A stretch of 64,000 bases of DNA from the NCBI RefSeq assembly GCF_014201335.1, contig NZ_JACHEB010000013.1, positions 62,001-126,000 on the forward strand, given 5' to 3'. This DNA comes from Tunturiibacter gelidiferens (GTDB lineage: Bacteria; Acidobacteriota; Terriglobia; Terriglobales; Acidobacteriaceae). The position numbers and the translations under genes are program-made. Position 1 is the first letter of the stretch. Each line of letters starts with the position of its first letter. Positions 1 through 64,000 of this stretch are shown piece by piece. The notes beneath the pieces were generated by a model, which saw nothing but the letters and a program-made list of their open reading frames with translations, did not search any database and had not been told where the DNA came from.

Positions 1-70
1 GCACCTCCTCGCGCTCGGTCGGAGTCTCGTTGTAAAAGTCGAGGTGGGCGTGAGAGTCAATCAGAGGCAT
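1..70 (-). CDS. tatD: TatD family hydrolase, N-terminal 23 residues only
   Basis: The reverse strand starts with an ATG at 68-70 and reads MPLIDSHAHLDFYNE before running off the left edge. The D-S-H-A-H-L-D motif is the metal-binding start of TatD-type metal-dependent DNases of the amidohydrolase superfamily. TatD family proteins are cytoplasmic 3'-5' exonucleases or quality-control hydrolases. metG lies about 1.2 kb upstream on the same strand, and tatD and metG are neighbours in many bacteria, though here two unrelated genes intervene. Only the first motif can be seen, so the call rests on that motif. Confidence 0.8.
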   Translation of the reverse strand, partial: MPLIDSHAHLDFYNETPTEREEV

Positions 71-169
71 CTCTTTCAGGGTATCGCATGAGCGAGCAAC
101 CGCAATCCTGCCCCAAGCACGACAAAGTAGTTGATGACTGATTTAGTTCGGACCGCGTAGTATGTCTGC

Positions 170-634
170 ATGAAAAATTTGAACCGTCGCGAACTTTGTG
201 TTGCTCTATCGGCTCTTGCAGCGATGGGCGGTGCCGTGGCCGAGGGACAAAATAACGCGGCCGGTGCAGAGCCGGTGCTCGCCCACTCCGAGATATTCCC
301 CTTCGACAAGCTGCCGGTACACGCCTCCGCGAACGGCATGGCCAGCCGCGCAGTGATTCAGGGCCGTCTGGCCACAGGCGAGTTTGTCGAGGTCCATGAG
401 ACCGCGTTGCCGCCGGGCCAGATGCCGCATCCGCCGCACCGGCACACGCACTCGGAGTTCCTGCTCATCCGCGAAGGAAAACTCGAAGCCACCAGCGACG
501 GCAAGACGGGCATCGTCGAGCCCGGCGGAGTCATCTTCACCGCGTCCGGCGTGTTGCACAGCTTGAAGAACGTCGGCGACGTCATGGCAAACTACTTCGT
601 CGTCGCAGTCGGCGTGCAGAAGGTTATCGTCTAA
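170..634 (+). CDS. Secreted cupin-domain protein
   Basis: A 154-residue protein begins with an N-terminal signal-like segment (basic residues, then [13 protein letters not shown]). A single cupin barrel follows at about residues 60-150. The metal-ligand pattern of cupin motif 1 is visible as [18 protein letters not shown], and motif 2 as [17 protein letters not shown]. Small cupins of this type often bind a metal and may act as sugar- or phenolic-modifying enzymes or sensors, but no substrate can be read from the sequence. The N-terminal NRREL...A stretch resembles a weak Tat-type signal. It is convergent with the PEP-CTERM gene, 18 bases apart, and stands alone. Confidence 0.75.
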
Positions 635-652
635 AGGGAGTCAGCCGCGGAG

Positions 653-1216
653 TCAGTTCGCTGCCGAACCGGAACCCGACCCAAGCCTCTTCCGCGCAAT
701 GCCGATCAGACCCAGCACCCCGGTGCCGAACAGACCGAGCGTGGACGGTTCAGGCGTCTGCGCAGTCGTCTCCGGCGTGATGCTGAGGCTGTAGTCGAGG
801 ACAGGTGGATCGCCCTTAGGGTTGATCGCACCCAGGTCAAAGGTCCCCGTCAGGAAGGTGGGATTGGCCGCGTCAGGCGCGAAGAGCGTAGGGCCGAAGA
901 GTCTTCCAGGGACCAGGCCAAGACTCAAGCCGCCGCCGAAGCGGAGCGTTGGAAAATCAATGGATTCCATAGCACTGACCCCATTCGTGGTGACCAGCGT
1001 GGAGACGATAAAAGCTGTCTCTGAACCGGGCAGGCATGAGGTGATGATGCCGGTGGGGCAGGTACTCTCATTCCCTGGAGGTGAAGCTGGCAGGGAAAAC
1101 GTGACATCGAGGCCATTGCCGGTGATGACGAAATCGTCGATTGTGTCGGCGCGGGCGGTGAGAGGAAGAACCAAGGCAGAGGCGAGCAGGGTAAGGGGGA
1201 AGACAATCTTTCTCAT
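653..1216 (-). CDS. PEP-CTERM sorting-domain protein
   Basis: The start at 1216 gives MRKIVFPLTLLASALVLPLTARA, a clean Sec signal peptide; a longer in-frame start at 1288 would bury it, so the shorter start is preferred (187 residues). The C-terminus carries the PEP-CTERM signature: TPEPSTLGLFGTGVLGL, a hydrophobic helix, then a basic ARKR patch. This directs processing by an exosortase and surface export together with exopolysaccharide. The mature part (about 140 residues) is low in recognisable motifs and has two cysteines. No exosortase gene is in the window, so the sorting machinery must be elsewhere. Confidence 0.85.
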   Translation of the reverse strand: MRKIVFPLTLLASALVLPLTARADTIDDFVITGNGLDVTFSLPASPPGNESTCPTGIITSCLPGSETAFIVSTLVTTNGVSAMESIDFPTLRFGGGLSLGLVPGRLFGPTLFAPDAANPTFLTGTFDLGAINPKGDPPVLDYSLSITPETTAQTPEPSTLGLFGTGVLGLIGIARKRLGSGSGSAAN

Positions 1217-1310
1217 CGGTGAGAGCTTCTTTCCAGTGCTCTGGATAAATTTACGCACAAGCATGCGTCTGCCGGGATGAGTTGTCAAGCAGATTTCTTA
1301 GCCCTGAAGT

Positions 1311-3620
1311 CTATTTCAATCTCGAGCCGACGGGGATGTCTTCGGCAAACGTCGCGAGGACGGGTTTACCATCGTCGCCGTGCGAGGCGGCCAGCAGCAT
1401 GCCATGAGACTCCAGGCCGCGCATCTTGCGGGGAGCGAGGTTTGCGATGACGACGATCTTTTTGCCGAGAAGCTCCTCCGGCGTGTACCACTCGGCGATC
1501 CCCGAGAGGATCTGGCGCTTTTCGTAGCCGAGATCGACCTCGAGGCGAAGCAGCTTGTCGGCCTTCGGAATGCGCTCGGCAACGATAATCTGCGCAACGC
1601 GAAGATCGATCTTGACGAAGTCGTCGATGACGATCTGCGGAGTATCGGGAATATCCGATCGAGCCGCCGAATTGGCGAAGACCCCGGAGGCACGTGCTTC
1701 TGTGTGGGACGGAGTGCCGGGGCGTTCAGTGGAGATGGCGTAACTGCCTCCGACCGTCATTCCCGGCGCTGGCTCCGCCAGCGACGAAGTTCGGGGGGCC
1801 GCTGCGGGATCGGTAGGATCGGTCGGCGCGGCGGAGGTGTGCGTCGTCGTCTCGTCCACGAACTTCGAGGGTTTTGGGTGTTCGGGCTTCTGAGGAGTAG
1901 AGGTGGGATTTTCCATATCGATCATGACCTGCGCGAGTCCTTTGTCTGCTCGTGGAAAGATAGGGGCGAGTGCGCCGAGCTTCGTACCGGGTTTCAGTCC
2001 GCCCCATTCGAGATTGTTTAGTTCGCCGCTCTTAGCTGCTTGTTCAATATCGCCGAGACCCAGCTGAGCCCAGACTTTGGCGGTGACGCACGGAAGGATC
2101 GGGTAGAGCAGGACTGTAAGGATTCGAATAGATTCAAATGCTGTATGCAAAGTGTCCCGCAAGTCAGCGTTCGATTTCTCATCGCCAACGGCGGCCTGCT
2201 TCCATGGAGCATGAAAGGTTATATAGCCATCAATGGCCTTAATGCTTGCCATAAGGATTTCCAACAAATTGGAGAAGCCATAGGCGTGAAAATTTTGCGA
2301 TCCAAGAACCACGCTCGCTTCTAGTCGCTGGCCAAGTTCCGGGTCCACGGTACCTTCCGGGATTAAGCCTCCGAAATACTTTTCAATCATGCTCAGCGTG
2401 CGGCTGACGAGGTTGCCGTAGCCGTTGGCTAGGTCTGCGTTGTAGCGGGTGATCATTGCATCGAAGCTGAAGCTGCCGTCTTGTCCGAATGGAATCTCGC
2501 GGAGAAGGAAGTAGCGGAGAACGTCGGCGCCGAAGAGATCTTGTTCTTTCTTCGTGCTGTCGGGGAACTGTTTTTTGTAGACCTCTGTGCCGAAGGCGTC
2601 GAGGATGGTCTCGGTGCGGACGACGTTGCCCTTGGACTTCGACATCTTGCTGTCGTCGAAGAGCAGCCAGCCGTTGGCGACGACTGACTTTGGCGTGGGG
2701 ATCCCTGCAGCGAGCAGGACTGCGGGCCAATAGACGCAATGGAAGCGCGTGATCTCCTTGCCTACGAGGTGCAGGTCGGCGGGCCAGTAGCGGTTGAATC
2801 TTTCCTGGTCGGCTGGATTGTCACTGCCGTAGCCGATACCGGTCAGATAGTTGATCAGAGCGTCGAGCCAGACGTAGATGACGTGCTTCTCATTCCCCGG
2901 TACAGGGATGCCCCACTTGAAGCTGGTGCGCGAGATGGAGAGGTCTTTGAGGGCGCCGGGGACATAGGCCTTTCCGAGGGCCGAAAGTTCGAGGACCTCA
3001 CCGCGGTCGGTGGCTTCGGCGACGTTGCCGCGAAGGAAGCTGAGGACTTCGTTGCGGCTTGACTCGGGCTGGATCAGGAGACGGTTCTCGGGGTCCTCGC
3101 TCTCGATCAGGTCGATGAGGGGGAGCTGATACTCCGAGAGGCGGAAGAAGTAGTTCTCTTCGGTGATGGTTTCGGTCGGCTTGCCGTCGGGGCCGATAGT
3201 GCCGGGAGGTCCGTCGACGAACATCTCCTCGCCGATCGAGTACTGGCCGGTGTAGCTGCTCAGGAAGATCTTGTCGCGGTCGAGAAGAAGCTGAAAGAGC
3301 TTCTGGACGGCCTCGATATGACGAGGCTCGGTGGTGCGAATGTAATCGTCGTAGGTGATGCCCATGCGATCCCAGAGGGCACGGAAGGTGGCCGAGACCT
3401 GGTCGGCGAACTGAAGCGGCGGAATGCCCGCGGCGGCGGCGGAGCGCTCAACCTTCTGTCCGTGTTCATCGGTTCCGGTCAGGAAGAAGGTATCGTCGCC
3501 GAGCAGGCGGTGGCGACGCGCGATCACGTCGGCCGCAATGGTCGAGTACGCATGGCCTATGTGAGGGCGTGCGTTGACATAGTAAATAGGGGTAGTGAGG
3601 TAGAACTTTTTTTCGGGCAT
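1311..3620 (-). CDS. metG: Methionyl-tRNA synthetase with C-terminal tRNA-binding domain
   Basis: Methionyl-tRNA synthetase (769 residues) charges tRNA-Met in the cytoplasm. The class I signatures are present: HIGH at residues 20-23 and KMSKS at 325-329, with the Rossmann fold before and the helical anticodon-binding domain after. The last ~105 residues are a Trbp111/EMAP-like OB-fold (IDDFVKIDLRVAQII to the end) that binds the tRNA elbow. The connective peptide (about 125-150) has no CxxC zinc knuckle; only two cysteines occur in the whole protein. A Pro/Thr/Ala-rich linker of about 95 residues (roughly 570-663) separates the catalytic body from the OB-fold and is longer than usual. Confidence 0.96.
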   Translation of the reverse strand: MPEKKFYLTTPIYYVNARPHIGHAYSTIAADVIARRHRLLGDDTFFLTGTDEHGQKVERSAAAAGIPPLQFADQVSATFRALWDRMGITYDDYIRTTEPRHIEAVQKLFQLLLDRDKIFLSSYTGQYSIGEEMFVDGPPGTIGPDGKPTETITEENYFFRLSEYQLPLIDLIESEDPENRLLIQPESSRNEVLSFLRGNVAEATDRGEVLELSALGKAYVPGALKDLSISRTSFKWGIPVPGNEKHVIYVWLDALINYLTGIGYGSDNPADQERFNRYWPADLHLVGKEITRFHCVYWPAVLLAAGIPTPKSVVANGWLLFDDSKMSKSKGNVVRTETILDAFGTEVYKKQFPDSTKKEQDLFGADVLRYFLLREIPFGQDGSFSFDAMITRYNADLANGYGNLVSRTLSMIEKYFGGLIPEGTVDPELGQRLEASVVLGSQNFHAYGFSNLLEILMASIKAIDGYITFHAPWKQAAVGDEKSNADLRDTLHTAFESIRILTVLLYPILPCVTAKVWAQLGLGDIEQAAKSGELNNLEWGGLKPGTKLGALAPIFPRADKGLAQVMIDMENPTSTPQKPEHPKPSKFVDETTTHTSAAPTDPTDPAAAPRTSSLAEPAPGMTVGGSYAISTERPGTPSHTEARASGVFANSAARSDIPDTPQIVIDDFVKIDLRVAQIIVAERIPKADKLLRLEVDLGYEKRQILSGIAEWYTPEELLGKKIVVIANLAPRKMRGLESHGMLLAASHGDDGKPVLATFAEDIPVGSRLK

Positions 3621-3875
3621 GGGCCAGAGCTAAGTTTAGCAGGATGGCTGGAGCGCCTTCGCGCGGCCGCGCCGTCGGAAGCCGCACCCGGAAAAACAAA
3701 TCTCAAAAAGTTGGCGTATTTTTCAGAGCCGAAAAAGTGACTGCTAAAACACCACGTATACCACGCAAATCACCACACCCACACCAGCAAAAAACCACGT
3801 CCAAAACGCGCTTTTTGCCAAAAACCCCCTGCAAAAACGACGATCCACCACGAAATTAAAAAAATCCCGAAAAGT

Positions 3876-4655
3876 CTATCGATCCGGATGGATTACTTCG
3901 TCCACTGGAGCCGGAACCTCCTCAACGGGAGGCTCCACATGTTCGGTTTCGGAGGCCTGGGCGAGCCGGGCGAGGTTCAGGTGCTGCTCCATGGCGCGAC
4001 GGGCCAGCGCGGGGTTGTGAGTGCGGATGGCGCGGTAGATCTCGCGATGCATCTCGGAGGATTCTTTCAGATCGACGGCGTTTTGTATGGTCTTGCTGCG
4101 AAGCTGATAGAGGCTGGCGGTGAGCGTCTCCATCAGCGCACCCAGGATGGGGTTGCCGGATGCTTTGGCAATCGTGCGATGGAATCGAACGTCGTGGATC
4201 AGGTACTGCTGCGGGTCCTCGAGGGAAGCATACATTTCAGCCACTTCCTCAGCCAACTCGGCGATGTGCTCGTCAGTGGCGCGCTCTGCGGCGAGTGCTG
4301 CAACGTTAGACTCAATGACGATGCGGGCTTCAAACATCTGCCATGGATGAAACCCGTGCAGAGCTCCCAGGACGGAGAAGGAACTGGAATCAAACGAGGG
4401 GGGCCCGGAGGCGACGAAAGTTCCGGCGCCGTGGCGGCTCTTGAGCACCCCCATGGCGGCAAGAAATCCAATGCCGGACCGGAGGCTGGAGCGGCTGATC
4501 TTAAGCTGACGAGCGAGATCGCGTTCGGGAGGGAGGCGGTCGCCCGGCCGAACCTCGCCCGAGCTGATGAGAGACCGAATGTGCTCGACGACGTGCATGG
4601 TGAGCTGGCTATGTCCAGAGACCTCGTCGAACTGCTCTTTTGCCTCTTTCTTCAC
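3876..4655 (-). CDS. FadR-subfamily GntR regulator (FCD domain)
   Basis: A 259-residue transcription factor. Residues ~15-90 form the GntR winged helix-turn-helix (GDRLPPERDLARQLKISRSS, then the wing KSRHGAGTFVA). Residues ~105-235 form the all-helical FCD ligand domain with its usual metal-site residues, HDVRFHRTIAKASGNP and a later HREIYRAI...MEQHL. The start is GTG at 4655, 11 bases after AAGGAG. The gene lies 130 bases downstream of the MFS transporter on the same strand. FCD regulators beside hexuronate transporters (UxuR/ExuR type) commonly control sugar-acid use, so the MFS gene is a likely target; the ligand itself is not evident. Confidence 0.88.
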   Translation of the reverse strand: MKKEAKEQFDEVSGHSQLTMHVVEHIRSLISSGEVRPGDRLPPERDLARQLKISRSSLRSGIGFLAAMGVLKSRHGAGTFVASGPPSFDSSSFSVLGALHGFHPWQMFEARIVIESNVAALAAERATDEHIAELAEEVAEMYASLEDPQQYLIHDVRFHRTIAKASGNPILGALMETLTASLYQLRSKTIQNAVDLKESSEMHREIYRAIRTHNPALARRAMEQHLNLARLAQASETEHVEPPVEEVPAPVDEVIHPDR

Positions 4656-4785
4656 GCTACGCGACTCTCCTTGAGCGGGATTTGATGAAGAGTAACACGG
4701 CGATAAAGGCGCGTGTTGTGGGAGAGGCGACGGAGCCGCACGCGCGGTTAAGCAACACTTCGTCAGGTCGTGGGTAAGGCGAGAC

Positions 4786-6126
4786 TTAGATGGTCTGCCG
4801 GACGCCGAGACGGGGCACGAGTGCTTGGAAGATGAGGAGAGCGGTCACGTATGCGAGGCCTGCCATCATGAAGATAAGCAAGGGGTGGAGGGAGAAGAAA
4901 TGAGAGACCAGCCAGGTGAAGCACGCGCCTCCGAGGGCTCCTGCCGCGCCGCCGATGCCTACAACGGTGCTGACGCTGGTGGATGGAAACATGTCCGTTG
5001 GCGTGGAGAAGAGGTTCGCGGACCAGCCCTGGTGAGCGGCCGTGGCGAGGCAGAACAGGCTAATGGCCGGCCATGCATTGTTGGGGAACAGGGTATGCAT
5101 GTGCGGAACGAGCATGATGGGAAGCACGCAGATGGCGCAGATCAGAAGAGCGAACTTGCGCCCGGAGTCGACGCTGTGACCGTGTTTCATGCGGAATCCG
5201 GAGAGCCAGCCGCCGGCGATGGAGCCCACGCTTGCGGCGGTGTAGATGACGATGAGCGGATACTTTACGTGGCTTAGATTGAGCCCGTAGTTATCGTTCA
5301 GAAACTTCGGCAGATAGAAGAGATAGAACCACCATATGGGATCGGTGATGCCTTTGGCGATGCAGAAAGCCCAGAAGCCGCGGTGGCGGAGCAGAATCGG
5401 ATAGATGGAGCCGCCGCCCTGTGTGACGGGAGCGAGGTTGGCTTGGGTTTGCGTCGCGCCGCGGCGGAGCTTGTTGTAGGGGAAGATGATCCAGATGATC
5501 GCCCAGACGAGTCCCATGGAGCCGGTGCAGATAAAGGCGGCGTGCCATCCCCAGCGGGCGGCAACGGCTGCGATGAGGACGGGGGCGATGAAAGCAGATG
5601 CGTTCGAGCCTGAGTTGAAGAGCCCGGTGGCGAGGGCGCGCTCCTCGGAGGGAAACCACTCTGTGGTGGCTTTGATGGCGGCGGGAAAGTTGCCGGACTC
5701 GCCGAGACCGAGGAAGACACGGGCGATGCAGAATCCGGCAACGCTGGTGACAAGGGAGTGGCTAATCGAGGCGCATCCCCAGATCAGGATGGCGAGAGCG
5801 TAGCCGGTTTTGGTGCCGAGCTTGTCGATGATGCGGCCAGCGAAGAGAAATCCGACGCCGTAAGCGATCTGGAAGCAGATGAGGACGCGGCCGAAGTTGA
5901 GGTTGTAGGCGGTTTGGTGGGCGGCATCGACGCCGGGAACCCAGCCCATGAAGTCGAGATGGAGGAGCGGCTCGATGAGGGAGAAGACCGAGCGGTCCAT
6001 ATAGTTGATGGTGGTAGCGAGAAACAGAAGTCCACAGACGACCCAGCGGATATTCGATTTGTCCGGGGTGGAGGCGGAGAAGCCCGAGTCAGGCAGGCTG
6101 GCAGTGTTGATCGACATTAGTTGCAA
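4786..6126 (-). CDS. MFS transporter, anion:cation symporter (hexuronate-type)
   Basis: A 446-residue integral membrane protein with about 12 hydrophobic segments. The first helix carries RWVVCGLLFLATTINYMDRS, the signature of the ACS family (ExuT, GudP, sialic acid and phthalate carriers), and helix 4-5 the GLGESGNFPAAIKATTEWFP motif typical of hexuronate/galactonate transporters. It likely imports a sugar acid with protons through the inner membrane. The adjacent FCD regulator fits that role. Two possible starts (residues 1 and 4) are equivalent. The 255 bases upstream separate it from the divergent meaB gene and should hold its promoter. Confidence 0.88.
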   Translation of the reverse strand: MQLMSINTASLPDSGFSASTPDKSNIRWVVCGLLFLATTINYMDRSVFSLIEPLLHLDFMGWVPGVDAAHQTAYNLNFGRVLICFQIAYGVGFLFAGRIIDKLGTKTGYALAILIWGCASISHSLVTSVAGFCIARVFLGLGESGNFPAAIKATTEWFPSEERALATGLFNSGSNASAFIAPVLIAAVAARWGWHAAFICTGSMGLVWAIIWIIFPYNKLRRGATQTQANLAPVTQGGGSIYPILLRHRGFWAFCIAKGITDPIWWFYLFYLPKFLNDNYGLNLSHVKYPLIVIYTAASVGSIAGGWLSGFRMKHGHSVDSGRKFALLICAICVLPIMLVPHMHTLFPNNAWPAISLFCLATAAHQGWSANLFSTPTDMFPSTSVSTVVGIGGAAGALGGACFTWLVSHFFSLHPLLIFMMAGLAYVTALLIFQALVPRLGVRQTI

Positions 6127-6381
6127 CTCCAGCGTAAATGTTGGTCTGACCCGTGCCCCGGATTGCTCCTGTTACAGCAAATTCGGTGCAAGGGGTGTTG
6201 AGGAAGAGGATAGTCTGTGCCGGGCTGTAGGTGTCAAGCGACATTATGGCGTTTTTTTCGATCATTCTCGGTTACAAAATATCTAGCCGAACGCCGAGGC
6301 CATGGCCGTGTGTGAACTCAGAAGATTTGCGCTTGGTGCGGCCGGTGGTAGGCGAACCTGAGGCACGGTATCATCGCTGAC

Positions 6382-7626
6382 GTGAATGAGGTTTTCAATA
6401 CGGACGGAACAAAGGTCGCGGAGATGGTGTCGCGGATGCGGTCGGGCGATGTGCGCGCCCTGGCTCGGGCGTTGTCGTTCGTGGAGGGTGGCGGCGGGGC
6501 GGCAGATGCGTTGATTGAGGCTTGCCGTGAGTTTGCGGAGAACTCGCTACGGGTGGGAGTGACCGGGCCGCCGGGGGCAGGGAAGAGCACGCTGGTGGAC
6601 CAGATGGTGAGATGGCTGAGGCAGCAGGGGCACAGCGTTGGCGTGGTAGCGGTCGACCCGTCGAGCCCCTTCACGGGTGGAGCGCTGCTGGGGGACAGGA
6701 TTCGGATGCAGGGCTTTGCCGGCGATGATGGGGTGTTTATACGCAGTATGGCTTCGCGGGGAGCGATGGGCGGTGTGACTCGTGCTGCTGCGGATGTCTG
6801 CGCGGTGATGGAGGCGGCCGGGAGGCAGACGATTCTGATTGAGACGGTGGGGGTAGGCCAGGATGAGGTAGATGTGATCGGGCTCGCAGATGTGACTGTG
6901 CTCGTGCTGGTGCCGGGGATGGGGGATGAGGTGCAGAGTCTTAAGGCCGGGGTGATGGAGGTTGCGGATGTGTTCGTCGTCAATAAGCGCGACCGTGGGG
7001 GGGCAGAGCTGGTAGAGCAGGAGATTGTCGCGATGCAGGGTTTGGCAGCGAACCGAGATGGTTGGGTGCCACCGGTTGTGCGGACCGTTGCGACGACAGG
7101 GGAAGGGGTGCAGGAATTGATGGAGACGGTAAGGCGATGCGCAGTGGAGAAGGGAGCGCGAATGGTGAGGATCGACGGCGCTGCGGGGCTGAGTGCTGTG
7201 CGGCAGGATGGATTGCGGCTTGATCATCTGGGTGTTGCGGTGAAGAGTATTGCAGGGGCGCGAGAATTTTATGAAGCGTTAGGGCTGGTGGTTAGTCACG
7301 AGGAGACTGTGGAACATGAACAGGTAAAGACGGCGATGCTGCCGCTTGGCGAGAGCCGGATTGAGCTGCTGGAGGCGACCGAGGAAGATTCCGCGATTGG
7401 GAGATTTTTAGCGAAACGCGGTGAGGGGCTGCATCACATTGCTGTTCATGTGGATGCGATCGATGCGATGTTTGCCCGGCTGATCCAACAGGGAGTGAGA
7501 TTGGCGAGCGATGCTGTGCGAGTAGGGGCAGGTGGGCATCGATATTTCTTTGTGCATCCCGCGAGTACAGGGGGCGTATTGCTGGAGATTGTAGGAGATG
7601 CTGAGCCGCGTCAGGGTGGGGAGTGA
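6382..7626 (+). CDS. MeaB-type GTPase fused to methylmalonyl-CoA epimerase
   Basis: One 414-residue chain joins two enzymes of the methylmalonyl-CoA branch. Residues 1-255 are a G3E P-loop GTPase of the MeaB/ArgK family (Walker A GPPGAGKST at 62-70; VAVDPSSP; ETVGVGQDEVD; NKRD at 201-204), the chaperone that loads and protects B12-dependent methylmalonyl-CoA mutase. Residues 278-405 are a glyoxalase-fold epimerase (DHLGVAVKSIAGAREFYEALG) with probable metal ligands H282, Q314, H351 or H352 and E402. The GTPase part is shorter than free-standing MeaB (about 320 residues) and seems to lack the C-terminal dimer arm. The start is GTG with a weak ribosome site. It opens a tight operon, overlapping tsaB. 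No mutase gene is in the window. Confidence 0.9.
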   Translation: MNEVFNTDGTKVAEMVSRMRSGDVRALARALSFVEGGGGAADALIEACREFAENSLRVGVTGPPGAGKSTLVDQMVRWLRQQGHSVGVVAVDPSSPFTGGALLGDRIRMQGFAGDDGVFIRSMASRGAMGGVTRAAADVCAVMEAAGRQTILIETVGVGQDEVDVIGLADVTVLVLVPGMGDEVQSLKAGVMEVADVFVVNKRDRGGAELVEQEIVAMQGLAANRDGWVPPVVRTVATTGEGVQELMETVRRCAVEKGARMVRIDGAAGLSAVRQDGLRLDHLGVAVKSIAGAREFYEALGLVVSHEETVEHEQVKTAMLPLGESRIELLEATEEDSAIGRFLAKRGEGLHHIAVHVDAIDAMFARLIQQGVRLASDAVRVGAGGHRYFFVHPASTGGVLLEIVGDAEPRQGGE

Positions 7627-8294
7627 TGCGGTTTTTGATGATTCATACAGCTGGTGCGGAGGGGAGCGTCGCACTGGGAGATGCAGACGCGGCGCAGACG
7701 ATTGTTGCGACTGAGGTGTTGCCGGGGAGGACTTCGTCGGAGCGGCTGGTCCCGGCAGTGCGTCGTCTGATGCAGGCAAGCGGATGGAAGCTGAGTGAAC
7801 TGGCGGCCGTGGTGGTGGTGCATGGACCTGGATCTTTTACTGGGGTAAGAGTAGGGGTGAGCGCGGCGAAGGGGCTGAGCGAGGCGGGCGGTGTGCCGCT
7901 GGTCGCGGTGTCGCGTCTGGCGCTGCTTGCCGGTTCCGTCGGTGATGACGGTGAGAAGGTGCACGTGGTGCTCGATGCGGGGCGGGGTGAGTTTTATTAC
8001 GGAGAGTATGTCGGGCGAAGATGTGTGCGGGAGGTTTTGATGAGCGCGCAGGATGTGATTGCCGCGGCTTCGGGTGGGTTGGTGGTGGTGTGTGAGGCGA
8101 AGGTTGCGGAGAGTTTGGCGTCGTTGCGTCTGCGGCTGGTGGAGGAGCCGTCGGCGGCCGATGCTTTGCCGTTTGCGGTGGAGCGGGTTGCGTCGGGGGA
8201 GTTCGACGATGCGTCTACGCTGGATGCGAATTATCTACGGCGGACGGATGCTGAGATTTTTGCGAAGCCTGCTCTGCCGAGACCGGCTCGATGA
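7623..8294 (+). CDS. tsaB: tRNA threonylcarbamoyladenosine protein TsaB
   Basis: TsaB (223 residues) is the pseudo-enzyme partner of TsaD in making t6A at position 37 of ANN-decoding tRNAs. The N-terminal ASKHA half is clear: HTAGAEGSVALGDAD, then PGRTSSERLVPAVRRLMQ and VVVHGPGSFTGVRVGVSAAKGL, the diagnostic TsaB motif. The C-terminal half is divergent, as is normal. The reading frame opens with GTG at 7623 overlapping the previous stop, or with ATG at 7626. rimI follows with a 4-base overlap; the tsaB-rimI pairing is a common bacterial arrangement. Confidence 0.92.
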   Translation: MMRFLMIHTAGAEGSVALGDADAAQTIVATEVLPGRTSSERLVPAVRRLMQASGWKLSELAAVVVVHGPGSFTGVRVGVSAAKGLSEAGGVPLVAVSRLALLAGSVGDDGEKVHVVLDAGRGEFYYGEYVGRRCVREVLMSAQDVIAAASGGLVVVCEAKVAESLASLRLRLVEEPSAADALPFAVERVASGEFDDASTLDANYLRRTDAEIFAKPALPRPAR

Positions 8295-8788
8295 GTGTTG
8301 CTGACTATCGCGTCCGCGAGGGTGCCGCTGCGGATCTTGTGGGGGTGATGCGGCTCGAACAGGAGACTGCGGAGGCTCCGCATTGGACTGCGGCTGAGTA
8401 TGAGGCAATTGTGGATTCGGGCGGATTTGCTAATGGTGCAGTGAGACGGCGCCTTTTCGTTGTGGAGGGCGAGGCGGGGTTGCTGGGGTTTGCCGTGGGG
8501 AAGGTTCTGGTTTCAGAGGCTGTGAGTCTGGGGGAGCTTGAAAGCGTAGCGGTGGGCGTGTCGATGAGGCGATCTGGGGTTGGCAGGATGCTTTGCGAGG
8601 CGGTCATTCGCTGGTGTGTGGAGCGGGGCGCGACGGAGTTGGAACTCGAGGTTAGGGCGGGGAGTACGGGGGCGATTGCGCTTTACAGAGGGCTGGGATT
8701 CGTTGCCGTCGGTGAACGTACTGGATACTATCGAGATCCGGCCGAGGACGCGTTGCTGATGCAGTTGAAGTTAGCGGAAGGTATGTAA
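8291..8788 (+). CDS. rimI: Ribosomal-protein-alanine N-acetyltransferase
   Basis: A 165-residue GNAT acetyltransferase. The acetyl-CoA binding motif A is seen as ESVAVGVSMRRSGVGRMLCEAVIRW (R-x-x-G-x-G variant), followed by ELEVRAGSTGAIALYRGLGFVAVGERTGYYRDPAEDALLMQL, the RimI signature ending. RimI acetylates the N-terminal alanine of ribosomal protein S18. The ATGA overlap with tsaB shows translational coupling. Length matches the family, which is usually 145-165 residues. Confidence 0.9.
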   Translation: MSVADYRVREGAAADLVGVMRLEQETAEAPHWTAAEYEAIVDSGGFANGAVRRRLFVVEGEAGLLGFAVGKVLVSEAVSLGELESVAVGVSMRRSGVGRMLCEAVIRWCVERGATELELEVRAGSTGAIALYRGLGFVAVGERTGYYRDPAEDALLMQLKLAEGM

Positions 8789-8869
8789 TCCACATTGCTC
8801 GTGTTGATTGCGCTGTGATAGTTTGTCGGCCATCAGTGCGTTGTTGTTTGTAGCTGGAGGTATTCTCAC

Positions 8870-9091
8870 GTGCAAACTGGCAAGTTCACCGAGCTGCCCC
8901 ACCCTGCGTCGTTTCCTTCCATTCAACAATTGATACAAGAACATAGTTTGTATGATCGCAGGCTGGATACGTTGCGATCCAAGTTGTTTCTGACTGATTC
9001 GGAACAACTGGAAGAGGTACGGTTGAAGAAATTGAAGCTTAGACTGAAGGATGAGATCGAGCGGCTTCGGCGGCTGGGAGTGGCATCCTAA
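8870..9091 (+). CDS. Small YdcH-like (DUF465) coiled-coil protein
   Basis: A 73-residue protein, read from GTG at 8870 with a good ribosome site (CTGGAGG, 8854-8860). It resembles the YdcH/DUF465 family: an N-terminal helix with H-x-x-Y-D-x-R-L, then a charged helix ending LKKLKLRLKDEIERLRRLG. These proteins form short antiparallel coiled coils and have no assigned reaction. The gene sits between rimI and psd on the same strand and is probably part of the same expression unit. Confidence 0.75.
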   Translation: MQTGKFTELPHPASFPSIQQLIQEHSLYDRRLDTLRSKLFLTDSEQLEEVRLKKLKLRLKDEIERLRRLGVAS

Positions 9092-9172
9092 GGTCCAAGA
9101 GACAAGGCTCCAAGTGTACGGTGGCTACCGACTGGGGCGAAATCGCGCTCAAGTCCGAGGTGTACGTGGCCT

Positions 9173-9178
9173 TATAAT
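9173..9178 (+). promoter_or_regulatory. Candidate -10 box just upstream of psd
   Basis: A perfect TATAAT lies 11 bases before the preferred psd ATG at 9189. There is no convincing -35 box and no Shine-Dalgarno before that ATG. If real, transcription would begin within a few bases of the start codon, giving a leaderless or nearly leaderless message. Confidence 0.4.
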
Positions 9179-9188
9179 CGAGTCACTT

Positions 9189-9839
9189 ATGGTGCGAGAC
9201 GGTTTCTTCTATGCCTTAGGGCTTGGTGTTGTTGCGGCAGTGCTCTGGTATTTGAATATGCCGATTGCGCTGGTGGCGTTGCCGGTGGTGCTGGCGGCTT
9301 TCTTTTTGTGGTTTTTTCGTGATCCGAACAGAACGATTCCTCAGGCGCCGGGCCAGATTGTGTCTCCCGGGGACGGCGTGGTTACGGAAGCTGAGTGGAT
9401 CGAGACGATTAGTGGAAGCCGGTTACGGCTTAGCATCTTTCTGAATGTCTTTGACGTGCATGTGAACCGCTCGCCTGTAGGCGGTGTGGTGAAGGTGTGC
9501 GAGTTTCGCAAAGGCGAATTTATGAATGCGATGAAGCCGGAGTCGGTGCTCAATAACGAGCAGACTTTGATTACGATCGATGCCGGCGGATACGAGGTCA
9601 GCTTTAAACAGATTGCGGGGCTGTTGGCGCGACGCATAGTTTGTAATCTGAAGGTGGGTGACCGGGTGGAGCGCGGACAGAGAATCGGCCTCATTAAATT
9701 TGGGTCGCGGGTAGATGTTCTGATTCCTGCTGCGGCGAACCTGAAGGTGAAGACGGGAGCTCGCGTGAAGGGTGGATCGACCGTACTGGCTGTGCTTCCA
9801 GAGCAGGCGCTCAATGAAGCATCGGCAGTGGTGGCTTGA
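9189..9839 (+). CDS. psd: Phosphatidylserine decarboxylase proenzyme (short type)
   Basis: The ATG at 9189 (MVRDGFFYALGLGVVAAVLW) gives 216 residues, the size of the archaeal/rhizobial short Psd class. An earlier in-frame start at 9051 would add 46 unrelated residues overlapping the YdcH-like gene. Two N-terminal membrane helices are followed by the catalytic core: FLNVFDVHVNRSPVGG and KFGSRVDVLIP. The Gly-Ser in FGSR is the self-cleavage site that produces the pyruvoyl group. It decarboxylates phosphatidylserine to phosphatidylethanolamine at the inner membrane. It overlaps pssA, which makes its substrate, by one base. Confidence 0.93.
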   Translation: MVRDGFFYALGLGVVAAVLWYLNMPIALVALPVVLAAFFLWFFRDPNRTIPQAPGQIVSPGDGVVTEAEWIETISGSRLRLSIFLNVFDVHVNRSPVGGVVKVCEFRKGEFMNAMKPESVLNNEQTLITIDAGGYEVSFKQIAGLLARRIVCNLKVGDRVERGQRIGLIKFGSRVDVLIPAAANLKVKTGARVKGGSTVLAVLPEQALNEASAVVA

Positions 9840-10687
9840 TGGAGGATGCACAGATAGGAACTGACGGGAAGATGAGGCGTCAGCCCAGTCGTGGGATGTA
9901 TGTGTTGCCGTCACTGTTTACGGCGGGCAACATGGCTGCGGGATACTATGCGATTACGCAGAGCATTCAAGGGTCGGTGGCGGACCAGAGTTACTTTGAC
10001 CGAGCTGCACTCGCGCTTGGAATTGCGGTGCTGTTTGATGGGCTGGACGGCATCATCGCAAGGATGACGAATACGACGAGTGATTTTGGCAGGGAACTCG
10101 ATTCACTTGCGGATGTGATTACGTTTGGCGTCGCACCGAGTTTACTGGCTTACATTTGGGGCTTCCGCATGTTGCCGTCGATGGCGCATCCGGAGGCGCG
10201 ACAGCAGATTGTGCATATTGGAGTCTTTGTATGCTTTATTTTTTTGATCTGCGGTGCCAGCCGGCTGGCGAGATTCAACATCAGCATCAATCCGCAGCCG
10301 CGCAACCCGGGGCGTCCAGGCAAGAAGTATTTTGTGGGGATGCCGATTCCAGCGGGTGCGGGCGTGATCAGTTCGGTGGTTCACTTTCAGCGCGGATCGC
10401 CAATCGACAACCCGTGGGTTTCAGTGGTGTGGCTTTGCCTGTTGTTGTTCACCAGCTTTTTAATGGTGAGCAACTGGCGCTTCTGGAGCGCAAAGGAGAT
10501 TACGGTTGGAGCGCGACATCCCTACAGGCTCTTTGCGGTCATAGCGGTGGTCGGTGCGTCGATTGCGCTGTATCACCAATACATGCTGATTATTATCGCG
10601 ATGGCGTATCTGGTATCTGGCGTGGTGGCTCGGCTGGCGTATTCGTGGGGCAGAGCGCGACGGCACTCCAGTGGTGTCCTTCAGTGA
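9839..10687 (+). CDS. pssA: CDP-diacylglycerol-serine O-phosphatidyltransferase
   Basis: A 282-residue integral membrane enzyme that makes phosphatidylserine from CDP-diacylglycerol and serine. The CDP-alcohol phosphatidyltransferase signature D-G-x2-A-R-x8-G-x3-D-x3-D is complete (DGLDGIIARMTNTTSDFGRE followed by LDSLAD). About eight hydrophobic helices follow. The ATG at 9839 shares its first base with the psd stop codon, so the two steps of phosphatidylethanolamine synthesis are translationally coupled. An upstream TTG two codon-bases earlier is less likely. Confidence 0.94.
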   Translation: MEDAQIGTDGKMRRQPSRGMYVLPSLFTAGNMAAGYYAITQSIQGSVADQSYFDRAALALGIAVLFDGLDGIIARMTNTTSDFGRELDSLADVITFGVAPSLLAYIWGFRMLPSMAHPEARQQIVHIGVFVCFIFLICGASRLARFNISINPQPRNPGRPGKKYFVGMPIPAGAGVISSVVHFQRGSPIDNPWVSVVWLCLLLFTSFLMVSNWRFWSAKEITVGARHPYRLFAVIAVVGASIALYHQYMLIIIAMAYLVSGVVARLAYSWGRARRHSSGVLQ

Positions 10688-10715
10688 TGCACCCTGAGCG
10701 GATAAGATAAACATC

Positions 10716-10732
10716 TGGCGTTCCAGACGCCA
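10716..10732 (+). other. Short hairpin between pssA and the Usg-like gene
   Basis: The arms TGGCGT and ACGCCA pair around a 5-base loop in the 67-base gap after pssA. No T-run follows, so it is a weak terminator candidate and may instead shape the leader of the next gene, whose ribosome site (CAGGAAAAC) lies just downstream. Confidence 0.3.
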
Positions 10733-10754
10733 TCAAGACGCATCTCAGGAAAAC

Positions 10755-11810
10755 ATGACGGACAGAACGTATCGAATTGGAATTGTTGGCGCATCCTCGC
10801 TTGCCGGTAAAGAGCTGAGTGAAGAATTGGGTCAGTCGTTGCTGGGAGCTTCGGACTTTGTGCTGCTCGACGAAGAGGAGGCGGCGGGTCAAGTGACTGC
10901 GGCTGGGGATGAGGTCGCGTTTATACAGCGGCTGGAGGCGTCTTCCTTCGATCGGATGGACTTTGTCTTCTTTGCCGGTGGCGCAGAGGTGACGAAGAAA
11001 TATTGGCAGGCTGCACGGCGTGCAGGGGCTAGTATTGTCGACCTGACCTATGCCTTAGAGGGCGAGAAGGATGTACTGGTGCGAGCGCCGTGGGTGACGG
11101 AGGTCTTAGCAAACAAAAGCCGACAAGGTGGACCGGAACCGGACCTGAAGACGCCTGCCGTTGTGACGGCACATCCGGTTGCCGTGATGCTTGCCTTGGT
11201 TGCGGGAAGGGTGCAAGAGAGGTTGCCTTTGACGAGTGTTGCTGCAACTGTCATGGAGCCAGCGTCGGAGTATGGTCGCGCTGCGATGGATGAATTGCAT
11301 CAGCAGACAGTCACGCTGCTTTCGTTTCAGACGCTGCCGCGGGAACAGTATGATGCGCAAGTGGCGTTCAATCTACTGCCTTCGCTGGGCGATGCCGCGA
11401 AGGTGAAGTTGCGTGCCACTGAAGGGCGCATTCGCAAACACTACGCGGGACTGGCTGACTCTGAGCTTCCGGCACTTGCGCTGCAGATTGTGCAGGCTCC
11501 CGTGTTTCATGGATATGTTGTTTCGATGCTGGTGGAACTCGCCGCAGACAGTACGAAGGAAGCGGTGGAAGCAGTGCTTGTCGGGGAACATGTCGACGTC
11601 GTAAGTGAGGAGTCTGACCCGCCTAGCAACCTAAGTGCGGCTGGACAAGAGGAAGTCATGGTACGAGTAAGTAACGACGCCGGTGAGGGAGAGCGGGGAA
11701 GACGCTTCTGGCTTTGGCTAGCCGCAGACAACCTGAAGCTAGCGGCGCTAAACGCGATTGCGTGTGGCACGGAGCTGCGACGGTTGCGTCCCTTTGGCAA
11801 GGTTCAGTAG
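10755..11810 (+). CDS. Usg-like aspartate-semialdehyde dehydrogenase homologue lacking the catalytic Cys
   Basis: A 351-residue protein with the fold order of aspartate-semialdehyde dehydrogenase: an N-terminal NADP-binding Rossmann segment (RIGIVGASSLAGKELSEEL), a middle catalytic domain and the C-terminal AADNLKLAALNAI helix. The active-site N-C-(S/T) motif of true enzymes is replaced by TAHPVAVMLAL at about residues 137-147, so the nucleophilic cysteine is missing. PASEYGRAAMDELHQQT is retained. This matches the Usg family of catalytically dead paralogues, whose role is unknown. It is separated from pssA by 67 bases and followed by the ROK kinase. Confidence 0.8.
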   Translation: MTDRTYRIGIVGASSLAGKELSEELGQSLLGASDFVLLDEEEAAGQVTAAGDEVAFIQRLEASSFDRMDFVFFAGGAEVTKKYWQAARRAGASIVDLTYALEGEKDVLVRAPWVTEVLANKSRQGGPEPDLKTPAVVTAHPVAVMLALVAGRVQERLPLTSVAATVMEPASEYGRAAMDELHQQTVTLLSFQTLPREQYDAQVAFNLLPSLGDAAKVKLRATEGRIRKHYAGLADSELPALALQIVQAPVFHGYVVSMLVELAADSTKEAVEAVLVGEHVDVVSEESDPPSNLSAAGQEEVMVRVSNDAGEGERGRRFWLWLAADNLKLAALNAIACGTELRRLRPFGKVQ

Positions 11811-11861
11811 GTTCGTTGTACCCCATTTTTAGAAGGTCAAGTGAGAATATTGGAAGGTTCA

Positions 11862-12782
11862 ATGACAGAGAGTGGAATGCGCATCGGGATTGATCTTGGT
11901 GGGACGAAAATTGAGGCATTGGCTATCGACGATCGCGGTACAGAGTTGGCTCGGCACCGCGTGGATACGCCGCGAGACGATTATGAGGCAACGATCAAGG
12001 CAATCATTGCGCTTGTTCACCGCATGGAAGCGGAGACTGGTAATACAGGCACGGTGGGAGCAGGAATTCCAGGAACCATTTCAAGGGTTACAGGGCGTGT
12101 TAAGAACGCCAATTCAACGTGGCTGAATGGCCAACCATTTCACACAGATCTGACTGCGGCGCTTGGTCGTGAGGTGCGGGTCGCTAACGATGCAAATTGC
12201 CTAGCGGTGTCAGAGGCGACGGATGGCGCGGCCGCTGGGGTACGTTTTGTGTATGGCGTGATTCTGGGGACTGGATGCGGAGGCGGAGTGGCTTTGGAAG
12301 GGTGCGTCCACGATGGACCGAACGGAGTTGCAGGTGAGTGGGGACACAATCCGCTCCCTTGGCCGAAACCTGAGGAGTCTCCTGGGCCTGCATGCTACTG
12401 CGGGAAGCGAGGATGTATGGAGATGTGGGTCTCGGGCACGGGAATTGCGCGGGACTATAAAAATGTGACGGGCACGGCGAAGACCACGCGGGAGATTGTT
12501 GCAGATTTCACAGCGGGCGATCGGGTGGCCTCAGAGACCATCGAGCGGTTCGAAGATCGTCTGGCACGCGGGTTGTCGAACGTGATCAACATTCTTGATC
12601 CAGATGTGATTGTGGTTGGAGGTGGGGTATCCAGGCTGGACCATATTTATGCAGTGCTACCTAAGTTGCTGCCGCAATATGTGTTTGGAGGGGAGGCCTC
12701 GACACCGATAGTTCAGGCAAAGTACGGAGACTCCAGCGGCGTCCGTGGGGCTGCGTGGCTTTGGCCTAACCGACGCGGTTGA
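11862..12782 (+). CDS. ROK-family sugar kinase
   Basis: A cytoplasmic ATP-dependent hexose kinase of about 306 residues. The phosphate-1 loop is [15 protein letters not shown]; the ROK sugar-site E-x-G-H is present as [11 protein letters not shown]; the zinc motif C-x-C-G-x2-G-C-x-E appears as [12 protein letters not shown]; and [12 protein letters not shown] is the adenosine motif. [11 protein letters not shown] followed by the Cys cluster is typical of NagK and fructokinase (Mak) type enzymes, so N-acetylglucosamine or fructose is the likeliest substrate. The ATG at 11862 follows GGAAGG closely; GTG at 11841 and ATG at 11877 are alternatives. Confidence 0.87.
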
Positions 12783-12917
12783 GAGTGTGTCGGTAGACGA
12801 AATGCTATGCGATACTAGAGGCGTGAGGCACTGATTTAGCAGGCCGATCTTCGGCGCTCTAGGGGGTCGCACTGAGTACTGGAGAGCTAGAAAAGTCTCT
12901 CAGAAGTTGCAAATGTA

Positions 12918-13004
12918 GCCGGGATGGCGGAACTGGCAGACGCAGCGGACTCAAAATCCGCCGATCGCAAGGTCGTGGGGGTTCGACCCCCCCTCCCGGC
13001 ACCA
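12918..13004 (+). tRNA. tRNA-Leu (anticodon CAA)
   Basis: The acceptor stem GCCGGGA pairs with TCCCGGC and the CCA end is encoded. The anticodon stem GCGGA/TCCGC encloses the 7-base loop CTCAAAA, giving anticodon CAA. A variable arm and the T-arm (GGGGG-TTCGACC-CCCCC type) are present, consistent with a class II leucine tRNA. Its 3' half is repeated at 32.7 kb and 59.2 kb, which marks it as an integration target. Confidence 0.95.
12949..13004 (+). repeat. tRNA-Leu 3' half, probable att copy 1
   Basis: These 56 bases run from ACTCAAAATCCG in the anticodon loop to the CCA end. They are the intact member of a set of three direct repeats and would be the left attachment site of the island. Confidence 0.75.
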
Positions 13005-13028
13005 AAACAAAAGCAAGTATAAGTCGAT

Positions 13029-13810
13029 TTAAATCATGGCTTTGAGATAAGCGATCGTGGCAGTGAATTCGCTGCGATCCACCCGAAAATTACTGTCCCC
13101 TCCGATGACATCGAGGACGTGGTCGACACCGAGTCCATGGGTGAGCTCGAGTACGACCTCATCCCATGTTGCGTTCGTACTCGTATCGATTACCTCTGCC
13201 GCTCCCAATTGTTTCAGGCGCGCAATCTTGCCTGGCTTCTGGAAGTTACCAACACGCGAGCGCCATGTGCCACCGCCAATTGCAGAGCGAACAGCGAGAC
13301 ACCGCCGCTTCCTTGGAGCAGAACCGTCTCTACCGGCTTCAGATTGTCGTGCTTGAACAACGCAACCCAAGCAGTAATTGCAGCCACCGGCAGCGTTGAT
13401 GCTTCTGCTGGTGTCAGATAATCGGGATAGACGAGCGCGCCTTGTTCAGAGAGCAAGACATATTCGGCGAACACGCCCGGAAGTGGGCCACCGAGGTTTT
13501 CGCGCATCGCCTCGCGCGAAGGCACTCCACGGAGCCACTTCGGTCTAAAGAGGGAAATCACCTGGTCGCCCGCTTTGAGGCGAGATACCCCGGAACCGAC
13601 TGCGACAACTTTGCCCGCCAGGTCCGATCCAAGCACTAGAAGGTACAACATGGGCACTGGATATTTGTGTTCAATCACGAGCTTATCGCGATAGTTCAGC
13701 GATACGGCCTTGGTGCGAACGAGAATTTGGCCAGTCTGCGGCTGGGGCGTCGGACTCTCGATAAGGTGAAGGTTTTCATTTCCGCTTTTCTTCAACTGCC
13801 AGCTCTTCAT
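13029..13810 (-). pseudogene. Zinc-type alcohol dehydrogenase/quinone reductase, frameshifted and 3'-truncated
   Basis: The start at 13810 reads MKSWQLKKSGNENLHLIESP, a medium-chain dehydrogenase N-terminus, with GSDLAGKVVAVGSGVSRLK and the cofactor loop VLLQGSGGVSLFALQLAVAHGARV. After about residue 195 (near 13,235) the frame shifts: RLKQLGAAEVIDT...GLGVDHVLDVIGG continues in another frame and ends at 13029. Family members are about 330 residues, so roughly the last 70 are missing. The truncated end lies only 25 bases from the tRNA-Leu CCA, that is, at the island junction. It is probably non-functional. Confidence 0.8.
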
Positions 13811-13929
13811 ACAGTTCTCCGATGATTGAGTTATCGTGCGAATTGTTCCTGATCGCGGGGCACTATTCGACTCTTTGCCCCAGAGAGGAAGTTTGTTTCA
13901 TAGGTTGCGATAAAAAGAGTGCGCACGCC

Positions 13930-15369
13930 TCAAGGTCTTCCGCCTTTCGGAGCCGGAGGATGTTGTGGCCATCCGCCAGCGAGCGATTTGTAGAGTAGAA
14001 CGGCAGAACGGGCGCTGTTGGAATGGCTTTCCGCATAAGCATCTTCGGCCTGCAGTTCTACTCTCTGCGCGTCCAGCAGGTCCAGTAAGCCGGTCGCTCC
14101 ATTCCTAAAACGAACGCTGGCGAGATCGGCTGCACGTTTACCATCCTTGGCGGCGAGTTGAAGCTGAACGTCGCGTTGCTGCGACCTCGCATAGCTCACA
14201 AGAGCGTTCTCAACATCCTCGAGAGCCAGGAGAACCGACTGCTGATACTGGGCAAGTTGCGCATCGCCTTCGGCCTGGCTGGCTGCGATGCGAGCGCGAA
14301 CTCTTCCTCGGTCGAGGAAGGACCAGTCGATGTTCAATGCCGCCAGGTTCACAGCACTGACTCCGTCAAATGGCGTATCCCCATGAAACTCGTTCAGTCC
14401 AATAAGGCCCGCGTAGTTGACACGCGGGAAAAGGTCAGCGGTGGCAATACCTATTCGTTCTGTCGCGGCATGCAGGCGTTCCTCCGACGCGCTTACGTCG
14501 GGGCGACGGCGTATAAGATCGGCCGGTGTTCCGGGATCGATACGATTAGGAAGGTCGGGTAGTGGCCTTGCCACTTCAAGCTGAGAGACGAAAGCATCTG
14601 GAGGAAGCCCGCACAATACAGCAAGGCGATGTTCATCGAGCGCGATTGTAGAGAGCAGCTCTGGAATACGCGAGGCCGTTGTCTCGAGAAGAGCGCGTGC
14701 TCTCGCCGTATCGAACTCTGTACCTCTACCGGCTGAGTAAGCCGCATCAACCAGCCGTACCGTTTCCTGCTCGTTCTTAACATTCTCCCGCGTTATCCGA
14801 AGAAGTTCCTGTCGTCCACGGAGATCTATATAAGTGCCAGCCACTTCTCCAACTACGGTAACCTGTATCGCAGCAAGGCCACTTGCATCAGCGAGAGCAA
14901 GCTGGCGTTGCGCCTCTATGTTGTGACGAACGCGACCAAAGAAATCGAGTTCCCAACTTGCATTGATCTCTGGGTTGAAAAAGCGATTATTTCGCGGATA
15001 GCCAAATGCCTGGTCTGCACTGAATTTCTGCCTACCGACGCTCGTGCTCATCGTTACTGTGGGATAGCGGTCGAATTTTGCTTCACGCAATAAGGCATTG
15101 GCGCTGTCGTAATGGGCCAGCGCGGAGCGCAGATCGTTATTCGAGGTAAGCGCACGCTGCACAAGCGAGCTGAGTTCTGGGTCATTGAAACTATGCCAGA
15201 ACTCCGGATCACTCGCGTCCGCATGGGGGCTGACGACAACGGTCGTTGTATCAGGTGCGGTGAACTGCTGCGGAAGTCCGAGCGCTGGCTGTTTGTAATG
15301 GGGACCGACGGAACATGCGGTAAGCCCAAGAGAGAGCACCGTCGCCAGAATTGATTTGCGATTAAGCAT
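13930..15369 (-). CDS. RND efflux outer-membrane factor lipoprotein (NodT/OprM type)
   Basis: The ATG at 15369 is preceded by GGAGGAG and gives a lipoprotein signal (MLNRKSILATVLSLGLTAC, lipobox L-T-A-C). The ~479-residue protein has the duplicated TolC-like halves of the OprM/NodT family (GPHYKQPALGLP near the start; NNRFFNPEINASWELDFFGR; TADLFPRVNYAGLIGLN). It forms the trimeric outer-membrane channel of a tripartite pump. Its start overlaps the stop of the permease gene by 8 bases, so the two are co-translated. The pump order is adaptor, permease, channel. Confidence 0.92.
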   Translation of the reverse strand: MLNRKSILATVLSLGLTACSVGPHYKQPALGLPQQFTAPDTTTVVVSPHADASDPEFWHSFNDPELSSLVQRALTSNNDLRSALAHYDSANALLREAKFDRYPTVTMSTSVGRQKFSADQAFGYPRNNRFFNPEINASWELDFFGRVRHNIEAQRQLALADASGLAAIQVTVVGEVAGTYIDLRGRQELLRITRENVKNEQETVRLVDAAYSAGRGTEFDTARARALLETTASRIPELLSTIALDEHRLAVLCGLPPDAFVSQLEVARPLPDLPNRIDPGTPADLIRRRPDVSASEERLHAATERIGIATADLFPRVNYAGLIGLNEFHGDTPFDGVSAVNLAALNIDWSFLDRGRVRARIAASQAEGDAQLAQYQQSVLLALEDVENALVSYARSQQRDVQLQLAAKDGKRAADLASVRFRNGATGLLDLLDAQRVELQAEDAYAESHSNSARSAVLLYKSLAGGWPQHPPAPKGGRP

Positions 15370-18300
15370 TTTTCTCCTCCAATTCCTCGGCAACTTCTTC
15401 CCATTCTTCGCGAAACTCTTTCTTCGCCCATGTACGCAGGGCTACATAGAACACTGGAGTCAGAAAGAGACCAAACAGTGTCACACCGAGCATTCCAGAG
15501 AAGACCGTAATGCCAGTCGCTGCGCGAACTTCGCTGCCGGCGCCGTGCCCCAGGAGCAATGGAACCGAACCGGCGATAAATGCGATCGAGGTCATCACGA
15601 TCGGACGCAGACGCATGCGACACGCTTCGAGCGCAGCCTCCACGATGCTTTTGCCCTGAAGCTCTAATTCTCGAGCAAACTCGACGATGAGGATTGCGTT
15701 CTTGCAGGCCAGGCCCATCAAAACCACTAAGCCCACCTGCACGAATACATTGTTGTCGCCACCCGTGAGCCATACGCCAAGAAGTGCCGCACACATGCAC
15801 ACGGGCACAATCAAAATTACCGCCAGCGGCAGCGTCCAGCTCTCATAAAGGGCGGCAAGCACAAGGAAGGCTAGCATTACAGCAAGTGGAAATACTACAG
15901 CGGCTGCGTGGCTTTGTGTCGCCTGCTGATAGCTCAAGTCTGTCCACTCGAGTACGATGCCACGGGGCAGCACCTTGTCGGCGATCTCCGTCAGTTTTGT
16001 AACAACCTGTCCAGATGAGAGCTTTTTGGGATCGGAATCGCCGATAAGATCGGCGGCCGGGTAGCCGTTATAACGCATAACCGGATCAGGTCCATAGCTC
16101 GGTACTACCGTCACAATCGAGCCTATAGGCACCATTTCACCGCGCGCATTGCGCACACGCAGATTGCCGATGTCCTCCACTCGCTGGCGATGGGTGCTAT
16201 CGGCCTGCGCCATGACCCGGTAGACGCGTCCGAAAGCATTGAAGTCGTTGATATAGACCGAACCAAGATAGGTCTGCAGGGTGTCGAATAGATCGGATAA
16301 CGCAACCCCCTGCGCCTTAGCCTTAATCCGATCGACCTTCACTTCGAGTTGTGGGATGTTGGCCTGGTAGGAACTGACGGGAAAAGTCATTCCTGGTGTT
16401 TGCGCGACGGCGCCCTGGAAGGCGCTCAACGCATTCTGCAGAGCACCATACCCGAGCCCTGCTCGATCTTCCAAATAAAGCGAATAACCCGAACCGTTGC
16501 CGAGACCTTGAATCGGTGGCGGCATCAACGCGTAGGAGTAGCCATCCTTGATGTTCGCAAACTTGGCGTTAAGTTCTGTGTTGATCTCCGCTGCACTGCG
16601 ACGGCGCTCATCAAACGGCTTGAGGATAACGTAGGCAACTGTATTATTGGGCGTATTGATTTGCTGCAAGCCATTAAAGCCTGAGAGGTCGACCACCATA
16701 TCGACACCATCCACGCTGTGCGCCACGTCGATCAGCCTCCGTGAGACCGCGCCGGTACGGGCATGCGAAGCACCTTCAGGCAGCTTGGCCCCGGCGAAAA
16801 GATAGAGTTTGTCCTGGGTTGGAATGAATCCTCCCGGCACTTTGATGAACAACAGTGCGGTCGCGGCGAGCAGAACCGCATAGACCGCGTACACGACTCC
16901 TCGGTGACGTAGAGTGCGTCCCACCGTACCGTGATAGTTCTCCGAACTACGCTCAAAGAAGCGATTGAACGGATGAAACAGCCAGCCGAACGTGCGTTCG
17001 ATGCCTCGCGCCAGTACATCTTTGGGCGCATCGTGCCCTTTGAGTAACTTTGCTGCGAGCGCTGGCGACAAAGTCAGGGAGTTGATCGCAGATATCACGG
17101 TCGAGATCGCGATGGTTACCGCGAACTGTCTGTAGAACTGGCCGGTGACGCCGGAAAGGAAGGCCATAGGCACGAACACAGCGCAGAGCACGAGCGCGAT
17201 CGCAACGATGGGACCGGATACCTCTTTCATCGCCTGGTGGGCAGCGTCACGCGGGCTTAAGCCCTCCTGGATATTGCGCTCGACATTCTCGACCACAACA
17301 ATGGCGTCGTCGACGACGATGCCGATCGCAAGTACCAGGCCGAACAAGGTCAGTGTGTTAATCGAGTAACCCAAGAGATACAGAAACGCGAATGTGCCCA
17401 CCACCGAGACTGGCACCGCAACGAGCGGAATGATGGAGGCGCGCCACGTCTGCAAGAACAGAATCACTACCAGCACCACCAACACTACGGCCTCGATCAA
17501 TGTATGCTCAACCGCGCGGATCGATTCGCGCACGAATACGGTTGGGTCCCAGTTTGGCTTGTAGACCATGCCGGCAGGGAACTCTACAGACAACTTGTGC
17601 AACTGTGCATACACCGAAGTGGCAACCCCCAGGGCATTGGCTCCGGGGGTAAGAAATATCCCGATTGCCACACCCTTTTTGTTGTCGTGGTACATATCCA
17701 TGGTGTAGTCGCTGGCGCCAAGTTCAACCCGTGCAACATCGGAGAGATGTACGATTTGGCCGTCCGCACCATCTTTGAGCACAATGTCGCCAAACTCCTT
17801 TTCGCTGCGGAGGCGTCCTTGCACGTTGATCGGGATTAGAAGCTCGGTGGTCTTCGGCGAGGGCTCGGCGCCGAGCTGTCCTGCTGACACTTGCACGTTC
17901 TGCTCGCGCACAGCGTTGACCACGTCGGCGGCGGTAAGACCGCGCGAGGCAAGTTGGTTCGGGTTGAGCCAGAGACGCATGGCATAATCGCCAGAACCTA
18001 TCAACTGAACATCACCAATACCGGGTAGGCGCGACAACTCGTCCTTGATATGCAGGACCGCGTAGTTGCGCAGGTACAGTGAGTCGTAACGATTGTCGGG
18101 AGAATACAAGCTCACGTACATGAGCGGTGTGGGCGATTGTTTCTGCGTGGTTACGCCAAACTGGCGCACCTCATCAGGTAACCGAGACAGTGCCTCACTG
18201 ACCCTGTTTTGCACACGTACGGCCGCAGTATCGGGATCGACCCCAGGCCGGAAGGTGACCACGACCTGAAGACTGCCATCGGAGCCGGCGACAGACTTCA

Positions 18301-18538
18301 TGTACATAATACCTTCCACACCGTTGATCGCCTCTTCAAGCGGCTCCGCCACCGACTCGGCGATCTCTTTCGGATTGGCACCGGGATAGGTGGCACGGAC
18401 GACCACGCTCGGAGGGACCACTTCGGGATATTCCCCGGATGGAAGGAGAGGAATGACAATCAATCCGAGAGAAAAGATGATGATGGACAAGACGATTGCG
18501 AAGATCGGCCGGTCGATAAAGAATTTTGAGAAATCCAT
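15362..18538 (-). CDS. RND multidrug efflux permease (HAE1 family)
   Basis: A 1058-residue inner-membrane pump of the AcrB/MexB class. The N-terminus MDFSKFFIDRPIFAIVLSII is characteristic of HAE1 permeases; 12 transmembrane helices and two large periplasmic loops are seen. Helix 4 has the proton-relay pair Asp-Asp in GLVLAIGIVVDDAIVVVENV, and the second half keeps GLACKNAILIVEFA. It exports hydrophobic drugs from periplasm and membrane using the proton gradient. The gene lies 14 bases after the adaptor gene and overlaps the channel gene, forming one operon. Confidence 0.95.
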   Translation of the reverse strand: MDFSKFFIDRPIFAIVLSIIIFSLGLIVIPLLPSGEYPEVVPPSVVVRATYPGANPKEIAESVAEPLEEAINGVEGIMYMKSVAGSDGSLQVVVTFRPGVDPDTAAVRVQNRVSEALSRLPDEVRQFGVTTQKQSPTPLMYVSLYSPDNRYDSLYLRNYAVLHIKDELSRLPGIGDVQLIGSGDYAMRLWLNPNQLASRGLTAADVVNAVREQNVQVSAGQLGAEPSPKTTELLIPINVQGRLRSEKEFGDIVLKDGADGQIVHLSDVARVELGASDYTMDMYHDNKKGVAIGIFLTPGANALGVATSVYAQLHKLSVEFPAGMVYKPNWDPTVFVRESIRAVEHTLIEAVVLVVLVVILFLQTWRASIIPLVAVPVSVVGTFAFLYLLGYSINTLTLFGLVLAIGIVVDDAIVVVENVERNIQEGLSPRDAAHQAMKEVSGPIVAIALVLCAVFVPMAFLSGVTGQFYRQFAVTIAISTVISAINSLTLSPALAAKLLKGHDAPKDVLARGIERTFGWLFHPFNRFFERSSENYHGTVGRTLRHRGVVYAVYAVLLAATALLFIKVPGGFIPTQDKLYLFAGAKLPEGASHARTGAVSRRLIDVAHSVDGVDMVVDLSGFNGLQQINTPNNTVAYVILKPFDERRRSAAEINTELNAKFANIKDGYSYALMPPPIQGLGNGSGYSLYLEDRAGLGYGALQNALSAFQGAVAQTPGMTFPVSSYQANIPQLEVKVDRIKAKAQGVALSDLFDTLQTYLGSVYINDFNAFGRVYRVMAQADSTHRQRVEDIGNLRVRNARGEMVPIGSIVTVVPSYGPDPVMRYNGYPAADLIGDSDPKKLSSGQVVTKLTEIADKVLPRGIVLEWTDLSYQQATQSHAAAVVFPLAVMLAFLVLAALYESWTLPLAVILIVPVCMCAALLGVWLTGGDNNVFVQVGLVVLMGLACKNAILIVEFARELELQGKSIVEAALEACRMRLRPIVMTSIAFIAGSVPLLLGHGAGSEVRAATGITVFSGMLGVTLFGLFLTPVFYVALRTWAKKEFREEWEEVAEELEEKNA

Positions 18539-18552
18539 GATCTGCCTCTTCC

Positions 18553-19845
18553 TTATTTCTGCGCTTCTTGAGCGGGAGTGGGGGTAATGCTGGCAGTTAC
18601 CAATCCCATGGCGACTTCTGTGGGAGCGACAGGGGCGCCGGGGAAGTAGATCTGCTGCAATCCGCTGACGATCACTTTGTCTCCTGGGGAAAGACCGGTT
18701 CGAATCAGGCGCAGGCCGTCCGCCATGCTTCCAGTTACGACATCTTTGCGCTGCGCCACATTACCTGGGCCGACCACGTACACATACTTCTGCTCCTGAT
18801 CGGTAAGAATCGCTCTGTCATCCACCAGAAGCGCCTGCACGGTGCCGGAGCTTTCAAGCTGAACGCGAGCATAGAGGCCTGGAACGAGAAGGTGATCAGG
18901 ATTGGGGAGCACGACGCGGGCGCGAATTGTTCCGGTCGATGGAGTGACCTGGTTGTCGAGAAAATCAACCCTGCCGACATGGGGAAAGCCGGTCTCATTC
19001 GCCAGCGCGACACGCACGGGGTTCGCCGAACTCACTCCGCTTCCGCGATGAACTCTCTCCTGAAAGCGCAAATAACTCTGCTCATCGCAATCGAAGTACA
19101 CATAGACAGGGTCTTGTGACACGACGGTGGTCAGCACCGTTTGATCGGCTTGTGCAAGATTTCCGCGCGTGAGCTGGGCTCGGCTGGTTCGTCCATCAAC
19201 CGGTGATCGTACTTCCGTAAAGGACAGATTGAGCTCTGCCGTTGCAACGGCAGCTTCTGCTTCATGCACGCGAGCAATGCTCTGAGAGAGATCAGAGTCA
19301 CGATTCTGATATTCTTCCTGCGAAATCGCGTTGGAAGCATTCAGTGTTTGCGCCCTTTTCGCCTGAATATTGGCGAATGCCGCCGCGGCCTTCTCTCGTT
19401 CCAGGCTTGCCTTTGCACTATCGAGAGCATCGCGGTAAGGCCGCGGATCAATGACGAAGAGCGGGTCACCGCGCTTTACGCTGTCTCCCTCTCGATAGGC
19501 AACGTTATCCACGTAGCCTGTTACCCTGGCTCGCACATCTACGGAATTGATGGATGCGACACGGCCGTTGAACTCGTCAGACAGATGAATTGGTTTGGGC
19601 ACAACCGCCGCAACTTCTACTGCTGCCGGTGAAAACGACCTCTTGTCGGGAGATTGTCTACATCCCGCAAGGGAGATCGCCACACTCACCGCACACATGC
19701 AGACAAGCAGAAAATGCCTGGACGGAGTTCGACGTGCGAAGAAACCCCATTCGACCAGGCGTCGTCTTGCCGTGTCGGAGACAATTCCCGACGAAATCCC
19801 CGTCACGACCGCGGTTCCTTGCTGTTTTGCATTCAACTTGCTCAT
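18553..19845 (-). CDS. RND efflux periplasmic adaptor (membrane fusion protein)
   Basis: A 430-residue adaptor linking permease and channel. The ribosome site GAGGAGG lies well placed before the ATG at 19845. A lipobox (AISLAGC) occurs unusually late, around residues 55-61, after a ~44-residue polar leader ending RRTPSRHF. The lipoyl/barrel-sandwich segment (VRARVTGYVDNVAYREGDSV, and the later EVRSPVDGRTSR) and coiled-coil hairpin (about 120-190) are typical of AcrA/MexA. It is the first gene of the efflux operon and faces the divergent TetR gene across a palindromic operator. Confidence 0.93.
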   Translation of the reverse strand: MSKLNAKQQGTAVVTGISSGIVSDTARRRLVEWGFFARRTPSRHFLLVCMCAVSVAISLAGCRQSPDKRSFSPAAVEVAAVVPKPIHLSDEFNGRVASINSVDVRARVTGYVDNVAYREGDSVKRGDPLFVIDPRPYRDALDSAKASLEREKAAAAFANIQAKRAQTLNASNAISQEEYQNRDSDLSQSIARVHEAEAAVATAELNLSFTEVRSPVDGRTSRAQLTRGNLAQADQTVLTTVVSQDPVYVYFDCDEQSYLRFQERVHRGSGVSSANPVRVALANETGFPHVGRVDFLDNQVTPSTGTIRARVVLPNPDHLLVPGLYARVQLESSGTVQALLVDDRAILTDQEQKYVYVVGPGNVAQRKDVVTGSMADGLRLIRTGLSPGDKVIVSGLQQIYFPGAPVAPTEVAMGLVTASITPTPAQEAQK

Positions 19846-19901
19846 TGCCTGCCTCCTCGCCTATCTCTTCTGGAGCATCGACCCCAGCGACATATAAGTA
19901 G

Positions 19902-19931
19902 ATACTTGCAATCTAGAAAGGATGCAAGTAT
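19902..19931. promoter_or_regulatory. Palindromic operator between the efflux operon and tetR
   Basis: ATACTTGCA (19902-19910) and TGCAAGTAT (19923-19931) form perfect 9-base inverted arms separated by 12 bases. The site sits centrally in the 115-base divergent intergenic region, where a TetR/AcrR repressor would control both directions. That the TetR protein binds here is inferred from position and symmetry. Confidence 0.7.
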
Positions 19932-19960
19932 TTAGTTGGAAAATGTGAGAACATCAATAC

Positions 19961-20584
19961 ATGTCAGTTTTTGTCCCAGATCGGAAGCGAAACGTTCGGG
20001 GAGAACGCCGTGTGGCAAGTCTGCTCGACGTGGCCGGCGGCATTTTCGGAGAGCTTGGCTACCACGCGGCAACCACGAACGCCATTGCTGCCGGAGCGAA
20101 GGTTTCCCCGGCAACGCTGTATCAGTTCTTTCCAGATAAGGAAGCTATCGCCAATGCGCTCGTGGCCCGCTACGCGGTGGATCTGGCGAAAGAGGAGCGA
20201 GCTGCGGACACACAGAAACTTGCGTCAGCGTCTTTGGAAGAGGCCATCCGGCAGGTCACCGGAGTCGTGATTGAGTTTCATCGGAGGCATCCTGCATTTC
20301 GTACTTTATATGCAGAGGCTCCTCTTTCGAAGGACACCGCCGAACAAAAGCGCCTCCTTGTTCAAACCTTCATCGACATCGTTTCCAAGATGCTAAGTAT
20401 AAGAAATCCAAAACTCGATAGGCAAGACGCTTTGTGGAGCGCAGAAATTGTCCACACCGCCTTGATAGGTTTCCTGCCCGCCCTGGCAGGTCGCAAGACA
20501 TCTGACCGGTCGCGAATGATCGACGCCTTGAATCAAATGCTGGCGCGCTACCTGGAGTCTGTGCTCAAGCCGCCTAAACGCTAG
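19961..20584 (+). CDS. TetR/AcrR-family repressor of the RND operon
   Basis: A 207-residue regulator. The N-terminal helix-turn-helix is clear at about residues 15-60 (GELGYHAATTNAIAAGAKVS, then PATLYQFFPDKEAIANALVARY). The C-terminal ~140 residues are helical and form the ligand pocket and dimer interface. It is divergent from the efflux genes and only 30 bases from the palindrome at 19902-19931, so local repression of the pump and of itself is likely. The effector cannot be deduced. Confidence 0.9.
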   Translation: MSVFVPDRKRNVRGERRVASLLDVAGGIFGELGYHAATTNAIAAGAKVSPATLYQFFPDKEAIANALVARYAVDLAKEERAADTQKLASASLEEAIRQVTGVVIEFHRRHPAFRTLYAEAPLSKDTAEQKRLLVQTFIDIVSKMLSIRNPKLDRQDALWSAEIVHTALIGFLPALAGRKTSDRSRMIDALNQMLARYLESVLKPPKR

Positions 20585-20713
20585 GGGCCGGTTCTTCACG
20601 CCGGCGGAGATGAGCGCCTAATTTGAGCAAATTCTGGATACGCGATCTAGCAGATCGGCCATTCGCAATGCGGATGGCCGGGTGATCCGCTCAATTGATT
20701 TCCACGACGACCG

Positions 20714-21517
<804 letters not shown>

Positions 21518-21636
21518 ATCTTTTTAGACCCCACGTCCTTCTATATCTCGAAGCCGATTGACCATTAGGTCCTAAGCCGAATTATTCCGGTATTAATCAT
21601 CCAGGGTGGGGATAGCCAGACCCTTCACATCAGACC

Positions 21637-22554
21637 TTAAGTGGCGGCGAGTTGCAAAACGTGTCTGAAAAGGTCCGGTGTGACGACAGAAGCGGTGACG
21701 CCGGGGACATTTTCTTCCGCGAGGTCCGCCAAGGTGTGGCCCGGCGGCATTTCAAGAAAGAGGTTACAGCCCAATTCCTCCGCGACTATCGTCGCATCAT
21801 GCCAGCGGACTCCGTGGGCGATGTTGTCCGCCAGATCCGTTGCTACTGCCGACGCGGAGCGCCCAGCTCGTGCATTCACATTCGCAATATAGGGAAATTT
21901 TGGCGCTTTTAGCTGCATAGAATTTATCTGAAGCCGAAGTGAGTCAGCAACGGATGAAAGTAGAGGACAGTGGGACGGCACTGAAACGTGCAGGAGCTCA
22001 GCCTTTCTGGCGCCGTGCCGGCGCGCATCTTCTAAAACCTTCTGCATCCCTTCTATGGAGCCCGCAATTACGATCTGCCTTGGTGCGTTGATGTTTCCTA
22101 CGAACACCGGAGTCGCAGGCTTGTGAACTGACTCGACAATGGCAGTAACCTGTCGCTCGTTAAGACCGACGATGGCAGCCAATCCGTATCCTGCTGGATA
22201 TAGCTGTTCCATTTTCTCTGCGCGGGAACGAACCAGAATTACCGCATCCGTTAATGCGATCGCTTCGGCAACGACAGCTGCTGCAAAGGCGCCCACAGAT
22301 AAACCTGCAACTGCACAACAGGTGACGCCGTGTCTTTGCAAAGCTCTGGCCGTAGCGACTCCGGAAGCTAGAAGAGCCAGTTGAACCGATATAGTGGAAT
22401 TCAGTGCCTCAGGCGAGTCCAACAGACGAACGTCGGACCTCAAAACGTCGCTGATCTCGTCTAGTGTCACTTGGACGGCAGGATCATCAACGAGTTCATG
22501 AAGCATGCCGGGTTTCTGTGCTCCTTGTCCCGGAAAGAAAAATGCGGTGTTCAC
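21637..22554 (-). CDS. mdcH: Malonate decarboxylase epsilon subunit (malonyl-CoA:ACP transacylase)
   Basis: GTG at 22554, one base after the mdcG stop and preceded by GGGGGAG, gives MNTAFFFPGQGAQKPGM, the usual FabD-like start. The acyltransferase nucleophile Ser86 lies in AGLSVGAF and the catalytic His195 in SVPSHCPLL. In biotin-independent malonate decarboxylase MdcH loads malonate onto the holo acyl carrier subunit MdcC, replacing acetate by malonate transfer from malonyl-CoA. It is the last gene of the mdc operon. Confidence 0.9.
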   Translation of the reverse strand: MNTAFFFPGQGAQKPGMLHELVDDPAVQVTLDEISDVLRSDVRLLDSPEALNSTISVQLALLASGVATARALQRHGVTCCAVAGLSVGAFAAAVVAEAIALTDAVILVRSRAEKMEQLYPAGYGLAAIVGLNERQVTAIVESVHKPATPVFVGNINAPRQIVIAGSIEGMQKVLEDARRHGARKAELLHVSVPSHCPLLSSVADSLRLQINSMQLKAPKFPYIANVNARAGRSASAVATDLADNIAHGVRWHDATIVAEELGCNLFLEMPPGHTLADLAEENVPGVTASVVTPDLFRHVLQLAAT

Positions 22555-22555
22555 G

Positions 22556-23197
22556 CTAGCTATGCTCCCCCTTCGACAGATCCCATGGTTTGGAGCCGAG
22601 AACGCGGCCATCACTGGTGCGGAGCAAAATCTTACCGGGCGATGTTGTTACGAATTCCTGTAACGAAAAACCACAGAACGGTGTCTCTACCAATGCATCG
22701 ACCTTTCCCGGAGCACCGCTGATCATGCGCCACAAATCCTGTGCTTCTGTAATCTCGAGCTTTCTGGGCGCGAAAAGTATGAAGTCTAAATCACTGTCAG
22801 CGCGGACAGCAGGTATTCCCGAGGCCAGTTCATAACCCAAACTCCCGCCCGGACCCCAGCTCATATCCAACCCTGCGAGGTGGCTTTCGAGATAGGACAA
22901 AGTTCGGAAAGCCTGCAATTTCCGGCGTGAATTCTCCGCGAACAGCAGCCGCAGCTGGTCCGGACGCCGAGTCTCCACCACTTCACTCAATCTTGTGAAT
23001 CCTGCGCAGCGTTCGTGCCTTTGCGACCCACGCACTCCCACGAGGATCGATCCATCTGAGATGCGGCCTCTCCGCACAACAACCCAAGGACGCTGGTTGG
23101 GATTGAGGTATGGGCACGCTGGATCGCTTTGAGTTGAGATCACCGCCGACTCTGTTCTCAGGACAATGAGATCGTGGACATGCAGCGTGCCAACCAT
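22556..23197 (-). CDS. mdcG: Phosphoribosyl-dephospho-CoA transferase
   Basis: MdcG (213 residues) attaches the 2'-(5''-triphosphoribosyl)-3'-dephospho-CoA prosthetic group to the serine of MdcC. The family motif GPGGSLGYELASGIPAV followed by SDLDFILFAP is present; the D-x-D aspartates belong to the nucleotidyltransferase site. The N-terminal HDLIVL and RPWVVVRRG also match. It lies between mdcF and mdcH with minimal spacing. Confidence 0.9.
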   Translation of the reverse strand: MVGTLHVHDLIVLRTESAVISTQSDPACPYLNPNQRPWVVVRRGRISDGSILVGVRGSQRHERCAGFTRLSEVVETRRPDQLRLLFAENSRRKLQAFRTLSYLESHLAGLDMSWGPGGSLGYELASGIPAVRADSDLDFILFAPRKLEITEAQDLWRMISGAPGKVDALVETPFCGFSLQEFVTTSPGKILLRTSDGRVLGSKPWDLSKGEHS

Positions 23198-23206
23198 TGG
23201 ATTCCC

Positions 23207-23674
23207 TCAAAAATACTTCGTGAGTACGAGCATCGAGCCAGCCAGAGAAAATGCCCCTACACCATAGGAAGCAATCAGCGCTGAGCCGGCGGTTTCAGGA
23301 GTACTAGGGCCATACGCGGTGGTCAGCAACGGCAAAGCTACGGCTGCAGAATTTGGAAAGCCCGCTGTCCGTGCAAGTACAGAAGCATCGGAGATGGACA
23401 TTTTGAGAGTTTTTCTTGCCCAGATATAGCTGGCAGCATATGAGGCCACAAATACCACAGCGATCATCACTCCCGTTTCCCATTGTTCCCGGAGCACAGG
23501 CCATGATGTGCTTGTGATCGTGGAGAATAGCGCACATGGGATGGCGAAGTCCATCACGAGCACGATTAGATTTTGAACATTCAGGTTATCCATGACTCCG
23601 CGCCGGCCTGCTATGTATCCCAATATCAGGCCGACGAAAATCGGAAGCAACGCATTTAGAAGAATCAGAGTCAT
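23207..23674 (-). CDS. mdcF: AEC-family malonate transporter, C-terminal half missing
   Basis: The position between mdcE and mdcG is that of mdcF in the Klebsiella order mdcABCDEFGH. The sequence is an auxin-efflux-carrier family N-terminus (NALLPIFVGLILGYIAGRRG, FAIPCALF, ARTAGFPNSAAVALPLLTTA) with about five transmembrane helices. It stops after 155 residues where the family has about 310, so the second half of the ten-helix permease is absent. mdcG begins 9 bases later, which suggests an internal deletion. It may be non-functional, leaving malonate import to another carrier. Confidence 0.82.
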   Translation of the reverse strand: MTLILLNALLPIFVGLILGYIAGRRGVMDNLNVQNLIVLVMDFAIPCALFSTITSTSWPVLREQWETGVMIAVVFVASYAASYIWARKTLKMSISDASVLARTAGFPNSAAVALPLLTTAYGPSTPETAGSALIASYGVGAFSLAGSMLVLTKYF

Positions 23675-23683
23675 TGCGACCTC

Positions 23684-24517
23684 TTACTCGTTGAACCATT
23701 GCGCTTCCAGAGCAGCTCGCACTGCAAGGGTGCCTTTCCGCGTTTCCTTTGCGGCGTCCGACTCCCACCTGTTATTCAGATCGAGCTTGCCTTTACGTGC
23801 ATCGGCAATTGCTTCAGTGATTGCTCTCCTCACTTCGGCAACCTCATTCGACGTCGGGTGTCGTGGGTCGTCGGCGTGCAACAGCTTGAACAGGAGACCG
23901 AGTTTCGCATAATCCCGGACGTCATACGACATGGGAGCGATCTCGTGTCCCAGCTTTTCGAGTTCCGCAACAGACCTTCTCGTAATCCTGGCTGCTGCCT
24001 CTTTGTGCATTGCATGGATCGTAATCCCAGCATCATCGAATGCCAGAATGCGATTGGCTTGATAGCCGTGAGTGAGAAATCCACCGCTGAATGCATGCCC
24101 GGCTACCAACGAAATAACGGGATGTCCTGCCATCCTTGCCGATGCGTATGCATCTGCCGACGTGGCCGCCGCGAAGAATATACCGGCCGTCTCCTCACGA
24201 CGCCCGTAGGCCTGGCTTTTGACATCAACGATTGCAATGATGGGACGCTTCGCGGGTCGGGGTTTATCGCGATCTTCGGCGATAACTGCTCGAACATGGG
24301 TTGCGAGAGTGAATGCTTCTTCGAGTCCAACCTGCCCGTCGCGGACACAAGGAAAACGGCTGTCCTTGTCACGTACGACGCAGAGGAACAGGGCTGACTC
24401 ATTTCCAACAGCTGCAGTTGTGGTTAGCACGGAGTTCGGATCACCATTATTCGACGTGTCGCTTCCGGTCAGGGCTTTGAACCATGCTTTGCCGCGCAAT
24501 CCAACTTGTTCACTCAT
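23684..24517 (-). CDS. mdcE: Malonate decarboxylase gamma subunit
   Basis: A 277-residue carboxyltransferase-fold subunit. MdcD and MdcE together decarboxylate the malonyl-S-acyl carrier intermediate to acetyl-S-ACP. Visible crotonase-like features include AIVDVKSQAYGRREETAGIF, HPVISLVAGHAFSGGFLTHG and the acyl-CoA region ITIHAMHKEAAARITRRS. The length is normal for MdcE. It overlaps mdcD by 4 bases (ATGA), indicating coupled translation. Confidence 0.92.
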   Translation of the reverse strand: MSEQVGLRGKAWFKALTGSDTSNNGDPNSVLTTTAAVGNESALFLCVVRDKDSRFPCVRDGQVGLEEAFTLATHVRAVIAEDRDKPRPAKRPIIAIVDVKSQAYGRREETAGIFFAAATSADAYASARMAGHPVISLVAGHAFSGGFLTHGYQANRILAFDDAGITIHAMHKEAAARITRRSVAELEKLGHEIAPMSYDVRDYAKLGLLFKLLHADDPRHPTSNEVAEVRRAITEAIADARKGKLDLNNRWESDAAKETRKGTLAVRAALEAQWFNE

Positions 24518-25383
24518 CGCACAACTCCCTTGGGGTTAGCCCACTGTTGCCGTAATGTTGCAGGATCAATCTGGCTGGACGTATCGAGCGCCGCGATGCG
24601 AGCGCGATAGAGTTCCACCTGCTCGGTCCGGTGCTTGTCTGGCACGCCCTTGTGGACAGAATCACGTACGGCCGCGGCTATCTTGTCGGCATCATCTTCG
24701 ACGAGCGAATCAGCGAGTCCCATGCCGACACGTTGCTCTCCACCATGAATTGCCCAGATGAGTGCTCGATCGGAGGAGTCAAACTCATCGATGCCGGACT
24801 CCTGCTCAATTACCTCTGGGCCGTTCAATCCAAGTCGGGCTTCGCGCGTCATGATTGTGTAGCTGGATACGCCAGCCACAAGAGACATGCCTCCGAAACA
24901 GCCGACAGTGCCTGCAACGATTGTGATCACCGGGGCATGCCGACGAAGGACGAGAGCTGAAGAGATAATCTCGGCAACAGCTGCCAAACCAAGGTTTGCT
25001 TCCTGAAGGCGCACACCGCCTGTTTCGAGCAAAAGAACTGCAGCTGTCGATTTTCCCGCCTCGGAATCTTTCGCGGCGAGATCCAGGGCAGCCGTCATCT
25101 TGGCACCCGATACCTCGCCGACGCTGCCACCCTGGAAGGCTCCTTCAAACGCAATGGCGACTGCCGGCGATCCGCCGATTTTCCCCTTGATTACGATGCA
25201 GCCATCATCAGATTGTGGAGCGATGCCTTGCTTAGCAAGCCATGGAGACTCGATGCGATCGAAGGGGCCGACGAGCTCCTTGTAAGTACCCTCATCGAAG
25301 AGGCTCTGAGCGCGGGCGCGAGCGTCCAACTCGATAAAGCTCTTACGATTGACGAAATCGGAAATGAGAACTGGCGTGTTCAT
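24514..25383 (-). CDS. mdcD: Malonate decarboxylase beta subunit
   Basis: A 289-residue subunit related to acetyl-CoA carboxylase carboxyltransferase. Diagnostic segments are SFIELDARARAQSLFDEGTY, GIAPQSDDGCIVIKGKIGGS, LLLETGGVRLQEANLGLAA and VAGTVGCFGGMSLVAGVSSY. It pairs with MdcE to release CO2 from malonyl-ACP. The start overlaps the mdcC stop by 4 bases. Confidence 0.93.
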   Translation of the reverse strand: MNTPVLISDFVNRKSFIELDARARAQSLFDEGTYKELVGPFDRIESPWLAKQGIAPQSDDGCIVIKGKIGGSPAVAIAFEGAFQGGSVGEVSGAKMTAALDLAAKDSEAGKSTAAVLLLETGGVRLQEANLGLAAVAEIISSALVLRRHAPVITIVAGTVGCFGGMSLVAGVSSYTIMTREARLGLNGPEVIEQESGIDEFDSSDRALIWAIHGGEQRVGMGLADSLVEDDADKIAAAVRDSVHKGVPDKHRTEQVELYRARIAALDTSSQIDPATLRQQWANPKGVVR

Positions 25384-25676
25384 TGCTCAATCACCTCCAC
25401 TGCCTGTTCGAGACGAAGCAACACACTTCCGGGTGTTGCGCCGGCATCGTTAATGTAGATACGGACCGCCCCATCGAACTTCGAGAAGAAACGATCGAAG
25501 ACCGCCTTCCACGCATTACCAAAGCCGTTGACGCTGGTCGTGATGAAGACACGGGCTCCTTCCTCACTATTCGGTTCGAGAAGAACTTCCATGTCACCCG
25601 AGCCCACTACACCAACGTGCGCTCTCTTCGTGATGAGACGTTTCGCCTCAGGATAGTTGAACTCAATTTTCTCCAT
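25380..25676 (-). CDS. mdcC: Malonate decarboxylase acyl carrier subunit
   Basis: A 98-residue carrier protein. The prosthetic-group serine is Ser26 in GVVGSGDMEVLLEP, the conserved context of MdcC and citrate lyase CitD-like carriers. It carries acetyl and malonyl groups on the triphosphoribosyl-dephospho-CoA arm. It overlaps the end of mdcB by 14 bases and mdcD by 4. Confidence 0.93.
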   Translation of the reverse strand: MEKIEFNYPEAKRLITKRAHVGVVGSGDMEVLLEPNSEEGARVFITTSVNGFGNAWKAVFDRFFSKFDGAVRIYINDAGATPGSVLLRLEQAVEVIEQ

Positions 25677-26580
25677 CGTTTTCCTCCACTAGACTGTTGT
25701 CCTTTTCCACTCGTTCGAGGCCGCGTTCTAGAGCATCCAAAAAGAGCGTGGCCGCGAGAAGATCGGCGCTACCGCCGGGAGAGATGCGCAGACCGACAAG
25801 CTCTTGCCCCAGTGCAATCAATGCTGCATTTCCCTTTGGGCTTCCCGGGCCGCCAATCTCGATGACTTGAGCGGCACCCTCGTGCACGATCCTTTGCGCC
25901 TCAGGTCCGCCTCGATGGAGAACACAGGTGTCGTCGAGGTGCGACATGATCGCAAGTAGGGCGGCGAGCCGACTGTCCTGCTCTGTTCGGCCGCTCTTGC
26001 GAGCTGCCTTCAGTGCAGGAAGCCCAATTTTGACCACGTGCGGAAAGTTCACATAGGCTTCGCCGCGAGCGCCGGTGGCCCCATATCGTTCAAGGACGAC
26101 ATCTCCATGAGACACCGCCAGCGGTCTTGCACGATCGGGCAAACGAGCGAAATACCCTGCGGCCTCGGCTACAAAGTCCGCAAGGGAGCCCTCGCTCAGA
26201 CTTGCAGCGCAAACCAGCAATCCCAGAACCCATATTGCACCTTTGTGCGCATTGCTGCCTGAGGTCGCGCCAAGCATCGCCGCCTCGGCTTCTCTACCGA
26301 TACTTGCAACCTCTGCACGCAGACTGGTATTCATCTGGGCTTCGGCGGATACCAGAGCCATCCGGGTAAAGTACGGGGCAATCGTGTTCGCAGATCTCCT
26401 CATCAGATCGAGGGAGAGGTCCGTATGCGATCCTGACCCTCTACCGTCAACCAGCCCTGGTTTAGGTGTGAGTTCTGCTTCGGCAATCAACGATTGTTTG
26501 GCGAGTTCTGAAAGCCACTCAGACCGGGCCAAAGTGTTGAGTTGCCTCGAGGATTTCGTGACTGGATTTAGCTGTGCCAT
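25663..26580 (-). CDS. mdcB: Triphosphoribosyl-dephospho-CoA synthase
   Basis: The ATG at 26580 is fused to the mdcA stop (TAATG) and follows CAGGAG, giving 305 residues; an in-frame ATG at 26628 inside mdcA is less likely. MdcB makes the prosthetic-group precursor from ATP and dephospho-CoA. Family motifs are visible: LIAEAELTPKPGLVDGRGSG, SHTDLSLDLMRRSA, GSNAHKGAIWVLGLL and MSHLDDTCVLHRGG. Confidence 0.92.
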   Translation of the reverse strand: MAQLNPVTKSSRQLNTLARSEWLSELAKQSLIAEAELTPKPGLVDGRGSGSHTDLSLDLMRRSANTIAPYFTRMALVSAEAQMNTSLRAEVASIGREAEAAMLGATSGSNAHKGAIWVLGLLVCAASLSEGSLADFVAEAAGYFARLPDRARPLAVSHGDVVLERYGATGARGEAYVNFPHVVKIGLPALKAARKSGRTEQDSRLAALLAIMSHLDDTCVLHRGGPEAQRIVHEGAAQVIEIGGPGSPKGNAALIALGQELVGLRISPGGSADLLAATLFLDALERGLERVEKDNSLVEENDGEN

Positions 26581-28238
26581 TACCAGCTCCTGAACTTGGC
26601 TGGGGGCTGATAGAGGCCTCCAGACCATGCGACAAGGTCTTCCATACTCCGTGCAGCGAGTAAGGAGCGAGTGGCCTGGAGACGCTGTACTCCAATATCT
26701 TCAGGAAAGGCAACGATGCCGCGACGACGAAGTTCGGCTGTTTCATTGGCTTTTGCCTTAAGACCGACGGGACTGATGCCTGCTACCGCAGCCAAAGCCC
26801 GGCGGCGCTCTTCAATGCCTTCGGTCCTGTACAGATAAGCAATCCCCTCTTCCGTAACAACATGGCTGACGTCCTGACCATAGATCATGATGGGTGCGAT
26901 CGGCATGCCAGCCTTCTTGCCAACTTCAACTGCATCCAGAGTTTCGACGAAAGCCGGTTCGCCACCTTTGGCAAAGGTTTCGAGCGTCTGAACCACAAGC
27001 TTGCGGCCCGGAAGGGTTGGATCTGCATTGGTCTTGAGATCTAACCAAGCTGGAGACGAATGGCGACGCCCATGCGGGTCATGCCCCATATTCGGCGCAC
27101 CTCCGAAGCCTGCAAGGCGTCCGGTCGTTACCGTGGAGGAATTGGCATCCCCGTCCATCTGAAGCGTTGCTCCAATGAAGGCGTCCACGGCATACTGACC
27201 AGCAAGCTGACAAAGAACACGGTTAGAGCGCAGGCTTCCATCCCGGCCAGTGAAGAAGATATCGGGGCGAGCACGGATATATTCATCCATTCCTACTTCG
27301 CTTCCGAACGAGTGAACGCTCTCGACCCATCCACTCTCGATGGCCGGAATCAGTGTGGGGTGTGGATTGAGCGCAAAGTGCTTGCAGATCTTTCCGCGAA
27401 GACCGAGCGCCTCGCCATAGGTAGGGAGAAGAAGTTCAATGGCAGCCGTGTCAAAGCCAATTCCGTGATTGAGCGACTGGACCTGATGTCTCTCATAAAT
27501 GCCGCGGATAACCATCATCCCGGTCAAAATCTGCAGATCGGTGATGTGGCGAGGATCGCGAGTAAAGAGAGGTTCGACCGCGTATGGGTTGTCGGCCTCG
27601 ACCACTATATCGACCCAGGAACCGGGGATGTCTACTCTTGGCAATGTGTCGACGATCTTGTTGACCTGCACGATCACAATTGCGTTGTGGAAGGCGGCGG
27701 CCTCAACAATCACCGGGGTATCCTCGGTGTTGGGCCCAGTGAACAGATTGCCTTCCTGATCCGCCTGCTCTGCGCAAACCAGTACCACGTTCGGGATAAG
27801 GTCCACTAGTAAGCGGGCGTATAGCTCGACGTATGTATGAATAGCACCAATTTCGAGAACACCATCTTCGAGAAGTTGCGCGACCCGCAAGCTTTGTGGA
27901 CCGGCAAATGCGAAATCTACCTTTTTCGCGATACCCAGTTCAAAGATCGTTAAATGCTCCGGGCGGCTGATGCTTGAAATGATGAGATGAAGATCGTGAA
28001 TCTTCTTCGGATTTACCTTAGCGAGGGAACGCGAAAGAAAATCCGCCTGTTTTTGATTGTCTCCTTCCAAGACAATGCGATCTTCTGCCACGACCAGGGC
28101 TTCAAGGGCTTCAACTGTCTTGTCGGTAGGAAGTACGGGCCCGCTCATCCACCGCATCACCGCCTGCATTCGGCCTTCTTTCTCGTCACGCCGCCTAGTC
28201 CACGAGGATGCCCGTTGCAACCTTTGCTCGCTCATCAT
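26580..28238 (-). CDS. mdcA: Malonate decarboxylase alpha subunit (acetyl-S-ACP:malonate ACP transferase)
   Basis: The 552-residue CoA-transferase-like subunit exchanges acetate for malonate on MdcC. Starts at 28238 and 28235 follow GAGAGGAG; both give the typical MSEQRLQRASSWTRRRDEK opening, and an upstream in-frame ATG at 28265 lacks a ribosome site. Motifs include ALVVAEDRIVLEGDNQKQAD, CAEQADQEGNLFTGPNTEDT, GGAPNMGHDPHGRRHSSPAW and VTEEGIAYLYRTEGIEERRR. It heads the operon and faces the LysR gene. Confidence 0.94.
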   Translation of the reverse strand: MMSEQRLQRASSWTRRRDEKEGRMQAVMRWMSGPVLPTDKTVEALEALVVAEDRIVLEGDNQKQADFLSRSLAKVNPKKIHDLHLIISSISRPEHLTIFELGIAKKVDFAFAGPQSLRVAQLLEDGVLEIGAIHTYVELYARLLVDLIPNVVLVCAEQADQEGNLFTGPNTEDTPVIVEAAAFHNAIVIVQVNKIVDTLPRVDIPGSWVDIVVEADNPYAVEPLFTRDPRHITDLQILTGMMVIRGIYERHQVQSLNHGIGFDTAAIELLLPTYGEALGLRGKICKHFALNPHPTLIPAIESGWVESVHSFGSEVGMDEYIRARPDIFFTGRDGSLRSNRVLCQLAGQYAVDAFIGATLQMDGDANSSTVTTGRLAGFGGAPNMGHDPHGRRHSSPAWLDLKTNADPTLPGRKLVVQTLETFAKGGEPAFVETLDAVEVGKKAGMPIAPIMIYGQDVSHVVTEEGIAYLYRTEGIEERRRALAAVAGISPVGLKAKANETAELRRRGIVAFPEDIGVQRLQATRSLLAARSMEDLVAWSGGLYQPPAKFRSW

Positions 28239-28263
28239 CTCTGTTCTCCTCTCTTGCCTGCAC

Positions 28264-28290
28264 AAATGATTTGATACTGACTCATCATTT
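28264..28290. promoter_or_regulatory. Inverted repeat between mdcA and mdcR, probable LysR site
   Basis: AAATGAT (28264-28270) and ATCATTT (28284-28290) are perfect inverted arms around 13 bases, in the 106-base divergent region. This spacing and AT-rich symmetry fit a LysR-type recognition box. A TATAAT at 28309-28314 could serve as the -10 of the LysR gene. Binding is inferred. Confidence 0.55.
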
Positions 28291-28344
28291 ACGGCGATGA
28301 AGTGTTTTTATAATCGTGATAGCGTCAGCTAATCAGGAGATCGT

Positions 28345-29232
28345 ATGGAATTCCGTCACATCCGCTCATTCTTGTCTGTCGCCGACACTCTGCATTTCGG
28401 CCGAAGCGCTCGGCTCCTCAACTTGAGCCAACCGGCACTTAGCCTTCAAATCAAAGCCCTTGAGGACGAATTGGGTATCCGACTCCTAAGTCGGAACCGA
28501 CAGGGCACGGTGCTTACAGAGGCTGGACAGGCGTTTCGGGAAGACGCGGCGGTCGCTCTGGAAAAACTTGAATTTGCCAAGAGGAAAGCTCAGTGGGCGT
28601 CAGCAGGCAAACTCGGCCATATTCGCATCGGTTTTATATCAACTGCCGGTTTTGAGATCGTCCCGAACTTGATGCGACGCTTTCGGAAGAGCTATCCAGA
28701 TGTTGAATTTTCCATAAGAAACATCTTGACCGGCGCTCAACTGGAAATGATCGACGATGGTCTGTTAGACGTAGGCTTTCTTCGTCTTCCCATTGAAAAT
28801 CGCAAAGGGATCGAGGTGACAACGGTTCACAGGGAACCATTTGTCGCGATCTTACCTTCATGGCACTCGCTTTCCGCCAAGAAAGAGATTCGTCTGCGCG
28901 AACTCAAAGGGAATCCATTTGTCATGTATGCGCGGGAGCACGCTCCTGGATTCCATGATCTTTTGAGTGGAATTCTGAGCAGCGCTGGAGTCGTCCCTAA
29001 AGTGGTCCAAACAGCAGGAGAGATGCCTACACTCATCTCCCTCGTCGATGCCGGTGTGGGCGTCTCGATTATCCCAGCATCTGCCGCAAAAAGAATCGTC
29101 TCTAAGGTGGCCGTGTGTGCAATTGCGGATCAACTGCCGGAATCCGAGATTGGCTTGGCCCTCGCACGTCATAACAGTGCAGCAGTTGTACGCCGATTTT
29201 GTGAATTCGCTCGGACGTCGCTGGAGCATTAG
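28345..29232 (+). CDS. mdcR: LysR-family regulator of the malonate operon
   Basis: A 295-residue LysR protein. The helix-turn-helix occupies residues ~3-60 (FRHIRSFLSVADTLHFGRSA, LNLSQPALSLQIKALEDELG, LLSRNRQGTVLTEAGQ). A periplasmic-binding-like effector domain follows (LGHIRIGFISTAGFEIVPNL; SLVDAGVGVSIIPAS). It is divergent from mdcA with an inverted repeat between them, exactly the mdcR arrangement of Klebsiella, so activation by malonate is likely. Confidence 0.88.
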   Translation: MEFRHIRSFLSVADTLHFGRSARLLNLSQPALSLQIKALEDELGIRLLSRNRQGTVLTEAGQAFREDAAVALEKLEFAKRKAQWASAGKLGHIRIGFISTAGFEIVPNLMRRFRKSYPDVEFSIRNILTGAQLEMIDDGLLDVGFLRLPIENRKGIEVTTVHREPFVAILPSWHSLSAKKEIRLRELKGNPFVMYAREHAPGFHDLLSGILSSAGVVPKVVQTAGEMPTLISLVDAGVGVSIIPASAAKRIVSKVAVCAIADQLPESEIGLALARHNSAAVVRRFCEFARTSLEH

Positions 29233-29598
29233 TGTTCAGGTGAACGGGTGGCGACAGTAATCATAGTGTCTTCGCTGCCTCACTCTTCCGTCAGATACTC
29301 GCGATTGACATCGTTCGAACTTAATTCCGTTCTCTTCAAGATGGGGGTGTCTTGCGCATTTCGCAAGACACGACCCAATGTCTTCGATTCCAATTGCCCC
29401 GCAGGCCGCCACAACCTTGATTAGCGGCACCTATCACGGTCATAAGAACAAATCAGCGTCGCAAATCGCGCTCCGAGAGTCCAACGTTGCGTAAGGACAG
29501 AAACACATCCTCTGGATGACAGCCTCAACCAGCTGTGACGGTTCTTGGTCTTTGAAACGCACCGCAGAACTTAACAAGAAAGGAAACAGCGGTTAAGT
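29233..29598. other. Intergenic, no supported gene
   Basis: The stretch after mdcR holds only a 64-codon minus-strand frame (29236-29430) with no recognisable family. A ribosome-site-like AAGAAAGGAAA precedes the next gene near 29,575-29,585. Confidence 0.5.
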
Positions 29599-30372
29599 AT
29601 GTTCAATCGATTCGCCGTATTTACCACAGTGTTGTGTGCTGCCCTATCGAGCACACAAAACCTGCAGGCACAGCAGTCCGAAGTGAAAAATATCGTCCTC
29701 GTCCACGGTGCCTGGGCGGACGGTTCGGGCTGGAGGGGTGTTTACGACAACCTTGTCAAGGATGGCTTCAAAGTCAGCATCGTTCAAGAGCCGGAGACGT
29801 CCTTCCATGATGGTGTGACCGCCGTGAAGCGCGTCCTCGCACTGCAAGCCGGACCGAGCATCCTTGTCGCGCACAGCTATGGGGGAGCCGTAATTACAGA
29901 AGCGGGCACGGATCCATCGGTTGCCGGATTGGTGTATGTTGCAGCGCACATGCCAGACGCTGGAGAGAACGAAGCGGACGACGGAAAGCGATTCCCGAGC
30001 GACCTCAGCAAGTCTGGTGCGATAAAGAAGACGGCAGATGGTTTTACGTACCTCGATCCCACCCAGTTCCATGAGTACTTTGCAGCCGATCTTTCTGTGG
30101 AGCAGGCCGCTTTCATGGCGCGGTCGCAGGTACCGAATGCCGCGGATAATTTCAAGGCAGTAATCACCACGCCTGCATGGAGAGAAAAACCGAGTTGGAT
30201 GGTCGTCGCGGGGGCGGATAGAAAGATCAACCCCGACCTCGAACGGTTTTATGCCAAGCGAGCTCATAGCCACACGGTAGAAGTCGCAGGCGCCAGCCAT
30301 TCAGTCTACGTCTCGCATTCGAAGGAAGTTGCTGCTGTGATCGAAGAAGCAGCACGTGCGATATCGAAGTAA
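29599..30372 (+). CDS. Secreted alpha/beta hydrolase (esterase-like)
   Basis: A 257-residue protein with a signal peptide (FAVFTTVLCAALSSTQNLQA). The hydrolase core begins NIVLVHGAWADGSGWRGVYD, has the nucleophile elbow AHSYGG with Ser93, and the catalytic histidine in GASHSVYVS near the C-terminus. This is the EstC/hydroxynitrile-lyase-like subgroup common in soil bacteria. The physiological ester is unknown. It is followed after 40 bases by an azoreductase on the same strand. Confidence 0.87.
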   Translation: MFNRFAVFTTVLCAALSSTQNLQAQQSEVKNIVLVHGAWADGSGWRGVYDNLVKDGFKVSIVQEPETSFHDGVTAVKRVLALQAGPSILVAHSYGGAVITEAGTDPSVAGLVYVAAHMPDAGENEADDGKRFPSDLSKSGAIKKTADGFTYLDPTQFHEYFAADLSVEQAAFMARSQVPNAADNFKAVITTPAWREKPSWMVVAGADRKINPDLERFYAKRAHSHTVEVAGASHSVYVSHSKEVAAVIEEAARAISK

Positions 30373-30411
30373 CTCGGACTCCACACGGAGTCCCACACCC
30401 GGAGGGAGCAA

Positions 30412-31050
30412 GTGAAACTTCTCGAAATTCAGTCGTCACCAAGAGGCGAATCTTCCGATTCGATCAGCCTCACCAAATCATTCATCGAGGCATGCAAATT
30501 CGACAACACCTCGATCGTTGTGGATACGTTGAACGTCTGGCATGAACGGCTACCAGAGTTCGACTACGAGGCAATTGGAGCGAAGTACAAAGCAGTGAAG
30601 CACGAAACGATGACTGAGGCAGAGTCCAACGTATGGGAGCGTATTCAATCGTTGATCCAGCGCTTTCAGAACGCCGATCGAATCGTCTTAGGAACTCCAA
30701 TGTGGAACTTCGGCCTGCCTTACAAGCTCAAACAATTGATTGATCTCGTATCGCAGCGAAACTATCTGTTTACCTACGACGGCAAACAGTACGGCCCTAT
30801 CTTGAATGTGGAAAAGGCAATCGTCGTCTATACACGCGGTTCACGTTTTCTGGAGGGTACTCCGATACCGCCGTCGCGATTCGATCACCAAGCAACCTAT
30901 TTGGACTTTTGGTTGCAGCTTGTAGGTGTTCGAGATCTTCGGACCGTGATTGTTGACAACGCGTGGAATCGAGATCGTCAGGAATCAGAAGTGAGCCTGG
31001 CAAAGGGCAAAGAGACTCTGGAACAATTGGTTGGGTGGTTTCTTAGCTAG
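30412..31050 (+). CDS. azoR: FMN-dependent NADH-azoreductase
   Basis: GTG at 30412 follows a strong GGAGGGAG site. The 212-residue flavodoxin-like protein shows the AzoR motifs SSPRGESSDSISLTKSFIEA (phosphate loop), GTPMWNFGLPYKLKQLIDLV and VVYTRGSRF. Such enzymes reduce quinones and azo bonds by two-electron transfer from NADH. It likely protects against electrophilic quinones alongside the neighbouring hydrolase. Confidence 0.9.
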   Translation: MKLLEIQSSPRGESSDSISLTKSFIEACKFDNTSIVVDTLNVWHERLPEFDYEAIGAKYKAVKHETMTEAESNVWERIQSLIQRFQNADRIVLGTPMWNFGLPYKLKQLIDLVSQRNYLFTYDGKQYGPILNVEKAIVVYTRGSRFLEGTPIPPSRFDHQATYLDFWLQLVGVRDLRTVIVDNAWNRDRQESEVSLAKGKETLEQLVGWFLS

Positions 31051-31133
31051 TAGCAGGCCTCAGCCGTACGCGGCGGCTCAAGGTTGTATGAGCGGCGTGA
31101 CTCGTATCCAACCCAGGTGGAATTAGGAGTCTT

Positions 31134-32174
31134 ATGGAAACATTAACAAGACCGGACGAGCACGCCCCCACCAATCCGCCAGCGATCGCTTTTAGCTCAG
31201 TTATGGGTATCTGCGGTCTCGGGCTGTCCTGGCGCGCGGCAGGTCACGTGCTCGGCGCTCCACGCGCGATTGGCGAGTGGTTGATCGCGGTCGGCGTAAT
31301 GCTCTTCATCGCCCTCTCCGCCTTGTACGGCATCAAGACAGTACGCGATCCAAGCATTGTAGTCGCGGAATTTCGGGATCCCAGGTCGGCCAGCAACTTC
31401 GCCTGTATCACGGTCGCGGTCGTGATTGTTGCTGCTGCCATCCTTCCCCAAGCGCCATCTGCGGCACTGTTCCTTTGGGCATTAGGCACAGGCGGTCAGC
31501 TTGTGCTCTTCCTGACCCTCGTGGGGCGATGGATTGCTGAGCCTACTGAAATTCTGCACGCCACGCCGGCTTGGCTGGTTCCAATCGTCGGCAATGTGAC
31601 TGCTACTTTGCCGGGTGTGCCACTTGGGTTTCACGAGACGTCCTGGTTTTTGCTAACCGTTGGACTTGTCTCCTGGATCGCCTTCCTGCCCCTGTTGCTT
31701 CACCGGCTTATCTTCTGTGAGGACAAGTTGCCGCAGCGTCTCTCCCCGAGCTTAGCGATCTTTGTCGCCTCGCCCGCGGTCGGGTGTCTGTCCTGGCTGC
31801 AACTTACGGGCCGCGTGGACGCGGTCTATCGGTTCATCTTGTTCACGGCCCTGTTTTTCGCCCTGCTTGTGTTGCGCTTATGGCAGCTTGCGGTGCGAGC
31901 ACTTCCTGTATCGGTCGCCTGGTGGGCTTACACCTTTCCCAGTGCGGCGCTCGCTTCTGCTCTGATTCGTTATTGCCAGCATGTTCCAGGGGTTGGCGAG
32001 AGACTTCTAGCGTGGGCCGGTCTCGCATTGACCACGATCGCTGTAGCCGGCGTGGGACTTATTTCATTGAGAAGCTGCTCACTGAGATTGTGGCTTTCGG
32101 TCCGGGGCCGGCCTGATCATTCAGCAGATCCACCGGGTTCTGCTCGAACATCTAACGCTGTATCGAGCAAGTGA
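31134..32174 (+). CDS. TDT-family (SLAC1/TehA) permease
   Basis: A 346-residue membrane protein with about ten hydrophobic helices. The start GICGLGLSWRAAGHVLGAPR and the segments WALGTGGQLVLFLTLVGRW and HATPAWLVPIVGNVTATLPG match the tellurite-resistance/dicarboxylate transporter (TDT) family, whose members include TehA, SLAC1 and malic acid carriers. It could move a small anion through the inner membrane. Given its island position downstream of the malonate operon, an organic-acid role is possible but unproven. A TAGGAG site precedes the ATG. Confidence 0.85.
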   Translation: METLTRPDEHAPTNPPAIAFSSVMGICGLGLSWRAAGHVLGAPRAIGEWLIAVGVMLFIALSALYGIKTVRDPSIVVAEFRDPRSASNFACITVAVVIVAAAILPQAPSAALFLWALGTGGQLVLFLTLVGRWIAEPTEILHATPAWLVPIVGNVTATLPGVPLGFHETSWFLLTVGLVSWIAFLPLLLHRLIFCEDKLPQRLSPSLAIFVASPAVGCLSWLQLTGRVDAVYRFILFTALFFALLVLRLWQLAVRALPVSVAWWAYTFPSAALASALIRYCQHVPGVGERLLAWAGLALTTIAVAGVGLISLRSCSLRLWLSVRGRPDHSADPPGSARTSNAVSSK

Positions 32175-33021
32175 GGAAACCGTGCTCAACCGGCATGGGG
32201 GCAGCTCAAGAAAGGTAAGGTTCCGTACGCTTGTCTTTGAATCTGTGGCTGATCGTTCGTGCTTGGATCTGAGGGATTTAGCTTAGCTGCGGAGTTGGTC
32301 CCATGGCAGTGGATAGGAGAGCATGGACAGACGAAGATTTATCGTGCGAAGTGCAGGGGCGCTGGCGACGATCGGGCTGGGGGATCGGAGGTCGCGAAGC
32401 AGCTGGAATCGCGATACGGGGCGCAAGCAAGTGTCAACCCGAGTGCCGGAGAACGCGAGATGGCTCGTATGGCTGTGACAGGGTTCGCGGAACACGTCCT
32501 CGCGGGCAAATCTCCGACAAGCAGGAAGCTTCTCGCTCGCTAAGATGACGAGGAGAACTTTTCTCTGAAGAAGCTTCGTCGTCGTAGCCAATATCTCGGG
32601 TACAGACGTCAGTTCGCACTAATTTCGGCAAGCTACGCTAAATTACAGGTAGGAATGGGTTTAGCTGGTTCGCTAATTACGCTCGATTACGCTTATTATC
32701 ATAGACATACGGTATCTCCGGAACTCAAAATCCGTCAAAAGCAATTCCATGGGGGTTCGATTCCCATCCCGGCACCAAGTATCCGATTTGTTTTCAATGA
32801 TTTGAGATCAGGGAAGCGACCCGAACTGAGTTCGTCGCGATGCAAATACGGTGCAGTCAGCATCTTATTTATTTTTATTTGAATAACTTGCGTAATTTGG
32901 TGCGTTTCCGCCCACTCGCTAATATAAGGGGTGCGCAACGGACTATCGGCTTCACGAAAAATATGTTGCGCTTAAAACGAGGGTTCTAGTTAAACAAGCA
33001 GGCCGGTGTATCTTAGGTAGC
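32175..33021. other. Intergenic with gene debris and att copy 2
   Basis: This stretch has no intact gene. At 32,322 a frame opens MDRRRFIVRSAGALATIGLG, which looks like a Tat signal peptide, but it ends after about 50 codons, so it is probably a severed gene start. The sequence TCGGGTACAG near 32,597 and the tRNA-like copy at 32,723-32,777 mark an old integration end. Confidence 0.55.
32723..32777 (+). repeat. tRNA-Leu 3'-half copy, probable att copy 2
   Basis: ACTCAAAATCCG, then GGGGGTTCGA and CCCGGCACCA, repeat the order of the tRNA-Leu 3' half over 55 bases, with divergence in the variable arm. TCATAGACATAC lies 24 bases before it, and a near-identical TCATAGACCTAC lies 26 bases before copy 3, so copies 2 and 3 share flanks that the intact tRNA lacks. 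Confidence 0.7.
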
Positions 33022-36000
33022 TCATTTCCCGTTTGGAGGTACGGGTGACCAGTGATAGCTTGCGATCAATTTTCCGTCAGTTCCCACCAAAAAGAGAGCC
33101 GCCCGTCCAGCGGCCAACTGACCCGAAAACTCTTTCCCGCTCCGGACATCTCGAAACACAACAACGCGCTCTCGTGTTTCGGATGTAAGAACATAAAGGG
33201 TGGCGTCCAGATAAGACGTCGGACAGATCAAAATCCCTGGATCGTTCTGAGCAATTGTGTAGGACGGCGAAACCTTCGCCTTCTGCATCGCATAAGAGTA
33301 TACGCGACCGAGCGCTTGTAGATTTCCGCCAAGCTCCAACGGAAGGGAAGAGAAGAGTATGGTCCCCTTTCCGAGCGGCACCTCGTCCCAATCTTGTCCA
33401 TCGTCGAGCCTCGCATTCATCAGCACGGTCGTTAGTTGACCGCCGAAGCTGTAGAGATCGTCGCCGCCCGGCCAACGCACTCTCTGCTCCCTCAGACCCA
33501 GCGGCTCCGTGGTGTAGTGCAAGCCAACTTCGTCTTGACGATGGGTGGGATGAAGATGAGCATCGCCATCAAACGGTCCCGTGACCAGCAACGTTGCCCC
33601 TTCCCGTACTTTTTGTTCTATGACGCTCCATGCCTGTTCCGTGAGACCCATCGGCGAGGGAAGCAAGATGAGTTTTGGATCTCCCAGCTTGTCGATCTGA
33701 TACTCACCGACGGCATACGCTTGCCCGTGAGCCTGTTGATAAAGGGCACGAACAGCGGTTTGTTGAGCCTCGAGCGCATACGAGTTCAGAACGGACATCT
33801 GCATGGATTGGGGAAGGACGAGCGCGATTTGCGGTGGAATTAGGGCGGTTGCATGGGGGGACGCCGCCTCGCTAAACCGTCCCAGATCGCGCATCATGTT
33901 TTCCCAGATCTTGGCCGATCCGTCGCTGCGGTGCATGCCAAAGTCCACCTCTCTCGCCCAATCCCACTGCATGGCTCCGCTGCTACCGTCGGCAAATCCA
34001 AGTGCCCACTTGCGCTCCGTCAAGCCAACTCCTGTGAGCTCGTCGTAGCGCCATGTTCCATCTGGTGTCCACGCCGGCTGATAGCCCGTCTCTCCGGTGA
34101 TATTCGGCATGCCGGGAAGTTTTGCGACGACGGAGTCCCAAAGCAACGCATCATCGCGCCAGTAAGTATGGTTTGTCGTAAACGAAACTCCGGCGTCGGC
34201 ATAGAACTGATTGAGGACGCGATCAGTGACGCCACCTTCGTCCTGCCCAACATCAATCAGTTGGGTGCTTCCTGTTTTTCGAATGGTAGAGACAAGCGAT
34301 CTTACCCAACTGCTGAAGGAGTCCTGTGCGAAGAGGTTGTAGTCGAGCGCTCGGACCTGCGCTTGATTTCCGTATCTCTCATAGGTCGTGTCTGCTATCG
34401 ATGGAAGCGGGATATTGTCGAACGCTCCAAGCTGCTCTGGTGTGACCGACCAGGCGTCTGCCAGCGCTGAGAGAGTTGCATAGTGTTGTCGAAGCCAACT
34501 GTGCCATGCGGCGATCTCATCGGGATCGTTGTTCGGATAGTTTCCCTTGAAGATATGGCTTGGATTGGAGAAGCTAGGCTCGTTGATCAGATCCCAGGAG
34601 AGCCAGGGAACATCGCGAAAACGCTCCACGACCGAGCGGACATACGCTTGCTGAGCGCGCACGGAATCTGTGTTGAGGAATGGATTGGGAGCCGTAGCGG
34701 TACTGTTGTCCTGCCTCTGGTTCCCCGACTTTGGCGAGAATGCGAAGAATGTGAAATTGACTGCGATCTTGTGTCGCTGCGCGGAGAGCAGATACGCTTC
34801 AAGATTGCGTAGAAAGCGCTCATTTGCGCCTCCGAGATCGCCATCGATAAACCTGGCATTAGGCATCCACACACCAGTTCTTACGAAACTAACACCGTGT
34901 GCCTCCATCTCTGCGAAGTCGCGCTCCCATACCGCGGCATTTCGTGGGCCCGAGAAGTCCCAGCCATTCTCTTCTGTAGTGAAGTAGTTCGTCCCGACCG
35001 GAAAGAAAGGCACTCCATCTTTTGTCAAAAAGTCGCCGTGCACTCCCAAGGAGGGACCGCCTTGCAACGCATCTGGAGGCGACACCCATACGCCGTTCTG
35101 GTAGAACTCGCGAAGCTGCTGATGCTGAGTGTAAGTAGCCGAGATTTGATAGAAGCCGGGAGCAAGCGGCGTATGAAAGGAGACGGGCATCTCGATGATG
35201 TCCGCTTCGGAAAGATGAAGCGTAGCAGATTCGATAGCCTTGCCGTTCGATAGGAGTTCCACTTTTGCCTCACCATCTTCTAGGTTCGCGGCGTGGCGAT
35301 GAAGATGCAAGCTCAGCTGCGGCGACTCTCCAGGACGTAGCAGAGAGAAGAGAGATTCCACGGAGAAATCAGTTGCTCCGTGACGCGCGTAGTCGGCAGA
35401 CTGTCGAATGAGTGCCATCCCGTCAGTACTAGACCAGTAGCCGGGCTCCGGAGTGAAGTCCAATGCAACACTTCGGCTTCCGCGCATTGGGCCGTTCGTA
35501 TGATCGATCACGATCACTGGAGCGGCGACAAGCTGGCCGGCAGAATCTTTCATGTAACCAAGACCGTTCAGGCGACCTTCAACGGCGAAGAAACGCTTCG
35601 CTTTTACCTGGGGCGGAGATCCAAAATTATAGCCCGATCTCCAGGTAAAGAAGGCTTCCACTGGCATCGGAACTTCGTAGACATGGCGCAGTCCGAGCAC
35701 GCGCGCATAGCTATCCTGCGGTCTTGATGCCTCATAGCCCTGAGCGGTCATGCTCACCGGTACATGAAGCGGTTCTCCCCCCAGAAGCAGCAAGTTGCCT
35801 CCAGTTTCGAGATACTTCTGAATAGTCTTCCAGGCATCTGCCGGTACCGCAGAGCCGTACGGTAGAACGAGCAGGTCCGCGTTTAATAGAGTGCTTGGTT
35901 CCTTCAGGACAGAGATGTCTGCGAACACTGGACTCATCTCGCTGAGGGTCGTGCGCAGAGAAGCCTGGTCCACTGGTTCGCTGGCCACAGTAGGAAAGCC

Positions 36001-36081
36001 CGGTTGCCAAAATACAACGGTCTTCGCATGAAGAACACTGGAAAACAACGCAAGAACACAAACTCGAAAGATGCTCTTCAA
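33022..36081 (-). CDS. Secreted clan GH-A glycosidase with GH42-like accessory domains
   Basis: TTG at 36081, six bases after AGGAGG, gives 1019 residues starting with a signal peptide (KSIFRVCVLALFSSVLHA). The frame stays open for 269 codons further upstream, but that part has no protein-like features. Residues ~20-110 resemble a class I glutamine-amidotransferase-like module (LLVLPYGSAVP, GGNLLLLGGEPL). The TIM barrel follows from FFPVGTNYFTTEENGWDF; WDLINEPS holds the probable acid/base Glu and NITGETGYQPAW the probable nucleophile. The C-terminal part (IALVLPQSMQMSVLNSYALE) resembles the trimer domain of GH42 beta-galactosidases. The exact family and substrate are uncertain. Confidence 0.8.
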   Translation of the reverse strand: MKSIFRVCVLALFSSVLHAKTVVFWQPGFPTVASEPVDQASLRTTLSEMSPVFADISVLKEPSTLLNADLLVLPYGSAVPADAWKTIQKYLETGGNLLLLGGEPLHVPVSMTAQGYEASRPQDSYARVLGLRHVYEVPMPVEAFFTWRSGYNFGSPPQVKAKRFFAVEGRLNGLGYMKDSAGQLVAAPVIVIDHTNGPMRGSRSVALDFTPEPGYWSSTDGMALIRQSADYARHGATDFSVESLFSLLRPGESPQLSLHLHRHAANLEDGEAKVELLSNGKAIESATLHLSEADIIEMPVSFHTPLAPGFYQISATYTQHQQLREFYQNGVWVSPPDALQGGPSLGVHGDFLTKDGVPFFPVGTNYFTTEENGWDFSGPRNAAVWERDFAEMEAHGVSFVRTGVWMPNARFIDGDLGGANERFLRNLEAYLLSAQRHKIAVNFTFFAFSPKSGNQRQDNSTATAPNPFLNTDSVRAQQAYVRSVVERFRDVPWLSWDLINEPSFSNPSHIFKGNYPNNDPDEIAAWHSWLRQHYATLSALADAWSVTPEQLGAFDNIPLPSIADTTYERYGNQAQVRALDYNLFAQDSFSSWVRSLVSTIRKTGSTQLIDVGQDEGGVTDRVLNQFYADAGVSFTTNHTYWRDDALLWDSVVAKLPGMPNITGETGYQPAWTPDGTWRYDELTGVGLTERKWALGFADGSSGAMQWDWAREVDFGMHRSDGSAKIWENMMRDLGRFSEAASPHATALIPPQIALVLPQSMQMSVLNSYALEAQQTAVRALYQQAHGQAYAVGEYQIDKLGDPKLILLPSPMGLTEQAWSVIEQKVREGATLLVTGPFDGDAHLHPTHRQDEVGLHYTTEPLGLREQRVRWPGGDDLYSFGGQLTTVLMNARLDDGQDWDEVPLGKGTILFSSLPLELGGNLQALGRVYSYAMQKAKVSPSYTIAQNDPGILICPTSYLDATLYVLTSETRERVVVFRDVRSGKEFSGQLAAGRAALFLVGTDGKLIASYHWSPVPPNGK

Positions 36082-36445
36082 CACCAGCCTCCTGAATACC
36101 GCTCTGCGATGATGCTGTCTTTCACGAGCCAGTTGAGATGGCAGCGCACATGCGCATGTGAAGCATGCGTGTCGTTTATGCGACCATAGCCGCTTGCAGC
36201 GAAATGTAATGGCTATCAAAAGGAGGGCAGACCGGAAGGCTGCCCTGAAGAGATGACTTGACGGCGATCGAGATTGCATCGCTGACCAGCAAACTCGCAA
36301 TGATTGACTAAACGCGACTGAAATGCTTCTGAGACCATAGATTGAATTTTGTTTCTCGAATCGAGTATGGAGTGTGGCTTTGGGATAAGTAGCGATTAGG
36401 CTGGCCCCAAGGGAAATTTTATCGGGGCCAGCCTGCTGCCTAGTT
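36082..36445. other. Intergenic between receptor and glycosidase genes
   Basis: It contains the candidate terminator at 36399-36433 and the ribosome site of the glycosidase (36088-36093). An 11-base palindrome, CTCGAATCGAG, occurs near 36,355. No copy of the TGATATCGATATCA operator is found here. Confidence 0.5.
36399..36433 (-). terminator. Stem-loop after the TonB receptor gene
   Basis: GGCTGGCCCC and GGGGCCAGCC form a perfect 10-base stem with a 15-base loop, 13 bases past the receptor stop. There is no clear U-run, so it may be a weak terminator or a processing and stability element that lowers expression of the downstream glycosidase. Confidence 0.55.
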
Positions 36446-39400
36446 TCAGAAGATGAATTTCGCTGCAAGTTGAACATCGCGTGGATCGCCGTTGGTGCCT
36501 GTAACCTTGCCGAAGTTCGAACCGTCTGTAAAGGTTGCATCCGGAGCTGCGAAGTAGGGATGGTTGAGCGCGTTGAACGCTTCAAGCCTAAGCTGCAGGT
36601 TGTAATGCTCTTTCCCGCCAATGTAAGTGTTTTTGAAGATCGAGAGATCCGCATTGGTAAAGCCCGGATTGCGTACATTCGGCAACGTGCGAGGTGCGTT
36701 GCCAATGACAAACTGGTCTGGGAGTGCAAATGCCGCCGTGTTGAACCACTCACTATTTGTTTGATGAGAGAGCTTAGCACTCCGGAGCACCTGATTTGGG
36801 CGTTGACCTCCCCCAAGGAGACCAGTCTTATCCGACGACAGCGCACCAAGCACCACGGGTGTACCAGTGTTCCAGTTGACAATTCCATCGACCTGGAATC
36901 CGCTGAGCAACACGTTGCCGATTCCGTTCAACCCTGAGAGGAAGTGACGCCCGCGCCCGAACGGCAGCTCATAAGAGAAGCTCGAGACCAGCTGCCGGGA
37001 TACATCATAGGCTGATACCGCGTACTCTCCGTTCGGATTGTATTGATTTGCGAAGGTGGCGCTTTGAGGCCCAAGATAATTTACAGCTGCCGAAGCGGTA
37101 TCTAGGGTCTTCGATCCCGTAAATGCGATTAAGACGGTAAGACCTTGTGAGAACCGTTTGTCGACCTTCACCGTGAGAGCCTGATAGTTCGACTGCTTAT
37201 CCGGTTTGCGCACCGACGATACATTGGAGTACTGCGGAAATGGGCGAAGCAATTGATTCCGGGAGACAGTGGGATTCGAAAGGTTCGAGCCAGCGGTTGT
37301 GATGATTCCGTAGAAGGGGTTCGCGACCTGATCGAACAGATGATCGCCGAGCGTAAGGTAGTTTGTGGTGAGTTGATCGTAGGGCGTACCGGGATCGCCG
37401 TCGGGAAGGAAGAGGCCGCGATTACCAACGTAGCCAACCTCGAGAACGGTGTTGAGCGGCAACGACCTTTGCACGTTGAAGTTCGTCTGGATCGAATATG
37501 GGTTGCGCACGGAACTAAAGAACGAATCCCCTATCGCATTTCCAAGGTAAGTGCCCGGGCCGCCGGCGACACCCTGCGGCAAGCTGAATCCATCTTTGGC
37601 TGGATTGTCCAGGGTCGTGTTGATGGTCTGTTCTTGATCGTGGGTGAAGGAGAAGTTAGTTTGACCCGCAAACCCCTGTGTGCCCGCATCTCCTGTAGTG
37701 CCTGCCGCCTGCAGAGAAGAAGGAGCATAGACGATCCCAAACCCAGCACGGATGACAGTCTTTTCGTTAGCAGAAAACGACGCCCCAACTCGGGGAGCAA
37801 ATCCCTTCCATTGCGTGGGAGCTTGCCTGCGTCCATAGGGTGAACCGGGCTGATCAACGAAGTTTAGCGCTCCGCGGAGATTAGAACATGCCGGACAAAG
37901 GGCAGCCGACACTCCGGTTGCTGAGACCGCTCCTTGAATAGGAGACTGCGCATTGATGTCCCAATAAGAGAACTGATTATGCCTTTCGGTTCGAGGACGT
38001 TCGACATCCCAACGCAGACCAGCGTTGAGCGTAAGTCGGCTGTTCACTTTATAGTCGTCTTGTGCGTACAGAGCGAAGTACGAGGATGCCTGTGCGGTCG
38101 TGATGTCATGCGTTATATATCCGTTCTCCGGCAGCCCAAGCAGGAAGTCTGCAAAACTGTTCCCGTCGGAACTGCCCTGATTGTTATTGAGTTGCGCCTG
38201 CGTCCAGCTTTGTCCAAAGGTGTAACTGCCGGAAGGCTGAGCGTACTGGTGGAAGTTGAGAAACAGTTTGCGAAACTCGCCGCCAAATTTGAGTGAGTTG
38301 CCATGGGTGATCTTGATGATGCTAGCGTTCACATCGTGCGCAAGCGGATTTTCGAGCAATGCAACATAGCCACTCGAACCGAGACTCGAGAAGCCATTGC
38401 CGAAGTTGTAGTTAGGAAAGACCTGAACGTTAGCGACATCAGCAAGGTTTTGCGGGAAACCGAGGCTGGTAAGCGGGAACGACCCTCCGAAGGGTAAGCG
38501 CACTGAAGACGAACGGCTCAAGCCATAGCGAATTTCTCCCAAAAGTGTGGGCGAGAAGGTAAAGGTGTTGTCGTAAGAAAGACTGTAAGAGCCTGAAGTC
38601 GTCGGACCTCCGTATCCTTCAGAGGCAACATTATTAAAGTCGCTGAACGGTACATTGAAGTCCGCGTAATGAGAAAAGCGAACGAAGGTGTGCCAGTTGG
38701 GCGTCCAATTATGATCGATCTTCGTGTCGAAGTGATAGTAGCTGTCAGTGTCGGTTCCGGTGGATGTGAAGTTGTATCCGTTCCCGGCCACATTTGGTTT
38801 TGGATAGTAAGCGAGCGAGCTGATCGCGACTTTGCTAAATCGAGCCGGATCGATCACATTCTTCCTGCCTTGATACGAGAAGGGGGTGCGATTGAAGACC
38901 GTAGCTCCAGTTTTTGGGTCGATTGAGGAGGTTACTGTGGTCGGGTCGTAGATAGTTGAGCCCGAGGCCGAGAAGTCGCCAGCGCGTTCTGCCTCCGTCG
39001 GCACCAGGAAGTTCGCAGTGTCCCCATGAGTGAGATTCGATTTTTCGTAGGCAACGAAGAAAAAGGTACGGTTATGACCGTTGTATACGTGAGGAATAAC
39101 CAATGGACCGCCTAAAGTTCCTCCCTCCTGGTAGCGACTTACTGGCGGCACGTCGCCATTGTTGTAGTAGTTCCGGGCATCAAACACTGAATTTCTCGCA
39201 AAGATGAAGCCCGTGCCGTGAAGCTGGTTGGTGCCGGATTTCGTGATGAGGCTGATGACACCTCCTGAAAATCTCCCATATTCGGCGGGTAGTACGCTCG
39301 TCTGCACGTTGAATTCCTGCACGGAGTCGACGATAGGCGTGTAGGCGCTGGAACTATTGCCGACGTTGTTCTCGGGCAGAATATTCGTTTGTCCGTCCAA

Positions 39401-39948
39401 AAGCTGTTCATTGTTTGCATTACGTGAACCCGAGATGTGGGGCGTCGAAGCGCCATTCGAGTTACCTGTGATATTCACGCCAGGCGCGAGTCCAGCAAAA
39501 TCAAAAGGATTTCGACCATTAAGGGGCAGATCGACAATTCTCTTCTCGGTGATGACCGCTCCGGTCGAGGACGTGTCTATCTCAAGGTTCGCAGTGGTGC
39601 TGACCTCAACCGTCTGGTTAGCTCCCCCCGGAGACAATGCAAAGTCAACGGGATGATTTTCGGACACTTCAACATTGATGTTGTCTTGTCGTCCTTGTTT
39701 GAATCCGGGCGCGGAAACTTGAACGCTATATGTCCCGGGAGGAAGAAGAGGCACCTGGAAACGCCCACTCCTGTCGGTGGAGAGCACTTTGGAAGAGTTG
39801 GTGGCCGTATTAGTTACAGTCACTTTCGCGTCGGGAATAACAGCGCCCGTGCTATCGGACACGACACCCTCAAGAGCCCCGGTGGGGCTTTGGCCAAACA
39901 TCGGTGCGCACAGCAGGCGCTCAACAGCACTAGCTTTCTGATTGTCAT
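36446..39948 (-). pseudogene. TonB-dependent receptor with carboxypeptidase-like domain, frameshift in signal peptide
   Basis: The long frame covers a full Acidobacteria-type TonB receptor (about 1,150 residues): the N-terminal CarboxypepD_reg-like domain (GALEGVVSDSTGAVIPDAKV, STDRSGRFQVPLLPPGTYSV), a plug (GRNPFDFAGLAPGVNITGNS, VQEFNVQTSVLPAEYGRFSG) and a beta barrel ending in VQLAAKFIF. The natural start, however, lies in another frame: ATG at 39948 after GAGGA reads MTIRKLVLLSACCA, a signal peptide. A one-base slip near 39,895-39,910 is needed to join it to APMFGQSPTGALEG. It is either an inactivated gene or a base-call error. An operator palindrome lies ~100 bases upstream. Confidence 0.82.
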
Positions 39949-40044
39949 CTCTGTCCTCACAGTTTCTGTTGCATCTGTTGCGGGAGCCAGTAAGTAAACG
40001 GTCGTCCCGTCGTTCTTTCTTCGTCATCCGATTAGGACTTTTCA

Positions 40045-40058
40045 TGATATCGATATCA
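40045..40058. promoter_or_regulatory. LacI-type operator copy 1
   Basis: TGATATCGATATCA is a perfect 14-base palindrome, about 100 bases upstream of the receptor start at 39948. Similar sites precede the other genes of this locus, suggesting a shared LacI regulator. Confidence 0.7.
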
Positions 40059-40284
40059 GGAGACCGACGAACGATAGAACCTGAAGCAGATTTCTGTCAA
40101 TAAAAATGTCTAATTATTTTTTAGTGGACAATGAAAACCTTTGGTCCTAAAAAGTCAAAGTCGACGAATTTCACACGAACTAGCTGTCTCATGAGGAATT
40201 TCCGACCTCAGCGCAGGCGAAATATATAACCAGAATTCCATTTCAAGGCTCGGTCGGTAAAGATCTCCTCAGAAGCCCAGACCG

Positions 40285-40298
40285 TGATATCGATATCG
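40285..40298. promoter_or_regulatory. LacI-type operator copy 2
   Basis: TGATATCGATATCG matches the palindrome at 13 of 14 positions. It sits in the 533-base divergent region between the receptor and the LacI gene and could serve autoregulation. Apart from the operators, nothing gene-like is seen in this gap. Confidence 0.65.
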
Positions 40299-40481
40299 AT
40301 AGTCTGACAAAGTCGAGTTGTATCAAGGTCCTTACCGGTCACTCGCATTGGGAGGTGGAGAGAAAACGTGACAGCTTTCCTGGGACGGCAAGCTGTTTGT
40401 CGACCGCCGCCTGCGATTTTTAGCGCGTCCCAGCTTTTTTTCTTAACGCGAAGCGCAGACACACGTTAGTCTGGAGCCACT

Positions 40482-41558
40482 TTGAAAGAGGTTCGATTGC
40501 TCGCCAAAAAAGCAAAGATGAGTGATGTGGCAAAGTTGGCAGGCGTGGGCACGATGACTGTGTCTCGCGTCCTTAACGGGAGTGCCCCTGTCAATGAAGC
40601 AACCAAGACGCGCGTCTACCAGGCGATCAAAAAGCTTAATTATCAGCCGAACCCGATTGCGCGTTCGCTACGCCAGGCCAAGTCGAACTCCATCGGCATC
40701 ATTGTTCCGAACTTTTACGACCCCTTTTTCTCGACGTGCGCTCATGCGATCAGTCTTGTTGCTAAACAACACCAATACTCCGTCAGCGTAAGCACCTCCG
40801 ATGAGGACGCTAATATCGAATTTACAGAAGCCAACTTGATGGTTTTGAACCATGTGGAGGGACTTGCCGTCATCCCCGCAGCGATTGGAAAGTCCTGTTT
40901 TGATCGCCCGGAGTTCCACTCAACTCATATCGTCACTCTTGATCGGCCAATTCGAGGCCATCGCTTCAATAGTGTTTTGGTGGAAAATCAGCAAGGTGCG
41001 ATTGAGGCGGTAAAACACCTGATCGATCATGGACATAAAAGAATCTGTTGTCTTGGACTCTCCGACAAGCTCTACACCATCCGGGCACGCCACGAAGGTT
41101 ATAAAAAAGCGATGTTGCAGTTTAACCTGACCCCGGATCAGTACTTTGGGGCTGTTACCGAAGAGGCTACCCGGATCCTCATCCAAAAAGCGATGTCGGG
41201 ACGCAAAAAGCCTACAGCGTTCTTCGTGAGCAATAACTTTGTCATGAGACATGCACTGCATGCGTTTTCTAAACTGAACATCCGGATTCCGGATGACGTT
41301 GCTCTCATCGGCTTTGATGATCTGGAAATGGCTGACATCTTCGTGCCTGCTATTACCGTGGTTCGCCAGCCCTCACATGAGCTCGGCCGGGTGGCAGCCG
41401 AGCTGCTGTTTGCGAGACTGGAACATAAGGAAGTGTCTCTCTCCGGACAACAAATCGTGATGCCGGTAGATTTGGTGATTCGGCAGTCGTGCGGCTGCAA
41501 CCGTCGGGACATTGCTAAACCACGTGCGATCCACAAAAATTCAGCGTCTTTCTCTTAG
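40482..41558 (+). CDS. LacI-family transcriptional regulator
   Basis: A 358-residue regulator. The start is TTG at 40482 after TGGAG; ATG at 40518 is an alternative without a ribosome site. The helix-turn-helix and hinge are complete (MSDVAKLAGVGTMTVSRVLN; VYQAIKKLNYQPNPIARSLR). A periplasmic-binding-like sugar domain follows (SIGIIVPNFYDPFFSTCAHA; ALIGFDDLEMADIFVPAITV). It lies between the receptor and the GH2 gene, each with a TGATATCG-TATCA-type palindrome, which makes it the probable local regulator of carbohydrate use. Confidence 0.92.
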   Translation: MKEVRLLAKKAKMSDVAKLAGVGTMTVSRVLNGSAPVNEATKTRVYQAIKKLNYQPNPIARSLRQAKSNSIGIIVPNFYDPFFSTCAHAISLVAKQHQYSVSVSTSDEDANIEFTEANLMVLNHVEGLAVIPAAIGKSCFDRPEFHSTHIVTLDRPIRGHRFNSVLVENQQGAIEAVKHLIDHGHKRICCLGLSDKLYTIRARHEGYKKAMLQFNLTPDQYFGAVTEEATRILIQKAMSGRKKPTAFFVSNNFVMRHALHAFSKLNIRIPDDVALIGFDDLEMADIFVPAITVVRQPSHELGRVAAELLFARLEHKEVSLSGQQIVMPVDLVIRQSCGCNRRDIAKPRAIHKNSASFS

Positions 41559-41601
41559 TGCAGCTTAGCCGTGAGTTCCCAAGCAAAGCGCTCAGAACTT
41601 A

Positions 41602-41615
41602 TGATATCGTTATCG
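41602..41615. promoter_or_regulatory. LacI-type operator copy 3
   Basis: TGATATCGTTATCG differs from the palindrome at two positions. It lies 22 bases upstream of the preferred GH2 start, just before the ribosome site AAGGAG, a position suited to blocking transcription. Confidence 0.62.
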
Positions 41616-41636
41616 CGCCTAAGGAGTTCACCCTTA

Positions 41637-44600
41637 ATGATGCGTACCACTCCTAAAACCTTTCGATCCAAGCCTTCCTCTCTTGCTTGTGCGCGAAGAA
41701 GATCGCAGCTTCTCATTTTGGCGGTTGTTCTTTGTGTGCTCCCTGGAAATGTTCTCGCGCAGTCTGTAACCTCAAACGATCCCCCACAGTACGGACCGTA
41801 TAGCGGAGTCTTTCTTGCCGACGGAGTTGGCTTGAGAAAGCCAATCAGCAACACCCATGACTCTATCCTGCTTGCGGATTCTCCTTGGTCTCTATACTGC
41901 TGGATCAAGACAGCGGAACCGGTCGAGGGACCTGAGTTTGTTGCCGGGCTTGGAGCAACAACGGATGAATCGTATCGCTACTTGGGCATAGATGCAGGCA
42001 AAGTAACATTAAGCGTCGGCAGCGGCAGTCTTCTCGTGGGAGCGATGAAAGCAACCGTAGGCGAGTGGCATCTGATTGCTGCAACGTTTGATGGCCATCA
42101 GTTTCATCTCTACAGCGATGGACAATCGGTTGCGACCGGTGATCTGGTCCTCGGCAGCGTAAAACCTCTGTTGCAGATGGCCCCGTCCTTCGCCGTAGAG
42201 TCTTCGGGAAAACACTTCGGAGGAGAGATCGCTGCGTTCACCGTCGCCCGACGTGCGCTCTTAGATGCCGAAATTCATCAATTTCATGAAATGCCACCTG
42301 ACTTCTCGTTGATCAACTTCGAAGAAGGTTCGAAGCCGTGGCCGCTCCAGACTCGCGCCCAGGCGGGATATCGCGCACCCCAAGACCCCTCTACTTTGCC
42401 CAGAAGCCGTGCTTCTTTTTCTCGTCCTACTGTCAAGCTGAGAGCACCCGTAGGCGACTCTCTCATCCAGACGGCCTCGCAGCAGTGGGCCTTCTCGGAT
42501 GGGTGGACATTACGCGAAGCTCCCAAGGTTGAAGCCGATGGTGCAACCCTTGCTAAGGCCACTTACAATGGGGCCGATTGGATGCGGGCTACTGTGCCGG
42601 GCACCGTGCTCACGACGATGATCGACGATGGGATCTATCCCGACCCTGACTTCGGCCTCAATAACCTGGCTATTCCCGAGTCACTTAATAAGCAGGACTA
42701 CTGGTATCGCAACGAATTTATTCTTCCGGCTTCCCTAAGTGACTTAAGAGACCACGGCGCCCATCACGTGGAACTCACCTTTCAGGGAATCAACTACAAA
42801 GCTTTGGTGTGGCTAAACGGAACCCTCCTCGGCTCTGTGAAGGGAGCTTTTTGCCGCGGCACATTTGACGTGACCTCTTTGCTGAAGCCTGGCACAAAAA
42901 ATGTTTTAGTCATTCGGATCTCCCCCCCTCCACATCCTGGTATACCCCAGGAGCAATCGGTTTTGGGCGGCCCCGGCGAAAACGGTGGAACGATGGAACT
43001 AGACGGTCCAACCTTTCTGGCGACTGAAGGCTGGGATTGGATTCCAGCCATCAGGGATCGAAACAGCGGCATATGGCAGCCTGTGACACTCACTGTGACC
43101 GGGAGTCTGAAGTTGGGTGATGCTCAGGTTGTGACCTCTTTCGAGAATCACGATATTTCGCACGCTGCAGTCGAGATCGATGTACCCGTCACGAATCGCC
43201 TAAGCCAACCGATAGAGGCGATAGTGGACGCTTCCATCAAAGATATCTATCTTCATAAGACGGTAACGCTGGCCCCAGGTGAAAACGAAGTTCGGTTTCT
43301 ACCGGCAGAGTTTCCTCAACTTGTCATGCAGCATCCTCACCTGTGGTGGCCAAACGGCTACGGCGAGCCGTACCTCTATCACTTGAATCTCTCACTTCGC
43401 AATACTGGAGACACCGGCATATCCGATTTCAAAGATGTTCGTTTTGGCGTCCGTGAGATAAGCTACGAACTTAGTCTCCTTGACAGTGCTGGACATCTTC
43501 GTCGCGTTGAGTTTTCGCCGACCGCTGCTCGCGGAATAGCGAAACCGATGATCGACGTAAGCCATGAAGGAATGCGGGAGATTCCCTCCGCCGATGCTGC
43601 AGCGCTTCATATTCCGGACGATAACATTGGTAGGTATCAGTCCCATGTAGCTTCGCTTGCAACGGGATCGGAGCTTTCGCCTTCCATCCAATCCATTGCC
43701 GAAACCGGTGCCGGCCCGTATCTCGTCCTCAAAGTGAACGGAGTTCGCATTGCGGCTCGAGGTGGAAACTGGGGAATGGATGATTCGCGCAAGCGCGTCT
43801 CACGCGAACACCTGGAGCCATTCTTCCGACTCAACCGCGATGCTCATCTCAACATCATTCGTAACTGGGTTGGACAAAGTACAGAAGAGACATTCTATGA
43901 CTTGGCAGACGAGTACGGCATGCTTGTCTGGAACGACTTCTGGGAGTCGACTCAGAACTACAACATCGAAGCCGAAGACCCCGCGCTCTTTCTCGCAAAC
44001 GCAAGCGACACGATCAAGCGCTTCCGAAATCATCCTTCGATCGTCTTGTGGTGCGGGCGAAATGAAGGAGTGCCTCAGCCAATCATCAATATGGGTCTTG
44101 ACGAGTTGGTTCGCACGCTCGATGGAACCCGGTATTATTCGCCTAGCTCTAATCAGGTCAACCTGCAGGGAAGCGGGCCGTATAGCTACCAGTCGCCCGC
44201 ACTCTACTTCTCTTCACTCAATCGCGGCTTTTCGGTGGAGACAGGCACGCCTTCGATGTCTACCCTTGAATCTTTCGAAAGCACGACAGCGAAAGAGGAT
44301 CAGTGGCCCATCGGTGATGCATGGGCTTATCACGATTGGCATCAGAGCGGAAATGGCGACGTCGCATCGTTCATGGCGGAGATTCAATCCGAATTCGGCG
44401 CTCCCGTCAGTCTTGAAGACTTTGAGCGTAAGGCGCAGATGTTGAACTACGTCAATCACCGGGCCATCTTCGAAGGGATGAATGCGAACCTATGGACGCC
44501 AAACAGCGGACGGCTCTTGTGGATGACGCAGCCTGCCTGGCCAAGCACCATGTGGCAGATATTGAGCTCCGATTATGACACCCAAGCGTCTTTCTACGGA

Positions 44601-45275
44601 ACGATGAAAGCCTGCGAACCGCTGCACGTTCAACTCAATCTGTTGAACTACCAGGTTGACGTTATCAACACGACCAGAGATTCGCAGAAAGCTATGACTG
44701 TTAGCGCAAAGGTATATTCCCTGGCAAACACTCTTCTCGTTCAAGCGAAGGAAAAGAAGGATGTGAGTGTGGATGCATCTGCGGGTAGCCTCAAGCTGGA
44801 TCTCGCTCCTCTGCTCGGTCGAGGAATGGTGATAGTTAAGTTGGAGTTGTCTGACTCCACAGGCAAAGTGGTATCGCAGAATATCTATTGGCTTGGCGAA
44901 AAGGCTTCTTCTTATCGCGAGTTGACGCGCTTGAGTAAATCTACTTTGCAGGCGAGTGCCACTTCGGCTACGAAAGATGAGATGGCACAGTTTAGGGTAC
45001 AGCTGACAAATCCAGGTAGTGTCGTCAGCCTCGCCAACAAACTCACCCTCATCTCGGTCAAAGATAAGACACGCATTCTGCCCGCGTATTTCTCCGATAA
45101 CTATATCTCCCTCCTTCCTGGCGAGACGAGACTCGTCGAGATCGAGTGCCCAGCGGGAGCCTTGAAGGATAAAGCGGAGATTGTAATTCGCGGTTGGAAC
45201 GCCACTACACAGACGGTGAAGGTAACGGACGACAAGACAGATCGGTCCGCCAGACACGCGAGAGCCAGAGGATAA
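41637..45275 (+). CDS. Secreted GH2-family glycoside hydrolase with N-terminal LamG-like domain
   Basis: ATG at 41637 follows AAGGAG by about ten bases and puts a signal peptide at the start (SQLLILAVVLCVLPGNVLAQ); an earlier GTG at 41571 would place the operator inside the gene. The 1212-residue protein has a concanavalin/LamG-like domain (about 50-200, SPWSLYCWIKTAEPVEGPEF), a GH2 sugar-binding jelly roll (HHVELTFQGINYKALVWLNG), and a TIM barrel (VRIAARGGNWGMDDSRKRVS; IVLWCGRNEGVPQ with the acid/base Glu). This looks closest to beta-mannosidase or exo-beta-glucosaminidase-like GH2 enzymes. The substrate is unproven. Confidence 0.87.
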   Translation: MMRTTPKTFRSKPSSLACARRRSQLLILAVVLCVLPGNVLAQSVTSNDPPQYGPYSGVFLADGVGLRKPISNTHDSILLADSPWSLYCWIKTAEPVEGPEFVAGLGATTDESYRYLGIDAGKVTLSVGSGSLLVGAMKATVGEWHLIAATFDGHQFHLYSDGQSVATGDLVLGSVKPLLQMAPSFAVESSGKHFGGEIAAFTVARRALLDAEIHQFHEMPPDFSLINFEEGSKPWPLQTRAQAGYRAPQDPSTLPRSRASFSRPTVKLRAPVGDSLIQTASQQWAFSDGWTLREAPKVEADGATLAKATYNGADWMRATVPGTVLTTMIDDGIYPDPDFGLNNLAIPESLNKQDYWYRNEFILPASLSDLRDHGAHHVELTFQGINYKALVWLNGTLLGSVKGAFCRGTFDVTSLLKPGTKNVLVIRISPPPHPGIPQEQSVLGGPGENGGTMELDGPTFLATEGWDWIPAIRDRNSGIWQPVTLTVTGSLKLGDAQVVTSFENHDISHAAVEIDVPVTNRLSQPIEAIVDASIKDIYLHKTVTLAPGENEVRFLPAEFPQLVMQHPHLWWPNGYGEPYLYHLNLSLRNTGDTGISDFKDVRFGVREISYELSLLDSAGHLRRVEFSPTAARGIAKPMIDVSHEGMREIPSADAAALHIPDDNIGRYQSHVASLATGSELSPSIQSIAETGAGPYLVLKVNGVRIAARGGNWGMDDSRKRVSREHLEPFFRLNRDAHLNIIRNWVGQSTEETFYDLADEYGMLVWNDFWESTQNYNIEAEDPALFLANASDTIKRFRNHPSIVLWCGRNEGVPQPIINMGLDELVRTLDGTRYYSPSSNQVNLQGSGPYSYQSPALYFSSLNRGFSVETGTPSMSTLESFESTTAKEDQWPIGDAWAYHDWHQSGNGDVASFMAEIQSEFGAPVSLEDFERKAQMLNYVNHRAIFEGMNANLWTPNSGRLLWMTQPAWPSTMWQILSSDYDTQASFYGTMKACEPLHVQLNLLNYQVDVINTTRDSQKAMTVSAKVYSLANTLLVQAKEKKDVSVDASAGSLKLDLAPLLGRGMVIVKLELSDSTGKVVSQNIYWLGEKASSYRELTRLSKSTLQASATSATKDEMAQFRVQLTNPGSVVSLANKLTLISVKDKTRILPAYFSDNYISLLPGETRLVEIECPAGALKDKAEIVIRGWNATTQTVKVTDDKTDRSARHARARG

Positions 45276-45412
45276 CATCTGACGTTTCATCGTTTGCGAA
45301 CGGATCAGGAAAAACGCTGTAACAAACTGGCACCTCGCTAGATTGCTAAGCTCCAGATCTCATCTGCAAAAGACAAGCCAGTGCTGAAGATACCGCACAT
45401 AGGATGGAAGAA

Positions 45413-46963
45413 ATGAAGATAGCGTTTCGTCGATTGTTCATGCTTCCGAGCTGCGTTGTAGCACTTGCGTTGTCGGGTTCCCGCGTCTTCGCCAAAGCAC
45501 AAACTCTCGGCATATTCGAAGGACATCAGGATGTCGGAACCGTGCTTCATGCTGGGTCGGCAGAGTACTATCCCACGAACCATAGCTATACGATTGCGGG
45601 AAGCGGAGAGAACATGTGGTTCGGCGAAGACGATTTTCACTTCGTTTGGACCAAGATATCCGGCGACATTTCCATCACGGCGGATATCGCTTTCCTGGGC
45701 ACAGCCGGTAACAATCATCGGAAGGCTGTTCTGATGATCCGACAGAGTCTCGATGGCAACTCAAAGGCCGTCGACATTGCGAGACATGGAGACGGACTTA
45801 CGTCTTTTCAGTATCGGGATGAGACGGGCGGAAACACCCACGAGGTGGAATCGAATGTGTCGGCGCCCCACACCGTGAGACTCGAAAAGCGAGGCGACTA
45901 CTTTTACGCATTCATCTCTGGAAAAGACGGTAAACTTCAACCCGCGGGAGCCTCCACAAAACTAGGATTCACCGGACCGTTCTACATCGGCATCGGCGTC
46001 TCCGCTCACGACAAGGATGTCGTGGAACGCGCAACTTTCTCAAACGTCAAGCTGAGCAAGCTTATGCAGACAGTTGAAAGTCCGACGCTCATTAGTACGC
46101 TCGAGACCGTAACGATTGCCTCCACCGATCGTCATGTTGAATACGTCACTCCGGGGCACCTTGAAGCGCCGAACTGGTCGAGGGATGGCTATTTTCTCTA
46201 CAATCGTGACGGCAAGATTTTCAGGCTGAACCTTCACGAGAGCGAACCCATCCTCATTGCAACCGCCCCGCAAAACAGCTGCAATAACGATCATGGCCTA
46301 TCTCCTGATGGCAAGTTAATCGCAATCAGCGATCAGAGCGAGGGGAAGCAATCTCATATCTACATCGTTCCAATAGATGGCGGCACGCCTCGGCGAATTA
46401 CTTCGGATGGCCCTTCTTACTGGCATGGATGGTCTCCTGACGGAAAGACTCTTGCCTTCACGTCGCAGCGCGGCGGCGAATTCGATATTTACTCAATTCC
46501 AGTTGAAGGTGGAGCTGAGACTCGTCTGACGACAGCACCGGGTCTTGACGATGGGGCTGAATATTCTCCCGATGGGGCATACCTTTACTTCAATTCGGAG
46601 CGCACCGGTTCGATGCAAATCTGGCGCATGCGCGCAGATGGAAGCAATCAAGAACAGGTGATTTCGGATTCTACCAATGACTGGTCTCCACATATCTCAC
46701 CCGATGGAAAGTGGATGGTCTTTCTCGCCTACGAGAAGACTGTCAACGGTCATCCGCCAAACAAAGATGTAGCGCTCTATCTTATGTCGATCGCCGACAA
46801 GAAGGTTCATCTGTTGGCGAAGCTGTTCGGTGGTCAGGGCACAATCAACGTGCCATCTTGGTCTCCAGATAGCTCGAAGCTCGCCTTCGTGAGCTATGAA
46901 CTTCTGCCAAGGTCTGCATCCATCAGAATAGAGAGCCGATCTCAGACCTCAAAAACCCATTAG
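45413..46963 (+). CDS. Secreted DUF1349-like plus PD40 (TolB-like) beta-propeller protein
   Basis: The start at 45413 follows GGAAGAA; ATG at 45404 is three codons earlier. A signal peptide (LFMLPSCVVALALSGSRVFA) precedes a concanavalin-like domain (about 40-210: NMWFGEDDFHFVWTKISGDI, VRLEKRGDYFYAFISG). Then five or more PD40 blades follow, marked by LSPDGKLIAISD, WSPDGKTLAFTSQRGGEFDI, YSPDGAYLYFNSERTG and WSPDSSKLAFVSYEL. Such proteins bind or sense periplasmic ligands; no catalytic site is evident. It lies 137 bases after the GH2 gene. Confidence 0.83.
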   Translation: MKIAFRRLFMLPSCVVALALSGSRVFAKAQTLGIFEGHQDVGTVLHAGSAEYYPTNHSYTIAGSGENMWFGEDDFHFVWTKISGDISITADIAFLGTAGNNHRKAVLMIRQSLDGNSKAVDIARHGDGLTSFQYRDETGGNTHEVESNVSAPHTVRLEKRGDYFYAFISGKDGKLQPAGASTKLGFTGPFYIGIGVSAHDKDVVERATFSNVKLSKLMQTVESPTLISTLETVTIASTDRHVEYVTPGHLEAPNWSRDGYFLYNRDGKIFRLNLHESEPILIATAPQNSCNNDHGLSPDGKLIAISDQSEGKQSHIYIVPIDGGTPRRITSDGPSYWHGWSPDGKTLAFTSQRGGEFDIYSIPVEGGAETRLTTAPGLDDGAEYSPDGAYLYFNSERTGSMQIWRMRADGSNQEQVISDSTNDWSPHISPDGKWMVFLAYEKTVNGHPPNKDVALYLMSIADKKVHLLAKLFGGQGTINVPSWSPDSSKLAFVSYELLPRSASIRIESRSQTSKTH

Positions 46964-47010
46964 GCCGAGGAAAGATATTCAGACGCGTCAAAAGGATTAC
47001 GCAATAGAAG

Positions 47011-47816
47011 CCGTTCTCGCCCAACGTCATCATCACAGGGTGTACGGTCACGGGCCCCTACCAGTTAGGCAGTGTACTCGACGGAAGCTACAAAATTTTT
47101 CCGTCGGGCGAGAACATCTATCGTACCGGCCGCATCAAGTGCGGGACAGAGTCGAATGGCGGATTCAGAAACATCACGATCACAAACTGCGTCTTCGAGG
47201 GCTGCAACAGCCTTTCGCTCGAAAGTGAAGATGGAGCTGTGTGCGAAGACATTACCATCTCCAACATCAGCATGCGCAACCTGATCTATGGGCCTTTGCT
47301 CTTTCGCCTCGGTGCGCGACTTCGCGGACCGAAAGATTCAACGGGAGTGGGCGCGCTGCGTCGCATACTCGTCCCTAACATCGTGTCCTATAACTCAGAC
47401 GCGAGCATCGGCAACATTCTCTCAGGGATTCCGGGCCACCCGATCGAAGACATCAAGATCGCAAACTTCTACATACAGCACAAGGGCGGGATTAGCCCGG
47501 AGCAGGGAAAGATCGTGCCGCCTGAGGGGGTGGACAAGTATCCGGATCCGGGTGTATTCGGTCCCATGCCAGCGCATGGATTTTTCCTGCGACATCTGCG
47601 CCACCTTGAGATGAGCCATGTTGAGATCGCTCCTATGGCAATGGATGGGCGGCCCGCATTCGTTCTCGAGATGTGGAGCGTGCGGACTTTTTCGCGATTA
47701 CCGCCCCAACTTCACCGCCTGCGTTCGCGTTACGTCATGCCGGAGATTTTCGCATCAGTCTGAGCCGCGCCGCAAAGGACGCGGTTCTCGATAAGGCAGC
47801 CGATCAAACACTCTAG
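47011..47816 (+). pseudogene. GH28 (polygalacturonase-like) remnant
   Basis: The frame opens without a start as PFSPNVIITGCTVTGPYQLG and continues with right-handed beta-helix coils typical of GH28: IYRTGRIKCGTESNGGFRNI, ITNCVFEGCNSLSLESEDGA, DITISNISMRNLIYGPLLFR. A frameshift near 47,670 moves the C-terminus to ERADFFAITAPTSPPAFALR and on to AVLDKAADQTL at the stop. The N-terminal third, which should carry the signal and early coils, is missing. It indicates the locus once handled a pectin-like or uronic-acid polymer. Confidence 0.8.
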
Positions 47817-47889
47817 GTGCGGCAGATCTGTTACCTGCTCGTGTGTGTTCCTCCTGAGCCAAAGACACAAACTATCCTCACTGCACGCT

Positions 47890-48330
47890 TCCGATCGACC
47901 TGGAAAGGAGCCAAATTAGCGGACGCAAAAGGTAGACTCCAACTGGGTTGGCAAATTGGAGAGAAGCGTCTTCGGTTTGCCGCTCGAATGCCTGTGCCAT
48001 GTAGATCGAGCGAAAGCATTGCTGTATTTGGACTCAAGTTTCATTGCGACCGGTGTCGGTTTCCCTCCTGAAGGCGCATTTCACAAAGCTCAACACATTC
48101 GGGCCTTCCGGGTTCAAGAAAACCATGTGGCCGTCGCAAAGGCTCGGATTGCTTCGCTGAAGGGTGATGAGTGAGCGATGCCAGTTCAGCAACGAGTTGG
48201 GATCGTGCTCTACCGCCTCAACGTTTGTTGTTCTAGAGCTTAGCGGAATCGGAAGCCAAGTGTGGACTGTTCGAGAAACCAGCTTGGGCATCTGGGGTCT
48301 ATTGCCGAGCGGACTTTGGCCGAACCCGTG
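47890..48330 (-). pseudogene. GH13 alpha-glucosidase-like C-terminal remnant
   Basis: On the minus strand TWLPIPLSSRTTNV and LLNWHRSLITLQRSNPSLCD followed by NPEGPNVLSFVK match the end of the catalytic domain of GH13 alpha-glucosidases (pattern L-x-x-Y-R-x-L-I-x-L-R-x-x-N-P-x-L). The C-terminal beta domain continues in another frame (SLDLHGTGIRAANRRR ... SANLAPFQV). No catalytic residues remain. It is a degraded fragment. Confidence 0.65.
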
Positions 48331-48855
48331 GAGGGAACGGCTCAAAACGCACAAAGTGTGCAATAGCCTATTGCCCACTTTACGGGGAGACCTCTAAGGA
48401 TGGAAATGGTCACACCTCAAGGAGGAAAAAGGTGAGCAACCAAGTTCAATCAGCTCCAGGATATTTCGTCGTCTTCGCGCGAAGATCGGCGGAGTAGCGT
48501 CCAAACTTCTTCACAGTCTTCAGCCTGACCCGAAACGCTCGTCAGTGGGCACTACAGGCTGTCGATGCTGTTCAAAGGTCGCTCGGTCCAAAGTTGTCGG
48601 CGGATCAGCTTCTCTATAGCTTGCCCCGTGGCAAGCACGAAATAATCCGAATATAAAGGTCGGGATTGATTCGTAAGACGGGACACAAAATTACGTTTGA
48701 TCTATACGACGAACCGTCCGCCTCTTATTCACAGAAGTGCTTTTCACATACCGATGTCGGTATAGCATATGAACTGCATCGTCAGCATTGCTATAAGGTA
48801 GGTTTTAACGACGATCCTAAACATCCTGTCATCCTCAGCATTGTCGAGGAGGTGG
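48331..48855. other. No clear gene; possible decayed frames
   Basis: A short frame with a good ribosome site opens at 48,432 (MSNQVQSAPGYFVVFARRSA) and stops at once. Other short frames (for example 48,666-48,884) look protein-like but match no family I recognise. Confidence 0.4.
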
Positions 48856-49310
48856 CTACTTGCCCTTCAGGAATTCCTCGATAACCTGCACATACTTATC
48901 CGTCTCTTCATGAGAGGGTAGTGCCCGTTCTATTCAAGGTAGACTAACTTCCGCCGGGAATGGCGTGAGCCATGTTCCACGCAGTCAGCGGTGCGACGTT
49001 CATGTCGTAATGTCCAGTGATTACCAGCGTCGAGCAATGAAAGCTGGGATACTTCGACATCATGTCCAGGCTCGCAGTCGCCTTCGAGACGGCTTCCGCG
49101 ACGGCCGGGTCATATCCCAAGTCGCCATATTGGCCGTGTACACGTCGCGCTTCGCGGGCAAGTAAAAAATCATGCGAAAGTGATTTCGCAGACGTGCCCG
49201 AGCGACGGCAGCGGTGATCTCGCCGAGGCGCTTTTGTTCGGCTTCATCCTGATGTTTGATGTCAGGAAAAACCTGCGGCAGCAGGTGCACCATTTTCTTC
49301 CATCCGAGCA
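48856..49310 (-). pseudogene. Proline-iminopeptidase-like alpha/beta hydrolase remnant
   Basis: Minus-strand pieces match the C-terminal half of a proline iminopeptidase-type hydrolase. YPSFHCSTLVITGHYDMNVA followed by PLTAWNMAHAIPGG carries the family's catalytic Asp (GHYDMN). The final SHEETDKYVQVIEEFLKGK, ending at 48856, lies beyond a gap where the catalytic His region should be. Upstream, VFPDIKHQDEAEQKR and FHFRMIFYL-like pieces lie in other frames. The N-terminal nucleophile half is gone. Confidence 0.72.
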
Positions 49311-49806
49311 CGGATCAGAAAGTACGGGCGCCCCACGTGCTCGGGGCGCGCAGCCGTATAAGCCCCGGCAAGCTAAATTGGGCATCAGTTGACAACTCTT
49401 ATTTTGCATCTTTATATTGTCCACGATGACATGATATCGATATCACAACCCTTGAATGCAAAATCAGAGAAACGAGAGATCATGATCACTGATCGATACA
49501 GCCCTCGACTCCATTTCCCGATTACTCAAGTCGTGGCTCATATGTCTTGTCGAGAACGGCTGGAACAGATTGGTACGAGCTATCGTCTTCGATTTAAGGA
49601 ACGCACGAAGACTTGATAGTCACGTATTTCCGAGGTTGTGCCTTCTGATCCCAAATACCGAGTGCGAGCGCCGTTGCCACCGTTCTTTTCGGCTTAGCTG
49701 AACGCTTCCGGTGGTTCAGTTGTCATCTTCAGCTCGCTTAAAAAACTAAATCACAACTAGAGATCCCAGCAATTTCGCATGGCATCTCGAGATATTGGGG
49801 CCCGAA
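49311..49806. other. Intergenic ahead of the second TonB receptor
   Basis: It contains a GC-rich hairpin (GCGCCCC 49328-49334 with GGGGCGC 49343-49349) and the perfect operator at 49432-49445. A 45-codon frame near 49,480-49,616 is not convincing. The promoter of the receptor should lie here. Confidence 0.5.
49432..49445. promoter_or_regulatory. LacI-type operator copy 4
   Basis: TGATATCGATATCA is identical to copy 1 and sits about 360 bases upstream of the second receptor gene. Confidence 0.7.
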
Positions 49807-52800
49807 ATGATAACGATACCACGCAGAAATTCTTCTTCGAAACTTTTCAGCTGCCTCGCCATTCTGCTTCTTCTAATACCTAGCCTAGCCAAGGCGCAAA
49901 ACATCACCGCTGACGTTCTCGGTACGGTCATGGACAATACGGGTGCCATCGTGCCAAATGCGGAAGTCGCGATCGAAAATTTGGGCACACACGAAACCCG
50001 AAAGACCGTTACTAACTCTACTGGGGAATATACCTTCACTCTGCTGCCGATTGGTGCCTACACGCTGCGAGTTTCGGCATCGGGTTTTTCCATTTTTAGC
50101 GAGTCGCCCATACCGGTCTCGGCAGGAGACCGCCGACGCATCGATGCGAAATTGCAGCTAGGCTCTTTGAATGAACGCATCGTCGTAACGGACGCACCAC
50201 CCTCGCTTCAGACCGATGATTCAACAATTGGCACTACCATCGGCGAGGATGCTGTTCAGAATCTGCCGACAAACGGTCGCAACTTTATCAACCTCGCACA
50301 GCTCGTACCTGGTGCCAATTCGGGTACAGCTAACTCCATCGCCAGCGGCTCACGCCCTGACGATCGCCGCGAAACCTCTGCAGTTTCTGTGAACGGCCAG
50401 AGCACGATGGTCAACACGGAGCAGATCGACGGCCTCGACAACAATGAGCGCATTATCGGAACCATTGGCATCCGGCCATCGATTGACGCAATTCAAGAGT
50501 TCCGCGTCGAGACGAACCAGTACACTGCCGAAGTGGGCCGCACGGCCGCCGCAGTCGTCAATATTCTGACAAAGTCGGGCACAAATAGCTTCCACGGCTC
50601 GGTGTACGAATTCCTGCGTAACGACAAGCTTGATGCGCGCGATTACTTTGCCACGACAGGTTCTAAGCCGGAGTTTCGTCAGAACCAGTTTGGTGGTTCC
50701 ATCGGCGGCCCGATCATCCGCGACAAGAGCTTCTTTTTCGCTGACTTTGAAGGGCTGCGCCGTGTGCAGGGCACGACCAGTACTGCGACTGTTCCCACAC
50801 TCTTTGAAGAACAAAACCCGGGAAACTTTTCCGATGCAGGTGGCCCGGTCTTGACGCCAAACCAGCTCGATCCTATTGCGCTCAATTACTACAAGCTGTA
50901 CCCGGCGCCGAATAAAGCAGGTTTCTCAAACAACTTTGTAAGCTCTCCAAACAACATACAAAACGCGGAACTCGCCGATGTGCGCTTCGACGAACACTTT
51001 GATCAGAACAATCTCTTTTTCGCTCGCTACTCCATAAATCGGACCAACACTAACACCCCAGGACCCTTTCCCGCTGTCAATGGCATCCAACCGGGCGGCA
51101 ATGTGTACGGCGAAGACGGAACCTCGAATCAGCAGGAACAGAACATCGCCCTCAACTATGTTCACGTCTTTACACCGTCTGTTCTTCTCGAATTGAAGGC
51201 GGGTTACACCCGTATCAACAATGCATCGTTGCCGCTGAACTTTGGCAGCTCCGTTTCTTCCCAGTTCGGATTGACCGGGGCAAACTACGGCGATCCGACG
51301 TCTCATTTCCTAACGCCATTTGTGCCGAGCGGATATGGATCGGTCGGCGATGGAGAGTATCTGCCGCTGCAGGATCTTGATAACACCTTCCAATACAACG
51401 GTTCGCTCTCGGTTAACAAAGGCAACCATAGCATGAAAATGGGCGCTACACTGATCCGCCGCCAGGCAACCAACATTCAGAGTGCATTTGCTGCAGGAGC
51501 TTTCACCTTCAACGATAACTTTGCGGCGAACCAGGTTAGCGCGGGGCTATTAGGTGCATGCAATAATCAACAGGCGGATACCTGCACGCTCATCTCGATG
51601 CTTGAAGGAACAGCCTTTTCCGCTCAACGAAGCAACCAACTCTTTCCCATCTCCTATCGCACGTGGGAGCCGAGCGTTTACTTCCAGGACAACTGGCATG
51701 CTCTGCCATGGCTGACACTCAATCTGGGTGTTCGTTACGATGTCTTCACGCCTTATACAGAAAAGCACAATAGGCTCTCCAACCTCGATCCGGCGACAGG
51801 AACGTTGATCCTGGCTGGCGTAAACGGTGTGAATGACGCAGCAGGTGTCAAAACCGACTACAGCAACCTAGCTCCTCGTTTCGGTTTTGCGGCTACGCTG
51901 CCTCACAAGGCAGTCCTGCGCGGTGGTTTCGGAATGAGTTTCTTTCCAGACAACTACGGCACCTCAGGTGATCGGCAGAATCAGCCCTTCGTCTATAATT
52001 TTCAGCCAGCTCCCGAGTACAACATCTCGCAGGGCCTGCCGGTTCCGATCCTCGACAACGGACAAATCACAAACCCCCAGGGCGCCATCGCCAATGCAAT
52101 GGACCCGAACTTCCGCAATGCCTACATGTACCAGACCAGTCTGACGTACGAACAGCAGATCGCTTCGAATGTGCTCACCATAACGTACGTCAGCGACATC
52201 GGACGCCATCTGGCGCAGTTCATTCCTAACATTGACGTACCGCTACCGTCAGCGCAGTCATACCAGGACAACTGTGCTCCGGCGAATAGCGCTGCCTGCC
52301 TCGCGCTGCCGACACTCCAGTCAGTCCGCCCCTTCAACGGCACGTTACCTAACATCACCAGCATCACGCAGACCTACAGCCACGGCGTCTCATATTACAA
52401 CGCCGCCGAGGTCGCCTTTCAGCGCCGCATTAACCGAGGTCTTACCTTCAATGTGAACTACACTTTCGCCCATATGCTGGACAATGCTGCCGATCTGAAC
52501 CAGGACAATCAAGCTGGTTATGGCCTGATTCCCTCGCAGATCTCCACCTACGACTACGGCAACAGCGACGCAGATATACGCAACCGTCTCGCTGGTTCAT
52601 TCAACTACGAGCTACCCTTCGGCAAAAGCCTGACTGGCTATAAGAAGGTAATTGCAGGCGGATGGAGCACAAACGGTATTCTCGTCTGGCAATCGGGCCT
52701 GCCATTCACCGTGCAAAACAATGTGCCGCAGATTAATACCGGTGCGGGGGATGACCGGCCCAACCTGGTAGGTAATCCAACACTGAGCCACCCTACCAAC

Positions 52801-53100
52801 ACGCAGTACTTCAATGTCGCAGCCTTCCAACCACAGGAATTCGGGACTGCCGGTAGCGCACCGCGCAATCCGTTGCATGGACCGCACTCCCGCCACTTCG
52901 ATTTCTCGGCATTCAAGCAGTTTCCCGTGCGTGAAAATATCCATCTCGAGTTCCGAACAGAGATTTTCAATCTAACCAACACGGCTAGTTTTTCCGTCCC
53001 GAACTCCGCTCTCGGAACAAACGGCGTAGGTTCAATTAGTGGCGACGCACCGTACTACACCCCTCGAGAGATACAGTTCGCCCTCAAGCTGCTGTTCTAA
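49807..53100 (+). CDS. TonB-dependent receptor with carboxypeptidase-like domain
   Basis: ATG at 49807 (MITIPRRNSSSKLFSC) leads into a signal peptide ending LLLIPSLAKAQ; an ATG at 49795 is four codons earlier. The 1097-residue protein has the CarboxypepD_reg domain (LGTVMDNTGAIVPNAEVAIE; GEYTFTLLPIGAYTLRVSAS), a plug (NLPTNGRNFINLAQLVPGAN; ITKSG-like NILTKSGTNSFHG) and a ~22-strand barrel ending REIQFALKLLF. It probably takes up oligosaccharides through the outer membrane with TonB-ExbBD energy. A degenerate operator (TGATAACGATACCA, 49808-49821) overlaps its start codon. Confidence 0.92.
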   Translation: MITIPRRNSSSKLFSCLAILLLLIPSLAKAQNITADVLGTVMDNTGAIVPNAEVAIENLGTHETRKTVTNSTGEYTFTLLPIGAYTLRVSASGFSIFSESPIPVSAGDRRRIDAKLQLGSLNERIVVTDAPPSLQTDDSTIGTTIGEDAVQNLPTNGRNFINLAQLVPGANSGTANSIASGSRPDDRRETSAVSVNGQSTMVNTEQIDGLDNNERIIGTIGIRPSIDAIQEFRVETNQYTAEVGRTAAAVVNILTKSGTNSFHGSVYEFLRNDKLDARDYFATTGSKPEFRQNQFGGSIGGPIIRDKSFFFADFEGLRRVQGTTSTATVPTLFEEQNPGNFSDAGGPVLTPNQLDPIALNYYKLYPAPNKAGFSNNFVSSPNNIQNAELADVRFDEHFDQNNLFFARYSINRTNTNTPGPFPAVNGIQPGGNVYGEDGTSNQQEQNIALNYVHVFTPSVLLELKAGYTRINNASLPLNFGSSVSSQFGLTGANYGDPTSHFLTPFVPSGYGSVGDGEYLPLQDLDNTFQYNGSLSVNKGNHSMKMGATLIRRQATNIQSAFAAGAFTFNDNFAANQVSAGLLGACNNQQADTCTLISMLEGTAFSAQRSNQLFPISYRTWEPSVYFQDNWHALPWLTLNLGVRYDVFTPYTEKHNRLSNLDPATGTLILAGVNGVNDAAGVKTDYSNLAPRFGFAATLPHKAVLRGGFGMSFFPDNYGTSGDRQNQPFVYNFQPAPEYNISQGLPVPILDNGQITNPQGAIANAMDPNFRNAYMYQTSLTYEQQIASNVLTITYVSDIGRHLAQFIPNIDVPLPSAQSYQDNCAPANSAACLALPTLQSVRPFNGTLPNITSITQTYSHGVSYYNAAEVAFQRRINRGLTFNVNYTFAHMLDNAADLNQDNQAGYGLIPSQISTYDYGNSDADIRNRLAGSFNYELPFGKSLTGYKKVIAGGWSTNGILVWQSGLPFTVQNNVPQINTGAGDDRPNLVGNPTLSHPTNTQYFNVAAFQPQEFGTAGSAPRNPLHGPHSRHFDFSAFKQFPVRENIHLEFRTEIFNLTNTASFSVPNSALGTNGVGSISGDAPYYTPREIQFALKLLF
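49808..49821. promoter_or_regulatory. Degenerate LacI-type operator copy 5 at a start codon
   Basis: TGATAACGATACCA matches TGATATCGATATCA at 12 of 14 positions and overlaps the start codon of the second TonB receptor. It may be chance, because the bases also encode M-I-T-I-P. Confidence 0.4.
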
Positions 53101-53124
53101 AGAACGGGTTACGCTCGTCATTAC

Positions 53125-53162
53125 AAATCTGCATCTTGGGCCAGCGGCAAGGGTGCAGATTT
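53125..53162 (+). terminator. Stem-loop after the second TonB receptor
   Basis: AAATCTGCA (53125-53133) pairs with TGCAGATTT (53154-53162), 25 bases after the receptor stop. A T-rich stretch follows (CATTCTTT). The 20-base loop is long, so termination is probable rather than certain. Confidence 0.5.
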
Positions 53163-53375
53163 GCCATCATTCTTTGTTGCTCGTCTTGCCTTACTACCGT
53201 TGGTAGACGGGGAGCATTCTGTCGTCTGATCACGGTCCGGCCGTGAAATCCAAATACCGTGGCTGATAATCCGGTTCCAGGAAGTGGTCGCTCACTCTTA
53301 GAGAATCAGAAAGCTAGCTCTCCATTGCTCGCGTGCCATTGAGACGCATAATCAGGTTTTTATTGAAGTTACCCG

Positions 53376-53416
53376 CCACCAAACGCCCATAAACGGTGCT
53401 TATGGGCGTTTGGTGG
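53376..53416. repeat. Perfect 17-base inverted repeat
   Basis: CCACCAAACGCCCATAA (53376-53392) and its exact complement (53400-53416) flank the 7-base loop ACGGTGC. No T-run follows in either direction. Confidence 0.75.
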
Positions 53417-53761
53417 GCGGCCTCAGTTCGAAAGACCGGCGCCTTATAATGTCTTCATTTTTGCCCGTGGTTTTGACATCAGCTATACCGTACGCGGTTA
53501 CCGCGATCACGGTGGCGTTCTCGGTAAGGTGGTGCTTGTCTACCTTGTCGAGGGTTCTGTTGCCGTGTGGTGATAGTTGAAGTCGAAACGGGAGTTCTGT
53601 GCCGGTGTAAGGCGGATACGGTTTGGGTCTTGGCTTGGAGAGAGCGAACGTCCGGTTGCTTCCAGGCTTCGTGGGGCCTGATGCAATGCCCGTTTGATTG
53701 CGAAACGGGAAGATGCGAGAGCACGGGCAGCTGCATAGGGCAGAACACAGAATGCTTGCAG

Positions 53762-53776
53762 CCTCATTTCGGGTAC
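53762..53776 (+). repeat. 15-bp target-site duplication, left copy
   Basis: CCTCATTTCGGGTAC directly abuts the left inverted terminal repeat region and recurs exactly at 59074-59088. Confidence 0.85.
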
Positions 53777-53778
53777 GG

Positions 53779-53810
53779 GGATAGCTATAGGCGGGGGAAA
53801 ATTCACCCCC
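53779..53810 (+). repeat. Left inverted terminal repeat
   Basis: It starts GGATAGCTATAG and ends AAAATTCACCCCC. The right end, read on the minus strand from 59072 to 59041, gives the same start and end with four differences in the middle G-rich part. Confidence 0.85.
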
Positions 53811-53811
53811 C

Positions 53812-54093
53812 CGCGATCCAACTGAACTGAGCGCTACTCTGCCAGCTTGGAGACAATTCTGGAAGTACGACCAAAGCGCATTTTTCATTACCGATCCCAC
53901 GAATCGAACTTGCCGATAACCCCACTTTGCGGGAGCTTGTAAAATTGTGGTGGGGCCGCCGGGGCTGGGCCCTCCCGTACACAAGCCGGACAAGTGTCGT
54001 GCGAGTCGGTGATGGCGTTCTCCGGTGCAGCCAATCCGATCACGGGTATCAGCCCCAATTCTTAGTTGCCGATAACGCGACTTTCAGGGAGAG
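53812..54093. other. Element left end with 36-base repeat copies, no gene
   Basis: No reading frame is supported here. The stretch contains repeat copies at 53906-53941 and 54064-54095. Confidence 0.5.
53906..53941 (+). repeat. 36-base repeat copy A
   Basis: It reads GAACTTGCCGATAACCCC then ACTTTGCGGGAGCTTGTA. It is 30/36 identical to the reverse complement of 55572-55607. Confidence 0.75.
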
Positions 54094-54095
54094 TC
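54064..54095 (+). repeat. 36-base repeat copy B
   Basis: It contains AGTTGCCGATAACGCGACTT then TCAGGGAG, matching the core of copy A. It lies at the 3' end of the unknown gene 54094-54627. Confidence 0.65.
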
Positions 54096-54627
54096 AAACC
54101 GACAGGCCTTCCGCAGCGCGGAGGCTCCTGTAGAAGCGCATGGCGTGAGGATTGTCTCGTGGAATATCACGGTCCAGCCGAGGCCAGTGCTCCGCAATAC
54201 CAACCGTCCGCAACAGCTTTGCATATTCCCGCATTTCGCGAGGAATGATCCCCGACACCAACATGGTCGAGATGCGCTCTCTCAATCGAGACTTCTGTAA
54301 TTCAGTCAAGTTGGTTCGACGCAAAGCTCGGGCGGTGTTTGACTTTAGCGTCGCTCCAAAAGGGAAAAGCGTATCTTCTTCTACGAAATCAACCCCCAAC
54401 GCGATACATGCGACGTCGTTCTCCTCGATACCAAGAATGACCTCGTCCATGATGGGGTATATCCAGTGAACGTCGCCCTCGCTTGCTTCTCTAGGGGCGA
54501 GTGGGCGATTGGTCTGAACGTCAAACGCAGCGCAATATTCGCGATAACGCTTTTGAATCGCCTCCACGGACCAGTTGCCCTCTCCGTTGTAGTTCCGGAC
54601 ATTTCCCGAAAAGTCTGCGCGATTCAT
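54094..54627 (-). CDS. Uncharacterised protein in the Cas1 element
   Basis: I do not recognise this 177-residue protein. It starts MNRADFSGNVRNYNGEGNWS, has no signal peptide or membrane helix, and is rich in charged residues. Segments such as YPIMDEVILGIEENDVACIA and LRERISTMLVSGIIPREMRE suggest an alpha/beta fold followed by helices. Codon use looks normal for the window, and the frame is uninterrupted, so it is probably expressed. It is bracketed by repeat copies B (downstream) and E (upstream) in inverted orientation, like a cassette. A cargo gene of the element is the likeliest role. Confidence 0.65.
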   Translation of the reverse strand: MNRADFSGNVRNYNGEGNWSVEAIQKRYREYCAAFDVQTNRPLAPREASEGDVHWIYPIMDEVILGIEENDVACIALGVDFVEEDTLFPFGATLKSNTARALRRTNLTELQKSRLRERISTMLVSGIIPREMREYAKLLRTVGIAEHWPRLDRDIPRDNPHAMRFYRSLRAAEGLSV

Positions 54628-54651
54628 AGAAGCAGTTTAGCGAAGTTGGAA

Positions 54652-54687
54652 CCGACTTGCCCGAGAAACGAGGTTATGACCAACTTC
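54652..54687 (-). repeat. 36-base repeat copy E (diverged)
   Basis: Read on the minus strand it begins GAAGTTGGTCATAACCTC and continues with CTCGGG, aligning without gaps to copy A but with about 60% identity. It lies just upstream of the gene at 54094-54627. Confidence 0.4.
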
Positions 54688-54715
54688 GTCTCTCAACCGG
54701 TCGTCCGGGAATCCG

Positions 54716-54742
54716 ACATTGCCGCAAACCTTACTTTTGGGG
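54716..54742 (+). repeat. 36-base repeat copy D (partial)
   Basis: ACATTGCCGCAAACCTTACT then TTTGGGG matches the core of copy A. It lies about 20 bases past the stop of the HEAT-repeat gene. Confidence 0.55.
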
Positions 54743-54764
54743 CTGGAGACCACCACTAGTCAGA

Positions 54765-55559
54765 TCAGGCCGGGGGAGGCCCAAACGTCTCTTCCAACGC
54801 TCGTTTGTAGTCATCGGCTTCCCATTCTTCAGGGTCTTCTTTGAACCCCAACAACGCCGATGCGGCCTCTGCGACTCGGAGCTTGAGTGTAGGGGCATCT
54901 AGCAGGCCTCGGAGCACGGGAAGCAACCTGAGATCGCGGCGTTTGCCTAGTCCCACAGCGGCTTCCTCACGTACGTCTTCATCACTGTCAGTCACTCGTT
55001 CTAAGAGCGCGTCACGAATTTCTGGCGAATCTACATCGCCTTGCACGCCAAGGCCAAACACAGCCCAATCTCGAACGTCCGAATCAACATCCCGAGTTAG
55101 TGTGAGCAACCGTGTGACCGCGTCGGGATCGTTGGGAAAATGCCCCAGAGCACAGGCGACAGAAAATCTGACATTCTCATCCGGATGTTCTGTGTACGCG
55201 GCGATGATCGGAATTGCGGCCGAGTCGTAGAGGAACCCAAGTGCCGCTATGCCGCTGGCCAAAACGATAGGATCGTCCTCACATTTGAGCATGTTTGCTA
55301 CGAGGGGAAACGCTTCTGCGCGAAACAGCCATTTCGGCTCGGCCTTCGGATCCTCGGAGGGCTCTCTCAGCTGAGAAAGGATCGCGGCGCCCCTCGCCCT
55401 CTTCAGTGGCTCATTGTCCATAAGCCATTGAGCGGCTACCTCGAAGGTCTCACGATTTCCGTTGCTCCGGAGCTCTGAAACCGCATCCCAAGGCACTTCA
55501 TCCTCGTACTGGCCGAGTAGAGTCTGATCAAACAACTCGTGCATACGTTCTGCGGTCAT
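54765..55559 (-). CDS. HEAT-repeat protein in the Cas1 element
   Basis: A 264-residue all-helical protein. Repeats of the HEAT/PBS-lyase type are spaced by about 30 residues: DPIVLASGIAALGFLYDSAA, NVRFSVACALGHFPNDPDAV, DSDVRDWAVFGLGVQGDVDS, DEDVREEAAVGLGKRRDLRL and LKLRVAEAASALLGFKEDPE. Such solenoids mediate protein contacts and have no reaction of their own. It starts MTAERMHELFDQTLLGQYED. It is bracketed by inverted repeat copies D and C, and it faces no obvious partner gene; cargo of the element is likely. Confidence 0.8.
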   Translation of the reverse strand: MTAERMHELFDQTLLGQYEDEVPWDAVSELRSNGNRETFEVAAQWLMDNEPLKRARGAAILSQLREPSEDPKAEPKWLFRAEAFPLVANMLKCEDDPIVLASGIAALGFLYDSAAIPIIAAYTEHPDENVRFSVACALGHFPNDPDAVTRLLTLTRDVDSDVRDWAVFGLGVQGDVDSPEIRDALLERVTDSDEDVREEAAVGLGKRRDLRLLPVLRGLLDAPTLKLRVAEAASALLGFKEDPEEWEADDYKRALEETFGPPPA

Positions 55560-55571
55560 CGTTCACGATCA

Positions 55572-55607
55572 TACAAGCTCGTGAAAAACGGGGTTTTCGG
55601 CAAGTTC
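55572..55607 (-). repeat. 36-base repeat copy C
   Basis: Read on the minus strand it begins GAACTTGCCGAAAACCCC and ends CACGAGCTTGTA, 30/36 identical to copy A in inverted orientation. It lies 13 bases upstream of the HEAT-gene start. Confidence 0.75.
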
Positions 55608-55859
55608 AATCGAACACGCCCAAAAACGTGACTGTGCAGGCACAACGGGATAGTTTCAGGATATTTTGCCTCCACTGCTCAATAATTGGGTCATACAGTA
55701 ATTGGTGAATATTTTCGTCGAAATTGCTAGACCTGAACGAAAGCGCACTTGAATCCCTCTCAAGATATTTCACGACTGGAGATGCTAGCAGCACAACCCA
55801 GTGTTCCTGAAGAGGTTCGGAAACTAGGCGTTTTTCTCGCCACCGGGCCGTTGTATACC

Positions 55860-56593
55860 CTTCACAATTTCCCGAAGAAATCGCTACCTCGATAAGCAAG
55901 TTTCCAGAAACGATTCAGTTGTTCTGTTCAGGAGAATGTCAAAAAAGAACAGACGTTCGAGTGTACCTATCGACACACTGGCAGGGGGAGTGATAACGAT
56001 CGAGGCTGGGGAAAAATGGTAGCTTATCGTTGTCGTAACTGCCAAAAAACGCCACAGAAGTATTGGTACGTTTGGAACAAAGCGACTTTCTGGAAGGTGG
56101 GACAAGTTCCCGAATTGGAAGATCCAATTGAACCCAAGCTGAAAAGCGCGTTGGGAAAATCAGTAAACCTTTATAGAAAAGCAATTCGTTCCCGAAACTC
56201 GGATTTGGTATCGGAGCAGTAAGCTATCTTCGCCGAATTGTGGAAGACACCACCGAAGGCTTGATGGATTTACTGAAAGAAGATAAATGGGAGGAGTGGA
56301 TGGTCGAAGAACAGACCCAGTTCGAAAAAGCTCGAAAAACATATCAGTATTCCCAGAGGATGGAGTTCGCAGCTAGTAAGATTTTGCCCTCGAAGGTCTT
56401 CGTCCAAGGACGTGATAGCTTCACTGCATTGCACGACGTGACCAGCAACGGACTCCATGGAAAAACCGAGGAAGAATGCCTGCAGATTTTCGACAGGTGC
56501 AATTTGATCTTCACTCACACCTTTCGCATTCTTCACCAACATAGGACAGAGAAAGACGAATTTGCCGCACAATTATTAGCCCTCAAGCGCTAA
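55860..56593 (+). pseudogene. Zinc-ribbon plus helical domain protein of unknown function, frameshifted
   Basis: Blocks of one protein lie in three frames. PSQFPEEIATSISKFPETIQ with FCSGECQK comes first, then MVAYRCRNCQKTPQKYWYVW (CxxC zinc ribbon) from 56016, then, after a shift near 56,200, GIGAVSYLRRIVEDTTEGLM and DSFTALHDVTSNGLHGKTEE ending at 56593. This order resembles DUF4145-like bacterial proteins with an N-terminal ribbon and a C-terminal helical domain found near defence and mobile genes. Two or more indels imply it is dead. Confidence 0.65.
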
Positions 56594-56814
56594 AGACTTT
56601 CCCCATGGAATGTCGAACTCACTGAACTACATGGGTATTCGCCGTACCTTCAATGAAATGTAATTCGAACCGGTAGAAATCGAAGTCGTGAAAATCTTGT
56701 TTTGTGGCCCGTCTAATCTTCGAAACCGAAGGTGGATTGCGATACACACTTTATAGCGCGCGGACCGATGACGGGTAGGCGAGTGTATGGATAACCGACC
56801 AACTGAATCGACGC

Positions 56815-57987
56815 CTATTCCGACACACCTGCGATTTTTGCCAAAGCCTGCCACAGCCTTGGATGTAGCACTCGTCCCTTTCTAATCTGGTCCGCATAGC
56901 CGACGGAGACACCGAGCCGCTTTCCTACTAAGGAACATGACAACGAGATAAGGCGAGGCTTAATCTGCGCCGAATAAACATCACTAGTAACCAATTTCGG
57001 ATGGTCTGAAGGATTCCAATCCCACACAGCCTGAGTGTTAACCTTTTGAGTGGCTGACCTCTTCGCCTGCGCTTCGGGAACAAGTGTGACGATACGCCCA
57101 AGACGTGCAACTTCGATGATCCGCTCAGGACTTTTTTGCTTTGCACACTCGTCGCAAGTCGTAGAAGGGCTGTGAATTTTCTTCCCGCAGGTGACACATA
57201 CTTTAGCTCGCCTGAAACTGAGTTTTCGTTCGACATGGGAGGTTATCTTCTTTTCCCGACGAGCTGCAGAGGTAGGTCGGGCGAGCAGGCGAACGCGGCT
57301 CTGGGAAGCTCTAGATTTATGGATCTGCTGTGCGAACCATTCGGCAACCGGTGCAACGAGGCGAGCCCAGATTGGCGCAGTCTCTGACAGCTTCAATGCG
57401 AAGGACGACGTTAGTCGACAATTTCCATCGCGCTCTTCAAAGAAATAACTACGTAGTAGGGGTTCACGTTGCAGCCAATCGAGTACAAATGCGTCCACTT
57501 CAGGTCTGATCGGTTCCATCAAATCACATGCCAAGCTTTCACGGTATTGGGTATCAGCATGGAGAACCCCAAGCCCAGGATCGAGCCCCAGCTTTGCGGC
57601 TGCTAGTCGTGCTTGTACTTCAAGAAGTGCATAGAGGTAATTCAGAATGGCATTGACTGGATTTGTGGCGCGGCGCGGTGAAGCTGTCAGCGATGAGATT
57701 CGCGATCCAAAGGTGCGCCAATGTTCAGGTACACGCTGCAAGTCTTGCCGAGGAAACATGACCCCTAAGCCACGCCACGTAGCCCAATAGACTTTCGGCC
57801 CTTTAGCTTCGACTGACCGAACGGCCTCAATAGACGAAGCTTCGGCAAGTTCAGACAGCCATTTTCGAATTGCCAGGGCAGCTGATTCGCTGCAAAATCC
57901 GTTTTTTACCGCCCGCTCTTGCGCCGCCAATTTTCTATCTCTAAGTTCGCGACTGATGGTCAGCGCTGTTCCATTTTGAAGAGCCAA
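56815..57987 (-). CDS. Stand-alone Cas1-like integrase with zinc ribbon and HTH, N-terminus frameshifted
   Basis: The 390-residue frame (TTG start at 57987) contains the Cas1 helical domain: PVNAILNYLYALLEVQARLA, LGLDPGLGVLHADTQYRESL, CDLMEPIRPEVDAFVLDWLQ. The metal-site residues map to Glu123, His143 and Asp155/Glu158. A C4 zinc ribbon (C264, C267, C278, C281) and a C-terminal helix-turn-helix (~347-385, KRLGVSVGYADQIRKGRVLH) follow; ordinary CRISPR Cas1 proteins lack these, casposases have C-terminal HTH domains. The N-terminal domain continues upstream in another frame to about 58112 (LRWLADRDASFAMLDRDGSV), interrupted by an extra 5-base unit. There is no cas2 or array nearby. It may act only without its N-terminal part, or be dead. 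Confidence 0.85.
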   Translation of the reverse strand: MALQNGTALTISRELRDRKLAAQERAVKNGFCSESAALAIRKWLSELAEASSIEAVRSVEAKGPKVYWATWRGLGVMFPRQDLQRVPEHWRTFGSRISSLTASPRRATNPVNAILNYLYALLEVQARLAAAKLGLDPGLGVLHADTQYRESLACDLMEPIRPEVDAFVLDWLQREPLLRSYFFEERDGNCRLTSSFALKLSETAPIWARLVAPVAEWFAQQIHKSRASQSRVRLLARPTSAARREKKITSHVERKLSFRRAKVCVTCGKKIHSPSTTCDECAKQKSPERIIEVARLGRIVTLVPEAQAKRSATQKVNTQAVWDWNPSDHPKLVTSDVYSAQIKPRLISLSCSLVGKRLGVSVGYADQIRKGRVLHPRLWQALAKIAGVSE

Positions 57988-58112
57988 AGCCTGGGCTCTC
58001 CGAAGTCTGACGTCTGACGAGTGGACTGGACTGGACCTGTGGCTACCAAGACGGATCCGTCACGATCCAGCATCGCGAAGGAAGCATCACGGTCCGCAAG
58101 CCAACGCAGATC
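57988..58112 (-). pseudogene. Out-of-frame N-terminal part of the Cas1 gene
   Basis: This stretch reads DLRWLADRDASFAMLDRDGS then VLVATGPV, the end of the Cas1 N-terminal beta domain. The main frame encodes HSSDVRLRRAQALALQNG directly after, but one phase away. Upstream of 58112 a TAA stops this frame and the first ~45 residues of the domain are not found. Confidence 0.72.
58022..58036 (+). repeat. Triplicated 5-base unit TGGAC in the Cas1 gene
   Basis: Three tandem TGGAC units sit exactly at the frame break of Cas1. Two units instead of three would fuse the two frames into TGPVHSSDVRLRRAQ. Confidence 0.8.
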
Positions 58113-58137
58113 TTACTGTATCGGTACCCCTGCAGCA

Positions 58138-58881
58138 TTCTTCGATTTCCCATCCGACAACAATCTCGGTTACTACGCATTCTGGGTGGCGATCATTATT
58201 TCTCTATGGGCTCCCATGGCTACCGTAGCAGTACTGGTTGCTCGCTTTACCGCGCTCAGGTGGTGGCCGTGGCTAACCTTCTATCCTTTTCTTCAGTTAG
58301 TTTCGAGGCCTATCGCCTCAGTTCGAGCCATTGGCCAACATCTAACGAGGTACTCATTTTTTTATGGTTTTTTCGGAATTGAGTTACTCGTCATGTGGTT
58401 GTATAAAACTTTTCGGAGCGGTCAGCGAGCGTCCACAGTGCCAATGGGTCCTATAATTGTGACTGGCATTCTGTTCTATGGCGGAATTGTTGGGTGGGCC
58501 GCCTTTATATGGTGCCGGGACTGGAACAGGTTACGACGATTTCGAAGTGTCCTTCAGGAACTCGCGCCGGCTGACTTTCTGAGGACGCTAGAGTTGTATA
58601 ACCTTAATTCTTTTCGAGCCCGCTTAATTCGTTTCGTAAGCGGCAACGCGCTCTTGCCGAATACTGACAGCTCACTCGATATTGTGCGGAACTTGGCTCT
58701 CGCCCTTGAGCCAGATCTTTCCCGAACCGCGGAACAGGTGGCTCTTACAGGTTGCGCAGAGGTTGACGAGTGGAGGTCACCCTATGTTGCGCGCCGGAAA
58801 CGAACTAGACGATTCGGCTTGTCGGTTTTGGGGAAAAGAGTTCTTGACGAGTTAGTTGCCCTGGAGCAGCGACTGGTGTAA
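58138..58881 (+). pseudogene. Membrane protein, 5'-truncated
   Basis: The open frame starts at GTG 58021, but its first ~40 codons are antisense to the Cas1 N-terminus and have no start signal. Protein-like sequence begins about 58138 (FDFPSDNNLGYYAFWVAIII). Three or four transmembrane helices follow (AIIISLWAPMATVAVLVARF; YSFFYGFFGIELLVMWLYK; IIVTGILFYGGIVGWAAFIW), then a ~110-residue cytosolic tail ending LGKRVLDELVALEQRLV. No family is recognised. It appears to be the 3' part of a larger membrane protein, joined head-to-head to the broken Cas1 5' end. Confidence 0.55.
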
Positions 58882-59040
58882 ATTGCGCCGGACGAAGACT
58901 TAACTTAATTAGCTTGATAGACGAAACGGTTCTAACCGAGAGTCGACCGCCTCCCTTGGTCAATGGGATCCTTGCGACAAATCGACGGAAAAATTTCCCT
59001 GAATTCACACTGGTAATCACTCAAGGAAGTTTTTGGAGCA

Positions 59041-59072
59041 GGGGGTGAATTTTTCCCTCTCTATAGCTATCC
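59041..59072 (-). repeat. Right inverted terminal repeat
   Basis: The plus strand starts GGGGGTGAATTTTT and ends CTATAGCTATCC. It is the inverted partner of 53779-53810, 28/32 identical without gaps. Confidence 0.85.
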
Positions 59073-59073
59073 T

Positions 59074-59088
59074 CCTCATTTCGGGTAC
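59074..59088 (+). repeat. 15-bp target-site duplication, right copy
   Basis: CCTCATTTCGGGTAC is identical to 53762-53776. The continuing CAG here resembles TCGGGTACAG near 32,597 ahead of att copy 2, so this is likely the original target context. Confidence 0.85.
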
Positions 59089-59221
59089 AGTGGCGGTACA
59101 CTCGTCAGCTCTACCGGTTTACGGTAAATTTGGCTAAGCTACGGTCACTCAACTACTTAGGGCTACGCCGAACCAGGTTAGCATTTCGTCTGTTTTCATA
59201 GACCTACAGCGATGCACGGAA

Positions 59222-59279
59222 ACTCAAAATCCGCCGAGGGCAACCTCGTGGGGGTTCGCCCCCCCCCCTCCCGGCACCA
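59222..59279 (+). repeat. tRNA-Leu 3'-half copy, probable att copy 3
   Basis: ACTCAAAATCCGCCGA, then CTCGTGGGGGTTCG and CCCTCCCGGCACCA, closely match the tRNA-Leu 3' half. It marks the right border of the composite island. Confidence 0.8.
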
Positions 59280-59698
59280 AGATAACGAATACTTCCCAGT
59301 AGACGGATCACTTCTGCGCGAGTGCCGTCTTTGCCTATGCATGGTCGGTGCCGGGCCCCCTTCCAGTGTGTGCGGAACGCTGCCCGGATGTGTTTCGGTG
59401 TCCACTGATGCCCACCGAGCAGACGATGCCAAGAAATTCAGAATCAGCCTCGAACTAAAATGAACGACGTAGCAAGGCTCCGCTCTGTAGGAACCTAGAA
59501 TGATCCAGGGTACGTGATCTGGCATTGGTCGACGGACCTCACGTAGTCCTCGTGGGTCCGAGCTGCTATCGTAGTAATCAAAAAGATCCATCGAGCGACG
59601 TCATTCTTCGCCACTGATGAAGATGGGACAAGTGTCTGTAACGAATGCGCATATAGGTTCACCGACTGACCCATTCGCACGGGATTACACTGTCCTTT

Positions 59699-60349
59699 AT
59701 GCAAAACACGGATGCAACCGACGTCGAGAATAATATGGATGACCCAATGAAACCTGGGCTTTCAGAGATCGGACAGGAAGCACAACTCATCGCCTGGCGA
59801 AAACAAAGAAGGTCAGAGCTTCTCGAATTGCGCACATCCTTTTCTGAAGAGCAACAACACCGCGCAAGCGAGATGGTTCTCAACAGGGTGCATTCTATAT
59901 TCCAAGCCCAAGGGACAAGGATTGCAGGTTTCTATTGGCCCTTTCGGGGCGAGATCGAAGTACTTCCTTTAATCGATCGTTTTCTTGCTGAAGGAGGAAC
60001 TGCCGCACTGCCGATGGTTGTTGGGCGATCGCGACCACTTACTTTCCGCCTCTGGATGCCAGGATGCCCTATGGTTGCCGGTGCGTTCGGTATTCCTTAT
60101 CCCGCAGAGTCTCGCGTTTTGGTCCCCGATACTTTGGTAGTCCCGCTGGTTGGTTATGATGATTGCTGTTATCGGCTGGGGTACGGTGGGGGCTATTACG
60201 ACAGAACGTTGGCAGTGGCTGAGCCGAAGCCTCTTAGTATCGGTATAGGCTTTGCGTCATTGCGACTCGAAACGATTTGGCCCCAGCAGTATGATGTGCC
60301 AATGGACTACGTCGTTACCGAGGCCGAAACGATACGACGACGTGCCTAA
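59699..60349 (+). CDS. 5-formyltetrahydrofolate cyclo-ligase
   Basis: A 216-residue cytoplasmic enzyme converting 5-formyl-THF to 5,10-methenyl-THF with ATP. Family features are the N-terminal LIAWRKQRRSELLELRTSFS, GFYWPFRGEIEVLPLIDRFL, and the phosphate/folate loop VVPLVGYDDCCYRLGYGGGY followed by YDRTL. The first ~30 residues are not conserved, so translation might begin at a later ATG (residue 13 or 17). It is the first core gene after the island. In many bacteria this gene (ygfA) follows the 6S RNA gene, but no 6S structure was identified here. Confidence 0.92.
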   Translation: MQNTDATDVENNMDDPMKPGLSEIGQEAQLIAWRKQRRSELLELRTSFSEEQQHRASEMVLNRVHSIFQAQGTRIAGFYWPFRGEIEVLPLIDRFLAEGGTAALPMVVGRSRPLTFRLWMPGCPMVAGAFGIPYPAESRVLVPDTLVVPLVGYDDCCYRLGYGGGYYDRTLAVAEPKPLSIGIGFASLRLETIWPQQYDVPMDYVVTEAETIRRRA

Positions 60350-60486
60350 AACGCTCCTGTGACGTCCCGCGTTCTTTGTTTGTCGAACCTTTCATCGATT
60401 TGCTCGCACACTTGCCAGTCTCGAGTTCCAGTTCTAGCAAACCTACCAGATGCCGATTTTTCCTCCTCCTGACTACGATCTTGAGT

Positions 60487-62496
60487 TTAGTAGCTAAGGC
60501 CGTAGCCGTACGCATAGAGCGGAGACGCCGAGTCATGTGGCTCAGCGCCATTCTGCTTCATCACTCCATTGATCGATGAGGGTAGCTCAAAAGGCAGATG
60601 ACCTTGAGGATTCGCGCGACCCAGCAAAACCTCCAGCAGCTCTTTACTATCGATGCCGAAGTCTCCCAGAAGCGCAGTGGTCTTGTCCTTTACATTCGTC
60701 AGTATCAGCGGACGTTCGAGGGTAGTTACAAACACTGTGGGTACAGCTTTGCTCGCCGTCACAAGTGCCTTATAGTCCGGATCGGATTCGATGTAATTCA
60801 GCCTACCCTCATGCTGACGACCGCCAAAAAAATACCCCCGATGTTCGCTGGCAAACGGAGGTGCTGCGTGGATCACCGCCAAATCCGCCTTGCTGACCTC
60901 CGAAACCACGGTGAAGCCAGCCGCTTCTACAACGGCCGGATCGATGCCTCGCACATAAAGGCGGAGCTTACTTGATGGCAACGGAAGCAACTTTCTACCC
61001 GTGTTCGCGATGGTCTTGTTTTCGAGAATGACAACCGCACGCGCCTGCGCGTCCCGGCCGGCCTTAACGAAGTCACCATTCCCCGCGATCTCGCCCGCAG
61101 CGACATCATCCACATACGGATCTTCGAACAGTCCCATCGAGAACTTTTGTTCCAGGATGCGTCTGGCCGCCATTTCCGCTCGATCCCTCGAGATGGTTCC
61201 GCTCTTGATGCAGGCCACAATCGCATCTGGATTGTTTGTGCCGCCAACTTGGTCAACTCCTGCACTAATCGCCTTGGCAAATCGTTCCTGGCGGCTCAAC
61301 GATTCCACGCCCCACGGCATCCCGATATCGGCGGGAGTCGGTTTAGAGCCTTCAGGTTCTCCATTCTTGCAAGCTTCCGAACAATCTTCCGTGATTCCCC
61401 AGTCGCTGAGTACCAGACCAGCGAACCCTTCTTTGTTCCTTAGCAAATCGGTCAACAGTTGCTGGCTGAAGCCTGCTCCCACCTGCTCTAACTCTGTTCC
61501 GTTCAGAGTCACTCCCTGCAGAATCGCGTAAGTCGGCATCACCGCCGCTACATGCGACCGAAAGGCCGCCTCAAATGGGATCATGTGCATTGTGAATTCC
61601 TGATCGTCGAGTGCAGCGAACCTCCCGTAGAAATTGTGGCTGTCCCAACCGTCCTTCACCGCGCCGTATCCCACCCAGTGCTTTACGACCGCGGCAACGC
61701 TATTGCGATTTAGGCCGTCCTTTCCGTTTTGAATTCCTTCGATGTAAGCCGCAGTCATCTTGCTCGCAACCTCGGGATCTTCACCGAAAGTCCCGTCGAT
61801 TCGCGCCCATCGGGGCTCTGTTGCCAGGTCGGCTTGGGGCGCCAGCGATTCCCGTATACCCACCGCCATATATTCTTGGCGAACAACGTCTCCAAACCGT
61901 CTGGTTAAGTCAACGTCGCCGATGGCGGCAAGGCCGAGTGTCTCGGGCCATTGGGAGAACGCGGGATTCACTGAACTGGCTCCCAGAATACTTTGAAAAT
62001 GGTGGCGTGGATCGGTCGAGATCGTAACTGGAATGCCGAACGGCGAGGATTCCGCCAGCTCCTGGATTCGATTGTTCTGCTCGGCCAGGCCTTTCGCATC
62101 GCCTCCCATACGAGTAATAAAGCTGGAGATATTCCGATTCACGATCAGATCACGCGACTTCTCCAGATCGTATTGATTCCCGGTGCCGATAGCCGCGAGA
62201 GTTCCTGAACCCGGTAGCGTTCCATGCACCATAAGGCCGGCCAACTGCTCTACGTTCAGGCGCTTGACGAGGTCTGCGGCTCGAGTCTTCACCGGCAGAC
62301 GCCAGTCTTCATATGGATCCAGACGGCCGTTCCGATCGAGATCCTTGAACGTCAATCCGTCGACGGTCAGCAGTGCAACGGAGCGATGGCCGAGCACGCG
62401 TTGCGTGGTGCCGTGCCCAAACGACTGCCCAATTCCGACAACACCAGCGCCCACAAAGCAAACCGACGTGAGCAATGCAAGCGTCTTTGTTTTCAC
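60487..62496 (-). CDS. Secreted GH3 beta-glucosidase-like hydrolase
   Basis: GTG at 62496 after GGGGGAGGAG gives 669 residues with a signal peptide (LALLTSVCFVGAGVVGIGQ). A short calcium-loop-like motif DLDRNGRLDPYEDWR precedes the GH3 barrel (FGIPVTISTDPRHHFQ; TFGEDPEVASKMTAAYIEGI; VAAVVKHWVGYGAVKDGWDS). The probable nucleophile is the Asp in GLVLSDWGITED. The second GH3 domain follows and the chain ends YAYGYGLSY, lacking the fibronectin-III tail. It likely releases glucose or similar sugars from beta-glucans in the periplasm. Confidence 0.92.
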   Translation of the reverse strand: MKTKTLALLTSVCFVGAGVVGIGQSFGHGTTQRVLGHRSVALLTVDGLTFKDLDRNGRLDPYEDWRLPVKTRAADLVKRLNVEQLAGLMVHGTLPGSGTLAAIGTGNQYDLEKSRDLIVNRNISSFITRMGGDAKGLAEQNNRIQELAESSPFGIPVTISTDPRHHFQSILGASSVNPAFSQWPETLGLAAIGDVDLTRRFGDVVRQEYMAVGIRESLAPQADLATEPRWARIDGTFGEDPEVASKMTAAYIEGIQNGKDGLNRNSVAAVVKHWVGYGAVKDGWDSHNFYGRFAALDDQEFTMHMIPFEAAFRSHVAAVMPTYAILQGVTLNGTELEQVGAGFSQQLLTDLLRNKEGFAGLVLSDWGITEDCSEACKNGEPEGSKPTPADIGMPWGVESLSRQERFAKAISAGVDQVGGTNNPDAIVACIKSGTISRDRAEMAARRILEQKFSMGLFEDPYVDDVAAGEIAGNGDFVKAGRDAQARAVVILENKTIANTGRKLLPLPSSKLRLYVRGIDPAVVEAAGFTVVSEVSKADLAVIHAAPPFASEHRGYFFGGRQHEGRLNYIESDPDYKALVTASKAVPTVFVTTLERPLILTNVKDKTTALLGDFGIDSKELLEVLLGRANPQGHLPFELPSSINGVMKQNGAEPHDSASPLYAYGYGLSY

Positions 62497-63022
62497 TAAA
62501 GCTCCTCCCCCTAGTTACAGGGTCGCTGCAAAATCATCCATCAAAACCGCACGCCTTCCCAAAATGCTGATTACCCTGCTGAAACTGAAACGCGTCCACG
62601 ATTCTCATGAACGGTAACATGCATCGATCACTGGGAGAAATCGACGTCCTCCGACGGTCAGATCACCTCCATCTGGCGACTTCTGCTTCCCACGGCGAAA
62701 GCTTGCAGAGTTTGTTGCCTCCCCATCAAGAGGGCACGCGGCACGCTCCCACGAATGCGGGTGAGTGCGCCTGCGAGAACGATATGCCCACCGATTCCTC
62801 GTCATTAATTACCCTATTCAGTGTCATGCGATGCTGCGTGGTGCTGCGTCCACGGCTACCCTCGCTCTGGTTGAAGGACCGCGAAGATCACGTTCACTCG
62901 ATGAAGCACGATGCATGCTCCGTGTGTTGCGGCCATCACTTGTGCGAGAGTGGGATCTCTCCTTTCTCAAGAGAACTCGAGGGTGCGATAGAGTTGGCTG
63001 ACAAGTACTTCGGGAGAGGGAG
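62497..63022. other. Intergenic, nothing recognised
   Basis: Frames on both strands here lack start signals, families or plausible composition. The GH3 promoter should lie near its upstream end. Confidence 0.45.
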
Positions 63023-63262
63023 CTAGTGAATCCTAACGATAGTAGCCGCTTCTTTGCTGACGACATCCTTCGGAAGCGGGAGATACCCCAGCGTGGCCGC
63101 CTGCCGTTGGCCTGGACTTAACATCCACTGTAGAAAACCCTTGAGACCACTTAGTATTGCGTCGTCCGCGATATGCGAGGGGAGAACGATCCACGTAAAG
63201 GAACTGATTGGGTATAGGCATGAGGCAGCGAGACGCGACGGCCGGATTTCGGCAGAGCAACG
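63023..63262 (-). pseudogene. pstS: C-terminal remnant of phosphate-binding protein PstS
   Basis: On the minus strand the frame reads LAASCLYPISSFTWIVLPSH, then LSGLKGFLQWMLSPGQRQAA and TLGYLPLPKDVVSKEA before the stop at 63023. This is the C-terminal end of a phosphate ABC-transporter substrate-binding protein (the Y-P-I-x-x-x-T-W and G-Q-x-x-A-x-x-L-G-Y-x-P-L-P pattern). Only about 75 residues remain of the usual ~330, with no start or signal peptide upstream, so it is a severed gene end. Confidence 0.8.
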
Positions 63263-63579
63263 CCAAAAAAAATGAATGCGGATTAAAACAAAACTGTACC
63301 CGCTGAAAGCAACTCAGCGAAGCCCAGTCTCAGGCAGCCTGTTTAGAAAGCTAGCTCTATCTATCCGTCGAATCAGTATCGATGCTAAGGGCACATGTCG
63401 ATGCAAAGCACACGAGTTCTATAGCCCACCTTCGTATGATTGGCGAGTCTCGAGTATCCTTTTATAAAGCAATTGGCCAGTGAGTTGTACTCCTTGACGG
63501 CTCAGCTAGTCCTGGCTAACTATAGGGTGCTTTGCGCCTCTTGTGTAATCTCTCACTGGTAACACGGAGTACGAGCAGA
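63263..63579. other. Upstream region of the L,D-transpeptidase gene
   Basis: No gene is seen. TTGACG at 63494-63499 with TAACTA 17 bases later is a possible but weak sigma-70 promoter for the next gene. Confidence 0.4.
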
Positions 63580-64000
63580 ATGTGGCTGGGAAAGATCACG
63601 AAGCTGGCTGTTGTAGCGCTATTTACGCTTCCAGTCGTTTCGGCGCGTGCACTTTCAGCGGACAATCCCACCTTGCCAGCCTCTGCCATGGCCGACAAGG
63701 TGTTAGTCCTAAAGAGGGAAAGAAAGCTTCTGCTGATGAAGGGCGGCGAAGTTCTGAAAACCTACACGGTGTCGCTAGGAGGCAATCCAGTCGGCCTTAA
63801 AATCAGGGAAGGCGATCGCAAAACGCCAGAAGGCAACTACGTGCTCGATCGGCATAACGCGCATAGCCTGTATCACAGGTCCATTCACATCTCTTATCCG
63901 AACGCGGAAGATGTAGCACGCGCGAGAAAACTAGGTGTCCCAACCGGCGGCGATCTGTTCATCCATGGACTGCCAAATGATTTCAAAGGGCCGAGCCAGC
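63580..64000 (+). CDS. L,D-transpeptidase (YkuD family), 3' end outside window
   Basis: ATG at 63580 starts MWLGKITKLAVVALFTLPVV, a signal peptide ending near SARALSA. The YkuD domain begins ADKVLVLKRERKLLLMKGGE and continues KTYTVSLGGNPVGLKIREGD, KTPEGNYVLD and DLFIHGLP, where the His belongs to the catalytic region. The catalytic S-x-G-C motif lies beyond the right edge. Such enzymes form 3-3 peptidoglycan cross-links or attach proteins to the wall in the periplasm. The start lacks a strong ribosome site. Confidence 0.9.
   Translation, partial: MWLGKITKLAVVALFTLPVVSARALSADNPTLPASAMADKVLVLKRERKLLLMKGGEVLKTYTVSLGGNPVGLKIREGDRKTPEGNYVLDRHNAHSLYHRSIHISYPNAEDVARARKLGVPTGGDLFIHGLPNDFKGPSQ

Follow-up and report, generated by a model that had tools for sequence, protein, structure and literature searches.

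A probable casposon-derived deletion element in Tunturiibacter gelidiferens and the insertion sites of its acidobacterial relatives

The element and its genes

The window, i.e., the whole 64-kb stretch of Tunturiibacter gelidiferens DNA that was analyzed, contains a short element bounded by repeats, with a cas1 gene and several cargo genes or remnants between its ends. The features are as follows:

53762..53776, + strand: left target-site duplication, exact 15-bp direct repeat (14 of the 15 bp on the assumption of symmetric ends)
53779..53810, + strand: left terminal inverted repeat, also present at the ends of the contig 4 sister; element start at about 53777
54094..54627, - strand: cargo ORF, 177 aa, no Pfam, NCBIfam or PADLOC match
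54765..55559, - strand: cargo ORF, 264 aa, HEAT repeats (PF13646, E 1.4e-24)
56240..56593, + strand: cargo ORF, 117 aa, sub-threshold matches only
56815..57987, - strand: truncated casposase (Cas1; PF01867, E 2.9e-28)
58020..58109, - strand: out-of-frame remnant of Cas1 residues 93-122 (tblastn)
58109..58111, no strand: junction of a 7.5-kb internal deletion, from alignment to the sister; 3-bp AGA overlap, read by eye
58112..58881, + strand: remnant (3' part) of a NACHT cargo gene, with DNA 83% identical to the sister's 1069-aa gene (its ORF as listed: 58021-58881)
59041..59072, - strand: right terminal inverted repeat, pairing with the left one
59074..59088, + strand: right target-site duplication, exact 15-bp direct repeat
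59222..59279, + strand: partial 3' copy of tRNA-Leu, 88% over 58 columns, outside the casposon

The direct repeat CCTCATTTCGGGTAC (53762-53776 and 59074-59088) flanks inverted repeats that are identical at 28 of 32 positions without gaps, as an earlier note on this DNA had described. In a scan of the window for direct repeats of 11 bp or more next to inverted repeats (matching at 12 or more of 16 and 22 or more of 32 positions), this pair was the sole qualifying structure, and the identical scan of 40 dinucleotide-shuffled windows returned none. The symmetry of the ends suggests a true duplication of 14 bp. An exact empty site of this insertion was sought in other genomes and not found; homologues were obtained for the right flank only. 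Of the features that define casposons, a Cas1-solo gene, terminal inverted repeats and a 14-15-bp duplication are all present, and the family B DNA polymerase gene is missing, with no polymerase similarity in window positions 52501-60500. Because this gene is absent (deleted), the window copy was filed as a casposon-derived deletion element and not as a casposon proper.

The Cas1 homologue that the earlier note placed inside the element is genuine, although truncated at its N-terminus: the PF01867 match spans only profile positions 96-273 of 283, and, of the 525 residues in a full-length relative, roughly the first 92 are missing. It keeps the catalytic domain, a four-cysteine (probable zinc) site and an HTH-like C-terminus, the zinc and HTH parts giving weak Pfam matches (E 0.015-0.035), while the N-terminal domain is gone. 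Residues E191, H275, D287, C396, C399, C410 and C413 (numbered as in the full-length relative) are invariant in all 19 Cas1 sequences compared, including the window copy. Both the fold and the catalytic residues agree with those known from casposases. The frame is open over 390 codons; judged from the sequence, the gene has lost its start or is frameshifted there.

A sister element and the decay of the window copy

A second copy with the same terminal repeats and a different 15-bp duplication, which the earlier note had proposed to look for, was found on contig 4 of the same genome. This 13.9-kb sister encodes Cas1, HTH-like and HNH-like proteins, a family B polymerase (PF03175, E 4.1e-7) and two NACHT cargo proteins, and so combines Cas1-solo, polymerase, inverted repeats and duplication as a casposon does; its cas1 carries a 1-nt frameshift. 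None of its eight main ORFs (overlapping and smaller ORFs set aside) matched another recombinase or transposase in a scan with Pfam. The 103-aa gene is called HNH-like from its Cys/His pattern; its Pfam matches are weak (E 0.013-0.036), and the 164-aa gene of a relative had no Pfam match at E 0.001.

Window copy and sister are equal across one 7.5-kb deletion, which accounts for the missing polymerase, helper genes and cas1 start; between the left end and cas1, the window copy has cargo unlike that of the sister. Cas1 matches occur at three places in this genome, all bounded by such repeats. All three cas1 copies are damaged, and the window element is therefore probably immobile today. A 23-nt match to its ends at C13:30645-30667 (E 0.002) was rejected as a further copy, the locus (L050) having no repeat pair.

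We are confident that the element in the window derives from an acidobacterial casposon by deletion and is non-autonomous. In the mechanism we infer, a casposase would have made a staggered cut of 14-15 bp in the target and joined the inverted-repeat ends of the element to it, the element may then have lost its middle through short-homology deletion, and any movement of the derivative today would depend on casposase supplied in trans. Mobility is presumed from sequence comparison for every member of this casposon group. The window element illustrates the decay of casposons into non-autonomous derivatives.

The earlier note had read the locus as a polymerase-less, Cas1-based bacterial transposon. 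Its view of a Cas1-type (casposon) insertion in a bacterium stands; a separate polymerase-less family is not supported, because the window copy equals a polymerase-bearing casposon minus an internal 7.5 kb, with Cas1 shortened accordingly. That a distinct, compact family moves by means of its shortened Cas1 is, in our estimate, improbable. Such a family would fit the six distinct copies that show no working polymerase gene in the sequence available for each and have an N-terminally shortened Cas1, kept from residue 93 (window), 122 (C11), 128 (G013C2), 140 (G033), 181 (G156/G221) or 218 (G150) of 525, as well as the open Cas1 frames of the window copy and of G150, the latter with terminal repeats matching at 31 of 32 positions. 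However, all six truncation starts differ, the window and G013C2 copies are each one deletion away from polymerase-bearing elements (G013C2 retaining a polymerase remnant), G150 is without the catalytic Glu191 region, the C11 Cas1 contains stops, and G033 is a 4.8-kb contig without ends, where a missing polymerase proves little. G146C10 decays the opposite way, keeping Cas1 residues 33-211 and the polymerase in two pieces. Moreover, the shortened copies were located via Cas1, so that their common remnant is partly a search bias, and polymerase counts in relatives denote similarity to the polymerase, not intact genes. The truncated element is the same in G156 and G221, with one amino acid difference in 330 codons, and their comparison had no power to detect selection on Cas1 after truncation.

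Insertion sites of the relatives

The casposon clade to which the deletion derivative belongs is found mainly in Acidobacteriota (24 of 27 loci). Duplications of 14 bp ending in the sigma-70 promoter -35 box, TTGAC, were seen in 15 of 20 tabulated insertions, where any repeat extending into the terminal repeat had been hand-trimmed to 14 nt (in L167, trimming took one base off the TTGAC side). These rows include non-independent ones, i.e., six at tRNA-Gln, the G156/G221 pair and the G146C27 pair; L151, L153, L156 and L164 duplicate the records G013C1, G071, G397 and G146C27 and added nothing to the count. After merging of shared targets, TTGAC remains at 7 of 9 sites of relatives, or 7 of 11 once the window and its sister are added. 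For this count the six tRNA-Gln rows were joined, as were the valS rows (G146C27a, L170 and L171), G146C27b and L160 were dropped, and G146C10 and L162, which precede similar radical-SAM genes, were both retained. Extra single ends were left uncounted, as the pattern used to find them contains TTGAC. In the relatives, a -10 box is typically located 17 nt downstream, and its distance from the duplication is 18 nt in most of them; their targets include tRNA-Gln, tRNA-Ala and valS, and an empty site was found at the tRNA-Gln promoter.

The five insertions not scored as ending in TTGAC are those of the window, the sister, G013C1 (TTGAG), L152 (TTGTC) and L160, whose 22-nt repeat contains TTTGAC followed by GGGGT, which we take for the beginning of the next element. 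The window and sister are thus exceptions to the rule of their relatives. A -10-like TACACT 8 nt or TATACT 9 nt (other strand) lies past the duplication, and promoter logic is not claimed for these two sites, which are only two and have no TTGAC.

The casposase apparatus of the related elements apparently chooses the sigma-70 promoter -35 box as its target; if the box is selected at insertion, the downstream gene would therefore retain its -35/-10 pair. On balance, we lean towards a broader reading, in which the acidobacterial casposon lineage has a casposase apparatus that reads bacterial promoters: its elements would be inserted by cuts that leave the -35 hexamer TTGAC at the end of the 14-bp duplication, lie just upstream of an intact -35/-10 pair, use the same promoters (tRNA-Gln, valS, radical-SAM gene) across species, stack in tandem and carry defence-like cargo; the promoter, or RNA polymerase, may serve as a docking point for the casposase or for a helper, and shrunken or cas1-less derivatives (the window element, G028) may be mobilized in trans. 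If true, this promoter reading would be a natural counterpart of the use of the leader by CRISPR Cas1, even though the promoters at the relatives' insertions point away from the element.

A mainly acidobacterial casposon clade with duplications ending in the -35 TTGAC appears to be new. The CRISPR integrase is proposed to derive from casposons, which are so far poorly understood in how they choose their targets. One locus (L151, the same as G013) belongs to Edaphobacter lichenicola M8UP30, a cultured host; with many insertions, an empty site, an exact -35 rule and such a host, target choice by Cas1 becomes directly testable.

The earlier note had also placed the insertion about 135 bases from a tRNA-Leu 3' copy, a kind of target used by some archaeal casposons. 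The distance is right, with the copy starting 133 nt past the right repeat, and this proximity is what speaks for tRNA-Leu targeting, which we nevertheless regard as very unlikely. The upstream arm of about 190 bp recurs together with the partial tRNA-Leu in three other genomes (G017, G062 and G029), where no window-type end adjoins it, and also at window positions 32599-32779, so that targeting was rejected; the copy is probably the end of another genomic segment. Furthermore, the window duplication and the tRNA-Leu do not overlap, and the related elements insert at promoters, not at tRNA 3' ends.

Kinship and comparison with known casposons

A degraded CRISPR-Cas adaptation module or a domesticated solo cas1 with chance repeats shares the Cas1 family with this locus, yet its probability is negligible, since the repeat structure is beyond chance (0 of 40 shuffled windows), all three Cas1 places in the genome are bounded by such repeats, and a second copy, which has a duplication of its own and lies between the same repeats, refutes it.

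A search for members borne by plasmids or phages, with Cas1 as the query, gave 94 plasmid records, none covering 80% of the query (among the matches listed, 14 of 15 were annotated as cas1 and one had no annotation), four phage records, the best covering half of the query at 28.8%, and one weak locus in viral_contigs; the polymerase had no match in plasmids. Among the 23 ORFs in 12500-53500 that reach 230 aa, 14 were scanned with Pfam for an island integrase, and these gave no recombinase. In a Cas1 tree, one clade joins these elements with one Cas1 from Deltaproteobacteria/Myxococcota and one from Actinomycetes, the published family 3 sequences not being among the taxa; this quick tree, which gave long-branch warnings and omits L165, L173 and L175-L178 (partial or distant), leaves kinship with the archaeal casposase unsettled. 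The solved M. mazei casposase (6opm) was the best fold match of a relative. A related polymerase showed a family B fold, with the phi29 polymerase ranking first in the fold search (model mean pLDDT 67.9). With regard to protein-primed or RNA-primed kinship of the polymerase, PF03175 exceeded the cut-off in 3 of 7 proteins scanned, and PF00136 was seen once (E 0.24).

Among the matches listed in a search of open-licence papers, none dealt with casposons in Acidobacteriota. The earlier statement that no family of this make-up had been described was nevertheless wrong in kind: bacterial casposons are published as family 3, one with a Cas1-zinc-HTH fusion, and in the available portion of the 2014 account no more than four casposons from bacteria are named (Krupovic et al. 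2014, PMC4046053). According to that portion, family 3 resembles the present elements in its bacterial hosts, in inverted repeats with duplications (median published for casposons, 15 bp) and variable cargo, in the zinc-binding and HTH parts fused C-terminally to Cas1 (AceAut-C1) and, for the parent-type element, in family B polymerase, HNH-like and HTH-like genes (PMC4046053). The polymerase of the present elements matches PF03175 weakly and is a putative relative of the family 3 polymerases. Unlike family 3, the window copy is without polymerase and Cas1 start, and the hosts are mainly Acidobacteriota, absent from the family 3 hosts named in that portion (PMC4046053); the relatives hit -35 promoter boxes, whereas family 3 is described as intergenic in the excerpted text of PMC6614799.

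MetMaz-C1 of Methanosarcina mazei, as far as PMC10359463 was available, likewise combines Cas1-solo with a type B polymerase, a 14-bp duplication and a terminal repeat of similar length beginning GGGATA. Its duplication ATAATCTTAATGCG is without TTGAC, unlike those of the relatives, and, in contrast to the window element, it is archaeal and intact, with movement demonstrated (PMC10359463). In the excerpted text of PMC6614799, most family 2 casposons lie in tRNA genes, and that of Aciduliprofundum boonei, also family 2, shares the 14-bp duplication with the relatives. Its target is recognized via a 'leader' beside the duplication, which resembles the promoter side here; it differs in being archaeal and in a leader motif, TCAAATC, that is not a promoter (PMC6614799).

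The window element and its larger sister

The 15-bp direct repeat and 32-bp inverted repeats that the earlier note had reported around the element at window positions 53762–59088 were confirmed exactly as stated. Under the scan thresholds used, this is the sole structure of its kind in the window, and none was found in 40 shuffled windows. The inverted repeats enclose the following:

HEAT-repeat gene
small unknown genes
minus strand, Cas1 gene
plus strand, ORF without a Pfam match

Inside the element, beside the small cargo genes, a dispersed repeat (TTGCCGATAACNCNACTTT) is present at 53910–53928 and 54066–54084; at ≤2 mismatches it has 15 places in the genome versus 2 for a reversed control.

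Besides the window itself, its genome has Cas1 matches at two more places, on contig 4 and on contig 11, and each of the three is framed by inverted repeats and a target-site duplication. A second genomic copy with the same repeats and another duplication, for which the earlier note had advised looking, is present on contig 4: this 13,860-bp element, here referred to as the sister, has the window's terminal repeats and lies between two perfect copies of a different repeat, GGGCCTTTGCGGCAG. It encodes:

large NACHT protein
Cas1, broken in two by a 1-nt shift
255-aa protein
HTH-like protein (weak match)
HNH-like protein (weak match)
family B DNA polymerase whose C-terminus gives a weak HTH match
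second NACHT protein

The single-base frameshift in the sister's cas1 (L049, 6640–6720; reference, window copy) could be a mutation or a sequencing error. Two blocks can be aligned between window and sister, one at 88% over 1269 columns and the other at 83% over 970; they are side by side in the window and 7.5 kb apart in the sister. Hence, the window carries the tails of the Cas1 and second NACHT genes. The blocks join at window 58109–58111 with a 3-bp overlap (read by eye), and a further frameshift lies in the window cas1 region, near 58020–58035. The polymerase, the helper genes, and the first ~92 Cas1 residues (numbered on a 525-aa relative) are missing from the window copy, and its cargo from the left end to cas1 is other than the sister's. 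As it has no polymerase, the window copy is filed as a casposon deletion derivative. The dN/dS between window and sister is 0.16 for cas1 (304 codons) and 0.43 for the NACHT tail (284 codons), and this divergence appears to be mostly older than the damage. Since all cas1 copies found in its genome are damaged, the window element is probably inert today.

Elsewhere in the window, a complete tRNA-Leu(caa) (12918–13004) is followed by two partial 3' copies, each with a preceding arm of ~190 bp (32599–32779 and 59089–59279). The arms are related (64% alike) and have homologues in three other genomes (G017, G062, and G029). The arrangement suggests that two segments in tandem were inserted at tRNA-Leu; no recombinase was found in the 14 ORFs scanned.

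Insertion at promoters

The target rule was derived from 20 insertions for which both copies of the duplication are present. When the duplication is read in the direction of the flanking promoter, its end is TTGAC in 15 of the 20, and TTGAG and TTGTC in one each; those of window and sister end in none of these. In one locus (L160), TTTGAC is followed by GGGGT, which is probably the repeat of the next element. Several rows have a common target, and after merging these, TTGAC ends 7 of 9 relative sites (7 of 11 including window and sister), against a background frequency of ~0.0009 per position in these loci. For the nine merged relative sites, agreement with TATAAT is best at a 17-nt spacing (mean 3.4 of 6, versus 0.6–2.3 at the other spacings from 8 to 29 nt); among the nine, the valS site of G146 has a score of 1 at 17 nt and of 4 at 16 nt and again at 18 nt. 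The targeted promoters precede tRNA-Gln (six genomes), tRNA-Ala, and probable genes for valyl-tRNA synthetase (at three loci) and for a radical-SAM protein (at two). With the -35 box at the end of the duplication, insertion would leave the gene behind it with its -35, spacer, and -10.

An empty tRNA-Gln site with a single site copy is present in G024, a relative without an element, and its left flank matches those of the elements on contig 11 of the window's genome (72/79), in G156 (79/90), and in G221 (80/90). In G031, the other candidate for an empty site, the left flank is unlike these three, with identities of 50/79 to 56/85 to them. The tRNA-Gln site is occupied by different elements in different species, with tandem remnants in G013 and G382, and G146 has a tandem pair at valS. 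Tandem casposon-like ends that share one target sequence are seen at L112+L113 (G146 contig 27), L160, and L169. The contig 11 element (L026, 3614–9107), the third of the window's genome, has a 14-bp duplication (CGCCAGACGTTGAC), a degenerate cas1, and tRNA-Gln ~100 bp downstream; it also contains a probable sulfatase-like gene.

Cargo and shrunken derivatives

Among the cargo, genes of restriction-modification-like, STAND/NACHT, and HerA type are seen repeatedly and would fit defence functions; neither the 1218-aa NACHT protein nor the STAND protein of G033 had a match in PADLOC. Copies with an N-terminally shortened Cas1 and no working polymerase gene are frequent (window, contig 11, G013 contig 2, G033 on a short contig, G156/G221, and G150), a proportion that means little as most were found via Cas1. 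Another decay route is seen on G146 contig 10, where the first part of Cas1 is kept and the polymerase is broken. The G156 and G221 loci (L108 and L109) hold a nearly identical element at tRNA-Gln with no polymerase match and, as cargo, a type III restriction-modification gene pair (scanned in G156). On G013 contig 2 (L115, 8431–8973), a C-terminal polymerase remnant has 81% identity to that of the sister; neither a Cas1 match nor a repeat pair was found around it.

The 4.06-kb element of G028 (L147, reverse strand, 13677–17735) has terminal repeats matching at 34/36, a duplication of its own at the promoter of tRNA-Gln, and a HerA-like gene as cargo. No Cas1 is seen in it, and a Cas1 search of the whole G028 genome gave no match; for elements of this type, either mobilisation in trans or a loss of cas1 that followed the insertion must be assumed.

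Proposed mechanism and relation to known casposons

In the best-supported reading, the casposase would excise or copy the element and join its repeat ends to a staggered 14-bp target beside a recognised promoter, with replication in complete members presumably aided by the polymerase. What the analysis shows is the ends, the duplications, the empty site of a relative, the target rule, and the deletion; the action of the enzyme, the part played by the helpers, and mobilisation in trans are inferred. The sister and the complete relatives are filed as casposons that are family 3-like, which denotes a likeness and no clade assignment. PMC4046053 describes bacterial casposons as family 3, which includes a Cas1 with C-terminal zinc and HTH parts. 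Among the matches listed from the open-licence literature, no paper dealt with acidobacterial casposons or with the targeting of promoters; one that came up mentions casposons in its reference list. The significance lies in the lineage and the target rule, not in the window copy. For the Aciduliprofundum boonei casposase, a leader-beside-target logic has been shown (PMC6614799), and the proposed recognition of a promoter beside the target here resembles the leader beside the target there.
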